A stretch of 64,000 nt of DNA from Fragum whitleyi. Lineage: Eukaryota; Mollusca; Bivalvia; Cardiida; Cardiidae. Of the stretch, positions 1 through 64,000 are shown one piece after another. The notes under the pieces are model-generated. The model was given only the letters and a program-made list of their open reading frames with translations, was not told where the DNA came from and did not search any database. Location of the stretch: the NCBI GenBank assembly GCA_948146395.1, contig OX411545.1, positions 17,180,526-17,244,525 on the forward strand. The letters run 5' to 3'. Numbering within the stretch: the first letter of the stretch is position 1; each line of letters begins with the position of its first letter. Position numbers and translations under genes: made by a program.

Positions 1-218
1 GTTTAATCCCTGCTTTTTACGTGCCTGTGATTTTAGGATTGAGAAAACATTGTGAAAAAAGAAGAAATTGCTTCTGACAAGCAATTTCTTCTTTTTCCAC
101 ACTATTTTCTACCCTACTGAACGTTTATTTTTTTCAAATTAAATCCACTTTTAATTTTCATCTGCAAAACCTTTGAATTTGGACAGGTCCAAAATTTTGT
201 AAAACAGGAAAGGGTTAA
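1..218 (+). mobile_element. piggyBac-type MITE, family 1 (cut by window edge)
   Basis: Ends AAACAGGAAAGGGTTAA, so the TTAA target is at 215-218; the left terminus is outside the window. Contains the family hairpin with arms AGAAGAAATTGCTT / AAGCAATTTCTTCT. Other copies: 25464-25693, 46343-46568, 46767-46997, 47687-47915. Confidence 0.75.
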
Positions 219-220
219 TT

Positions 221-1430
221 TCTAAAAATACTTATCCCTACCTATGACTATTACGCCCATTACGCAAATGCAGAATACAAATAGATCCTCCTTCGAAAAA
301 TACAATTTATGAATGATTAAACATCATAACTACAGCTTTTTCAAGCCGTAGTTCTGATGTTTTGATGCTCTTGAAAATCATTAAAATGGGGAGCGGTCGG
401 AGCGCATTTATGTTTTGTCACAATCCACATATCGCCTTTTTTGTATATATCTTTTGGTGGTTGCCTTCTGAGTTTAAATAAATTTCAAAATCCATCTATG
501 GACATTTAAATCATCCTGTGAAAGTTTCAAGAGAATCTGCTAACATTTGAGTAATTAGTAAACAAGATTGCACGGAGTGAATTTCATAAGGCCACTTTTC
601 CTGTGTTTTCTGAAGGATTGCCCCCATTTTCGAAATTGAAAATCCATATGACCATACAATCATCCTGTGAAAGTTTCATTAGAATCTAATTATATTCTTT
701 GACTCCGGTAAACAAGATTATAGTTAGTGAAATTTGACAAACATCCCTTTTCCTGTGTTTTCTGACAGATCATCACCACTTTTAATATTTTGCAGCTTGG
801 TTACAAACACATGAATACATAAAGTGAAATTCCATAATGTCCCTTTTCCAATGTTTTTAAGACATATCGGCCGCAATATTGAAAGAATTAATCATTAAGA
901 CCTTACAATTTTCCTGTAAATTGTTCAAGAGAATCTAAAAATATTTGTGGACTTCATTGCATAAACAAGATTGCACTAAGTTGAATACTATGAGGCCCCT
1001 TATCCCATGTTTTACACCGGATCATTCACATCTTTAGATTTGACTAAGGGAAATTCCTAAGTTAAATTCCATAAGGCACATTTTCCTGTGTTTTTGGACA
1101 GCTTGTCCCTATTTTCAAAAGTGACAATCATTATGACCCAACAAAATGGACAATCTTTATGAACCTGTTTTTTTGCCTTGGTTACTGTTTAGCCATCACC
1201 AGCCCCATGTTAAGGATGACAAAACATTGCAAACTGTTTGCAAATTTTATCACACTTTACATTTTGCCTATTTTATTCCACTTTGCAAGTGCTCTTACAT
1301 GCAAAGTGAAGTAAAATTGACAGACAATTTGCACCATAATGTCATCCTGAACACAGGGCAAGTGACGAAGGGATCAATAATAGTGTGGATGGGTATAAAT
1401 TTGTGGTGAATAAGGGATCTGTATATCATA
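221..1430. repeat. Degenerate ~140-150-bp tandem repeats, AT-rich
   Basis: From about 430 to 1140 a unit recurs at least four times with landmarks CCTGTGAAAGTTTCA, AACAAGATT and CCTTTTCCTGTGTTTT. The rest is AT-rich. Small ORFs here show no coding character. Confidence 0.55.
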
Positions 1431-2412
1431 AACAAGAGGGCCAGAATAGGCAGAATTTTATTGGTCGGTGGATTTCACCCAAGTTACTTTCTGGCAAAGT
1501 TTCAATCACATTTGCTTTGATGCTGAAGAGATGTTATTCATAGAAGTCAAAGTGAAAATAGACCCTGCCCACCCATTAGTAACTAAGGAGACTCAAAATA
1601 AGCCCCACTCTGCCACACCCATATCTATTAGCCAATCAAGAATTTGCAATCAATTTATGAAGAGGGTCATCAAAGGAACATTCTGGTAAAGTTTCATTGA
1701 AATCAACCCAGTGATTCAGAAGATGTCAGTCAAAGATTTCGGGCTCAAAAAAAGCCCCATCCAGGAACGCCTATATCTATGGGCTAATCAAAATTTCATG
1801 AACAATTTTTTTAAAGGGGTCACCAAAGGAACATTATGGTAAAGTTTCATTGAAATAAGCCCAGCGGTTCAGGAGATGTAGTTCATAGATTTCCAGCTCA
1901 AAATAAGCACTTCACTGCCACTCTCATATTTATGGGCCAATCAAAATTTCCTGAACAATTTTTGGAGAGGGTCATCCAAGGAACATTCTGGTAAAGTTTT
2001 ATTGAAAAAGACTTGGTGGTTCAGGAGATGATGTCCTTCAAAGATTTTAAGCTCAAAATAAGCCACGCCCATATTGTTGGGCCAATCAAAATTTTGTGAA
2101 TAGTTTTTGAAGAGGGTCATCCAAGGAACATTCTGGTAAAGTTTCATTGAAATCGGCAGAGTGGTTCAGGTTGAGATGTCAATAAAAATTTTCAAAGTGA
2201 AAAAATGCCACCCCATATTTATTTGCCAATCAAAATTACTTGAACACTTTTGAAGAGGGTCACCCAAGGAACATTCTGGCAAAGTTTCATTGAAAAGTGC
2301 TCAGTGGTTCAGGAGAAGAAGAAGTTTTTAAGATTGTTGACAACACACATCACAAGACGGACTTAGGGTGATCCTAAAAACTCCCCTTGAGCATGTTGTG
2401 CTCAGGTGAGCA
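1431..2412 (+). mobile_element. Tandem-core element (Helentron/pearl-like), degraded
   Basis: Starts AACAAGAGGGCC, has about five ~165-bp units (landmarks GGAACATTCTGGTAAAGTTT, AAAATAAGCC, GGGCCAATCAAAATTT) and ends in a hairpin close to GAGCATGTTGTGCTCAGGTG. Same core as 8388-9922. The GGACGG microsatellite is almost lost. Confidence 0.6.
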
Positions 2413-3057
2413 TATTTCTGTTAACTTCATGGATCAAATGCATCTTAAGTGTGATGATCCTTTCTTAGACGGTTGTCAAGATTTGACTTTATCCTAAAGG
2501 ACAACCAAGTCTGTTAAGAAGAGAAACTTGCCTCAAATGAGTCTATAGCAAGTATAATTGTTGGCTTGGCTTGTCAGCTTGAATGATAGCAAAAGATTTT
2601 CCAAAAATCAGATAAAAGCACCTGAACAAACATTTCTGATAGAAATTGTAAGATGATTTGGACATAAAAAAATAGGACTTTATTTTTCATTTAAAGGCAG
2701 ATAATCTAAGAAAAAGACTTGTCAAATGTCTGATAAAATTTGGCAAAGTTCGAGATTAAACTTGTGACCGCAGGATTTGGAGCTCAACACATGATTGACT
2801 AAACAGTGGACAAATAGTACACAAAACACTTAAAATGATTTCTTTTCAAGTTTATTTTGTATATAAAAACAATACACATAAAAAAAATATTTTCTTGTAT
2901 AAAAAGTGATTTATAATAAACAAAAAGATGATATATGTACTGTAACCTAGCAACAGATTAGAGTCCCGGTAATTAAACACAAACATACTGAGGAGTAAAG
3001 TAGACTTTTGGATATTATTCATAAGAGTGTGTCACTCTGCATTTTAATGCACTTGCA
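2413..3057. other. AT-rich intergenic sequence
   Basis: No ORF, RNA gene or repeat recognised. Confidence 0.4.
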
Positions 3058-4091
3058 AACTAGAAAGCCATGAATGGCTTGTGTCGCTCCACAGGCTTGA
3101 AATTCTTGTAAAGTAGTAATAGTTTTGACTAGATTTTTAAATATTTTGGATTCTACTGATGTTGAAAATGATTTTCAAAGTTTCCCCTATATAACACATA
3201 GAGAAATGACCTCCGCCCATTAAATGCATATTTTTCATCCATTCACAATAATTTTTGTAGATTGATAGAGGGTCACTCAAGGATTATTCCAGTGAAATTT
3301 GGTTGATATCCATCATTTAGATTCTGAGAAAATGATTTCAAAAGTTTCCACTATATAACATATAGAGAAATGACCTCCGCTCATAAAATACAAATTTTTC
3401 ATCCAATCACAATATTTTTTGGTAGACTGTTAGAGGGTCACTCAAGAAAGATTCCAGTGATATTTGGTTGATATCCATCATTTAGTTTTGGAGAAAATGA
3501 TTTTCAAAGTTTCCACTATATAACATATAGAGAAATGACCTCCGCCCATAAAATACATATTTTTCATCCGATCACTATAATTTTTGGCAGACTGATAAAG
3601 GGTCACTCAAGGATGATTCCTGTGAAATTTGGTTGATATCCATCACTTACATTCTGAGAAAATTACTTTGAAAGTTTCCACTATATAACATATAGAGAAA
3701 TGACCTCCGCCCATAAAATGCATATTTTTCATCCGATTTCAATAATCTTTTGTAGACTGATAAAGGGTCACACAAGGATCATTCATGTAAAATTTCATTG
3801 GTATCCATCAATTAGAATCTGAGAAAACTCACTTTTTACCATATTTGGAAATTAGCCACGCCCATTAAATCCATGTTTTTCATTGGATCAAAATTTCTTG
3901 AACAACTTTGAAAGAGGGTCACCCAAGGATCATTCCTGTGAAGTTTGGTTGAAATTCATCCAGTAGTTTCTGAGGAGAAGATTTTTAAAGAAAAAGTTTA
4001 CGAACGGACGCACTGACGCACGGACGGACGCACGACGGACACAACGCCATGACAATAGCCCCAGTGGCTTTCAGCCAGTGGAGCTAAAAAA
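3058..4091 (+). mobile_element. Tandem-core element with GGACGG microsatellite
   Basis: Begins near AGAAAGCCATGAATGGCTTG (a hairpin), then about four ~170-bp units (AGAGAAATGACCTCCGCCCA, ATTTTTCATCC, TTTGGTTGATATCCATCA), then ACGGACGGACG and a terminal hairpin in CCCCAGTGGCTTTCAGCCAG. A second copy is at 58146-59405. Confidence 0.7.
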
Positions 4092-5350
4092 TGACGTCCT
4101 TTTCGCAAGCGGCCACCAGTTTGCTACTTTGTGTAAACAGATGAAGTAGTTCATACTGTTGCCCGGTCACATGACAGAAAATACAATTTAGAAATGAGAA
4201 TATTTGTTGATTTCATGGAGGTACAAAACTAAAACCCTAATCACACTGTATGAATACATAAAATTATTGATATGAAAAAAATTAAAAAAACATAAGTCTA
4301 CTTTTATTTACTAAGCATCAAAGTTCTTGTTTTAATTCAAATACTTTGGGGTCTTTGAAGGGCTGCTAATTATATTTTTTTATTTACCAATGAACAACTA
4401 ATTGCTAACATTTATCCAAAAGAATATTGAGAGGTTCATAAATCTGAATTTCTCAAAAATAAAATCCTCATAAACAATTGGGCATTTAGTCCGCGACTAG
4501 CTTGTTGAACAGAATATAAAATCCATAATTTTGGCTAAAATCAGGACATTTTATCTTTTTTATGATTAAAGAATAATTTCTCTATTGAAACCGTCTCGCA
4601 AAATGACAAAATATTTATGAAACTTGTTAAAGATGAAACTGACAATTCACACAATTTTATAGCCTTGAGCTTCACTAAGGCTTTGCTTAGATTATATCGC
4701 ATAAAAAGTCATAAATCAAGTATAACTATTACATAAAATATCTAACTTTGCAGCCAAGGTTCTTATTCTATTTTTTAAAAATGCATTAACAGATTAAACG
4801 TAAGTACCCGAATTTAACACAATACAACATAGTATTATATAGCAATTCTAAAGCCAAAATCTTTGATGAACTAAGTTTGACCTACATTTATTGCTTTTAA
4901 AATTCATATCTGAGCAAACATAAAGCAGTAGTACTGAATAATATAATCTAACATGGCAAACAAAAGCTAAAGTATTGTTCTTTTTTTTTTGGACAGCTGT
5001 AAATTTATATCATGTTTTAAATAACTTCACAGCATAGGGTTTAATTTTATCTTTGAAACATCTACTCATAGATTATGATTAAATACATAAATTTAAGCAA
5101 ATATAACACAGCAATATTTTCTCTTTGGTATATCAGGGCTCAAGCTAGCATTTGAAATTGAGGAGTCACTGACACCTGAACAAAGAAAGTTAGGGGTCAA
5201 AACTCTTTGAAAGAGGTCAAAAGAATAGAAAGAGCAAATCATTTGTGGAATTTTGAAGATTAACACATCAAATCACCTTTTATTGTAACTTATTATTCAG
5301 GAGGAAATTATTCTGTAAAACTTTATACAATGGATATTATACAAGTATCT
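4092..5350. other. AT-rich intergenic sequence with a half palindromic MITE
   Basis: 4180-4260 matches one arm of the palindromic MITE family seen at 46015-46158. Otherwise no feature. Confidence 0.4.
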
Positions 5351-5365
5351 GGTGTTGTATGCAAC

Positions 5366-6145
5366 ACATAAAGTCCCCTACCGGCTTCACATTGACTCAA
5401 TATGGTCTTTTGTCTCAATGTTTTCCCACGCCAATTCTATCAGGGACGTCAAAACCAGGTCTTGTTTTGGAAAGGGTTAAACAAGACTTACATGAGTTGT
5501 TGTCTCTGCTGTGCCCACTATACAATTCATGCAAGCAATAGACAGATGCAAGAAATAGTATCAATAACAGTTACCTTGTCTGATCCAAGATGTTTTTCTT
5601 CAGTCTTGTTGGTAAGAAATGAGAACTTTCACTGGAGGTGATTAATACTGCTGCATCACCACCCTGACTAACATGGCTTATAATTTTTTTTACATTTTAA
5701 AACAGGTTTCATCAAGTTAGCTTGCTTAGTTATTAAGTTATTGCAGGATCCATTTTTTGCCATATTTTCACTATTTCCGTTACCATAGCAAGCACACTTT
5801 TTGTCAAAGAACAAAGATAAAATGATGTGCATAATCTACACATTGCCATCTAGTCATATACCAAGTCTCATCAAATTAGCTTGCTTACTTATTAACTTAT
5901 CGCAGGATCCCATTTTTGGCCATATTTTCACTATTTCTGTAACCATAGCAACCTCAATTTAAGTCGAAAAACAAAAATAAAAATGATGTGCATAATCTAC
6001 ACATTGCCATCTAGTCATATACCAACTTCCATCAAAAACGCTTGCTTAGTTATTAAGTTATTGCGGGATCCAGATTTGAGCGGACAGACAGACGGAGGGC
6101 AAACCTATAGTCCCCTCCGGTGTGAACACCGGTAGGGGACTAATA
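5366..6145 (+). mobile_element. Tandem-core element with CCGGTAGGGGACT hairpin end
   Basis: Starts AAGTCCCCTACCGG and ends CACCGGTAGGGGACT, so the termini are inverted copies. The core has ~160-bp units (ATTAAGTTATTGCAGGATCC, CCATATTTTCACTATTT) followed by GGACAGACAGACGG. Confidence 0.6.
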
Positions 6146-6660
6146 AGAAACATCATTGAGAATTTAACTGATTAAAACTTGGTTTTGACCCTAAGAAATT
6201 TCTCTCAAAGGGGTCAAGTTGACCTCTTTTGAGAAATTTTTGAGGGTCAAAATAAAGTATTTTCCTATAATGGGGGGTCAAAACCCTAGTTTCAGGGTCA
6301 AACATGAGCTCTCGTATGTAGATCAAGCTAAAAGTCCTAGGTATAGCCTAGGTCTTTAAACATTGAAATAAAATCTGTTTAACTTTTAGTTAGAATAAAT
6401 AATTTGATATTTGAAGAAACACTAAAGCTTGTCACAGGATGTGACTTAATACCAAGCAAGTGCCTTGATAGCAATAAATTACTTGTTGACCATGGAAACT
6501 TTAAGCAAACAAAATTTGTTCAATGGAACAGAAAATTTAAATGTATGATCAATATAAATCTGTTTTCTTACAAACCCTCATAACTACAGCTTTAAAAAAG
6601 CTGCATTTACAATGTTTTAGCAGAAAAACAAGTTTCATAAGTTTTAAAAAAAACAAAGGA
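6146..6660. other. Non-coding AT-rich sequence
   Basis: Contains GGGGTCAAAACC-type short repeats near 6200-6300. No gene seen. Confidence 0.35.
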
Positions 6661-7245
6661 GAAGCTAGGTCCAAGGGCAGATAACTCTTGAACCTGAGGA
6701 GATTGAAACCTCTAAATTGTGTCTTGCAAATCTTCAACAGGTGATAAATGTTTTCAAAAAGTTATAAAGCTATTAAAGGCAAACTGATGGAGGAGTTGGT
6801 GACACAAAATTACTAGTATATGTGTACAAAAAGAAAAAAAATGTCTTAAGTTCAAGGGCAGATAATTCTTGAACCAGATAAGGTTGAGACATTGAAATTG
6901 CATCTTGCAAAACTTCAACATGTGATTAAAGTTTTCAAACAGTTTTAAAGCTATTGAAGGAAAACTGATGGAGGAGTTTGTAACACAAGATTTCTAGTAT
7001 ATGTGTACAAAAAGAAATGTCTTAGGTTCAGATAATTCTTGAAATAGGGTGAGTTGAGACCTCAAAATTGCGTATTGCAAATCTTCAACATGTGGTTAAT
7101 GTTTGTATAAAATCTCAAAGCTTTCGAAGGAAAAATGAAGGAGGAATTTGCCACAAAATTACTAGTATATGTGTCCACAGATGAACGGACAGACAGGCTG
7201 ATTCCAGTATACCCCTGAAAACATATCCTTTTGTGTGGGTATAAT
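6661..7245 (+). repeat. Three ~180-bp tandem units
   Basis: Units at about 6672, 6856 and 7028 share AAGGGCAGATAATTCTTGAA, CTTCAACATGTG and TTACTAGTATATGTGT, ending in GGACAGACAGG. A tandem-core element whose 5' end is unclear. Confidence 0.5.
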
Positions 7246-7422
7246 AAAGCATTCCATCTGGATAAGTTTTATTATGGCAATTCTTAAAGCGAAATAAAAT
7301 AATGCTATATCAGCTGTTATCTGTATGTTTCTGTGTGGATGGTATCGAATTTGAGGTAGAGCTTCGTAAAGTCTTCAAAAATGGAAGGAGGTCTGAAACA
7401 GAGAATGAAAAAAACATTAATT

Positions 7423-7674
7423 TTAACCCTTTTCTTGCTGAATAAAATTTGCATTTTTTTTTGCAAAATTGCATTGAAAACAAAGTCCTTTAAACACTAC
7501 TTGTTAGTCAGTATTCATTTCAAAAACAATATTTTTTTTTTAAACTTTTCTGGTTTAATTAGGAATATCAGGTGGTATGGACTTAGATAGGACTGCACAT
7601 TATGTGCAGGCCGATCTTTGTCTATACCTCCTGCCAAAGCAGGAATATTCTGAGTTCAGCATGTCAATGATTAT
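7423..7674 (+). mobile_element. piggyBac-type MITE, family 2
   Basis: Starts TTAACCCTTTTCTTGCTGAA and ends GTTCAGCATGTCAATGATTAT, diverged from the family ends TTAACCCTTGCCATGCTGAA. Other copies: 24900-25426, 26990-27237, 41440-41686. Confidence 0.65.
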
Positions 7675-8084
7675 CTAACAGTTATCATGTCTAATTAAAC
7701 CCATCAAACTCCTATTGAATCATAATTTACTATTTCTTTGTCAATAATAGAAATTATCAAGCCTCTAATAAAACTTCAATCTGCAAGTTGTAAATTTGAT
7801 CATAACTTCAATTCAGCCATTTCAAAGGTTTATCAACCCCCTGAAGTTTAAAAAGCATTTTTCATTGAAAAAAAATCATTTTTTTCATTTTTCATAGAAC
7901 TATAACTAATAGTATGTTGAAAGTAAGATGTCATAGTGGCCCAAAATTGGTTTATCCAAAATGACAGACTTGAACCTATTCAATACAATCCTTTAATCAA
8001 AACAATAGTGACAAAATATACATGTATATACATTATATATTATTGATAAAGCCATGGGCATAAAATACATAGAGCATAATCATT

Positions 8085-8225
8085 TGTTTTGGTGTCAGAT
8101 CAATTTACATTTCATTGAGTGAACAGCAAAAGCTATATTTTCTCAAGTGGCGGAGCAACAAGTGAAAACAAAGCGTTTGTCGTTCACAAAATGAAATATA
8201 AATCTATCTTACACTGTAACAAACT
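8085..8225. mobile_element. Palindromic element (AGCTATATTTTC family), diverged copy
   Basis: Inverted arms TTTCATTGAGTGAACAGCAA and TCGTTCACAAAATGAAAT around a short centre; related to 35195-35336, 39836-39975 and 42780-42870. Confidence 0.6.
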
Positions 8226-8319
8226 AGAACTGTCGCAGAGTGGACTTATACCCCCCTCAAATTGCAAGTGCTTTTAGTGCTGGATGTGTTTGTTACAAAT
8301 ATTGAGGTAATACACAGCA

Positions 8320-10345
8320 TTAGTATTGAAGTTTTGTGATTTAAGGTCGCTTGGTTCTTGGGTTAGAGTCTGGAAATGAAAATTGAACACAAGAGGCCCA
8401 AGAGGGCCTGTATCGCTCCACTGGCTTTAAAATCTTTAGACTTTCATTAAATAAAGCTTACTTTAAATGAATACATTAACACTCAAAATCTCCTAAGACC
8501 TTTTTAGTAATGATTACATGGTTTTTGTCCATATTGCACCAAAATACTCAATCACAATGAACCTGCAACCCTAGACCAATCTTATTATAACATAAGGTTC
8601 AGAAGATGTTGTTCAAAACTTTTGGGCTCAAAATAGGCCCCACCTGACATGCCCATATTTATGGACCAAACAAAATTTCTTGAACAATTTAAGTAAATAG
8701 TCACCCAAGAAATATTCTGGTAAAGTTTCATTGAAATCGGCTGAGTGGTTCCAGAGGAGATATCGTTCAAAGATTTTGGCCTCAATATAAGCCCCGCTCT
8801 GCCACTCCCAAATTTATAGGCCTATCAAAATTTAGCAAATAATTTTTGAAAAGAGACACTCAAGGAATATTCTGGTGAACAGTGATTCAGGAGGAGATGT
8901 CGTTCAAAGATTTCGGGCTCAAAATAAGCCCTGCCCTGCCCATATTTATATACCAATCAAAATTTCTTGAACAATTTAAGTAAACGGTCACCCAAGGAAC
9001 ATTCTGATAAAGTTTCATTGAAATCAGCCCAGTGTTTCAGGAGAAGATGTCGTTCAAAGATTTTGGCCTCAATATAAGCCTGCTCTGCCACGCCCATATT
9101 TGGGGGCCAATCAAAATTTTTTTAACAATTTAAGTAAAGGGTCACCCAAGGAACATTCTGATAAAGTTTCATTGAAATCAGCCCAGTGGTTCAGGAGAAG
9201 ATGTCGTTCAAAGATTTCGGGCTCAAAATAAGCCCCGCCCTGCCACGCCCATATTTATGGGCTAATCAAAATTTCTTGAACAATTTAAGTAAAGGGTCAC
9301 CTAAGGAACATTCTGTTAAAGTTTCATTGAAATTGGCCCAGTGGTTCAGGAGGAGATGTCGTTCAAAGATTTCGGGCTCCAAATAAGCCCGCCCTGCCAC
9401 GCCCATATTTATGGACCAATCAAATTTTTTTTAACAATTTAAGTAAAGGGTCACCCAAGGAACATTCTGATAAAGTTTCATTGAAATCAGCCCAGTGGTT
9501 CAGGAGAGATGTCGTTCAAAGATTTCGGGCTCAAAATAAACCCCGCCCTGCCACACCCATATTTATGGGCTAATCAAAATTTCTTGAACAATTTAAGTAA
9601 AGGGTCACCCAAGAAACATTCTGATATAGTTTCATTGAAATCGGCCCAATGGTTTGGGAGGAGAAGATTTTTAAAGATTTCAAAGTGAAAAAATGCCACA
9701 CCCTGCCACGCCCATATTTGGGGGCCAATCAAAATTCTTTGAACAATTTAAGAAGGGGCCCACCCAAGGATCATTTCTTCAAAGTTTCAGTAAAATCCGC
9801 CCATTGGTTTGGGAGGAGAAGATGTTTGAAGAAAAAGTTTACGAACGGACGGACGCAGGGACGCACGACGGACACTCCGCCATGACAATAGCTCGCTGGC
9901 CTTCGGCCAGTGGAGCTAAAAAATTGACTGTGACCTTGACCTTTGACATATGTAGCCCCAAAACAATAAGCACTACCTTGAGTATGAAGCAACATTTGCA
10001 TAAAGTTTCATGACTTTGGGTTGCTTGCTTTTTGAGGTAGAGTCTGGAAATGAAAATTGAACAAAAATTGACTTTGACCTTGACCTTTGACTTATGTGAC
10101 CCAAAAAACAAAAGGGCACTACCTTGAGTCATAAGCAATATTTGCATAAAGTTTCATGATTCTTGGTCACTTGGTTCTTGAGTTAAAGTCCGGAAACGAA
10201 AATCGAACAAAAATTGACTGTGACCTTGACCTTTGACCTATGTGACCCAAAAGCATAGGGCACTTCCTTGGATCATAAGCAACATTTGCATACAGTTTCA
10301 TCATTGAAGGTCACTTGATTCTCAAGTTATAGTCAAGTTATAGGA
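8320..10345. repeat. ~125-bp tandem repeat carrying a nested element
   Basis: Units with TGACCTTGACCTTTGAC, GGGCACTACCTTG, GCAACATTTGCATAAAGTTT and AGTCTGGAAATGAAAATTGA run at 9923-10345, with one partial unit at 8320-8387. The two parts are separated by the element at 8388-9922. Confidence 0.7.
8388..9922 (+). mobile_element. Tandem-core element (Helentron/pearl-like), complete
   Basis: Starts CAAGAGGCCCAAGAGGGCC and ends GGCCTTCGGCCAGTGGAGCTA, both able to form hairpins. About seven ~165-bp units (GTCGTTCAAAGATTTCGGGC, CACGCCCATATTTATGGG, AAGTAAAGGGTCACCCAAGG) are followed by ACGGACGGACGCAGGGACG. This matches the architecture described for oyster pearl elements: flank, tandem core, ACGG microsatellite, hairpin flank. 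Confidence 0.7.
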
Positions 10346-11247
10346 GGGGGGGGGAGGAGGGATAATAATCATTAGCCCTACCAGATCCACCTGTACCTTT
10401 TGTTGACAGTGATTCGAAGTCATTGGTACCTTTAGACTGGTTAGACATCGCTACAATATATCTGAAACAACAACAGCATAAAATGTCATTAAACTTTGAT
10501 ATCAAGAATTATACAGAAATAAATGCAAAATGCCCCAAATTTGTATTTGAGGCATGCAGTATTATAGGTTTATTTCACACCTAAACAATTTAAACCAATG
10601 ACATCACTTATTTTGCATCACGTGAGAGTGAAATATCTAGATCCATATTGTACAACCAAAATGAGGCTACTGTGCAATACGGATTTTATTCCACATCGAA
10701 GCAACCTATATTGTACGATGAAAGTGAGGCAAGCTATATTGTACGATGAAAGCGAGGCTGCAGTCCCGAATATAGAAATCACCACTTTTCACAGCCTTTT
10801 CAATATATCAAACCCTCTGTTCGGAGGTTTTGAAATAAGTTTGATCTTGAAAAGATTCATGATTTCTTCATTTGTTTAATTGTTAAGCAAGTAAAAGAAG
10901 AATGCAAGTGACATAGAGGGACACAAAATTGTTGTTGTTTCTTGACTTTAAAATATCATTTGTTCACATGAAAACGTACATTTCAAGCGACGACGGGTAG
11001 TTAACCTGTTTTATGTTGATAACAAATTTAAATCAGTTAAATCAGTTAAGCACTTATCGACTTGACACATGAAATAAACATTTCACGTGGAATTCTATTT
11101 TTAGAACAAATGTTTCTTTCAATTTCATCATGTTCATAGTGACTTGCATTTGACGCCCTTATCCGGATCATTTTGGATCTATTCCCTTTGTCTCTCTCAA
11201 ATGCCACAAATCGTAAATTGTGGAACTTTCAGTGTATGGTGTGAAAT
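10346..11247. other. Non-coding sequence with a short direct repeat
   Basis: 10645-10755 has three copies of a ~30-bp motif including TATTGTACGATGAAAG. A G-rich run is at 10343-10352. No gene recognised. Confidence 0.4.
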
Positions 11248-11415
11248 AAAGATGTCATTTAACATGATCGAGTACAATACTGAATTCATCGGATTCGTAC
11301 CCTGCAGAACCAGTCTATATTTTGACTCGGCTATCGCCTCGTCAAATATAGACTGGTACTGCAGGGTACTCATCCAATAGAATTCAGTATTGTACATGAT
11401 CATGTTAAATAACCT
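11248..11415. mobile_element. Foldback (palindromic) element
   Basis: Arms of ~75 bp around a ~20-bp centre near 11330; for example CAGTCTATATTTTGAC pairs with GTCAAATATAGACTG, and AACATGATCGAGTACAATAC with GTATTGTACATGATCATGTT. Confidence 0.75.
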
Positions 11416-11513
11416 CTTAATACTGGGCATATGGTATCACAGACACCTACAATGTTTTCTAACTAAGCCAGTGATGTCTTTTGTTTGACGTTTGTCATTC
11501 AAATACATATAAT

Positions 11514-11755
11514 ATGAGTCTGTGTGTGACATTTCCAACAATTGGACATGTACATGAAGGGCCAACATTAACAAATATTGACTGCCTTGTAGTATATTAA
11601 GAAGTTGGCCTGACTTTCTAAAGACACTTTTGGACCTCATCTTTCTACAAAGCCCAAAGTGAATACCCTGGTCAGACTGTGCAGTTGCACAGGCTGTCCA
11701 GAGTCTTCGCTCAACGCACATTTGAAATTGTTGGAAATGTCACACACAGGCTCAT
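11514..11755. mobile_element. TIR MITE, ATGAGCCTGTGCGTGA family
   Basis: About 30-bp terminal inverted repeats: ATGAGTCTGTGTGTGACATT at the left and AATGTCACACACAGGCTCAT at the right, both with TCCAACAATT. Other copies at 22260-22501, 41751-41994 and a truncated one at 48535-48730. Confidence 0.8.
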
Positions 11756-12406
11756 GTGTCATTTTTAATGATATTCTTGAAATATTCTGCAGTATATGCT
11801 GTTTCATTATGGTAACAAATTGCTTAACAATGTGGTAAAATATTGTTTTACAACAAACAAATTTGTATACTCTGATATGTATGCTTTATACGCAAGACTT
11901 AGTAGTCAGTCCATTTACACATCAATGACACACTTTCATCGAATTTATCCTTAACGTTTTATATTCCATCTCATTTTGCATGACAGAAATTTAATAATCA
12001 TTTTACACAAATTTAATACTCGCTTAAAATTTGAAAAAAATATCCTCTCTACGGGATCCTATTTTCAATGGCTTGATATATACATAAAGAAAGAAGTATT
12101 GCAACATTCTATTTTTAAATAAAATATTTCCCAACAAAGCTAACAGTGGTAGCTTGTCACATTTAAGACACTAGAAAATATTTGCAGTGAACCTTATAAT
12201 CTTGTTAGAAATAAAAATCAACCTTTTACCCCAAATAAGCCTAAATTACTTTAAGACTGATCATTCTCCCTTATCTAAAAGTACCAATCACAATAACTGT
12301 ACAACCAATATCTTATATATCCACAAGCACTGGCTATCGTGGCACTCACTTATCATACCCTAGACCAGACATTGTGTATCATTCCTGCTATTACTAGCAG
12401 CACCTT
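11756..12406 (-). other. Probable IDO 3' untranslated region and downstream sequence
   Basis: AT-rich, no ORF. No AATAAA is seen on the minus strand close to the stop; ATTAAA at 12012-12017 is a candidate signal. Confidence 0.35.
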
Positions 12407-12666
12407 TCACAACAGTAACAGCTTTCTAATTGGAGGTAGATCTACTAGTTCACATATTCCCACACCCAAATGTCCCACACATGTTCCTTGAGATTCACTT
12501 CTGGCTTTATCGAAATAACTCTTATATCTACGTAATCCAGATGTTTCAATACTTTTTTTCCATGTGTATATGTACTTGTGAACATAAGGGAAAACTCTAA
12601 AGGTAATGACAATCTTTCCAAGAGATGACAAACTTGAATCAACAAGAGCCAAACATTGCATGCTGC
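12407..12666 (-). CDS. IDO: IDO exon 11, likely last exon
   Basis: The acceptor TTTTGTAG is followed by two bases that complete the Gly codon left by exon 10, then 85 codons and TGA. Two blocks look IDO-like: TFRVFPYVHKYIYTW (compare human LRSYHLQIVTKYI) and GTCVGHLGVGICEL (compare GTGGTDLMNFLK). The residue aligned with human His346 is Pro if the Arg is used as anchor, so the proximal ligand is unclear. An ATTAAA-type polyadenylation signal may lie at 12012-12017. Phase fit is exact but divergence is high; an alternative last exon is possible. Confidence 0.6.
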
Positions 12667-15600
12667 CTACAAAACTCAGTCTGTTATAATTTTTCTACCA
12701 TTTTTTTCCAACTACTTACTTTGTAACAATCTGTATATGATAACTCCTGAAGTCAACTACTGATTTTATACAAGCTTCATAAGCTGATGATAGTACATCA
12801 CAACACTGCTTAGTTACTGTAATTAGAAAAGAAATAGGGTAAACTCTGCTAAAAGCAAATCGTTTCTTATAGCATTTATCAAGGGATTAGTTAAAACTTA
12901 TATTGCTAGTTTGTGATTCCAACATAGAGACAACATACCCAAGGTTTTGACAGTAGACATATTTTCTTTCCAGACTTTAAATTCTCTATGTAGTGATATT
13001 GCTAGTGTGTGATTCTAACATAAAAACAACATACCCAAGGTTTTGACAGCAGACATATTTTCTACCCAGACTATAAATTCTCTATGTAGTAATATTGCTA
13101 GTATGTGATTCCAACATTAAGACAACATACCCAAGGTTTTGACAGTAGACATATTTTCTACCCAGACTATAAATTCTCTATGCAGTGATATTGCTAGTAT
13201 GTGATTCTTACATAAAGACAACATACCCAAGGTTTTGACAGTAGACATATTTTTCTTTCCAGGCTATAAATTCTCTATGTAGTGATATTGCTAGTATGTG
13301 ATTCTAACATAAAGACAACATACCCAAGGTTTTGACAGCAGACATATTTTCTACCCAGACTATAAATTCTCTATGTAGTAATATTGCTAGTATGTGATTC
13401 CAACATTAAGACAACATACCCAAGGTTTTGACAGTAGACATATTTTCTACCCAGACTATAAATTCTCTATGTAGTGATATTGCTAGTATGTGATTCTTAC
13501 ATAAAGACAACATACCCAAGGTTTTGACAGTAGACATATTTTCTACCCAGACTATAAATTCTCTATGCAGTGATATTGCTAGTATGTGATTCTTACATAA
13601 AGACAACATACCCAAGGTTTTGACAGTAGACATATTTTTCTTTCCAGACTATAAATTCTCTATGTAGTGATATTGCTAGTATGTAATTCCAACATAAGGG
13701 CAACATACCCAAGGTTTTGACTAGATTTATTTTCTACCCAGACTATAAATTCTCTATGTAGTGATATTGCTAGTATGTGATTCTAACATAAAGACAACAC
13801 ACCCAAGGTTTTGACAGTAGATCTATTTTCTACCTAGACTATAAATTCTCTATGTAGTGATATTGCTAGTATGTGATTCTTACATAAAGACAACATACCC
13901 AAGGTTTTGACTAGATTTATTTTCTACCCAGACTATAAATTCTCTATGTAGTGATATTGCTAGTATGTGATTCCAACATAAAGACAACACACCCAAGGTT
14001 TTGACAGTAGATCTATTTTCTACCCAGACTATAAATTCTCTATGTAGTGATATTGCTAGCACAGTAGAATACTTTATTTAGAACTCAGATAATAGGATTT
14101 TGGGGTTATAAGCAACTTTTCCTCCAGCACAAAACCATTTTCATTTTAGCCTAAGTAAAATTTGTCAGATGATCAGACCTCTGATAAAAGAAACTCCCGT
14201 ACAATGGAAACAATTTTTTTGCACCATAACCCTATTTTTTTATATAGGAAACAATCATGAGGTGACATCGGGACAAAAATGTTTTAGAACACAAATTAAC
14301 AAGTTTTGACTGATTTTACAGTGACGCCTCAATTCCGAGGGTTCACATAGACACGTCAACATGACAAGTTGTTGATTGCACCTTACCCATTTTGCAATTG
14401 TTATTTTATTGGGTAAATTAAATGATTGGACAAATGCTAGCTTTGCATTCTTGTTTTTATCGAGTGTTGTCGGTGATTATTAAGACGACATATTTCATCT
14501 GGAGCTGCTTCTTTATCCATTTCCTTTTCATTAAAAAAAAAATTGTTGCATTCGAATAACACATTTGAAACAAATCGTGGTAACTAAGTCAATTCAGAGC
14601 AATAATAACTTACTTCAAATTTAAAGTTATAATCCTAATTAATTGTCGAAACTTTGAAATTTCTACCGATGGATGACATTTGGATTTGAAAGCCGTTGGT
14701 ACTCGGGATAATTGAGAAGCGTAAATAAATTTCAAAATAACTTTTTTTTCATTTCCGTTAAATTAAAAGGGGACAAAAATCTATACAAACCATCGGAGCT
14801 GGCCAAATGTACTCGTATGCATTCAAACATGTGTGCACAGTTACTTCTTATGCCGTCAATGTAATCCTACACTTCCGACATTTGGTTTCTGACTGAAACA
14901 GGATTTCTGATAATATAAACCTCCGCTTAATAGCAACTTTTCTTCTGACAAATAGGTGTTGCTATTAAGCAGATTCCTCTGTATGTGATTCTAACCAATC
15001 CAGAACATACCTATGGTTTTGACAGTAGATCTATTTTCAATCCAGACTATAAATTCTCTATGTGGTGGTATCATCTGTATGTAGTTCTTACATTAAGACA
15101 ACCTACCAAGAGTTTCGACTAGAAGTTAGAACTATTTTCTATCCAGACTATAAATTCTCTATGTGGTGATTGCTAGTATATAATTCTAACATAAAGACAA
15201 CCTACCCAAGGTTTTAACAGTAGATCTATTTTCTATCCAGACTATAAATTTTGATATTTCTATGTGGTGGTAGCTTTGTTATGTAGTTTTAACATAAAGA
15301 CAACTTACCCAAGGTTTTGACAGTAGATCTATTTTCAATCCAGACTATAAATTCTCTATGTGGTGGTATCATCTGTATGTAGTTCTTACATTAAGACAAC
15401 CTACCAAGGGTTTCGACTAGAAGTTAGAACTATTTTCTATCCAGACTATAAATTCTCTATGTGGTGATTGCTAGTATATAATTCCAACATAAAGACAACC
15501 TACCCATGGTTTTAACAGTAGATCTTTTTTCTATCCAGACTATAAATTTTGATATTTGTATGTGGTGGTAGCTTTGTTATGTAGTTTTAACATAAAGACA

Positions 15601-18600
15601 ACTTACCCAAGGTTTTGACAGTAGATCTATTTTCTATCCAGGCTATAAATTTTGATATTTCTATGTGGTGGTAGCTTTGTTATGTAGTTCTAACATAAAG
15701 ACAACTTACCAAAGGTTTTGACGGTTGATCTTTTTTCTATCCAGACTATAAATTTTGATATTTCTATGTGAAGGTAGCTTTGTTATGTAGTTCTAACATA
15801 AAGACAACTTACCCAAGGTTTTGATGGTAGATCTATTTTCTATCCAGACTATAAATTCTCTATGTGGTGGTATCATATAGTTTCTCATCTCCAGTAAAAA
15901 CTTCTTTGTGTCTGTATTTGTAATAAATAATATATGACACATGAAGCTAATTTATATAAATTAGCCTGCTCTCTCAAATTTCAGCAATCTCATCTATGTG
16001 GCACACATTTTGAGCAGCCTAAACAGGTGCACAATTATTGGCTGACTTTCCAAGGAAGGGTTAAGACCTCTTCTAGCTTCAGAGATCATTGTTCAGACTC
16101 TGGTTAGAAGCTTTGTTTTGTGCACATGCAAAATTAAAGGATATATCATTCACAGGTTCATGTTTTAATTGAGCTATGATGTAAATTTAACCACACTGTA
16201 TGATTACACAAAGTGTACACATACATGTTATGTATGGCTGTGAATCAGGTTTTTTTAGTCGGGTGTTTTTATGTAATTCATAGCTGACAAAGCCTTTGGC
16301 AGGTTCATATGTAAGAGGGTGACTTATATTTGATCCATTCTCCAGGAAAACCTGCCTTAATTACAATATAATTGACAAAGACATAAAATACAATTCTCAA
16401 AAAATTGATTTTTTTTCTGAAAACAAGAATAATATGTTATTCTTCAAACAGAAAAAAATGCTTTGTATCTGTTTGTGAGCTTTTTTTGGCACAAGCCGTA
16501 AGTTGAATGCACTGAAATCAATTAAGTGGGAAAATATCGCAAAAATTTAGAAATTGCTTGTTTTAAGCAATTTCTCCCCTTTTCTTTTTTTCTTTCAATT
16601 GAAATACACGTTAAATCATAGCTGCAAATTCTCTGAAATTGGACTAGTCTGAAATTGTTTGTTATGTAGCAACTGGGTTAGACAACAAAAATTACAGATA
16701 TATCATTAAGGCAGATTTTCCTGGAGAACAGATCATTTGTTCTTGATTGCCATAATACATGGAATCACTGAATCTATGTAAAATTCAATAATTTGCTTGT
16801 TCAGCAGGATCAATGACTTATATACAATCTTTTATCAAGGAGACATGACACTAACCTGTTTGATGGACAACCCCCAATAATGCATCGATAGATTGTAATG
16901 TAGAACTTTGTGCTGCACTGGCTCCCATCATCTATAATTATAAGTGAATAGACTATCTTTTAATTTCATTGAGAGTTGAAACTAAAAACCTAATCACACT
17001 GTATGAATATGCAAAGCGTATTCATACATAAGTGTGATTAGGTTTTAAGTTTCATACCTCCACAAAATTAAACAAGGTGCCATATTGTCACAGTATATGC
17101 CTGTCACACAGCTTGATGTAACTTTGGGTTAAGAGTAGAATTGAAATGATTTCAAATGAATATCTTTTAGACAATTTTTCTGTTGATAGCCAGAGATAAA
17201 TAATTGTAGTAAGAGTATATTATCATTATGATCAAAGGTCATATACTTTTAGAGATAAACTTTGGAAAAGATTCAAGTATGAAAAACAACAAAGAGCAAC
17301 AACTCAAAAAATAAGCCAGGTAGAGTTTTGGTTCTTTTGCACTGCACTTCCCTTTTACACAATCAATTCACCCATGAAGTTTCATGATCATAGCTCACAT
17401 ACTCTTAGAAACTTGCTGCAGACAAGATTCAAGAATGAACAAGAGCTTCGCAGAGCGGCGCATACACGCCCGAAGGGGCTTGTCAGTAACCTTGGCTTGT
17501 CAGTAACGTGAGCTTGAATGATAGCTAAACATATTGCAAACAGACAGACAGACAACTGGTGCCATAACATTTAAATATGAAAATATATTTAGTCCTAAGC
17601 ACAAAAAGACAACCTACAGAGTCATTATGGCAAGTTTCCTTTCATTCCTATCCATAATGTAGGAGAAAATGAGCCGACAAGAAATTTGTTTTTCATCAAC
17701 TCAAGGGCAGATAATCCAAGATAACTCTAGAATAACTGGAGCATTTTGAATTGAAAAGTCTTGTGCAAAACTAGACATCATAGAGAGTAATTGTGTCTAG
17801 TTTCAGCTCATTTCAATTGATAGTTAAGGAGGAGTTGCACACAAAATACAGTGATTTTCGTTAAATTCAAGGGCTGATAATTCAACATTTCTCAGGAATG
17901 ACGGGAGCGATATGAATTTCAAAGGTCTTATGCACAACTAGACATCATAGAGAGTAAATAGGTGTAATTTCAGCTCATTCCCATTGATAGTTTGGGAGGA
18001 GTTGCGCACACAAAAAACAGTGATTGAGGTTTTTTAAAGGGCAGATAATTCAAGATTTCTCAGAAATGACAGGAGCAATTTGAATATCAAAGGTCTTATG
18101 CACAACTAGACATCATAGGGAGTAATTGTGTGTAGTTTCAGCTTATTCCCATTGATAGTTTGGGAGGAGTTGCGCACACAAAAAACAGTGATTTTTGTGA
18201 TATCAAAGGGCAGATAATTCAAGATTTCTCAGGAATGACTGGAGCGATTTGAATTTCAAAGGTCTTATGCACAACTAGACATCATAGGGAGTAATTGTGT
18301 GTAGTTTCAGCTTATTCCCATTGATAGTTTAGGAGGAGTCGCGCACACAAAAAATTGCTAACGGACGGACAGACGGATGGACGGACAGACAGATGGACGG
18401 ACAGACGGACGGACGGACAACCGAGGCCATAACATAATACGACCCTTCGGGCAAATAAAAACTACAAAGGGCAATAACTCAAGAAATAAGCCAGATAGAG
18501 TTACAGTTCTTCTGCATTTCACTTTCCCTTGATGAGATCTATCTACACATCAAATTTCATGATTGTAGCAATTATACTTTTTGAGATATGCTCTGTATAC

Positions 18601-21600
18601 TTTTAGAGATATGCTCTGGACAAGATCAAAGTATGAAAAACAACAAAAGGCAATAACTAAGAAAATAAGCCAGGTAGCGATATGGTTTTTTTTTGGCATT
18701 GCACTACGCAGTGATGAGATCTATTTACCAATCTAGTTTCATGATCATAGCTCCTATACTTTTAGAGATATGCTCTGGAAAAGATTCGAGTATGAACAAG
18801 ATGTGTTTATGAAACACAAATGCTCCTGTGACAGTATTTTTTTTCAAAATATTGACATTGACAGATGACCTTGATTTTTTAGCATGACCTTGACCTTGAA
18901 ACCTACAGATGTTCATCACTGAGATCTTTCATCATGCCAACTTTGAGACAGGGTATCTAAAATAAGCTTGAATAAACTAAACAATGTAATTACTATGCAT
19001 TATGCAACAATGTCTTGACAGAAGACCTTGAGCTTGTCACATGGCCTTGACTTTAAAACCAGCAGTTGTGGATCATTGAGATCCATCATCATGTCAAATA
19101 TGATCCTTGTATCTTAAATAGGCGTGAAGATATTGGCAATGTTAAGTTTTTGGGTTATTTGACCTTGACAGATGACCTTAACCTTGTCACATGACCTTTA
19201 CTTTGATATCAGCAGATGCAGATCATTGAGATCTATCACCATGCCAAATATGAGCTTTGTATCTTGAATAGGCTTGAAGATATTGGCAAATTTTAAGTTT
19301 TTTTGTTAACTTTTGCAGAAAAACAGACAGACGGACAGACAGATGGACAACGTTTAAAAATATGGCCCCGATCTTTCGATACGGTTGCATAAAAATGGGT
19401 GATCCCGTAATATGTCCCCTCTTTGACAGGGATATAAAAAATACTCTCTTCATATCTTATAATTCAATATGATTATGCCAAAAATGGAAGAATTTCTCCG
19501 TTATAAGACATATTTTATGTTGGACTACTTTTGGTGCATTCATAAAAAATAGCTGCATACTCATACCATAAATGTTTTCATAAAAAAAAATGAAAGCATT
19601 TTTTCAACCAATCAGAATGCATGAGAATAGATGGAAACTAATTATAATAAATAATTTATAAATGAACATGTAGTACATGTACTCAATATCACAAGTACTC
19701 AAATATGTTCAGCAGCCAAAATAGCCTTAAAATACAATAGAATATCTCCACATTGTTCCACATCTTGCAAACCTAGGATTCTAATTTAACTTAAGTCCTT
19801 ATCAGAGCTACAGATAAAGGGAGTATTTTGGATTTCAGATCTATGTATTTCCATAAATATAGCACAAGCTCTGTTTGTCAGTACAATAAAGATTTTAGAC
19901 TGGTTTTATCCCCTCCTATCTGTACATCTGCTTATGAATATGCCTAAGGATCAACAAAGTAGACTTAGATCCCTTAGTCAAAAGATAATTGAAAGAGCCA
20001 TTTTGAGAGGGATATGTTACAAAATGTCAAAATACAGCACGTTTACTACAAAATTTATTGTATTTTCTATTTAATCCAGTAATGGTACTTGTTTTGTCCA
20101 CCTGTGTTGTAAAAAATGTCAAGAAACAGTTTTATAGTTCCTGGCAACCATAGCAATCCCATCTTGGTTTGCTTATCCCATTTTCCTGGGTGTCCTTGTT
20201 TGGAAACATTGTTCAGACTTTTTTCATAAACTGCTAAGTATCTCGTTCATAGGTTTAGTAATTTTGGGTAATTTGTTTTAGGTATTTCAATTTCTGGTGG
20301 TTCTTTGGTTTATACACTTGAAGAAAAATACATCTTGTAAATTCTTTCTAATCTTTTGGGCATATCAAAATTGATGATAAAACGCAGTAAAACACTTTTA
20401 TTTGTTTGTAGATTTTGTTTTTTGCAACCTCATCCTAAGTATAATAGTAGAAAATTGTGACATTGTTAAAACCCACATACAAAATGACTCGCTTTCATGG
20501 CTGTGTCCTTATTAATCCCTAGGTCTATTCCATAGAATCACCGAGGGATCTCCATTTGGTTGCCTGATATTCATTCTGTGCATTGGTCTGAAACAGAACT
20601 GTTGTGCCAACCTACAGAACCTAATTTATAATGTGACCTTCGTCATAGGAGTGAAATAATGTCATTGAATATTTTTGATATTACACATGTATTAAAACAC
20701 TACTGTATTACTATGCAAATGAGCTCAAAGGGTCACTTAACACTTTTTTGTTGTCATGAAAATGATGTCATAAAGGACCGGATGATGCCCTTTTACTAAC
20801 AGCTTTATATGTTACAGGGAAAATATGAATTTCAACAACTTTGTTGATTTATCGTGTAAATTCCGGTCATTTTATATATTGCACTGACCTGGAAATAAAA
20901 TCAACAAAATATGTAATAAACATTTCGATAGACTGCAGCATCTGTGATTCTCAGAGAGGCAAGCATGCACAGAAAACTGTTGACATGGTAACATGTAATC
21001 CATGGGTGACCAAAATATCACAATAAAAGTTTGAACAAGAATTATTAACCACAATTCACCAATGAATGCAGAGGTAATCAATCATGAACAGAAATTTAAA
21101 TTTACATGATTTGACGCAAAGCAGTTGCAACTGCCTATATATTTATAGGCAATTACTAGTGGCTTGCATTGTTTCATTGATACGTTTCTAAAGACAGCTC
21201 CAATTCATCTCCCAATAACTAGACTGGAACTCAGTTGTCTTGGTTCTATCATTATTAGACCTTAGTTCAGTTACCCAGTCTATCTACCTGTTTTGGTTGT
21301 TTATCCACTCCAGTATAAATCAAACCATCTGGTAATGGTGATCCTTCACCTCCCCACCTATACAATAGAGACAAGAGCCATGTCCGACTTGGCCATCCCC
21401 AGCCATGAAAGCTTGATAGTAAACTGAAGCCTAATCAAAGAACAATAACTCAAATATTATGCAAGCAAGAGTTGTAGTTCTTGTGCGCTGCACTTCACCT
21501 CAATGAGCTCTATCCACAGATTCAAGTTGATATGCCATGGACAATTTTAGTGATGGAATGACAGACGGACACCATTACTATAGCCCCTTCGCTGAACCAG

Positions 21601-24600
21601 CGCGGGATAAAAATTGTAATTTGACCTACGCCTGGGGAAAGAAATAACCCCGTTGAATATTTTTGATATTACAGGGGTGCTACTTCACTAGTGGAATAAC
21701 TATGTAAATGAGCTTAGAGTGGATATTAACATTATATTTTTGTTGTACAAATGATGTAATAATGTATTTGCTGACACGTTACATGTTTTGCCAAATAACT
21801 TGAACTCAAAATATCTGGAATTTCCTCAGTTTATTTAAAAGACTTCAGGCAATATTATTAAAAGAATATCAAATTTGTGCTCTTAAGATACCAAATTTAT
21901 TCAACTTGTCATCTAAAACAGATATATTTCAATTTTATTTAATATACATCCATATTTTTTTGCCTCCATAGAAAAAATTCACTTTTTATTCCTGAGGAGC
22001 ATTTAAGGAAAGACCTCAATCTTTCAGTCAGTTTTGCTCTTACAAGAAATTGTATTAAATCTTGATGTTCTTCATCTAAAACTATAATTACATGTTGATT
22101 AAGCACATCAATGTTGAGATTGGTCGGCATAATGAACAATTATCTTTGATATTTTCGAAAACATGACCACCTTCGGAAAAATGTTCATATTTCAAAATAT
22201 GTGTGGAAAGCTATGTTGAATTCTTAACTTTATTTGTGTATACGAATGGCCTAAAACATATGAGCCTGTGCGTGACATTTCCAACAATTTGAAATGTTCG
22301 TGAGATGCCAAAATTGAGCAGGGTAGACAGCCAAACACTGTAACTATAGAGTAACCTTATGGTCTACAGATAACTCGAGACCTTATCTATCTATTAAATG
22401 CAAAGTAAAGACTCTGGTCAGACTGTGCGGATGCACAGGCTGGTCAGCATCTTTGCTTTGTGCATATTTGAAATTGTTGGAAATCTCACGCACAGGCTCA
22501 TATATCTTTTTGCGGATATTAGGATACCCCCTGAAACTGCAACATCCCACCTTAAATCATAGATGGAAAAGTTTGAATCAGACTTGGTATGATATGCCAA
22601 AAATTAGAATTTTGTTTGTGAAACAAAATTTACTTTCAGCAAGTTGTGTAATTGTTTTAAAGCTGGTTTAATCATGACTTACCCTGATAAAAATGGCCTG
22701 ATCACATTGTAGAAAGTCGTAGCTGACAGTCTCTCTAAAAGAAACAATTTTTGATCCTGTTAATGGTTAGTACAACAAGTAATTTCTTATTCTCACACAA
22801 TTTTTTCCACCATATATCAAGGGGTCAGTGCACTACTATTGTAAGTGCCTATAAAATATATAGGCGATTACAAAAGTATTGCCCTGATCCCTTGAATTTT
22901 ATTATGATGTTTTCAAATTGTTTCAACTTTTCATTGTCCTGCCACCTCTTGTAATTTGAACCAGTCTAAAATTTGGAAAAACAGGGAAAGGATTAAAAAT
23001 CCGTCCTTGAAAGCACTTGAAAGCACTGTTTGTACTTTGATAATGCGCATACTCCTAATTTCAAGTACAAATTTTAAGTAATTTGTAGGGTCAGCGAAAA
23101 AACTATTGTAAATACTTATACACACTTTCAATTATTATTATTTTGTATTATTACTATTATTATCAATCATTATTGTCTCGAAACAGTCAATTTATAAATG
23201 TGACCTGTTATGTGAAAAGGGGCCATCTGGGTAGTGAGCAAAGTGTGGACCCTAGTCAGACTGCTTGAATTGCACAGGCTGGCTAGAGTTGACCCTTTCT
23301 GCTCTTTACTGATTTTCTTAAATCTGGAATGATCATTCTACCTTATTGTGAAAAAAAATTAGATTCGACCTCTGGTTGACCTCTGCTTGAACCAATCTCT
23401 TTTTTGAATATTTATTACACAGACTTCTCAGATGGTCGTTTCATGTGACATGTCACAAATAAATTTAACAGAATTTTCCTACCATGCATTGTAGATAATG
23501 TTTCCTTCATTTTCTTCAATATGACAGCTAAACTTTGTAAATTGTATACTAGTTCTTCAATATTGCCGTGTTCTGCATTGTAAACTGCTCCGAATATATG
23601 CTAGAAAGAAGGAAATAGTAATGTATATTGTTATATACAAGAGGACCATGATGGTCCTAGATCGCTCACCTGAGTCTCTTTGACCACTGGGACATCACAT
23701 AAATTAAATAGGCAGATATCAAAAAGGAGATAGTTCTACATAAGCTCAATACGGTGGAAGTTTTTCAGCCAAGAGCTAGACAGATTTGCCTTTTCGCCCT
23801 TTGATTCTATGTAAAAAGGGATGCGCCTGGATGGAGCCCAAATGTGACCCCAGGGTCTTGATATGAACAAACTTGGTAGCAGTCCAATAGATGATGCTAT
23901 GTGGGTCATCCAATAAAAAGTGAGACTAATGCTATAATGCATCACTAGTTAATATATATGAAACTATTATTCCACTATTGTGCAGTGTAACACCTTCTTC
24001 AATGATTGGCAAAAACCTACCATCATACTTTATATGGAACCCTTATTGCTAGGCAACAGGAAGAGGTACCATATGAGATAATGGCCATGTTAACCCCTTA
24101 ATGTTTCAGTGATTAAAAACTTCATATTGAACTACCTTGGTTTTTTTATATTTTCATATTTTTACCCTTTTTGTTAAGGGTAAAGGGAAAGTTAAGGGTG
24201 GATTTCAATTATGTGAACAACTTTGGTAGAGCTTGACCCAAGGAACATCCCTGCCAAGTTTCATCAAGATTGGTCCATTGGTTCAGGAGGAGAAGATGTT
24301 CAAAGAAATTGTGGACGACGGACGACAGACGAAGGACGACCAACATTGTACAATCACAATAGCTCACCTTGAGCACTTCGTGCTCAGTTGAGCTTATAAA
24401 AAAGTAGCTAAAGATTTAGGATCACGTAAATCAAATTCTTGGTTCAAAGAGAACAATGATGATAGGGTTTTGCTATGATCATGTGTCCTTAAATATTTCC
24501 AAAATGTCTCTACACTAAGGGAAAGAACTTTGGAAAATCAATTTGAAATACAAGCAGACAAAGAGACTTGAGACCATGATGCTCCTATATTGCTCATCTA

Positions 24601-27600
24601 AGTCTTTGACCACATCTAATGAATGAGATTGGCAGGTGTTCATGTCAAAGGAGATAATTTGTATCTAATATCAATGCACTAGAATGTTGTAAGACAAGAT
24701 AATTGTTAAAAGAGTTGTACTTTCTTTTTATGTAAAAAGTGAAATCTATGGGCTTAGGAAACATCCACATCTTAATGTCATAACTTCATCTTATTCAAGC
24801 TGTACATACATCATTTAAAGTCGTTTATCAGTTAAAATGTTGAAACAAAATAGCATAAAAGGACAGAGGTCAAAAGTTATTATGGTATTACTTAGAGTTT
24901 TAACCCTTGTTATGCTAAATAAAATTCTTTGCAAAATTGCTTTGAAACCAAAGGCCTGAGAGCACTGAATTCACTATTTGTGAGTCAGTATTTAATTAAA
25001 CAAGAGATGTTTATAAACATTTATGCCCCCCAAAAAAGCAGCTCAATAGCTTTTTCTTTGTCATTCAACAAAAGGCAATTAGTTAACTCACAAAATATGA
25101 TGGGTAGAGTTATGGTTCTTGTGTACTGCACTTCTCCTGAATAAGATCTATCGACCTGTGGAGTTTCATAATTGTAACCTGCATTCTTTTTTTTGAGATA
25201 TGCTCTGAACAAAAAAGAGTCTACAGACCGACAAGTGCAAAGCAATATACCCCCTCTTCATTGAAGGGGGGGGGTTATAAAATATCATTATAACCTTTTC
25301 TGGTTTAAAAAGGAAAATCAGGTTGTGTGGACTAAGATCAGACTGCATATAATATGCGTGTGCTGATCTTTGTCTATACCCCCTGACAATGCAGGAATAT
25401 TTCATGTTCAGCATTATGAGGGTTAATCAATTAAATGATTTTTTGATTGACAGCAGAGATCTGTTAACACTCTCCTGTTTTACAAAATTTTAGACCTGTC
25501 CAAATTCAAAGGTTTTGCAGACGGAAATTTAAAATGGATTTAATTTGAAAAATAACTATTCAGTAGGGTAGAAAATAGTGTGGAAAAAGAAGAAATTGCT
25601 TGTCAGAAGCAATTTCTTCTTTTTTTCACTATGTTTTCTCAATCATAAAATCACAGGCACGTAAAAAGCAGGAATTCAACAGCAAAGAGTTAAACTACTC
25701 ACGGGTATTGCGGGTCCAAAATCCCTCTCTACACGACTCGTTACAGAAATAAACCAATCAGCTTCTTCCTTCCCAGGTAACTGATATAAGGATTTTATAC
25801 ATCTAAAAAATTAATTAACCATTGTCAACATGAGATAGTGAATAAGAAGAATAAGATGGTTCTTGATTGTTCACCTTATTTCCCTTCTAATTCAAATATT
25901 CTACAAGTTTTAAATGGAAATATTGGCAATAACCATGCATGTAAATATTGTAATTAACAAAACATCTGAATATTGTTATTAACAATACATGTAAATATTG
26001 TCATTAACATAACATGTTAAAATTGTAATCAAAGATGCACACATTTCAGAAATGACTTATATTTTTTCAAATATGTCAGTCCCTTTGGTGCAAAATTTTA
26101 GCAATACATGTATTTGTTGTATGTTTCAAATTGAAGGGTATAAATGGCCAAAGGCTTCTTTACTATTACACCAGCTAAACAAGTACCCTGAGAAACTGCG
26201 ATACAAAAGTATCAATACAATAACTGAAAGATAAGATTGAAAACTGAATTCATCATCTCAATGTGCAAGATTTATGCCCATGTGCAGCTGAAAAACATTC
26301 TTAAATGCAAAATTATTTATCTTGTAATCTTATGATGTTGGAACCCATTTAGAAATGTCTCAATGAGACTATTGGGTTCAAACACTATAGAATTCAGTAA
26401 GAATTTTGCCAAAATTTGTACATGCTATACATGCTATAAATGCAATCCAGCATTTTCTTCCTTAAAAACAATATTTTCTACTCTTTGATACCAACATTAA
26501 AATAATTAATTGCTTCTATCATTTTGGTACCATTCAAAGATTTACACTGTAATTTACTTGTCCATGGACAAGAAGCCTGAAAAAACGTACTTGTCTACAG
26601 GTAGAAATGCCAAAGTCGGGCATGAGAATTCCACAACCCTTTATATATCAACGTACCTTTCCTTTTCTGACCATCTCCAATTTGCCAGGGCTAAACTACA
26701 GTGAGATATAATTGGTTTCACACCCAGAACTTGTGATACATTAAACCATGGAACTGATATACACTCTGGTAAAGCCTACAATAGAAAGGAAACAGTGTAG
26801 GAGGAAAGAAGAGTATTCATAGTGATCGACCAATCATCTCATAAAAATCTTACCTTTAACCTATTTGAAAAACATTTCAGAACCCTTCAAACCAGGGATG
26901 GTGCTCTGTCCCTGTTGATTCAATGGTAATGGTTTTACAGTTTTCACCAGACACTAACTGAAGTCCCGCAAGAAACCCTACTTTTCATCTTAACCCTTGC
27001 CATGCTGAACCCCGAATATTCCTGCTTTGGCAGGAGGTATAGGCAAAGATCAGCCTGCACAAATTTGCAGTCTGATCTTAGTTCATACCACCTGAAGTTC
27101 ATTTTTAAACCAGAAAGGTGTAAAACAATGCATTTACGAAATCAATACTCATTCACATTTTGTAACCATCAGGGCTTTTAGCACTTTGATTTTACATTTA
27201 TTTTGCAAAGATTTTTATTCAGCATGACAAGGGTTAAAGATCCCTTTGGGCAACAAGGGATCTCATCCATCATTTAGATAGGTAGGATTCTAAAGAAAGA
27301 GGAAGAAAAATGTGCATATAGGCTATATGGTGATATAGTCTAGCATCTTTGCAAGGCAATGTTTCCAACTTCACTTTGTTCCTTAGTGAGGACAAATGTA
27401 AAGAACAAAGTGGAGTAAGAACCTGTATTTGAAAAGGTTTCAGCAGGGGTTGACACTACGTGGTTTTCAATATGGTCCCCCAGGAATCCTTTTTCTTTCT
27501 ACCCAGAAGCTCCCTGTGGATGATAAATAATCCCTTCCATCATTTAGATAGGCAGAATTCTTAAGTCAGGAAAAGGAAAATATGCATAGGTTGGTGATAT

Positions 27601-30600
27601 ATTCTAGTATCTTTGCAAGGCAATGTTTCATACTTCACTTTGTTCCTTACAAATGTAATGAACAAAGTGGAGTTAGAACCTTTACTTGAAAGGAAATAGG
27701 TTCTGATTGAAAGTACATTGTACACCTAAATTCTATGGATATAGAAGGATCCTGATGGAATCCATTGCTATGAACAAATGGTATCCCTCCCAATATTTTA
27801 GAATCCTTGGGATCCTGGAACACTGTTAGTGTTGGACCCTGTTTGTATGTTCAAGAACTGATGCTCTGTGTTTAGTGTCAAATATCAAGGCTGTAGGAAT
27901 TTTGATTAAAAGGAGACTATTATTGATTTTCTTTGACTTTTTTTTTCATTGTATCAAAGAGAAACATTCCTTCCAAATTTTGTTTATATAGGCCTAGTGG
28001 TCAAGGGGATGCTGTGTAAAAAAATTTGCTAAAAAAATAGATAAGACCTATTGACTGTCTTTCTAGTCTAGTTTCTTAAGAATTTCATTTTTAAAGAAAT
28101 TTGAAAAAAGCTTCATATCTATGAAGTCTTTATAAAATATGCTAGTTTAGTATGAGAAGAATTCAAACAGACAAACAAATAGACAGACAACAGAGATTTA
28201 CCAGTCCTAATTCCCCCATCTTTAACACTTTGTGAAAATAAAGTGTCTACCTATAACTTTTGTTGCGAGTATAATACCTACATGTGTCACATTTTTCTCT
28301 CCTTCCTGCCATATATAGCCTGATGCTATGATAGCTAACTGTAGATGAGCCAGCCTGTACTCTTTTGGAGAGGATAGCTTTGTATAATCTAACAGCTCCA
28401 TCTACAATGCAAGAAAGAATGTAGTCCAAATATTTATATGTTTAATACATGTGATTTGTTATGTTTCACAATTTGGCATTCTTATTTACAGTTTCAACCA
28501 ATTTACTTTACCTTGATTGGGAAACAATTTAAGTCCTTACAACTTAAATTAATCCCTCTCAATTCTGCTTCCTGGAAAACTCACCAGTACTAGCGCCAAA
28601 TGTGAGGAAGAAACTGATAGCCACTCCCAGGAATCAAACTCGAGACCTTATTTATAATTGATATTGTGCATGTACAAAAAACTGCACAATGAAAGCCAAA
28701 ATGTAAGATAAAAAGTATGTTGGAGCAAGTAAATGGACCTATATATAACTGTCTATAGATGCAGATTGCAAGACAATAACAAGGATCAGACTGTCTGAAT
28801 GCACAGGCTGATCAAAGTCTTTGCATCACGCATATTCCAAATTCTGGAAAATGTCTTGCTCTTGCTAATTTAATTTTGAAAGCCTACCTTATCTATCAGA
28901 TCTCTCATTCTTCTTTCAACAACAAGATTTGGCATTTCTTTTGCTGCATAATTCCAATGATCAAAATATGCTGGTAACCTATCCTGAAAATGTACAGTAG
29001 ATGTAGTTTTCTCTATCTGGTGTTTGAGTCTGATGTTATTCTTTGACTGGTCTCTTTTGAGGAAAATTAACATTGAGAGTCAAAACCTACAAACAGGGCA
29101 TGAGTTTAGCAAATGTGGTCTTTCAAAAAAAAAAATATGCTCTGTACTTTGTAGTTCTATGTTGTATGTTCTCTATTATTTGCCTTTCCAAATAACAATA
29201 ATTAAAGCTTTACAGAAATTACAGTATACATGAGTTGACGGGTGACGTCACGGGTCACGTGATGTTTACATCCGGGTAATCGCTGTAGGCAGAAAGATCT
29301 ACCAGTTGCATACACAAATAGTAAAATATCCAATGTTCAAGTTATTGGATTGTACATTTTTAATGATTATTCCCTGTTGACAAAGGTGTCAAAATTTAGA
29401 TAAATCATCCAACCTTTTGATTATGCAGTTGTCATCACATGACATTGTCTGTGAAAAGAATATTTCTCGTCGAAAGATAACCACCCAGAAATGGAAATGA
29501 ATGCAAACAAATCACTGTTGAGCAACTGATATATCGCGCATTCGACATGAATTAAGCTGTATTTACGTTTTTTGATCACTCATAAACGAAATATAGTATA
29601 TCTTACCTATACTGGGCTAATTCAAGTTTCAATGCCGATTTTTCTTTATCCCATTTCCGTTATTCACCCTGTCACAGAAATTTCAAACATTGGGAAAGGT
29701 TTTTATGGCCCTTTCCCCTTATTTGTCTAAAAATTATTAAATCAATTATTAGTTTAATCTGTTAATTTTGAGAACACCACCTACTGTTGAAAACCGATTT
29801 GCTTCCGTAAAAAGCCCCCCCCCCCCCCCCCCCCCCCCCATTTAGAAAATTGGTTAATTAAAGATAATAAACGAATCATCACGGTCGCCAAACACACAGC
29901 TTTTCTAGTTAGATTGTAAAATCCTATCAAAGAATTTTCATTATGTGACATAAAAATATTAGCCGCTATTAACACAATAATGTGTCATAAAGTTTGCTGT
30001 TTCTAACGCAATGATCCATACTACACGGCCGCGGAATCTCTTTCATCAGACCGTAACCAGATGCGCTTATTGATATTGCCCATGTCACGGTCATAAAACA
30101 GTAGCCGCTAATCACACACTTGCATTTGTCATAAGGACAAACATCTATAACATGTGCCAAATTTTAATGGATCTGACCGTGACGATGCACACGCCACTGA
30201 TTGATTGCTTTCATCTGGGCACAACTTTTACCCATTAACTACGAATTAGGCATAAAGTGTGAAGTTTCATTTGACACAAATCTTTAAATGCCTTATCAGT
30301 AAAAGATTAAATCAAATCAGCCCAATTAGCTCAGTTGGTAGAGCACCGGACTTCAAAACCAGTGGAGTTCGGCGGCGTGGGTTCGATTCCCGGGCTGGTA
30401 CACTAATAAAAACTAATTGTTTTTCGGATGAGACGTTAAACCGAGGCCCCGTGAGACGGTACTTTACACCGAGCACCTTAAAGAACCATGGCGGATCTCA
30501 GCAGTTGTTTCGTCATGTATCCTTGCACTATCCCCCGTAACAACTAACCGTCTTCTTGGGGCGTCGCTCATATGGGCATGTGCTACGGTAGCGACGATAA

Positions 30601-32599
30601 ATAAACGGAAATGCACACACTCGATTAAATCAAGCTTTTGATAAAATATTTCATTTAAGATTCCATTTCAGCGGCGATAAATAAGGCCCACATGATTTTT
30701 CAATTCTGAGCCGAGTTCATTTAGTAGATCGATCTTCCGTATATTGAACAAGCTGTCAATACTAATAGTTCTTCCTTTAATTTGAAAAATAGGCCGGGAT
30801 AATTTCTAATCAAATTTAAGTTAGGCCTATTGCATATCTGAAACGCAGCGTTTGCTTCAGCGGGAAATAGAAGCCGCCAAATCGAAAATGTACTCCGAAC
30901 CATTTTTCTATTTTGCTTTATGTAGTTCCCAATGAATAATAAGAGGGTAAAAAATCGAATTTTAACGGGTAGGAAAGAAATTGAAGCAAACGTAATTTCT
31001 TTATTTGTTAAAGATGAAATAATGTGATCGTTCTTTTGTAAATCTTCATTTTTTACCCCTACCAGACGACAAAAAAATAATCTTGAAATTGAAAGCGTTT
31101 GTGGCGAACGAAACATCGCAATACAGCCTGATTAAAATGGATTTGCGATGTTCTGTTGCTCAACGACGACTTTAACCACATTTCAAAAACAAAAATATAA
31201 AATGAATGTGAGGAAAAATAAGTAGAAAGTTCTGAAATTCTGGCTTTATACTTTATACTTTATTGGAAAGGGTTAATGAATTTTACTTATTCATCTTACG
31301 TTTTTCCCCAATAACATTCAACGCGTATGACCATTTCGTCTGATTTTACCCTTGAAAACGGTGCGACTACAGATACAACAGATCTCGATCGGCTGTAGTT
31401 ACGAAGTTTTATTCTACTTGACGCCGTGAACCGATTAATCTGAGTCAAACTTTTGTATTTAGTTCATGTCATACAAATTCATTACGTTATGGAAAGCGGT
31501 AAAGAAAGTTAATTTGTTCAAGTGGCGGATGCAAAAAGGGGTTCAAGGGATTTAAACGAATCCCCATCATTAGCCTAGTTGTTTCATTTTTACACAAAAA
31601 ATCAAACAAAACTTTGTAATACTAGGAAAACGAATCTTCTCTCTCTTTATTGTACATTAGTACCCAATTTATAGAAATCCTTCATCCACCGCCGTTTTCA
31701 TCGAACTTTCTATAAAAATCTTAAAATGTAACTATTTCTGGGTTTGTTTACAGAAACGGTGCAACTACAGCTTTGTCAGAACTTTCACGAGTGCTGCAGA
31801 CTGTCACTGTAACGAATGTTTGAAAACCTAAACACTTACTATGTTTCATACATAATTTTCAATTTCTTAAAGAATGACGTGAAAATTGACAAAAAAGAAA
31901 ACACCAAGTTTACAAAGGAAGAATATTTGCGCTAAACCACGGACACGTGTTTAAGAGTCCCTCGAGCTAAATTGCGCAACTCGAGCGTCTATATAAGACA
32001 GACCCTAGGCCATGTTAATTAAAAGATTCTAGGTTACAATCTTTCTAAACGAATACACTTTTTAAAGAGACAAAAAAAACTGATTCTTAATAGCTAAAAG
32101 ATCTATTGTCGATGGCAACTTCGTTCATTAAGTCGGACGAAATAGTCTAATCTCGGGAAGCTTATAAAGGGCTATTACGTCAGAGGTTCTTTAAATATCG
32201 ATTGATCATTAACGGGAAACATTCGTACAAATAATATTTAATTTTCTTTTAATCTTAAATCTAAATAAACGGTTGATTTTGAACAAGTTTTAATTGTCTT
32301 CTCGCATAGAGATCTGACTCTTTCTGCCTACCAGTAATGCGCATGCGCGGGAAATACTCAATATAAACAATAACAATCAACTCTCCTATATGTAACCAAC
32401 TGTACTGACACTGCACTTTGATCTTTCAGTCTCAACTTGTTTGTAATTTAATGTATCAAAATGATTGTCATCTAAATTCAACAACATTTTCCTATAAACG
32501 AATATTTAGTGTAAATAAAAATACCAATGGATCATCTAGCAGAAATCCAGATGTGTCAGATATTTGGAATTTTCTCAATAATTTCTCAATTTCTTCCAT
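12407..32599 (-). CDS. IDO: Indoleamine 2,3-dioxygenase family gene, 11 exons (whole gene)
   Basis: IDO enzymes are cytosolic haem proteins that open the indole ring of tryptophan to give N-formylkynurenine, the first step of the kynurenine pathway; some gastropod relatives serve as myoglobins. Exons (minus strand, 5' to 3'): 32599-32525, 28983-28888, 28401-28282, 26775-26657, 25802-25703, 23600-23483, 22734-22683, 21357-21288, 16931-16856, 15911-15813, 12666-12407. All introns are GT-AG and all phases join into one frame of 394 codons; human IDO1 has 403. Landmarks: GFLLDDPL (18-25), RLAHLQLAIIASGYIWQEGE (about 73-92), LPECISVPWF (99-108), FYNVIRPFLSGW (217-228), GASAAQSSTLQ (253-263, IDO signature 1) and FLLEMRNYMIPPHR (280-293, signature 2). 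Human Phe226 and Arg231 correspond to F217 and R222. The last exon is diverged, and its proximal haem histidine is uncertain. Exon 10 is tandemly amplified downstream. NAT9 is the divergent neighbour. Family assignment is firm; catalytic activity is not shown. Confidence 0.93.
12939..14055 (-). repeat. IDO exon-10-derived tandem array A, 12 copies
   Basis: Twelve copies of the 3' part of IDO exon 10 plus the start of its intron. Exon-like parts end at the GT donor at 12939, 13035, 13131, 13227, 13324, 13420, 13516, 13612, 13709, 13803, 13899 and 13993, so the period is 96 (94-97). Eight copies are 63 nt (2 + 20 codons + 1), flanked by TAG and GTATGT or GTGTGT; copies 4 and 8 are 64 nt, copies 9 and 11 are 61 nt. 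The common reading is ISLHREFIVWVENMSTVKTL. The 96-bp unit is itself a multiple of three and stays open over two units at 13406-13633. Confidence 0.92.
14062..14981. mobile_element. pogo/Tigger-like non-autonomous DNA element splitting the exon array
   Basis: A 920-bp insertion beginning CAGTAGAAT and ending ATTCCTCTG. These termini recall the CAGTNGAACCTC ends of pogo/Tigger elements; the subterminal parts are imperfect inverted repeats containing AATAGCAAC. It is flanked by CA on one side and TA on the other, fitting a TA target duplication with one mutation. No transposase reading frame is visible. Confidence 0.65.
14984..15812 (-). repeat. IDO exon-10-derived tandem array B, 8 copies with 298-bp higher order
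   Basis: Donor ends at 15011, 15107, 15206, 15309, 15405, 15504, 15607 and 15710; the true exon 10 donor is at 15813. Spacings run 96, 99, 103, 96, 99, 103, 103, 103, so a three-unit block of 298 bp has itself been duplicated. Copies at 15011 and 15309 keep the MIPPHREF reading; those with an extra GATATTT segment are out of frame after the His-Arg codons. Copies here lack the first ~36 nt of exon 10. Confidence 0.9.
15813..15911 (-). CDS. IDO: IDO exon 10 (signature 2), parent of the tandem array
   Basis: 99 nt, phase 1 to 1, acceptor AAATACAG, donor GTAAGT. Encodes DTKKFLLEMRNYMIPPHREF and then IVWIENRSTIKTLG. It matches the second IDO signature (F-L-x-x-[LIVM]-x2-Y-M-x3-H-[KR]); the His aligns with human His303. 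This is the only full-length copy. The 3' part, from about MIPPHREF through the donor, recurs eight times within the next 800 bp and twelve more times beyond. Confidence 0.94.
16337..16735. mobile_element. TIR MITE (~400 bp) in IDO intron 9
   Basis: Inverted ends TCTCCAGGAAAACCTGCCTT and AAGGCAGATTTTCCTGGAGA. Its interior holds a partial family-1 piggyBac hairpin (AAATTGCTTG...CAAGCAATTT-like) near 16550-16680. Confidence 0.7.
16856..16931 (-). CDS. IDO: IDO exon 9 (signature 1)
   Basis: 76 nt, phase 0 to 1, acceptor ATTATAG, donor GTTAGT. Encodes MMGASAAQSSTLQSIDALLG then VVHQT. This is the G-G-S-A-[GA]-Q-S-S-x2-Q signature of IDO with one Gly to Ala change. Confidence 0.94.
16958..17078. 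mobile_element. Palindromic MITE, TAATCACACTGTATGAATA family
   Basis: Arms AACCTAATCACACTGTATGA and TACATAAGTGTGATTAGGTT meet at GCAAAGCG. Related to 46015-46158. Confidence 0.75.
17438..18467 (+). mobile_element. Tandem-core element with long GGACGGACAGACGG tract
   Basis: Starts AACAAGAGCTTCGCAGAGCGG; four ~167-bp units (GGGCAGATAATTCAAGATTT, GCACAACTAGACATCATAGG, CCATTGATAGTTTGGGAGGA); GGACGG/GGACAGACGGATGG microsatellite at 18361-18420; ends at GACCCTTCGGGC. In IDO intron 8. Confidence 0.7.
18795..19400 (+). mobile_element. Tandem-core element, AACAAGATGTGTTTATGAAAC type
   Basis: Starts ACAAGATGTGTTTATGAAAC; units contain GACAGATGACCTTGA and GCAGATCATTGAGATC; then ACAGACAGACGGACAGACAG and a GGCCCCGATCTTTCG end. 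A similar start lies at 50874. Confidence 0.55.
19441..20640. other. IDO intron 8, no recognised feature
   Basis: AT-rich; no tandem repeat, ORF or RNA gene stands out. Confidence 0.35.
20645..20800 (+). repeat. Dispersed repeat, GAATATTTTTGATATTAC family
   Basis: Shares TTGAATATTTTTGATATTAC and ATGCAAATGAGCT-like blocks with 21635-21925 and 44138-44425. Confidence 0.6.
21117..21168. repeat. Short palindrome, TGCCTATA...TATAGGCA family
   Basis: Centre TGCCTATATATTTATAGGCA with flanking imperfect arms. Other copies: 22816-22895, 43528-43613, 61881-61945, 62588-62636. Confidence 0.6.
21288..21357 (-). CDS. IDO: IDO exon 8
   Basis: 70 nt, ends in phase 0, acceptor TTGTATAG, donor GTAGAT. Encodes WGGEGSPLPDGLIYTGVDKQ then PKQ, matching W-x-x-NPxLPDGLVYEGV of the family. 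The first base completes the Gly of SGW. Confidence 0.93.
21369..21615 (+). mobile_element. Short tandem-core-type element without repeats
   Basis: Starts ACAAGAGCCATGTCCGACTT and ends with ACAGACGGACACC, then CCCCTTCGCTGAACCAGCG. Same end style as the long elements but a single core unit; it lies 12 bp upstream (transcription sense) of IDO exon 8. Confidence 0.5.
21635..21925 (+). repeat. Dispersed repeat, GAATATTTTTGATATTAC family
   Basis: Same order of blocks as at 44138-44425: GAAATAACC..GTTGAATATT, ACACTAGTGGAATAAC-like, then ATCAAATTT and TTCAACTTGTCATCT. Confidence 0.65.
22260..22501. mobile_element. TIR MITE, ATGAGCCTGTGCGTGA family
   Basis: Termini ATGAGCCTGTGCGTGACATT and GAAATCTCACGCACAGGCTCAT-like; internal GTCAGACTGTGCGGATGCAC. 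In IDO intron 7, 180 bp from exon 7. Confidence 0.85.
22683..22734 (-). CDS. IDO: IDO exon 7
   Basis: 52 nt, acceptor CTTTTAG, donor GTAAGT. Encodes ERLSATTFYNVIRPFLSG with split codons at both ends. FYNVIRPFLSG aligns with human FFSVLRIYLSG, so Phe226 and Arg231 of the haem pocket are kept and Phe227 is Tyr. Confidence 0.92.
22816..22895. repeat. Short palindrome, TGCCTATA family
   Basis: Arms TCAAGGGGTCAG and CTGATCCCTTGA around GTGCCTATAAAATATATAGG. It is 81 bp upstream of IDO exon 7. Confidence 0.65.
23199..23457. mobile_element. TIR MITE, GGCCATCTGGG family
   Basis: Left end TGTGACCTGTTATGTGAAAA and right end TTTCATGTGACATGTCACA as inverted repeats, with CATCTGGG and CAGATGG inside. 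Related to 63336-63586. It lies 25 bp past the IDO exon 6 donor. Confidence 0.7.
23483..23600 (-). CDS. IDO: IDO exon 6
   Basis: 118 nt, phase 0 to 1, acceptor TTTCTAG and donor GTAGGA. Encodes HIFGAVYNAEHGNIEELVYN and LQSLAVILKKMKETLSTMH, the helical region before the haem pocket of IDO. A TIR element sits 25 bp beyond the donor. Confidence 0.9.
23637..24402 (+). mobile_element. Tandem-core-type element with GAGCACTTCGTGCTC end
   Basis: Starts ACAAGAGGACCATGATGGTCC (hairpin), ends CTTGAGCACTTCGTGCTCAG (hairpin) after ACGACGGACGACAGACGAAG. Single-unit core; same ends as 55711-57266 and, inverted, 48791-50482. Confidence 0.7.
24900..25426 (+). mobile_element. piggyBac-type MITE, family 2, with nested insertion
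   Basis: TTAACCCTTGTTATGCTAAA at the left and GTTCAGCATTATGAGGGTTAA-like at the right. An element starting ACAAGAGATGTTTATAAACA (about 25003-25276) is nested inside and ends near the CCCCTCTTCATTGAAGGGG hairpin. Confidence 0.7.
25464..25693 (-). mobile_element. piggyBac-type MITE, family 1, abutting IDO exon 5 donor
   Basis: TTAA at 25464-25467 and 25690-25693. Ends CTCTCCTGTTT and inverted CTCTTTGCTGTT; internal hairpin around AGAAATTGCTTGTCAGAAGC. The right TTAA begins nine bases after the exon 5 boundary. Confidence 0.8.
25703..25802 (-). CDS. IDO: IDO exon 5
   Basis: 100 nt; the first base completes an Arg codon. Encodes CIKSLYQLPGKEEADWFISV then TSRVERDFGPAIP, matching the human block [22 protein letters not shown]. 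Relative to human IDO1 about nine residues are missing at the exon 4/5 junction, so an unseen micro-exon is possible. The donor GTGAGTAG is followed at once by a piggyBac-type MITE. Confidence 0.9.
26540..26655. mobile_element. hAT-like fragment (TTCCACACCCCTG family)
   Basis: Contains CTTGTCCATGGACAAG and GAATTCCACAACC, shared with 40540-40630, 40961-41150 and 62525-62590. It touches the IDO exon 4 donor at 26656. Confidence 0.5.
26657..26775 (-). CDS. IDO: IDO exon 4
   Basis: 119 nt, starts in phase 0 and ends with two bases of a codon at the donor GTACGT. Encodes ALPECISVPWFNVSQVLGVK and then PIISHCSLALANWRWSEKE, matching the IDO block LPRNIAVPY...PPILVYADCVLANW. A hAT-like fragment lies directly beyond the donor. 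Confidence 0.93.
26990..27237. mobile_element. piggyBac-type MITE, family 2, most complete copy
   Basis: Bounded by TTAA on both sides; termini TTAACCCTTGCCATGCTGAA and TTCAGCATGACAAGGGTTAA are 20-bp inverted repeats with one mismatch. The TTAA target and CCCTTTG-type end are typical of piggyBac elements. Confidence 0.85.
27238..28245. other. IDO intron 3, direct repeat of ~300 bp
   Basis: Blocks at about 27260-27450 and 27535-27690 are duplicated (CATTTAGATAGG, GCATAGGTTGGTGATAT-like, CTTTGCAAGGCAATGTTTC, AACAAAGTGGAGT). A GACAGACAAC tract is at 28178-28192. No exon seen. Confidence 0.5.
28282..28401 (-). CDS. IDO: IDO exon 3
   Basis: 120 nt, phase 0 to 0, acceptor GCATTGTAG. Encodes MELLDYTKLSSPKEYRLAHL followed by QLAIIASGYIWQEGEKNVTH. 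This is the RLA-L...YVW-G block of IDO. Two donors overlap (GTAGGT and, 4 nt later, GTATTA); only the first keeps exon 4 in frame. Confidence 0.93.
28555..28670 (-). repeat. SINE fragment with B-box
   Basis: On the minus strand GGTCTCGAGTTTGATTCC is a B-box-like block followed by a CTTCCTCACATTTGG-type body. The A-box half is missing or unrecognisable. Confidence 0.4.
28888..28983 (-). CDS. IDO: IDO exon 2
   Basis: 96 nt, phase 0 to 0, acceptor ATTTTCAG and donor GTAGGC. Encodes DRLPAYFDHWNYAAKEMPNL followed by a charged helix ending LIDK. It matches the human IDO1 stretch LPDFYNDWMFIAKHLPDLI. The frame stays open upstream of the acceptor to an ATG at 29073, but that extension is not IDO-like. 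Confidence 0.92.
29243..29262. promoter_or_regulatory. CRE and E-box palindromes in IDO intron 1
   Basis: TGACGTCA at 29243-29250 (CREB/ATF-type site) and TCACGTGA at 29255-29262 (E-box/CLEAR-type) are four bases apart. A regulatory role is inference; a transposon origin is possible since TGACGTCA also occurs in the repeat at 34937-35342. Confidence 0.35.
29815..29839 (+). repeat. Poly-C run of 25
   Basis: An uninterrupted C25 (G25 on the IDO sense strand) in IDO intron 1. Length is prone to sequencing error. Confidence 0.9.
30318..30605 (+). mobile_element. tRNA-derived SINE in IDO intron 1
   Basis: Head has an A-box (TAGCTCAGTTGGTAGAGCA) and a B-box (GGTTCGATTCC) in tRNA spacing; the anticodon position reads TCA but stems are mismatched, so it is not a working tRNA. 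The body includes GGATGAGACGTTAAACCGAG and CACCTTAAAGAACC, seen in SINEs of marine invertebrates, and it ends ACGATAAATAAA. Confidence 0.75.
30606..32524. other. Rest of IDO intron 1, no further exon recognised
   Basis: A 131-codon minus-strand frame at 30721-31116 has no recognisable motif and no splice logic with IDO. CTCGAGC / GCTCGAG-type inverted motifs and TATATAAG lie near 31960-32000. Confidence 0.4.
32525..32599 (-). CDS. IDO: IDO exon 1 (start codon exon)
   Basis: Codes for 25 residues from the ATG at 32599-32597 and ends in phase 0 at a GTATTT donor. The piece FQISDTSGFLLDDPL resembles the IDO N-terminus (human EYHIDEEVGFALPNP) and joins exon 2, which starts DRLPAYF. The start lies 87 bp from the NAT9 start on the other strand. 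Confidence 0.85.
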
Positions 32600-32686
32600 A
32601 ATTTTTGGTTGCAATCTCACAGTCTGTGTGATTTCCACGTTGCACCTATTTCATTGTTATTAGTTTTCGCGACCTATGCCTGTCAA
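32600..32686. promoter_or_regulatory. Short spacer between divergent IDO and NAT9 start codons
   Basis: Only 87 bp separate the two ATG codons. No TATA box is evident; one TTCGCGAC motif lies near 32665-32672. Leaders and core promoters of the two genes must overlap here or extend into each other's transcribed region, so a bidirectional promoter is inferred. Confidence 0.6.
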
Positions 32687-32763
32687 ATGAAAATAAACAA
32701 AAATACACAAATAGATGGCGAAAAAATAATTCTAGTACCATACGAAAGGAAGCATGTATTGAA
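32687..32763 (+). CDS. NAT9: NAT9 exon 1
   Basis: 77 nt, ATG at 32687. Encodes [20 protein letters not shown] then RKHVL and two bases of a Lys codon; donor GTAAAT. Matches the NAT9 start (MRLN...GKKVVLVPYTSEHV). LINE sequence begins within about 30 nt of the donor. Confidence 0.95.
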
Positions 32764-35700
32764 GTAAATTCCTCCACATTATTGGCTGCCCTTCTTTGTC
32801 TCTGTTATGTCTCACGTCTCTTATCTACACAATCATTTTACCTCCGATACACTCCTGTCTGTTCCTTTTAGACTTATTGAATATCTGTAAACAGACTGAA
32901 TCTTCAAACACTATTATTATTGGAGACTTTAATATGCCAGATATTGACTGGGAACTGTGGTCTACTAACAAAAGTGAAAATCATGTCTCAAGTAAATTCA
33001 TTGAATGTCTTCGCGACAATTTTTTTGAGCAGTTTATACGTAGTCCAACGAGATGGGTCAACGATACGCCTGAAAATGTCCTAGATTTGTGTATTGTTGA
33101 CAATATTGATTTAGTTAAAAACTCTGAAATCACTACAAGACTTGGTAACAGTGATCATTTATGTATTGAAATCGAGCTGTCTTTTCCTAAACCTTGTATC
33201 TACCAACAGGATAAAAAGTATAATTACTACAAAGGTGATTATGTAAATGCAAACAAACTACTTCAAAATATTGACTGGAACGTAATGTTAAACATGGATA
33301 TACAGGATAGCTGGCAATATTTTTCAGATAACGTTGACTCAATTATATCAGAAACCGTGCCTGTTCATAATGTTCAAGTGAAAAAAACCAAACCACCTTG
33401 GATGGATAAATACTGCCTTAATCTTGTCAATATGAAATATAAAGCCTGGAAGAAATATACTTATTCGAGAAATCCAGCTCATTATTTAGAGTATTGTCAA
33501 ATCAGGAATAAGGTTACCCGTAGTGTCAAATTTGCAAAAAAAGTTATGAAAGAAATATCTCCTTGGAGGTTAAAGAAAATCCAAAATCATTTTGGAAATT
33601 TGTACGGAGTAAAACGCAATTTAAAACCGGCATAAGTGACCTGAAAGGCAAGGACAGACAACTTATTACAGAAGATAGTGAAAAAGCCAATGAACTTAAT
33701 AATTTCTTCTGCTCAGTGTTTACAAAAGACGAAGATGAAGACTTTCCAGAGTTTACCCCTGATATAGACAGCTCAGTTTGTGATATAGTCATAACAGAAG
33801 CAAAAATTAAGTCGTTATTGAAAAATTTAAACATAAGTAAATCAACTGGACCTGACAATTTTCCTTCCAGATTTTTAAGAGACACTGCTGATGGTCTGTC
33901 ATATCCAATTACTTTACTTTTTAATAAGTCTTTGAACAAAGGCAAACTACCCAGTGTATGGAAACATGCCAATGTGACTTGCATACCGGTATTTAAAAGT
34001 GGTGACAAGACTCAATCTTGTAATTATAGACCAATTAGTATTACTAGTATCTTATGCAGATTACTTGAAAGTATAGTTAAGAGCTCTATTATGAAGCACT
34101 GTGAGGACAAGAACTTATTCTCGGATTCCCAGTTTGGATTTAGAGAGCATAGGGGTTGCATAGTACAGCTTTTGACAGTTTTTGACAGCTGGTCTAAATG
34201 CATTGACTCAAACATCCCAGTGGACTCAATTTTCCTGGACTTTTGTAAAGCATTCGACTGTGTTCCGCATAAAAGACTAGTCATGAAATTGGAAAAACTT
34301 GGCATCTCTGGAAATATTTTGAAATGGATAAAGGATTTCATTTCAAATAGGAAACAGTGTGTAGTCATAAATGGTCATTCCTCTGATTGGACGGATGTTA
34401 CAAGTGGGGTACCCCAGGGCAGTGTCCTGGGGCCCCTTCTCTTTATTCTATACATCAATGACTTGCCACTCCAAGTTTCGTCATATTGCAAACTCTTTGC
34501 CGATGATGCAAAGTTATATAAAGAACTACAGTACCTAAATGACTTTGAAACAATTCAAAACGATATGGATCAACTCTGTGATTGGACAGTGAAATGGTTG
34601 ATGGTCTTTAATGTTGAAAAATGCAAAGTGATGCATATAGTTAAAGACAACCCAAAGTTTGAATATGAAATGTCTGACAAACAAGGGAATGTTAAAGTGC
34701 TACAATCTGTGGAAGTCGAGAAAGATCTAGGTATTCATATTCAACATGACCTCAAATTTGACAAACATCTAAGTACAGTTGTTAATCAGGCCAACAGACT
34801 TGTGGGACTTATTAAGCGCTCCTTTTCTTACTTGGATGAAAAATCGTTATTAGTTCTGTATAAGACATTAGTGAGACCAATCTTGGATTATGGTAATACT
34901 ATATGGTTCCCCATTCTAAAGAAGGATATTTCTTTAATGCTTTTCGGTGGTTTATGGAAAAATAACGGTAGATTATCACTTGATAATCTCACCGCAAAAG
35001 CAGTGAAATTATCAAAAACTTCAACCCTGCTTTGGTGTATTTCATCCTATTTGACGTCATCTATGCGGGGCGAAATAAGTGACGTCACAATGAACGTTGC
35101 ATAGCAATCACGCGCAAAATGATGCGCTTTACGAAAATATGTCCTAGAAATTTCACATTTTGTCTCATTTTTGCATTAAAGAAATAGAATAATCGTTTGT
35201 TTTTTGTGTAAGATCGATAAATATTTCATTTCGTGAACAACAAAAGCTATATTTCACTCGTGAAAATATAGCTTTTGTTGTTCACTCAATGAAATATAAA
35301 ACGATCTTACACTCAAACAAACGATTATACTCTATACGTTCTATTGAAAATGTGCAAAGGAGAATGACCAAAATTCTACCAGAGTTATCTACACTTTCCT
35401 ACAAAGACAGAATATGTGCATTAAATTTAACAACTCTACAATACCGTAGACAGCGGATGGATATGATCCAAGTTTTTAAAATCCTTAACAAAATTGATAA
35501 TATATCTGCCAGTGGACTCTTTGAATTTGCTGATTCTGTAACCCGTGGTCACAGTATGAAACTGGTCAAACCCCGTGTGAATTCATCATTTAGACAAAAT
35601 TCGTTCTGTGTTAGAGTTATTGACAAATGGAATAAATTGCCAGATGATATAGTGTGTTCGTCATCAGTTCTCCAGTTTAAAACATCATATGATATCTACA

Positions 35701-38700
35701 TGGGAGACCTGAAGTATGATACAGAAGAGATCTACTAATTTTTGACTAGCCGTACCAACTATACTACCATTGTCTGTAAAACTTTAAATTAGCACCGGAA
35801 GTATTATCAATTGTATGAATTAAAGAAGAGACGTAGAAGACGAGCTTAAGGAGCTCACAGTTTCTACTATACCAAGTACCAAGTTTCACTAACACCACTG
35901 GTTACAGATCAAATCTTGCCGTGTACTAGTTCTCGCCAACCACCCTGGTTCATGGTAAAGGCATAAAAGAAAACCCTTCAAAATTACAACTTCCTTTATT
36001 CAGAAAATGCCCCTTATCGTTCTATCTATACATACTGCCTAACTCCCCTTTCGGGTATTACTGATGGGTGAGTTATTCTGGATGTTTCCAATTTTGTGTA
36101 AGAAATTCAAGAGGCAGTAGAATCTTCTTTATTTTATATTCATTTATTTATTTATTTATTTATTTATTTTAATTTTAAGGGTTTTCATCCACTGCTACCC
36201 ATTTACAGCTGTGTAGACAGAGGCAGTGACTCAAACTCCTGACCTTTGGATCAGGAGAACCAAACAACCTTCTAAAGGCTGAGCTATAGAAGCAGTCACT
36301 TTTATTGCTCAATTCCTTAATTTTCTGAATATGATAAATACCTATTTTAGAACATTTCATACAGATTGGTTTAAGTTTTCCCCTACACTAGTGACCTAGA
36401 AAGCAGATAGGGTAAGTTTAGATCAGACTGCACATCTGTATAAGCTGATCTTACTCTACACTGTCTGTCAAAGCTTTGTGTGCAATAGGAATATACAGTG
36501 AACAGAAGAAAGGTAAATAATTGTACATTCAAACAATCAACATGACATAAAGCCCCATACATTAGCAGCCAGGTCTCTCATCATTATTTGATGTGAGTCC
36601 CTATAATAATGGACCCTCTGGTACCAACTGCAGAAAAGACTTGAAGACTGTTTAAACAATTTTCATTTATTTCCTGAAGATGATGCCCAAATGTACTTAT
36701 CTATCGACTAATTTATTTAGCTTAAAGCAAAGTATATTTCTATATTAAGACAAAAACATTTATAAGTATTTCTAGAAAGAAATAGTCTACATTCAAAGCA
36801 GGGACTCTTAAACTTAAAGCAAAGAACCCTTTGGTCTGTACTATTGAGTCTCAAGGACACCATTTTGTTAACGTCATACTCAACCCAATGTATATTTATT
36901 TAGATATCATGCCTGGATGAAGTCGGAGGAGCTACAATTATTGACTGCCTCAGAGCCACTGACACTTGACCAGGAGTATGAGATGCAGGAATCATGGAGG
37001 AACGATGAAAACAGTACAGATTGATTAATTTTTTAATTTCTTCTTTGCAATGAGTACCTTACAATGGGTTATAGAGATTTCTAGATGGACTATCACTTGA
37101 TAAGTTTACAAGGGCTCAAAAACAGTTAGTACGATGAAATAATAAACTATTCACTTACTGTTTCTATAGGTGTAACCTAGTGTTATGAAACATTTTTTGC
37201 TTGTAGGTCACTTTGTGTTTATGTGTGTGTGCATATAAAAGAAAATGGTGTAAGTTTTAATGTAAGATCAACCTATTTTTAGCTTGGCTGATTTCCTAGA
37301 AACCGAGATACAGTAGAATTTGTATTAGGGGACCACTAATGGGACAACCAAAAGCAGTCTTTAAAGAGAATGGTTGCTTAGTACAAGTTGTGCTTACAAA
37401 TTAGAAACATAATTTTGATTGAATATGTATGTTATTGCCGATTTCTCAAACTCCTATGTTGTTAAAACTAATTAGAATAGGCTCCATCAAACGATTCTAA
37501 TGAGCTTTTAATCAACAAAAGTTTCATTAACAATAATTTATAGACCAATAATATCTCCTTTTAAATTATTTTGCGTCTTTACCTTTTGCACATTTGAAAT
37601 TGTTTGAAATGTTGCATTGGCTCATTTATTATTTTCAGAGTGCACTTTTATAGTTCTGGATAAGAAGATGTTGGAGATGGGAAACCAATCAGAAATAGGT
37701 ATATTTCTCACAAAGCTACCCTTATCTTCTATAATAGAACAGCCATCAGAGATATTCTTATCTCGTTACATGTGTAAGATTACATTCTACTTTCTGTCAT
37801 CAGAGGGTTTAAAAGATTGGTTATTTATATACAAAATGAGAAAAGGATCTTTTAGTTTATCCGGTTTTATTTGAGACAAGCTGATTTTAAAATGTTTGGC
37901 CATGTCTAGAATAATTAATCAAATAAGCTCTCAGGGCTCCCTTTAAAGCACTTCTATTCTAGACTGGGTTAAGATCAGATAAGTCTCTAATTAAATCTCC
38001 CATGGGTTGATAATCATATACCTATGTTATAATGTAGGATGGCAACTTGAGGCTAGACAAGGATGTAATGGTTGTACTTGTCTGAGAATTACTAGGAGTT
38101 CATTGGTAGGTGCTCAATCCTCCATGATATAACTGAAAGATTGTCAAAAGTGGTGTAAAACTGTATTCAAACAAACAAAACAAACAAATCTTATTAAATC
38201 TCAGGACAGATCCTATATATTTCTGAAAGCAAGTTTAAATCATTTACAAGGCTTGATGATTTCAAAACCAGGTTTTATTGAGGTAGATCATAGCTTTTGA
38301 TGCTCATGATATGGCTGAAAAATTGTTAAAAGTGGTATTAAACACTTTTAAATAAAATTTCCTTGGCCTTTTATAAGCTATCTTGTTTGTTATTTCAATC
38401 TATATTGAAGATGACAATTCATAAACAACAATGAGTCTATTGTTAAATTAGTATTGAGAACTCTATAAGCTTAAGCTTAAAATAAGTTAGCATTATAAAC
38501 TAGACTAACTTGAAGTTTGAACAAAAAAAATTGTATCAATCACGTTTGACAGGATTCAACACTTAAAAAGTCTTGAGACCCAAAATATTTGGAGGATCTT
38601 ATTAAATCAAAGTAAGGGATTCCTTTATGATCTTTCTATGTCTTCAAATTTTTAAAAGAAAAAAAATTCAATCAAAGTTCATTTGTCAAGCCTAGGTTCT

Positions 38701-41700
38701 ATCCCACTTTCCTAAATAAAGTGGAGCTAGTAACCTTGGCTTGCAGCGATATTATAATATAAAACTTACCTAAATATTTACCTTGCTTTCTTTTAAAGTC
38801 CTGTGAGATGCTTTTGAAATTCAGTTAGCTTTGATGTCTATTTTATCTATTCTATTTCCAGATTGCATGGTAGGAGATGTGAATCTATTCTTCAATGATC
38901 CAGATAATCTCAAGTCTGCAGAAATAGAGATTATGATTGCAGGTCAGGGCCTGAGATTTATAACTTTTTTTATGATCCACTGAGAATTTACCTAAACTTA
39001 GCTTGAAATTACAGCTTTAATAGCGACAATGGTTGTAGGTCAGGGCCTTAGGTTTATAACTTTTTTTAACGCTCAACTGAACATTTACCTAAACTTAGCT
39101 TGAAATTAAAGCATAATTAGCAATAATGATTGCAGGTCAGGGCCTGAGATTTATAACTTTTTTTAATGCTCAATCGAGAATTAACCTTAACTTAGCTTGA
39201 GATTAAAGCTTTAATAGAGATAATGATTGCAGGTCAGGGCCTGAAATAAAGAAAGTTTTTCATGCACAACTGAGAATTTACCTAAACCTAGCTTGATATC
39301 AAAGTTTTAAAAAGAGATAATGATTGTAAGGCAGGGCCTGAGAATATGAAGTTTTTTTCATGCTCAACTGAGATTTAACTTAAACTTGACTTGATTAAAG
39401 ATGTAATTCTGTTTTAATTCTATAACAAATGTGTGAACATAGAATATACTATAGATAGGTCCAGTAAGTGATTGTTTAATACACATTTTACTGTATTTAA
39501 ATTTTACGTTTGAGAAAATCTTTCTAAACAATCTTCTCATTACAACCAGTAAGGTATTTCGCTTTTAAATTTTACATGTTGAAGCTATTGCCCTGCGTTC
39601 AGGATGACAAAAAATGCAAACTATTTGCGAATTATACCTAGCTTTTGGGACAAATGCACTTGCAAAGAGGGGTAAAAAGGGTTAATGCAGGGCTGCATTA
39701 AGGATGAGAAAACAATGCATGCTGTTTGCAAAGCTGGGTATGATTTGCAAATGGTACACACTGTTGTTTCATCCTGAATGCAGGGTTAGGGTTACTGTCT
39801 ACTAATACAATGTATAGAAGATAGTTGTTTGTTTCAGTGTAAGAGCGATTTATATTTCATTGAGTGAACAAACAAAAGCTATATTTTCATGAGTGGCAGA
39901 GCCATGAGTGAAAATATAGCTTTTATTGTTCACGAAATGAAAATGATCGCTCTTACCCGAAAAACAAACGATTATTCTGTTTCTTTATTGCAAAAGTGAG
40001 ACAAAATGTGAAATTTCTAGGACGTATTTTTCAGAGCCTTCAGCTAGAGGGAGAGGAATTGGAAAGGAATCTCTGTGTTCTATGTTGAGATATGGTAAGT
40101 CAAGTTGTATTCATTGCTGAATGAGATTAGATTAGACTGTTAAAATCTGAGAGATTCCAGATTTCAGGTGAGCAATTCAGGTATATCATATTCCACTTGT
40201 TTTCAGAGCTTGGCACACATGTCCACCATCAAAAGTGCAACCTATACTATCAAGGGGGATAACTCTACTTGCATTTTGAACAAATTATGCACCTTTTTCG
40301 ACTTAGTTTTTTCCAACATCCAGCACTCAACAGCAGAGCGTAGGCACCCGTAGGCGGTGCTCTTGTTAATAAATATATTTTCTTTAAACTTGGTCTGCAC
40401 AATGGGTTGTCAAAATACCTTATCACATAACTATTTGTACTCAAAAATGAGTAGATGTGGAAAAATGTGCTGGGTTACAGCATTTTCTCCATTAAAAACA
40501 TTGTTTTTCTCAATATTTATCAATTCATTTTTTTGTGGGCAAGTTAATATTGATCCTGGACAAGTAGGAAATCAACTTTTTATTGTCCATGGACAAGTGG
40601 AGAAAAGTAGTATTTCCACACCCCTGGACTGGGTTTACCCCCTCAAATCTGTACCTCTGAGTCATCGTCATAAAACCTGACAGGAATCTTCACTTGGTGG
40701 AGCTTTATAAACTTTTTTATCTGATTTCAAATCCTTTAAATACTCTAGTAAACATTGCTACACAAAATGTAAATCTTTGAGAATCTTCTGGAACCAAACT
40801 ATATACATGTAGTATTAAACGATTTCTGAATAAGAAGGGACAAGCCAATGGTGTAGTTAAGGTTCTGGCTGTACAAGTGCAGATTGATATTTGTCTGTAC
40901 CTCCAGCTTAAAAATGTTGTAGCTTCAATATGACAAAGGTTAAACAAGGGTAAAACCAGAGGTGTGGAAATAGGACTTTTCCCCACTTGTCCATGGACAT
41001 GTAAATTACTGTAGTACAGTATCAAGATTTGCTCTGGTATTAACTATTTACTTGTCTTTTGACAAGTGGTCTAGATGTATGTACTTGCCCGCAAGTGGAA
41101 AAGCCTGTGTCGGACAAGTCGGACATGGGAATTCCACACCCCTGGTGAAACAATGCTGGTTTAATGTTATATCATCAATGTTATTACAGAAATGTGCATG
41201 ATAATTTGGTTTGATTGGTTTTTAATGCCACTTTCAGCATTGTTGCAGTTAATATCTCGGTGGCTGATGCGTCTACTCATGGTTTCCTATATTTTCTCTC
41301 ACCAGGACAACCACAATATTTCATCTAAACCACTAGCTGCCCCTCCCACTACTTATTATACATCCATTGGTGGGACCCAAATGTCTTGTGTAATGTTGAC
41401 TTCTGTCAAATGTCGGATGAAAGTTGGCCAAGCCGAAAATGAACCCTTATCATGCTGAATAAATATTGGCTTAAAATTTTCATCAAAATCAAAGGGTAAA
41501 AAGCACTAAAAGTAACAACTGTAGGTCAATTTTTATTTGAAAAACTAAATCTATTGACAATTCTGGTTTGAAAGTGAGAATAAGGTGGTGTAGACTAACA
41601 TCAGACTGCACATATGTGCAGGCTGATGTTTGTCTATAGCTCCTGCCAAAGCAGGAATATTCCGGGTTCAGCAATATAAGGGTTAAAATCTTGACCCTAG

Positions 41701-43820
41701 GATTGGTAGCCTACTGTGGTACTGCTGAGCTAGTAAGGCTTGACTGATAAATGAGCCTGTGCGTAACATTTCCAACAATTTTAAAATTTCTTGAGGTACA
41801 AACATTGTGTAGTGTAGAAAGCCACATACAATAAATTTAAAGTTACCTGATGGTCTACATATAATTTGAGAATTTATCTATCTACTGAACGCATAGTGAA
41901 GACTCTGAGCAGACTGTGCGGATGCACAGACTGGTCAGAGTCTTTGTTTTGCGAATATATTTGAATTGGTGGAAATCTCACGCAGAGGCTCAAATAGTTA
42001 TCTTTCATTTATTTCAAATTTTCAGGATTTGAGAACTTATCTGTGATGGAGTACACTGCAAAGATTGGATACAATAACCAAACAAGTTTAAATTTGTTTG
42101 AGAAACTAGGTTTCTGTGAGGTAGGTATACTATATACAAAAAATATTATTTATAATAATACATGAGAAATAACTGTAGATTATCTCTTGATAAATCACTC
42201 CTATACCAGTGAAATTGCCTTAAAATTATACCATGCTTTCATCTATTTCACCCTATTTGGAAGGGTTTGACACTAACTACATTTTGCCACCAGCCTGAAG
42301 GACCTCTTAGCCCTAAATATTACAGGTCCTCTCTGATAACAACATGTTCTCACATGAAAACCATGTTTGACTTTAAGTAATTTAAGAGAAAATTTGCAAG
42401 GAAATCATTATTGGAAAAGAAGAAATTGCTTTTGACAAGCAAAAGAAATTTCTTCTTTTTCTACAATGTTTTCCATTTGATAATTCAAATTTTAGTATTG
42501 GAAAGGCAATTATTTTCAAAACGGATGGATTTAAAATGATAAGTACTGCCATTAACTACAGGCCTGAAGGACCTACAGCATGGTTAGATTACTAGTCCTC
42601 CCTAAAATCCACAGGTCTTGAGCCCGAGGACTGGTGTTAGTGTCAATTGGTGTTTGGCTTTATCTTAGAGGAGCCTAATAAATAATGATGAGCTTTAATA
42701 ATTTTTTTCATTTTTTTTTCTTTTTTTTTTTAGAGGGTGGTGGGGGTAGGGGTTAAGATTAATAGATCTTTTAGTTTTAGAACAACAAAAGCTGTATTTT
42801 CAATCATGACTTTGCCACTCATGAAAATAAAGCTGTTGTTGTTCGCTCAATGAAAGCTATATCAATGTTGCAATAGAACAACCATTATCCTCTATATTGG
42901 CAATATTATTGGTTGTGTATTGGCAATTTAACAGATTGTTCAATGTTTTCCTTTAATTCTATTGTCATTAAAATAGATCATATATGGAGACAGTTTTATC
43001 TTATTTTGTAAATTTGGTATTTCTTGATTAAGCATGCTATCTAATGGTTATATTTCCACCTACAAAGTAGAGAGCTGCCGTCATAGTGCAGTTGGTAGCA
43101 CGCAGACTGTCAATCTAGAGGTCCTGGTTCGATCCCTGACGGCGGCATTCACTCTTTCCGACAATTTGTCTCTCACCAATGGGTTGATAATCGTAGACCT
43201 ATGTGAGATAGCAGCTGGAGGCTAGGAAATAGTGTGGTGGTTGTACTGGTGAGAGAAATACCAGGAATCCATTGTTAGGTGCTCCAGCCGCCGCAATATA
43301 ACTGAAAAAATGTTGAAAGCGTCGTTAAACTCCATTCAATCAATCAAAACCACCCACAAAGTAGACAAGGCATATTAGTTTCCCCATGTCTAATGATTAT
43401 TTTTACTGAGTCGAGTGATTATTCTGTAAACAAATTGAGACATACTTGTTGATTAAAAAAGTTGCATGAAAATTGCTCTAAATTATTTTTGTTCCTAATG
43501 AGTTTCCATGAGAATGGAAGCAAGCATATTGATGGGTCAGCACAAACAGTTGTGACTGCCTATAAACATGTTTATAGGCAGTTTCAACTGTTTTGCGCTG
43601 AGCCATTGATATGTAGTATCAGAATTTGTTGAACTTAAATTTTTATCCTTATTTTACAAGAATCTTTTGATTGCAGGTTTCTAGAAGTGAATTTTTCCAA
43701 GAAGTTACATTAAGACTGGATTTATCTGATAGTATGAAGGATTCAATTTGTGCAGCCACCAAATCATACAAGACTGTTCCATATATAGATGACAGTAATC
43801 ACGAATTATGTGTACCATAA
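32687..43820 (+). CDS. NAT9: N-acetyltransferase 9, GNAT family, 7 exons (whole gene)
   Basis: NAT9 is a small GNAT-fold acetyltransferase conserved across animals; in flies it has been linked to alpha-tubulin acetylation and microtubule stability. Exons: 32687-32763, 36904-37013, 37639-37698, 38862-38942, 40035-40094, 42026-42120, 43677-43820. All introns are GT-AG and phases join into exactly 209 codons including TAA; human NAT9 has 207 residues. Landmarks: [13 protein letters not shown] (13-25), [20 protein letters not shown] (30-49), CTFIVLDKK (64-72), [11 protein letters not shown] (85-95), then [20 protein letters not shown], in which R114-G-R-G-I-G119 is the acetyl-CoA binding motif, and [11 protein letters not shown] near the end. 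AATAAA lies at 43828-43833. Introns carry a LINE, MITEs and SINE pieces; the exon 4 5' splice site is tandemly repeated. Confidence 0.96.
32796..33635 (+). pseudogene. LINE endonuclease C-terminal part
   Basis: The frame reads [15 protein letters not shown] near residues 41-55 and [13 protein letters not shown] near 116-128. These are the GDFN and SDH blocks of apurinic-type LINE endonucleases (exonuclease-endonuclease-phosphatase fold). Earlier catalytic blocks are absent, so the copy is 5'-truncated; the frame drifts out of register near 33560. Confidence 0.88.
33563..34936 (+). pseudogene. LINE reverse transcriptase part
   Basis: Reverse transcriptase of a jockey/CR1-type LINE. Visible blocks in order: [13 protein letters not shown] (about 93-105), [49 protein letters not shown] and the catalytic FADD in [10 protein letters not shown] (about 313-322). 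The frame starts within the preceding endonuclease frame, shifted by -1/+2. The coding text ends at KKDISL, after which the interrupting element begins; the nominal stop at 35104 is in that insert. Confidence 0.93.
34937..35342. mobile_element. ~406-bp palindrome-bearing element inserted in the LINE
   Basis: LINE coding text stops after KKDISL and resumes with [10 protein letters not shown] at 35343. The insert ends in a ~130-bp inverted repeat (35195-35336) whose arms contain GAACAACAAAAGCTATATTT and ATCTTACACTCAAACAAACG. Two TGACGTCA octamers lie in its left part. A second copy lies at 39836-40034 in the other orientation. No clear terminal inverted repeat or target duplication is seen. Confidence 0.75.
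35343..35738 (+). pseudogene. LINE ORF C-terminal tail
   Basis: Resumes the LINE frame after the insert with [20 protein letters not shown] and ends with [17 protein letters not shown], the usual post-RT tail of jockey/CR1 elements, then a stop at 35736-35738. Confidence 0.88.
36139..36170 (+). repeat. (ATTT)n microsatellite
   Basis: About eight ATTT units in NAT9 intron 1. Confidence 0.9.
36178..36302 (-). mobile_element. tRNA-derived SINE head, minus strand
   Basis: On the minus strand AGTGACTGCTTCTATAGCTC begins an A-box (TAGCTCAGCCTTTAGA) and GGAGTTTGAGTCACTG is a B-box-like block; the outer GTGACT and AGTCAC can pair. In NAT9 intron 1. Confidence 0.5.
36904..37013 (+). CDS. NAT9: NAT9 exon 2
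   Basis: 110 nt, acceptor TTATTTAG, donor GTACAG. Encodes [20 protein letters not shown] and [16 protein letters not shown], nearly identical in pattern to vertebrate NAT9. Confidence 0.96.
37310..37400 (+). repeat. pogo/Tigger-like end fragment
   Basis: ACAGTAGAATTTGTATTAGG followed by GGACCACTAATGGGACAACC resembles the CAGTAGAACCTC...GGGACCACC ends of small pogo-like elements. No second end found. Confidence 0.35.
37639..37698 (+). CDS. NAT9: NAT9 exon 3
   Basis: 60 nt, acceptor ATTTTCAG, donor GTATAT. Encodes [20 protein letters not shown] with split codons at both ends. A degenerate end of the ATGAGCCTGTGCGTGA TIR element runs into the acceptor tract. Confidence 0.95.
37995..38195 (+). 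mobile_element. SINE body fragment (tRNA-Asp-like family)
   Basis: Matches the body of the SINEs at 43077-43350 and 63706-63985: GGGTTGATAATC, TGGTAGGTGCTC, ATATAACTGAAAGATTG, TGTAAAACTGTATTCAAACA. The tRNA-like head is missing. A second tail piece is at 38278-38350. Confidence 0.65.
38862..38942 (+). CDS. NAT9: NAT9 exon 4
   Basis: 81 nt, acceptor ATTTCCAG, donor GTCAGG. Encodes [20 protein letters not shown] and EIEIMIA. Its last ~17-20 nt and the donor recur four more times in the following intron. Confidence 0.96.
38922..39425 (+). repeat. NAT9 exon-4 5' splice-site tandem array, 5 copies
   Basis: The end of exon 4 (about AGAGATTATGATTGCAG) and the next ~80 bp of intron recur. Exon/intron boundaries or their equivalents are at 38942, 39038, 39135, 39232 and about 39330, spacing 96-98. 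Copies 2-4 keep GT after the boundary; copy 5 has lost it. Common intron text includes GTCAGGGCCTGAGATTTATA. Confidence 0.88.
39836..40034 (-). mobile_element. Palindrome-bearing element abutting NAT9 exon 5
   Basis: Inverted copy of the right half of the element at 34937-35342: arms TATTTCATTGAGTGAACAAA / TATTGTTCACGAAATGAAAA, then ATTCTGTTTCTTTATTGCAA and GAAATTTCTAGGACGTATTT up to the splice acceptor. Confidence 0.8.
40035..40094 (+). CDS. NAT9: NAT9 exon 5 (acetyl-CoA motif)
   Basis: 60 nt, acceptor TTTTTCAG, donor GTAAGT. Encodes [20 protein letters not shown], the R-x-x-G-x-G motif A of GNAT enzymes. The 3' splice-site tract is supplied by a palindromic repeat (see findings). Confidence 0.96.
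40961..41150. mobile_element. hAT-like MITE
   Basis: Termini CCAGAGGTGTGGAAAT and GGAATTCCACACCCCTGG are inverted repeats. A related fragment at 40540-40630 ends TATTTCCACACCCCTGGA. The 8-bp target duplication expected for hAT is not clear. Confidence 0.6.
41440..41686. mobile_element. piggyBac-type MITE, family 2
   Basis: Starts (TG)AACCCTTATCATGCTGAAT and ends GGTTCAGCAATATAAGGGTTAA-like; left TTAA mutated to TGAA. Confidence 0.75.
41751..41994. mobile_element. TIR MITE, ATGAGCCTGTGCGTGA family
   Basis: ATGAGCCTGTGCGTAACATT at the left, GAAATCTCACGCAGAGGCTC at the right. Ends 31 bp before NAT9 exon 6. Confidence 0.8.
42026..42120 (+). CDS. NAT9: NAT9 exon 6
   Basis: 95 nt, acceptor ATTTTCAG, donor GTAGGT, ends in phase 0. 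Encodes [20 protein letters not shown] and [12 protein letters not shown], the GNAT motif B region. A complete TIR element ends 31 bp upstream. Confidence 0.96.
42405..42505. repeat. Partial family-1 piggyBac hairpin
   Basis: AGAAGAAATTGCTTTTGACA and AGAAATTTCTTCTTTTTCTA, without recognisable TTAA ends. Confidence 0.5.
42780..42870. repeat. Palindromic element (AGCTATATTTTC family), diverged copy
   Basis: Arms GAACAACAAAAGCTGTATTT and AAATAAAGCTGTTGTTGTTC. In NAT9 intron 6. Confidence 0.6.
43077..43350 (+). mobile_element. tRNA-Asp-like SINE in NAT9 intron 6
   Basis: The head starts GCCGTCATAGTGCAGTTGG; outer GCCGTCA pairs perfectly with TGACGGC. The anticodon position reads GTC but the T-stem is shortened, so it is a SINE head. 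Body ends TCGTTAAACTCC and (AATC)n-like CAATCAATC. Confidence 0.8.
43528..43613. repeat. Short palindrome, TGCCTATA family, best copy
   Basis: Arms run from ATATTGATGGGTCAGC to GCTGAGCCATTGATAT around ACTGCCTATAAACATGTTTA and TAGGCAGT; nearly perfect over 85 bp, 63 bp before NAT9 exon 7. Confidence 0.8.
43677..43820 (+). CDS. NAT9: NAT9 exon 7 (last)
   Basis: 144 nt from acceptor GATTGCAG to TAA. Encodes [20 protein letters not shown] and a 27-residue tail. FQEVTLRL is diagnostic for NAT9. AATAAA follows eight bases after the stop. Confidence 0.95.
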   Translation, partial: VSRSEFFQEVTLRLDLSDSMKDSICAATKSYKTVPYIDDSNHELCVP

Positions 43821-44137
43821 AAATTCTAATAAATCCTGGAGGATTTACATATAATATCACCTTCATAAAGGAGAGGCTAAAAGCTAGAAAAAACCAGAAA
43901 GGTTGACCTGCAATATTGGAAAATACAAATACATAGTCTAGGCCAGCCTTTCAAGATAGAGGTTGTTCTACTTCGTCTTTATGAATTGTTCACTTTTCAT
44001 CCTGTTCAAAAGATTGTGCCGTATATATATATTGATATTGAGAATCATTATTGATGTTTACCGTAGATATTCTACTAAACCCCTAGGGATTTATTAAACA
44101 TTTATATGAGTATTATGACATATATTGTGGGACTGAA

Positions 44138-44425
44138 ATAACCTTGTTGAATATTTTTGATATTACATGGGTGTTATTACACTAGTGGAATAACCATGCA
44201 AATAAGTGAAAGTGTATAGCAATGTTATATTTTCGTTGTGAAAGTGACGTCATAATGCATTTGCTGATGTCATTTTTCAAACGGGGTTACAAGTTTCACG
44301 GAATCAATAAATTTCTTGGATTTCATCGATTTATCACAAAAATTTAGATCGTATAATAAAAAGAACATCAAATCTAGACTCATGGAATATCAAATTTATT
44401 AAACTTGTCATCTTAAATAGATAAA
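44138..44425 (+). repeat. Dispersed repeat, GAATATTTTTGATATTAC family
   Basis: Third and longest copy, just downstream of NAT9; contains GTGACGTCATAATGCATTTG. Confidence 0.65.
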
Positions 44426-46014
44426 AACTTGGCAAAGCCTCATTTTTATCTGTTTATAAAGGACTCATTTTATGAATTGAGTATTCAATGACCACTCGTT
44501 CGTTATTCTCTAAATCACTTTCTTTAAAGAACAAGGCAGGCGTTGAAAAGAGTCTCTATTGCAAATAAATCGGAGATTGATCTATAATTTTTGAAAAAAT
44601 CTCCTGTGTTCAAGACGAAAAATGTTGCAAAATTCTCAATAAATGGTAACTTTGCAAGTGTATTCACTCTTTCTAAAGCACCTATGGAAAAAGTAAAAAG
44701 GCCCTCCACTTTCAAAAGGAAAAAAATTGTAGACTCTAACTACTGGGCTAGTTGGAGTTGTTGTCAGTTCTGGTCTAGAAGTGTTTGTAGTTGAAGTAGT
44801 TGTAGGACTGGGCAAAGGGTTTCAAGGGTGACAAATTATGACATCAGTCACATAATTTTGCTTGTGTATTTTCCTTTTCTTTGTTCTTAGAGGATGTCGT
44901 GAAAAAAACTCATCTGGTATCTAAAACCTTCAGTATAACATGTGTTTGAGTGTGATATTATTGATGTTTATCAATTATCTCGATACAGTTTTTGAAGCAG
45001 TTAACCTTACAGAGAGATAGGAATGGCAACAGTTCAAATGGCAATAGTTCAAATAGCCATTATAAACATTTGTGTCAAAGTGTTTAGAGCTTCAAATCTG
45101 TTGCTAGTCATATTGTATACAATACACCTGTAGAGAAAAAATATTTTCTGTTACCAGATGACCTAAATGTAACAATAACTTATGTACTGCATTCAATGTG
45201 CTAAGTTACTTTGTCACATACCTTGATCAAAATGGTGACTATCCAACAGCTTTGCTTAAAAACATAGGTTTTTGCTCCTGGTTTTGTAGTTTGACCTTTA
45301 ACCTTGGCCATATCTTAGTTTTATTGAAAATTATCATAAAATATGTTACAGGGAATGTGTTTAAGAGTCAGCTTGTCGGTTTTGTCAGTTGCGTTTTCAT
45401 GTACACATGATTCCTCAGAAACAAATATACAGATTTCATTAAGATTTTACAGATGGGATCAGTGTTACGTAGAGATGAGCTTGTTCTATTTTGGTTATGT
45501 TCTATTGACTTTTGACACAATTATGGCCCTTTGATTGATGAAAATGTCAGTTTTAGATGTTAATGATAAGGATTGACAAGCACTTTTTGGGTTATTAGTT
45601 TGCTTTGCAACAAATCTAGTGTGCTAGCACAAAGCATGTGATTTCTATGTTTGCAAATCATACAATCAAGAGCGATAACTTGAAATGTACTATCCACTTT
45701 TACTTGCAGGCACCTGCAGACTGCTTGGCATCTGCCTGTGAAACTTTTGTTTTATTGCATATTTGATTAATAAGTACTAATTATTTTGAATTTAACAAAG
45801 TATATATTTTTGATGCAAAAGAGAAATTAATAAAATTAAAATTATAGAAATCTGTTTTCTTATCAGAAACTTCCCTTAAAAAAATGGAATAAAAATTTTC
45901 AAGAAAACAGAGAAATTATGTGATACTACCTACATCAAGTGCTCTTCCTTTCTATCATGTTTGATTAACAATGGATTGCAAATGTTTTTACACTCTAGGA
46001 ATTGTTTTCTTCAA
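44426..46014. other. Intergenic, no recognised feature
   Basis: Overlapping frames on both strands at 44524-44794 are about 65 codons long without known motifs. Confidence 0.35.
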
Positions 46015-46158
46015 TTAAGAGATGAAATATTTGTTGATTTTATGGACATATGAAACTAAAAACCTTTTCATACTATAACAATACACAAAGTGTATCCATA
46101 CATGTGTCTGATTAGGTTATTAGTTTCATACCTCCATTAAATCAACAAATTTTCTCTT
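46015..46158. mobile_element. Palindromic MITE, 144 bp
   Basis: Arms AATATTTGTTGATTTTATGG and CCATTAAATCAACAAATTTT; inner GAAACTAAAAACC and GGTTATTAGTTTC. Confidence 0.75.
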
Positions 46159-46342
46159 CAAATCGTAAAATTTAATATTATGAAGCAAAGATGAAAGATT
46201 CATCAATAATAAAATCAATTTCTTATGGGACTTTTTTTTGTGGAAGCTTACAAGACAGCTGCATAAAAAAAATTTCATAGAGAAATAAAGCCAATTTTTT
46301 AGCTAATCAGAATGCTAAAAAATTAGTGGGATCATATGAAAT

Positions 46343-46568
46343 TTAACCCTCTTCTGTTTTACAAAATTTTGGACCTGTCCAAATTCAAAGATTTTGCAGA
46401 CGAAAATTAAAAGTGGATTTAATTTGAAAAATTACCATTCAGTAGGGTAGAAAATAGTGTGGAAAAAGAAGAAATTGTTAGAAGCAATTTCTTTTTTTTT
46501 CACAATGATTTCTCAATCATAAAATCACAGGCACGTAAAAAGGCAGGGATTAAACAGCAAAGGGTTAA
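46343..46568 (-). mobile_element. piggyBac-type MITE, family 1
   Basis: TTAACCCTCTTCTGTTTTAC at the left, AACAGCAAAGGGTTAA at the right, TTAA on both sides. Confidence 0.8.
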
Positions 46569-46766
46569 TAATATCAAAATAACCCCTTTAATGACACTTA
46601 TATTATATCCCTGCTGTAGATAAAGCTTTTGCAGACGGTAAAGACCAAGATCAGCCTGCAAAGACGTTCAGTCTGATCTAAGCCTAAATTGCCTTCTTTC
46701 TACTTAATGATTGTGTGAAAACATGAGCCAGACTGGTTAAAATGTACCAAAAATTTGAAATCTGTT

Positions 46767-46997
46767 TTAACCCTTTGCTGTTTAATCCCTGCTCTTTACG
46801 TGCCTGTTATTTTATGATTGAGAAAACATGGTGAAAAAATGAAAAAATTGCTTCTGACAAGCAATTTCTTCTTTTTCCACACTATTTTCTACCCAACAGA
46901 ATGGTTATTTTTCAAATTAAATCCACTTATAAATTTTCGTCTGCAAAACCTTTGAATTTGGACCGGTCCAAAATTGTGTAAAACAGGAAAGGGTTAC
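46767..46997 (+). mobile_element. piggyBac-type MITE, family 1
   Basis: TTAACCCTTTGCTGTTTAAT at the left and AAACAGGAAAGGGTTAC at the right; opposite orientation to its neighbour at 46343-46568. Confidence 0.82.
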
Positions 46998-47686
46998 GGA
47001 AAAATTAGTACAGCAGGATAAGTTTTTTTGTTGTTTTTTTAAAGCACACCATGCTCATAATGAGCTTTTGTTTTGATTAAATGACTGTTATCCACCGTGC
47101 AGGGTCAACCATTTAGAATGTATGTACTCTTGAGGTCCAAATTTTCATTAAACATGGTCAGAGTTTTGTCAGGCCCCCTTCCTATGAACGAGAAATAATA
47201 AAAAATCAAGAAAACAACATTAAGCTTAATTTTGATAAAGTTCAAGTATCGTAGATGGACAATAAAAATCGTAAATATAGCTTAAATAGTGTTGTAGTTT
47301 CAAGATTTCGATCGTCCATCGACGAAATATGCTTTCTATTGACAGTATTTTCAAAATTTTCATCATAAACAATGCATGGATTTCAATGCATAGTCTTCTT
47401 CAGAATGGTAAAAAGTAAAACGTCATCTTAAAAATTTATTTGGCAATCAAATTAAACGTTATATAAAAGTCAAATTTGAGTAATATGGCTTTTAAAAAAA
47501 AAATGTAGTAACTTTGGACGACATCTTAGGTCGAAGAGATGCTATGATTGGTTGTTGATTGTTCGTGCGTGCATGTTATTTCAAATGGGATATGTAAATA
47601 AACTCCTTTTGATCGTCGGTTTTATACTAGTAATTGTTTTCACCTATCCTGCGTTCAGGATACAAAAACGCTCTCTGTGAACAGTT

Positions 47687-47915
47687 TTATCACTTTCCTG
47701 TTTTACAAAATTTTGGACCTGTCCAAATTCAAAGGTTTTGCAGACGAAAATTTAAAGTGGATTTAATTTGAAAAATAACCATTCAGTAGGGAAGAAAATA
47801 GTGTGGAAAAAGAAGAAATTGCTTGTCAGAAGCAATTTCTTCTTTTTTTACAATATTTTCTCAATCATAAAATCACAGGCACGTAAAAAGCAGGGATTAA
47901 ACAGCAAAGGGTTAA
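47687..47915 (-). mobile_element. piggyBac-type MITE, family 1
   Basis: Starts TTATCACTTTCCTGTTTTAC (diverged) and ends AACAGCAAAGGGTTAA. Confidence 0.75.
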
Positions 47916-48534
47916 TTAAAAGTGAGCAGTCTATCTTGAACGCACCCGCAATCGCTTTCCAAAAATTACCAATTTCAAGGCAATATAAGTGGCTTGATTC
48001 AAAGCTTAATCCGACCAAAGCTACCAGAAAACATTTTTACACGTATATTTATAAAATGAAGAAAAATATTGTTAAGTCATAAATTCCGTCCTATAGATGA
48101 TAAAATGTCCAAACAAAACGAAAATCGCGAGATCTATGCTAGTGACCTCTTGACGTTGCTGGCTTATCATCGGAAGCGCCAAAAGCAAGCACGCAGCTCA
48201 GGACAGGAAAGCGCTTGCTTACGCTTGCACGTGTTTTGCTCTTCTGAACCCAAGGCTGGCGTAGACTATTTGATTTAATTTTATTTAAATAGCTTGAGTT
48301 AAAAGCTACAGTCACATACCAACCAACGACGCTGACACGTCTGCGTTATCTTGCTTTTTTCTCCCCTTTTCACCGGTCGATAAATCACACAAACTAGTTT
48401 CGGATAAACGTTGGCGTTGCAGTGTCATATTAATGTATTTTGCATCTACGTTAAAGATTTTTTCTTTAGGTATCGTTATAGGAAAATAATTTGTGACCCG
48501 TTTAGCGAAAAGTGATCATCTGGGTACTGCGTGA
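47916..48534. other. Intergenic sequence with a short open stretch
   Basis: 47916-48080 and 48081-48276 are open on the plus strand with somewhat less AT-rich content. No motif or homologue is recognised; exon status cannot be decided. Confidence 0.3.
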
Positions 48535-48730
48535 AGTGACATCTGAAACGTTCGTGAGGTGCAAACATTGAATATCGTTTACAGCCACATACTGTAAATG
48601 TAAAGTTACCTGATGGTCTACAGATACTTTGAGACCTTGTCTATCTACTAAACGCATTGGCCAGACTCTGGTCAGATTCTTTGCTTTGCGCATATTTGAA
48701 ATTGTTGGAAATCTCACACATGGGCGAATG
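48535..48730. mobile_element. Truncated TIR MITE joined to another MITE end
   Basis: Right end GAAATTGTTGGAAATCTCAC of the ATGAGCCTG family; its left end is replaced by 48484-48534, which resembles the left end of the GGCCATCTGGG family. Confidence 0.55.
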
Positions 48731-48790
48731 GTTATTGCCAAAGCTTTTGGAAACTAATAATTGACCATAACTGAAAGAATTCTGATTTTT

Positions 48791-50482
48791 AGCTCACCTG
48801 AGCACGAAGTGCTCAACGTGAGCTATTGTGATGGGCTGCTGTCCGTCGTCCGTCGTCCGTCGTCAAACTTTACCTTGTGTGCACTCTAGGGGCCACATTT
48901 TTGGCCCAAATGTCTTGAAACTTGGTCAGAATGTGTGTCTCCATCAAATCTTGGTCAAGATCGAAATTGGGTCAAGTGGGGTCAAAAATGGGGTCAAGGG
49001 GTCAAATTTTAGGAAAAACCTTGTGTGCACTCTAGGGGCCACATTTTTGGCCCAAATGTCTTGAAACTTGGTCAGAATGTTTGTCACCATTCAATCTCGG
49101 TCAAGTTCGAAATTGGGTCAAAAATGGGGTCAAGGGGTCAAATTTTAGAAAAACCTTGTGTGCACTCTAGAGGCCACATTCTTGGCCCAAATGTCTTGAA
49201 ACTTGGTCAGAATGTTTGTCTCCATCAAATTTGGGTCAAGTTTGAAATTGGGTCAAGTGGGGTCAAAAATGGGGTCAAGGGGTCAAATTTTAGAAAAACC
49301 TTGTGTGCACTCTATAGGCCACATTCTTGGCCCTAATGTCTTGAAACTTGGTCAGGATGTTTGTCTTCATTAAATCTCAGTCAAGTTCAAAATTGGGTCA
49401 AGTGGGGTCAAAAATGGGGTCAGGGTGTCAAATTTTAGAAAAACCTTATGTGCACTCTCTGGGCCACATTTTTGGCCCAAATGTCTTGAAACTTGGTCAG
49501 AATGTTTGTCTCCACCAAATCTCGGTCAAGCTCGAAATTGGGTCAAATGGGGTCAAAATGGGGTCAAGGGGTCAAATTTTTAAAAAACCTTGTGTGCACT
49601 CTCGGGGCCACATTTTTGGCCCAAATGTCTTGAAACTTGGTCAGAATGTTTCTCTCCATTAAATCTGGGTCAAGTTCGAAATTGGGTCAAGTGGGGTAAA
49701 AAATGGGGTCAAGGGGTCAAATTTTAGAAAAACCTTGTGTGCACTCTAGAGGCCACATTTTTGGCCCAAATGTCTTGAAACCTGGTCAGAATGTTCCTCT
49801 CCATCAAATTTCAGTCACGTTCCAAATTGGGTCAAGAAGGTCAAAAATGGGGTCAAGGGGTCAAATTTTAGAAAAACCTTGTGTGCACTCTAGAGACCAC
49901 ATTTTGGGCCCAAAATGTCTTGAAACTTGATCAGAATATTTGTCTCAATCAAATCTCGGTCAAGTTCAAAATTCGGTCAAGTTGGGTCAAAAATTAGGTC
50001 AAGGGGTCAAATTTTCAAAAAAACCTTGTGTGCACTCTAGAGGCCACATTTTTGGCCCAAATGTCTTGAAACTTGGTCAGAATGTTTGTCTCCATCAAAT
50101 CTCGGTCAATTTAGAAATTGGGTCAAGTGGGGTCAAAAATGGGGTCAAAGGGGGGCAAATTTTAGAAAAACCTTGTATGCGCTTTAGAGGCCACATTTTT
50201 GGCCCAAATGTCTTGAAACTTGGTCAGAATGTTTGTCTCCATCAAATCTCGGTCTATATCAAAATTGGGTCAAGTCTGATCAAAATTGGGTCAAGGGGTC
50301 AAATTCTAGAAAAACCATGTGTGCACTCTAGGGGCAGTAGATTTGACTCAAATGTATGTCGTCTTGATATCTTTGACTTTTGTTAAGCCAGTAATGAATC
50401 TCAAATAAGTAGTGTTGGCACTTTGCTTCCTTTGTAAACTATTCCCCAGGTGAGCGCTTAAGGGCCAATGGTCCTCTTGTTT
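48791..50482 (-). mobile_element. Tandem-core element, 11 units of ~145 bp
   Basis: Read on the minus strand it starts CAAACAAGAGGACCATTGGCC and ends at the GAGCACTTCGTGCTC hairpin (48800-48815) after a GACGACGGACGACGGACG tract. CCTTGTGTGCACTCT recurs at 48872, 49019, 49155, 49299, 49443, 49588, 49733, 49877, 50022, 50169 and 50313. Units hold TTTTGGCCCAAATGTCTTGA and GGGTCAAGTGGGGTCAAAAA. Open frames here are repeat artefacts. Confidence 0.8.
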
Positions 50483-50873
50483 GTATCTCGTATGATAATT
50501 ATTCATATACGATGACAGATCTTGTGTAGAAGAATGGGCGGGGAGATTACCGTTTCTATGTCGGATTCGGAAAAATTGTGGCTGGACTGACCAATGTGCC
50601 ATGATATTTTGGAGATCCATGTATACTACAAATTTGGATATCTAAAACTCAAATGATCGGACACATAGCACTGGCGATGGGTTACCGACAACTGTTTGTG
50701 CTAAGATTGACCATACATCGTAGATTCACTCTTACCATTTCAATCAACACAATCAAAGTAGATAGACCCGAAGCAATTTTAGATGAAAATAATATATTTT
50801 TAACATAGATTTTATAGAAATTCGAGGGAGATAATACATACAATATCGATAAGCAAAATGCTCCTCATAATAA

Positions 50874-51565
50874 CAAGATGTGTTTGTGAAACAATAGTGC
50901 CTCCGCCACTACAATGCCGTAGTTTAATACAATACGGCAATCTACAGCAAACTTTATTTAATTCTGTAATGGGTGATAATACTTAATTCAATGTGCAAAC
51001 CCTAATCCATTTCTGAAATCGGTGGCAATACCCAATTCAATGTACAGCCTAAAACTTCCACCTATTTGACCTCGAAAAAGATGTCCTTGACCGATGACTT
51101 TGAACTCGGTACCAACACCAGTTATCGATGTGAGGGCATAAAAATAATGTATAATTGACAAGTACAGGGGGAATAATTCATCAGCTGATATCAGTAGGGT
51201 CCTCAACATTTAGGATAGGACACTCTTGTAGGTCATGGGCGACGATTGCATAGAGTTTCATGATTCTACTTTTATTGGTTTTTGAGTTTGAGTCCGGAAA
51301 TGGTTTGTGGACAAAGTTCAATATTGGCCTTGACCTTTGTGGCCCAAAAACAATAGGGCACTTCCGCGGGCCAAAGGTCAGTTTGTTCTTGAGTCCGAAA
51401 CAAAACGTCTACAGATGGATGTCCGGATGGATTGACACATGGTGAAATTTACATACCTCCACTAATTTGTTGGTATATAAAGGGGTATGACTATCCAACA
51501 CCTACAGCAAAGTGGAGAAGTCTTTATAGGTAGTAGAGCGCCTCATGCCCCTATTGGCCTCTTGT
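50874..51565 (+). mobile_element. Composite of tandem-core element pieces
   Basis: Starts AACAAGATGTGTTTGTGAAAC; 51245-51400 matches the ~125-bp unit at 9923-10345 (GGCCTTGACCTTTGTGGCCC); ends near CCCCTATTGGCCTCTTGTTT, an inverted AACAAGAGGCC start. Confidence 0.45.
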
Positions 51566-51899
51566 TTCAAAGTAAAATGGGATGAGCCCGGGCAAAGCCT
51601 TATTTCGCCCCAAGGACCTGATATGAACAAACTTATGGTCCACTAGATGATGAAAGATACCCAATATAAAACCTGTCTTCCTTCTGGTTTTATAGAAGAT
51701 TTTTAAAGATTTTCATATCCCCCCCCTTTTTTTGTTGCCGTCATAATCGAAATTGAGGGTGAATTTCAATTAAAAGAACAAATTTGATAAACCTTAACCC
51801 GATGGACATATCAGCCAAGATTATCAAAATTGTCCTGTCCTTTTCGCATTTTCCTCCAAATGAAAACAAAAAAACCCAACAACAACAACAACAAAACTC

Positions 51900-52505
51900 C
51901 GGTATTAAATAAAATTTTCCTCCGTAGCAAGATTTTTTTCTGTGCAACGAAATAAAAAAAATCCATCGTTCAAATTCTTAATTTTTTCCGTAGTTAGATA
52001 ATGATCCACAACAGGGAAATAAATCCTGCACCAAGATTTATTTTTCCTGTTAAGCAAGAAGGAGCCTTTCTTAGCAGTAAGATTAAAATTTTCTCAGGAG
52101 CAAGATCCGAGATTTTTCTCGACGACCAGGCCATTTTTTTCCTTTTCAATAAAGTCAAAGTTTTTTTTTCAACAGCATTTTTTTTCTCGGGAGAGAGAAA
52201 GATCAATTGCTTATTTTCGAGGGCAAATCCAAATTTTCGACAGTAAAATCAAAATTTTCCTCTACAGCGAGGTCAATCTTTCCGAAGTAAGGTAATTTTT
52301 TTTCTTTGCTGCATTGAGAAAAGATACTTTTCCGTAGCGAGATCAAAATTTCATCTGCTTGGATCTTGGAGGATTTCTCTACAGCAAGAGAAAACAGTCC
52401 TCTCCAGCAAGATCTTTATTTTTCTCCACAGTAGAATAAAACATCATTTAACCAAAAAGATCAAATTTTTCCTCCAACGTTAGATCGAAATTGTTCACGC
52501 AGTAA
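51900..52505. repeat. Degenerate ~30-bp tandem repeat, segment 1
   Basis: Irregular repeats built from TTTTTCTCCACAGCAAGATC AAAATTT-like words. Further segments: 53685-53900, 55286-55710, 57267-58145, 59406-60075, 60410-60760. Confidence 0.6.
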
Positions 52506-53680
52506 ACAAGAGCTGTCTGAGGACAGCCAAGCTCGACTATTCCTAGTGCTGGATAGTAACAGCAAATCAATATCGACATTGGAAGTTCAATAAATTGAAA
52601 GTCAAAAGAAAAGAATCTTTGTCTAGAGGCTGATATTATGGTCACAGGAGCATGTGCAAAGTTTCAAAACAATAGCATTAGTAGGAACAGAGATACAACT
52701 ATCTTAAAACAGTTGCACATAAACACATAACCAAGATTTTTAAGGCCGAAAAGGGTTAAACTTCCACTAAATTAAATATCAGTGTAATGAATCTTTTTCT
52801 GTGGGCTAATATTATGGTCAAAGAAGCATGTGTAAAGTTTCCAAGCACCAGCTTTAGTAGATACAGAAATATAACAGATGTACATCAGTTGCACGTAAAA
52901 ACTTAACGAAGATTTGTAAGTCCAAAAAGGGTTAAAAATCCACTAAATTCAATACCAGAGAATTGAATCTTTGTCACGAGGCTGTTATTATGATCACAGA
53001 AGCATGTGCAAAGTTTCCAAGCAATAGCTTTACTAGAATTAGATATAACTGATGTTCAACATTTGCACGTAAAAACTTAACCAAGAATTTCTGAGTCTGA
53101 AAAAGGTTAAAAGTCGATGAAATTCAATATCAGAGTAATTGATCTTTGTCTTGAAGCTGATATCATGGTAACAGAAGCAGGTGTAAAGTTTCCAAGCAAA
53201 AGCCTAGGTAGAAACAGAGCTATAACTGATATACAACATTTGCACGTAAATACTTAACCAGGAATTTCTAGGTCCGAAAAGGGTTAAAATTCCATTAAAT
53301 TCAATATCAGAGCTATGAATCTTTGTCTAGATGCTGATATTATGGTCACAGAAGCATGTGTAAAGTTTCAAAGCAATAGCTTTTACAGAAACAGAAATAT
53401 CACAGATAAACAACTTTTGCACGTAAAAACCTTACCAAGATTTCTAAGTCCGAAAAGGGTTAAAAAAATCCACTAAATTCAATATCAGAGTATTGAATCG
53501 TTGTCTAGAGGCTGATATTATGGTCACAGAAGCATGTGCAAAAATTCAAAGCAATAGCTTTAATAGAAACAGAGGTTTTAAACACTTAACCAAAGCATGA
53601 CGCCGTCACCGACACCGACGCCGACGCCTGGGTTACCGGAATAGCCCCCCCTATTCTTCGAATAGTCGAGCTAAAAAGCC
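52506..53680 (+). mobile_element. Tandem-core element, GAGCTGTCTGAGGACAGC type
   Basis: Starts AACAAGAGCTGTCTGAGGAC; five to six ~190-bp units (AGCATGTGCAAAGTTTCCAA, TTGCACGTAAAAACTTAACC, CCGAAAAGGGTTAAA); then CCGACACCGACGCCGACG and a terminal hairpin in CTATTCTTCGAATAGTCGAG. Confidence 0.7.
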
Positions 53681-53901
53681 ATAACAAAATCAAAATTTTC
53701 CTCCAAAGCAAGAATTTTTCCACTAAGAGAGAAAAAATTCTTTTTGAAACAAGGTCAAAGTTTTTCTCTGAAGTGGGATTTTTTCTACAGCTGGTTAAAA
53801 AATTCATCTGTTGGGATTTAGAGGAATCTTTCTTCAGCAAGTGAGATTTTTTCCTTTCTGACAAGATCTCCACAGCAAAATTTAAAAAAAAATCACTAGG
53901 G

Positions 53902-55285
53902 GACCCCCTGGCTAGTCCGGCCCCGGGGCATGTTCGGCAGATGGCTTTATCTAGACACTCGAAACAGATAGAGAGTAGGGAAGGAACATTTTAAGATACT
54001 CGTGAAAATTCTATAGACCTTAAAAAGTATCGCTGGATTCGGATGAAATATGAGTATTTTTGGAAGCAAATTTGCGTTTTCTTGCTCTGGAAGTAATTTT
54101 TCAAGAGTGAATGTTGATTTGATTTTTATTAATATGCGGAATCGTAAAAAAATATTTTGATAACTATGCAAATGTGGGATGCTGTGCTTTTAACTCAGGC
54201 AAAGAATATGAGTTAACTTTTTAACTTAAAGAAGATATAACTTATTATTTTATGCCAATATGTATGGGGCTAGTTCGGACCTTTTGGCGGGGCAGGTTCG
54301 GCTCGAAAACAAGCTTAACCAGGGGCTTGCCCCGAATTTTCCAAATTTTTTTTTTCAGTGAACTGTATCTCGATATTTCTTTATATTTTCTATCTAAAAT
54401 AAATCTCTTCGTGTGTTCGATAGTATATTCTACCAACAGGAGTTCGAAAAAGTTGAAAATCTAATATGGTTATTGCCCTCGACTACGACAAACTAGGTTA
54501 GAACGGATCTTTTATCTTTATTTGAACGAAACGATCGCATGTGTGTTGATTTTATTTGCGTACAGCTTTCGCAGAACTCATTCCGGCAGTTATGTATCTT
54601 AAAATGTTTGTTAACTCGAAGTATGTCCACGTTCTTCAATGTTAGAAAAGACAAGACGAGGAAAATATTTTAAAAAGTGTGCACTAAGGTGTGGTTGGGG
54701 GTTCGATGCTGATTAGATAGAGATATTGTTGATGCGAATGAATAAATATAATGTAAAATAACAGTGAAAGGACTTAAGACAGAAGTTATTATAGCAAGGA
54801 TAACAATAAATGATTACAATTTGGAAAAAAAGGTCATTCAAAAGACGGAATCTCAATCGAGTTTATGGTGATTTTATGTATTATGATTATCCTTATTCGT
54901 CTGATAACCTGGGCATTTTGAATATACTTAATAAAGAACTGGAAGAAATAACAGATTATATGTATAAGTCAATTATCTAAGGTTCCTTAGACCAGAAATA
55001 TCATTAGTAATGGAAAAATCTTGTCTTGTCAAATGAGGTCGAACTTGCCCCTGTGGATGACCGGACTTGCCCCGGCAAAGGACAAGGCCGGCCCTTTCGA
55101 CCTGACCTCTTTGACTAATCAATACAGGCAATAGGAAAGCGAAATGGGGCGTTGTTTGCCGTGATTATAAGAGCTATACTTTGCTTTACTTAAATGTATA
55201 AATTTCGGTCAAATATCTTAGTTTTTCTGAAAATCAAAATTAAATAAAGAGTGGCCGGACTAGCCCCGGTCTCTCCTACAAGATC
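53902..55285. mobile_element. 1.4-kb element with GGCTAGTCCGGCC inverted ends
   Basis: GGCTAGTCCGGCCCC near 53910 and GGCCGGACTAGCCCC near 55251 are inverted repeats. More copies of the motif in both directions are inside: GGGGCTAGTTCGG (54267), GGGGCAGGTTCGG-like (54289), CGAACTTGCCCC (55031) and CCGGACTTGCCCCGG (55062). No long ORF. Confidence 0.55.
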
Positions 55286-55710
55286 CAAATGTTTCTCAAA
55301 CGAAAGATTTTTTTGTGCGATGGTAGAAAAATGATTCTAAGAAGCAAGTAAATTTTTCCCTGCATCGTGATTATTTTTTTTCCACAGCGAGTTTAAAATT
55401 TCATCTGCTGGATTGTAGGAATATTTTTTAACAACAAGAGAAAAAAACTTTTTCTTCTTTCCGTCAAGATCAAAATTTTTCACGCGATAAAAAAACTCCA
55501 TTGCAATTTTTTTTTCTCAAAAGCAATAGTTTTTCCAATAAGAGATCAAACTACTTCTTTGAAACAAGGTCAAAAGTTTTCTCTGCAGCGAGTTGATTTT
55601 TTCGACATCTGGATCAAAATTTTATCTACGGGGACCTAGGGTGATTTACATTCAGCATGTGAAAATTTTCCTTTCTAGTGCGATTAAACTTTTTCTCACT
55701 AGCAAAATAA

Positions 55711-57266
55711 ACAAGAGGACCAAGATGGTCCTAAATCGCTCTCCTGTGTCTCTTTGATCACTGGGACATCACATCAAGTAAAAAGGCAGATGTCATTAAG
55801 AAGATAATTTCTACGTAAAACCAAGTGTCACAAAATTTGGGCCTTATTTGTGGCCATTAGAGGTATTTCAAGTAAATTATCATTAAGTCTCCTTTTCCTG
55901 TGATATGGCATGAATCCTTCCCATTTTCAGCAGAGTTCATTCTTGTGACCTGGCAAATATTTTGACCAAATTTCATGAAGATTGGACCATATTTGTAGCT
56001 TTGGGAGCTCTTACAAGAAAATTGTCATTAAGGCCTCTTTTCCCGTGATATGGCACGGATCCTTCCCATTTTCAAAAGAGTTCATCCTCATGACCTAACA
56101 AACATTCTGACTTAGTTTCATGATGATTGGACCATATTTGTGGCTTCTAGAGTGTAAACAAAAAAAATATCATTAAGGCCCCTTTTCCCGTGATATGGCA
56201 CAGATCCGTTCCATTTTCAAAAAGGTTCATTCTTGTGACCTGACCAACATTCCGACCAAGTTACATGATGATTGGACCATATTTGTGGCCTCTAGAGTGT
56301 AAACAAAAAAATTGTCATTAAGGGCCCTTTTCCAGTGATATGGCATGGATCCTTTCCATTTTCGAGAGGCTTCAATCTTGTGACCTGACCAACATTCTGA
56401 CCAAGTTACATGAAGATTGGGCCATATTTGTGGCCACTAGAGTGTAAACAAGAAAATTGTCATTAAGGCCCCTTTTCCATGATATGGCATGGATCCTTCC
56501 CATTTTCGATAGGGTTCTTCCTTGTGACCTGACCAACTTTCTGACCTAGCTTCATGGAGATTGGGCCATTTTTGTGGCCACTAGAGTGGTAACAAGAAAA
56601 TTGTCACTAAGGCCCCTTTTCCCATGATATGGCATGGATCCTTCCCATTTTCAATAAGGTACATCTTTGTGACCTGGTCAACATTCTGACAAGTTTCATG
56701 AAGATAGGACTATATTTGTGGGCTCCAGAGAGAAAACAAGAAATTTGTCATTAAGCCCCCTTTTCCCATGATATAGCATGGATCCTTTTCATTTTTAATA
56801 GGGTACAACCTTGTCACCTGGCCAACATTCTGACCAAGTTTCATTAAGATTGCACCATATTTGTGACTTCTAGAGTGTAAACAAGAAAATTGTCATTAAG
56901 GCCCCTTTTCCTGTGATATGGCACGGAGACTTCCCATTTTCCATAGGGTTTATCCTTGTGACCTGACCAACATTCTGACCAAGTTACATGAAGATTGGGC
57001 TATATTTGTGGCCTTTAGAGTGTAAACAAGAAAACTGTCATTAAGGCCCCTTTTCCCGTGTTATGGCATGGATCCTTCCCATTTTCCATAGGGTTCATCC
57101 TTGTGACTTGGCCAACATTCTGACCAAGTTTCATGAAGATTGGATCATATTTGTTAAATTGCTTACGCATGACAACGCATGACGAACGACGCAGGACGCA
57201 CACCGCACGACGGACATTCAATGATCTCAAAAGCTCACCTTGAGCACGATGTGCTCAGGTGAGCTA
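55711..57266 (+). mobile_element. Tandem-core element, 9 units of ~145 bp
   Basis: Starts ACAAGAGGACCAAGATGGTCC, ends CTTGAGCACGATGTGCTCAG. GATATGGCA recurs about every 145 bp from 55902 to 57062. Units hold CATTAAGGCCCCTTTTCC, TTCATCCTTGTGACCTG and GATTGGACCATATTTGTGGC; then ACGACGCAGGACGCACACCG. Confidence 0.8.
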
Positions 57267-58145
57267 AAAAAAACCTATCAACTAAAAGATCCAAAATTTA
57301 GTCCAACGCAAAAAACTTATTCACTACGAGAGAAAAATACTTTTAAGAAGCAATTCAATTATTATCCCTTCCATTTTTTTCTACAGCGATTTCAAAATTT
57401 GATCTGTTGGATTGTTTGAATATTTTTTTACAGGAATAGAAAAATTCTTTCCCTCAAAATCAGAATATTTCAGGCAGGAAAAATAAAACTTTTCGAAATC
57501 TCGAGGGATTTTTCTACAGAAAAAGAGAAAATTTTAGTTTCTAGCATGATCAACTTTTTCCCTGAAAGCTAGAACATTTCAATATAGAGATCGACATACT
57601 TCTTTGAAGCAATGTCATTTTTTTCTTCAGTGTGATCATTTTTTTCCACAGTGAGTTCAAAATGTCATCTGCTGGATTGTAGGTAGATTTATTTATAGCA
57701 AGAGAAATAAAATTCTTTCCGTTAAGATCAAAATTTCTCACGCAGTAAAAACCTCCATAGCAAAATCAAATTTTTCCTCAAAAGCAAGAATTTTTCCCTT
57801 AGGAGATCAAACTACTTCTTTGAAACAAGATCATCGTTTTTCTCTGCAGCGAGATGATTTTTTTCCACAGCTGAATCAAAATTTTCTTTGCAGAGACCTA
57901 GGGGGATTTCTCTTCAGCAAGTGAACTTTTTCCATTCTAGCTAGATCAAAATTTTTTTTAAAAGCAAAATTAAAAAAAAAATCCACTATAGGATAAAAAA
58001 TTTCCTCCACCGCAATTTTTTCCACAACGAGAGAAAAATAAATCAAGCAATTCATTTTTTTCCTGCATTGAGATCAATTTTTTCCACATCAATTTCAAAA
58101 TTTAATCTACCGGATTGTAAGAATATTTCTTTGCAGGAAGAGAAA

Positions 58146-59405
58146 ACTAGAAAGCCATGAATGGCTTGAGTCGCCCCACAGGCTTGAAATTCTTCTTATA
58201 GCAAATAAAAGTTTTGACTAGATTTTAAGATATTTTGGGTTCTACTAATGTTGAAAATGATTTTCAAAATTTCCACTATATAATATATTGAGAAATGAAC
58301 CTCCGCCCATAAGACATATTTTTCTCCCAATCACAATAATATTTGGCTGCATGATAATGCATGGTCTTCCAAGGATCATACCAATAATGTTTGAATCATA
58401 TCCATCAGTAATATACTGTGAAAATGATTTTCAAAATTTCCATTATGATTATAACATATAGAGAAATGATCTCCGCCCATAGAATACATATTTATCATCC
58501 AATCACAATAGTTTTTGGAACAAGGATAAAGGGTCACTAAAAGATCATTCCAGTGAAATTTGGTTGATATCCATCAATCAGCTTCTGAGAAAATGATTTT
58601 CAAAATTTCCATTATATAACATATAGAGAAATGATCTCCATCCATAAAAGACATATTTTTCATCCAATGACAATACGTTTTGGCTGCATGATAACAGGTC
58701 AACCAAAGATCATAGCAATGAAGTCTGATTGATATCCATCACTTACATTTTGAGAAAATGAGTTTCCACTATATACCCAGATAGCACAAAGTGGTTGGGC
58801 CAACATGGGCCAACGTTGGCCCAACGGAGTGACATCCGTTGGGCAAACGTCGGCATAATTTGAGAAATGACCTCCACCTATAAAATCCATATTTTTCATC
58901 CGATCACAATAATTTTTAGTAGTCTGATAAAGGGTCTCTCAAGGATTATTCCGGTGAAATTTGATTGATATCCATCATTTACATTTTGAGAAAATGATTT
59001 TCAAAGTTTCCAATATATAACATTAGATAAATGACCTCCGCCCATAAAATCCATATTTTTCATCCGATCACAATTTTTTTTTTTTGGTAGACTGATAAAG
59101 GGTAACCCAAGGATCATTCATGTAAAATTTGATTGGTATCCATCGATTAGAATCTGAGAAAACTCACTTTTTACCATATTTGTAAAATTAGCCACGCCCA
59201 TTAAATCCTTTTTTTTCATTGGATCAAAATTTCTTGAACAACTTCGAAAGAGGGTCACCCAAGGATCATTCCTGTGAAGTTTGTTTGAAATTCATCCAGT
59301 AGTTTCTGAGGAGAAGATTTTTAAAGAAAAAGTTTACGACCGGACACACGGACAGACACTATGCCATGACAATAGCCCCAGTGGCCTTGGGCCAGTGGAG
59401 CTAAT
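58146..59405 (+). mobile_element. Tandem-core element, second copy of the 3058-4091 type
   Basis: Starts AGAAAGCCATGAATGGCTTG and ends CCCCAGTGGCCTTGGGCCAG. Six ~170-bp units, one interrupted by a palindromic insert at 58778-58857. Confidence 0.75.
58778..58857. repeat. GGGCCAACGTTGGCCC palindromic insert
   Basis: GC-rich insert CCCAGATAGCACAAAGTGGT...GGGCCAACGTTGGCCCAACG within an AT-rich repeat unit whose expected text (CTATATAACATATAGAG) is broken at this point. Confidence 0.6.
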
Positions 59406-60075
59406 AATGATGATTTTTTTCTACAGCAGGTTCAAAATTTTATCTGCAGGGACCAAGGGTGATTTCTTTTCAGCAAGTGAAAATTTCCCTTTCAAGCAAG
59501 ATCAAAATTTTTCTCAATAGCAAAATTAAGAAATTATAAACAGAAAGATCCAAAATTTCCTCCAACGCAAAATCTTTTTCAACAGCAAGGGAAAAATACT
59601 TCTAAGAAGCAATTCAATTTTTTTCACTGCACTAGATAATATTTTCCACACTTATTTCAAAATTTTATCTGCTGGATTGTAGGAATATTTTTTTACAGGA
59701 CTTCTTTCCCACAAGATCAGAATTTTTCACGAAAAAACCCCTTACGGTATCTTGAGTTTTTTTCTACAGCAAAAGAGAAAATTCTAGTTTCTATCAAGAT
59801 CAAAATTTTCCCGAATGCTAGAACTTTTCAATATAGAAATCGACATACTTCTTTGAAGCAAGGTCATTTTTTTCTTCAGTGTGATCATTTTTTTTCCACA
59901 GTGAGTTCAAAATTTCATTTGCTGAATTGAAGGTAGATTTATTTACAGCAAGAGAAAAAAGTTCTTTCCCTCTAAAACAAAATTTTTCACACATAAAAAA
60001 TCAAATGCAAGAATTTTTCCACTCGAAGATCAAACTACTGCTTTTAAACAAGGTCAAAATATTTCTCTGCAGCGA

Positions 60076-60410
60076 GATGTCATTAAGGACCCTTTTCCTG
60101 TGATATGGTACAGATCCTTCCCTTTTTCAATAGAGTTCATCCTCATGACCTAACAAACATTCTGACAAAGTTTCATGAAGATTGAACCATATTTGTGGTT
60201 TCTGGAGTGTAAACAAGAAAATTATCATTAAGGCCCCTTTTCCCATGATATGGCACAGATCCTGTCCATTTTAGCAATTTTTACAAGGGACCACCCAAGG
60301 AATATTTCTGCCAAGTTTGGTTGATTTGACTCTGAAGTGTAGGAGGAGACATCGTTTAAAGAAATTGTTGAGGCAGTGACGGTCAGATGGACAGACGGAC
60401 CCTGTTAACA
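60076..60410 (+). repeat. Fragments of the ~145-bp unit element
   Basis: Two units of the 55711-57266 type (GATATGGCACAGATCC) then a single-unit end with CAAGGAATATTTCTGCCAAG and ACAGACGGACC. Confidence 0.55.
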
Positions 60411-60760
60411 TACTGCAAGATTCAATTTTTTCTCCAAAGTAAAATCAAATTCCTCCATATAACTCAATCGGAATTTTTCTCAAAAGCATGAATTTTTTTA
60501 AATGGAGATCAAATATTTCTTCAAAGCAAGGTCAAAATTTTTCTCAGCAGTGAGATTTTTTTTGCAGCAAAAGCAAAATTTTCCTCTGCAGTTAGATCAA
60601 TCTTTTCTTACATACAAATACCAAAATTTATCTTTGCAGCAATATCAAAACTTTCTTTACAGTATGTTCAAAATCATCTTCAGTAGTAATAGTGATCAAA
60701 TTTTTTTCTCTGCTGCAATATCACAGAGATTTTCTTTCTTCTGTTATACTCTTTTTTAAA

Positions 60761-61880
60761 GTCACAGTTGTCTTTTTTTTATTTTAATGATACAAAGCTG
60801 ATGAATACAAAACTTCTTACAGACTTTTTCTTCTTTTGCAATTAGATTTTCAGTTTTTATCTCCTTTATACATTCAAAACAGTATCACCATGAACCAAAA
60901 AGTGTATTTTTATATACATGCATTCATTCTACTTTTAGTAAAGAATTGTGTACTTTCTTAAGTCTAAAATGTGGTTGGTAAAACTCACGATCATTGAAAC
61001 CAAAAATCTTTAATCTGTGTCAGTTTTTATATGTCATCATACAATTTCATCAAGTTTTTTAATTTGTGTCTAGCAAATTCCAAGAGGGGGAGGGTCTGCA
61101 CTCCCCCTCCTGACCCTCACTAGATCTGCCATTATCATTTGAGTTAAAATTTGAAATTATATATGCTGGCTTTAAGCCAAATCGGGCAAAGTCTGCTGAT
61201 CCTTCAACAATACATGTCCTGGCTTGCTATCTGTTTTTTCGGAGGCATGTCGAAAATAAATCTTTGGTTTCAATACCGATTTTGGAACATCCCAATGTTA
61301 CTTTAGAACCAATCTTGAAACATGCCCTCTCAATGTTCTTTAATGGGTTTGGGGGAGAAAAATCCATTGTTCTGAGTATACTTGCATAACATTGAGGTAT
61401 AAAAAATCCTTGTTTTTGAAGTGTTTGGTAAAAGGGCATCAAACTAACTAAATCTATTTGTTGTTATACACAAGATAGTAACACACTTTTCATGTTTGTA
61501 AGTGCTAACTAATCATTGCTAATAAATCATTTCTCGCACAATTCCTCCTAGTGAAATGCTTTTGCAGCGGTTTCTTTAGTTGTAGCTGTTACCTAGTTCT
61601 CGTGAATTACACTCACTCTAGAAATACGCTTGTTTTTCATTTTGCACATCACAAACACTGAACGAGAATGCTAAAGAGAACATTATGGTGTTACAGTGAC
61701 ATAAAGCCGCCATGGCATTATAGCTTTAGGTAAGCTATCTTCAACTTTGAGGAAATGCTCCTTTTTGTACATGGTCGTTGCAAAAACGCGAGGAGGAAAT
61801 TGTGTGACGCATAAGTCGCAAAATCATGGAAAGTAAATGGTAGTAATTTACTTCAATGTTTTAATCAAATCGTTGACTTT
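60761..61880. other. Intergenic, no recognised feature
   Basis: AT-rich; GGGGGAGGGTCTGCACTCCC at 61085-61105 is a short hairpin. Confidence 0.35.
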
Positions 61881-61945
61881 GTGAGAAACAGTCCTTACTG
61901 CCTAAATGTTAATAGGCAGTTACAACTGTTTCACACTCAGCCATT
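61881..61945. repeat. Short palindrome, TGCCTATA family
   Basis: GTGAGAAACAGT...ACTGTTTCACAC arms around CTGCCTAAATGTTAATAGGC. Confidence 0.6.
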
Positions 61946-62524
61946 AAAATCTTTCTATCAAAATAAGTTTTCTAACTTTTCCATTGGGAAATCAAAATTC
62001 AACAAATGATATAACCTCGAATGTTAAATTGGTTTATTTTTTGCGTGATAAATGGTCAAACATTCATACAACAATATGTATACAACATAACAAGCGTAAA
62101 ACATCCTCAACAAACCTAACTGAAGCACTTTCACTATACTACAACCCGATTCCCCATGTTAAGCTATGAGATAAAATGTGATCTGTTGTGCCCAAATACC
62201 TTAGAAATGATCTAAAGTGTAAATTATGCAGACATGAAGGGGGAGGAGGATTAAGATGAAAAAGAAAATTTGCCCTAAAATGCAAACAGGTAGTTTCCCA
62301 ATGGATCAGGGTAATACAATAGTAACTGCCCAGGGAATTCCCATGACCAACTTGAGCTTTTCCACTTCTGGACATGTAAATTTTTCTAGGCTACTTGGCT
62401 GTAGACACAAGTAAAAGAGTAAATCGTTGAACAGGATGAAAAAGATCAAGCAGAAAATTCATCCTAATGCTTGACACTTGTATCAAAGGGTAGAAAACAT
62501 TGTCTTTAATGAATAAAATGCTTG

Positions 62525-62636
62525 GTTTGATCTTGCACTTTTATTTGTCCATGGGCATGTGGAGAAAATTTGTATTTCCACACCCCTGCTGCCTATAAAC
62601 ATATAGGCAGTTACAACTGTTTGTGCTCAGCCATGG
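62525..62636. repeat. hAT-like end next to TGCCTATA palindrome
   Basis: TTTGTCCATGGGCATGTGGA and TTTCCACACCCCTG end at 62587, directly followed by CTGCCTATAAACATATAGGC. Confidence 0.55.
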
Positions 62637-63335
62637 ATTTTTAAAACTATTAACCCTATTCAAACTGTGTTGAATATGTTACCTGACCAGGGTCAAAACT
62701 TCCATATTTTGTCACATTTTTCTACATTTCAAACACTTGAAAAATATTACATGGCCTTGCTTGCATTATAGAATTTTATACTCTGGTCTGATTAGTTCTA
62801 TAACGCCAAAAAGGCAGTGTAATATTTGTGATATTACACTAAATCTGTACTCAAAGGTGCAAATATTTTTAATTCATTGAGAAATCAATTCCAATTTCAA
62901 AAAAGATTTCATTAGGTAGTAGATCTATACAAGATCTTGAAGTAAGTGTAATATTTACGTAGACATGAACAATACACCTGTCTAGTTACTATAACATTAT
63001 ATAAGCCTGAACTCTGGGCAGATATAGTGTTTTTCGACCATGTGAAGTAAAATAATAATATTATGAAATAATATCTGGCAGTATCTTTTCTAGGTAATAT
63101 TTGTTTCCTATCAAACAAAAAGGACAGCCTCAATGGCCCAGTGCAAAAAAAGTTGCAATTGTCTAAAGATATACAAGTATAAAGCCTTTGAAATACATGA
63201 TAAATCATAATACAACTGTAATATATCCCTTTTTTAAGGTAGGTTTGTATTTATTGCTAATTGAACTTTAAATATGTTAAAAAAAGAAAAAAAATTGTTA
63301 CTTTTCTGTACACTGAAGAAATAAAATAAATATTA

Positions 63336-63586
63336 GTGGCCTGTCATGCCAAAAGGGAACATCTGGGTAGCATGTAAAGTGTCGACCCAAGTCAGACTGT
63401 CCAGACTGACTAGGGACAAAACTTTTTGCATTTTGCTAATTTTCTGAATCTAGATCGATATATCTTTTTTCCTGAGAAAGAAATCTTGAAATGCTCCCTC
63501 TAGTTGACCAGTACTAGATAAAATCTCTTTATCACATAATTATTTTGCGGAGTTCCCAAATGGTCCCTTTTCGCACTACAGGACAC
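63336..63586. mobile_element. TIR MITE, GGCCATCTGGG family
   Basis: Left GTGGCCTGTCATGCCAAAAG and right TTTTCGCACTACAGGACAC, imperfect inverted repeats about 30 bp long. Confidence 0.65.
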
Positions 63587-63705
63587 ATTTTATCAACACA
63601 AAGAAAATAATATCAATTAGTAAATACTAAAGTATGATTATTGCATAAAAACAAGACAAAACTATTGAAGGAACATAATGATTAACATCAACCCCTGAAA
63701 CAAAG

Positions 63706-63985
63706 TAGCCACCATCATGGCTGAGATGGTATTGCACCTGACTATTGTTCAAAAGGTCCTGGGTTTGATCCCATACGGTGGCACTCATGCTTTCCGACTA
63801 TTTGTCTCCCATCAAAGGTTTAATAATTGTAGACCTAAGTAGGATAGCAGCTGTAGGCTAGGAAAGGATTTAATGGTAATACTGGTGTGAGAAATACCAG
63901 GAATCCATTCTGAGTAGCTCCAGCCACCATGATATTACCAAAAGATGGTTGAAAGCAGTGTAAAACATCAATCAATCAATCAATC
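63706..63985 (+). mobile_element. tRNA-derived SINE (same family as 43077-43350)
   Basis: Head GCCACCATCATGGCTGAGAT with B-box GGGTTTGATCCC; body and tail CATCAATCAATCAATCAATC as in the other copy. The A-box is degraded. Confidence 0.75.
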
Positions 63986-64000
63986 TCAAACAAACTTTCA

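Follow-up and report, generated by a model that had tools for sequence, protein, structure and literature searches.

Partial copies of the exon 10–intron 10 boundary form a tandem array inside an IDO gene of the bivalve Fragum whitleyi

In the 64,000 nt stretch of DNA analysed here (the window), the 3′ end of exon 10 of an IDO gene (..HREFIVWIENRSTIKTL), together with the GTAAGT that follows it, recurs 20 times downstream in intron 10 on the minus strand. Including exon 10 itself, this gives 21 copies. The array very probably represents a minisatellite of the 'mirage' type that arose from the exon 10/intron 10 boundary, a class to which we assign it by structure only. Minisatellites spanning an exon boundary are already in print for lancelets (PMC3087553). 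The view of the original prediction that an exon/intron boundary has turned into a satellite-like array is borne out. The gene and the parts of the array are arranged as follows:

7310..28983, minus strand: body of the IDO gene, model exons 2–13 (exon model, Pfam and relatives)
16856..16931, minus strand: IDO exon 9, 76 nt, end phase 1 (Pfam piece and exon model)
15813..15911, minus strand: IDO exon 10, the parent exon, 99 nt, phase 1 on both sides (Pfam profile 288–320, 16.1 bits)
14982..15812, minus strand: proximal subarray, 8 copies (3′ part of exon 10, GT donor and intron start), longer period 298 bp (TRF and alignment)
14060..14981, no strand assigned: insertion splitting the array, 922 bp (borders ambiguous by a few bases)
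12905..14059, minus strand: distal subarray, 12 copies, 96-bp unit, longer periods 289 and 385 bp (TRF and alignment)
12817..12938, minus strand: last array donor to exon 11 acceptor, 122 nt (measured)
12720..12816, minus strand: IDO exon 11, 97 nt, SYHIQIVTK motif (Pfam piece, exon model and alignment)

Since the gene's first coding exon could not be placed, the exon numbering assumes one exon upstream of those modelled. All 12 modelled exons (28983 to 7310, minus strand) have an AG acceptor, the 11 donors are all GT, the phases fit together, and the joined frame runs open to its stop. The joined product of exons 2–13 scored 324.6 bits against Pfam IDO (PF01231; curated cut-off 26), which confirms the predicted identity of the gene, and it matches the solved IDO1 and IDO2 chains. 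The pieces around the array (profile positions 256–284, 288–320 and 324–362) gave 17.8, 16.1 and 21.7 bits, each alone below the cut-off of 26, and the frame further upstream gave 49.9 bits in two stretches. The product shares 46–54% identity with the 13 relatives, out of 156 found, that were taken into the alignment; in the region of exon 10 and exon 11, alignment gaps to these relatives are at most one residue long. The best named matches come from Ruditapes, Mactra, Mercenaria and Dreissena, and several relatives carry the name 'myoglobin-like'. On this sequence evidence the IDO gene on the minus strand is apparently intact. Exon 10 encodes ..KFLLEMRNYMIPPHREFIVWIENRSTIKTL, ends with the donor TGG|GTAAGT at 15812 and, as had been predicted, is the exon of the second IDO signature.

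An anchor scan returned 22 matches, one of which (15009) was dropped, since it falls inside a copy already counted. The 21 donors on the minus strand are located at 15812 (exon 10), 15709, 15606, 15503, 15404, 15308, 15205, 15106 and 15010 in the proximal part, and at 13992, 13898, 13802, 13708, 13611, 13515, 13419, 13323, 13226, 13130, 13034 and 12938 in the distal part. The donor-to-donor steps are 103, 103, 103, 99, 96, 103, 99, 96, 1018, 94, 96, 94, 97, 96, 96, 96, 97, 96, 96 and 96 bp. Both the copy number given in the original prediction (21, with 20 after the full exon) and its 96-bp period with steps of 94, 97, 99 and 103 bp agree with these positions. Its description did not include the 922-bp insertion, which splits the 20 array copies into 8 and 12 and accounts for the single step of 1018 bp among otherwise ordinary spacings of 94–103 bp. 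TRF scored the distal half (12900–14059) at 1973–2026 with longer periods of 289 and 385 bp, and the proximal half (15004–15872) at 937–1289 with a longer period of 298 bp. Between the last array donor and exon 11 there are 122 nt, compared to 2,996 nt for the exon 10 donor, so array and insertion make up nearly all of intron 10.

The sequence of the insertion is unrelated to the array units, and no second copy of it was found in the window or the adjacent 10 kb. Close to one of its ends is an inverted repeat of 16 nt. No target-site duplication was clear by eye; its ends, also judged by eye, resemble short terminal repeats (CAGAGGAAT / CAGTAGAAT).

In each unit, about 50–64 nt of exon 10 are followed by the donor and by some 40–50 nt of intron. 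The exon 10 acceptor and the first 35 nt of exon 10, which encode F255 and M259 (both invariant in 14 aligned sequences), are absent from all array copies, and BLAST of the acceptor region against the window returned one match, itself. The idea that an exon has been amplified holds for the number of copies; the copies themselves are partial (about 50–64 of 99 nt) and have no acceptor. The peptide recurs in a similarly restricted way: 9 of the 20 copies are in the phase of exon 10 and open, one is in phase with a stop and 10 are frameshifted, so that in 11 of 20 the in-frame peptide has been lost.

The 23 splice boundaries of the modelled IDO gene were compared with the window by BLAST. A 24th query was taken from the end of exon 13 at the stop codon, which is not a splice site. 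The exon 10 donor gave 21 matches, and no tandem copies were detected for any other boundary. Each of the others matched itself alone, except the exon 5 donor region, which had three further short, dispersed matches in the window. When window positions 12939–13300 were searched at the DNA level against the genome (1,224,646,155 bases), with two candidates scored, at least 9 matches were returned, all at the IDO locus. A dispersed mobile repeat as the source of the units is not supported by this search, although its counts are a lower bound.

The original prediction had named units that do not match exon 10 as one result that would speak against it. An alignment with exon 10 and its donor flank over 75 columns gave identities of 80–95% (95% for copies 2, 3 and 6, 80–91% for the other 17). 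Higher values were found between certain copies: 99% for 5/8, 97% for 3/6 and 96% for 4/7 in the proximal part, and 100% for 16/19, 99% for 14/18, 97% for 17/20 and 97% for 10/12 in the distal part. Copies 3, 4 and 5 thus match 6, 7 and 8, and copies 14, 16 and 17 match 18, 19 and 20; a tree of the copies agrees in part with these block duplicates, with mixed support. In the 20 array copies, invariant columns number 27 of 45 in the exonic part and 12 of 30 in the intronic part (39 of 75 overall). Mean pairwise identity was 89.5% for exonic and 84.4% for intronic columns, a difference that is not significant, and mean entropy was 0.253 versus 0.366 (permutation p 0.21, in a test that took columns as independent despite the relatedness of the copies). 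In the 11 in-phase sequences, counting exon 10 as well as copy 12 with its stop, variable columns are distributed 4/4/4 over the codon positions, and pN/pS is 0.77. These patterns suggest that the array copies are probably neutral, with no detectable coding constraint. Of the three interpretations offered at the outset, a slowly decaying duplication fits best, considering the broken frames in 11 of 20 copies and no sign of coding constraint.

We suggest that the array began with an intragenic tandem duplication that encompassed the 3′ part of exon 10, the 5′ splice site and some 40–50 nt of intron 10. Exon 10 (GAAACTATAT) and the intron (GAACTACATA) are alike near the junction. The copies would have multiplied via unequal exchange or slippage, partly as multi-unit blocks, as the longer periods and the near-identical blocks indicate. 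The 922-bp sequence would also have been inserted, and intron 10, perhaps 120 nt long at first, would have reached 2,996 nt; the 122 nt between the last donor and exon 11 probably come close to its ancestral length. The whole array would normally leave with intron 10, the GTAAGT donor of exon 10 being spliced to exon 11. Lancelet mirages are described (PMC3087553) as evolving in concert within a cluster, as varying in length between alleles or cells, and as leaving regular mRNA splicing undisturbed. Near-identical copies within each half of the IDO array correspond to the first of these features.

Some findings do not sit easily with a neutral mirage. GT is kept in 20 of 20 array copies, the scores of the proximal donors (5.3–7.9 in 8 copies) lie inside the range of the real donors (0.4–9.6), nine copies still encode the peptide, AG-donor pairs inside the units would keep an open frame in 44 of 118 cases (e.g., a 63-nt exon AISLHREFIVWVENMSTVKTL), and exonic columns are somewhat, not significantly, more alike than intronic ones. 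A regulatory decoy or poison-exon array, in which the extra 5′ splice sites would bind U1 or yield transcripts with a premature stop and thereby tune the IDO level, could draw on the first two points. Extending exon 10 to the array donors moreover leaves none of the 20 frames open, with a stop met after 6 codons; since every such extension is prematurely terminated, the copies could in that mode only be decoys. Repeats at human exon boundaries, which can change splicing (PMC2812944), and a C. elegans minisatellite enriched in the vicinity of multiple alternative splicing (PMC4039745) keep this reading, likewise one of the three offered at the outset, alive. Nevertheless, we regard it as unlikely. 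The retention of GT is unremarkable, because columns without variation are frequent in the array in general (39 of 75), and selection on the array donors was rejected as its explanation on this ground. The proximal donors read GTAAGT, GTAGGT and one GTATGT, but the 12 distal ones have GTATGT (10) or GTGTGT (2) and score only 2.1–3.9, and the Adh3 and globin mirages of lancelets are reported not to disturb regular splicing (PMC3087553 and PMC3902484). A more specific proposal, by which about 20 spare 5′ splice sites under selection would titrate U1 or give isoforms with premature stops and in-frame micro-exons, so that array length would set IDO output and vary between individuals, appears very unlikely.

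Single units could also act as mutually exclusive exons or as cassettes, spliced instead of, or after, exon 10. The shared end phase of exons 9 and 10 (phase 1) and the 44 frame-keeping AG-donor pairs would be compatible with such a use, yet the units have neither the exon 10 acceptor nor the first 35 nt with F255 and M259, and the peptide frame is lost in 11 of 20. The AGs at hand would also be poor acceptors, as judged by a matrix built from the gene's own 12 acceptors, a small number of sites that makes it a rough guide. While the real acceptors scored −2.8 to 13.2 (leave-one-out, median near 3.9), the 44 frame-keeping AGs had a median of −4.5 and a maximum of 2.8, and their mean pyrimidine content was 0.45, compared to 0.56–0.88 at real acceptors. 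The real median was reached by 4 of 182 AGs in intron 10 (2.2%) versus 7.0% of 895 in the other introns, the lowest real score by 65 (36%) versus 42%. One of the four lies in the insertion; the other three (13014, 13303 and 13782) are in the array and do not belong to the 44. With no copy complete with its own acceptor and donor and just 9 of 20 open in frame, mutually exclusive exons, one of the initial interpretations, are not supported, and exon use of single units is extremely improbable. Tandem arrays are error-prone in assembly, and the data come from one assembly, but an over-expanded repeat as an artefact is highly improbable: the units are mostly distinguishable, fall into two diverged groups, flank a 922-bp insertion and sit in a contig of 96.5 Mb. 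The exact copy number may still be off, since no difference separates copies 16 and 19 in the columns that were compared.

Closest to the array are the lancelet mirages, boundary-spanning minisatellites in Adh3, the globin genes BflGb6 and BflGb9, and also TnC and PGBD5 (PMC3087553 and PMC3902484). The anatomy is the same. Many, not all, of the lancelet copies carry AG/GT splice signals (PMC3087553), and here GT is present in every array copy. In BflGb6, units of 150–160 bp with 81–100% identity are present in 3 and 6 copies in the two haplotypes (same papers). The array described here differs in its 20 copies, in its location in an IDO gene and in its interruption by an insertion. Internal tandem repeats at human exon-intron boundaries, located in segmental duplications, can change splicing and create new introns (PMC2812944). 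They likewise are minisatellite units at an exon boundary; however, their mean unit is 30 bp and their mean repeat number 4, and RNA supports the altered introns, compared to 20 copies of about 96 bp for the bivalve array. In C. elegans, one intronic minisatellite shows enrichment in the vicinity of multiple alternative splicing (PMC4039745). An earthworm metallothionein gene has duplications of its fourth exon; its intronic minisatellite is described as a separate feature of intron 1, unlike an array of the present size at an exon boundary.

Mutually exclusive clusters of the Dscam type contain many tandem exon copies of symmetric phase within one gene. The IDO array resembles them in both respects, but its copies are partial, lack the exon 10 acceptor and are frame-broken in 11 of 20 cases. 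No published IDO or bivalve case of such an array was found in a limited literature search, in agreement with the original prediction, which knew of no case in IDO genes; the word 'mirage' does not occur in PMC5802833. With this array, mirages of the lancelet type would be extended to a bivalve, and its copy number is higher than in the globin example from lancelets. A natural test of donor choice by the spliceosome is offered by an intron in which the real 5′ splice site is followed by twenty graded copies of it. Boundary copies may also supply material for new introns or exons, a possibility proposed in the lancelet globin paper (PMC3087553).

Other repeats are present in the window. TRF detected tandem arrays with basic periods of about 132–176 bp at 1592–2316, 3164–3827, 8754–9819, 48872–50335, 52613–53574 and 55837–57154. 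When the 11 arrays below 26.1 kb were compared with the exon model, only that of exon 10 overlapped an exon. A search of the window with Rfam returned two tRNA matches only, none of them inside the array:

43077–43147, plus strand: tRNA-family match, 42 bits (Rfam)
30320–30396, plus strand: tRNA-family match, 29.7 bits, barely above the cut-off of 29 (Rfam)

On the plus strand, 32763–35738 contains ORFs of 290, 526 and 181 aa, which resemble a non-LTR retrotransposon in motifs such as FADDAKLY. A separate tandem array with units of about 97 bp was detected by TRF at 38923–39394, and on the minus strand it ends in the acceptor-like sequence TTTCTGCAG.
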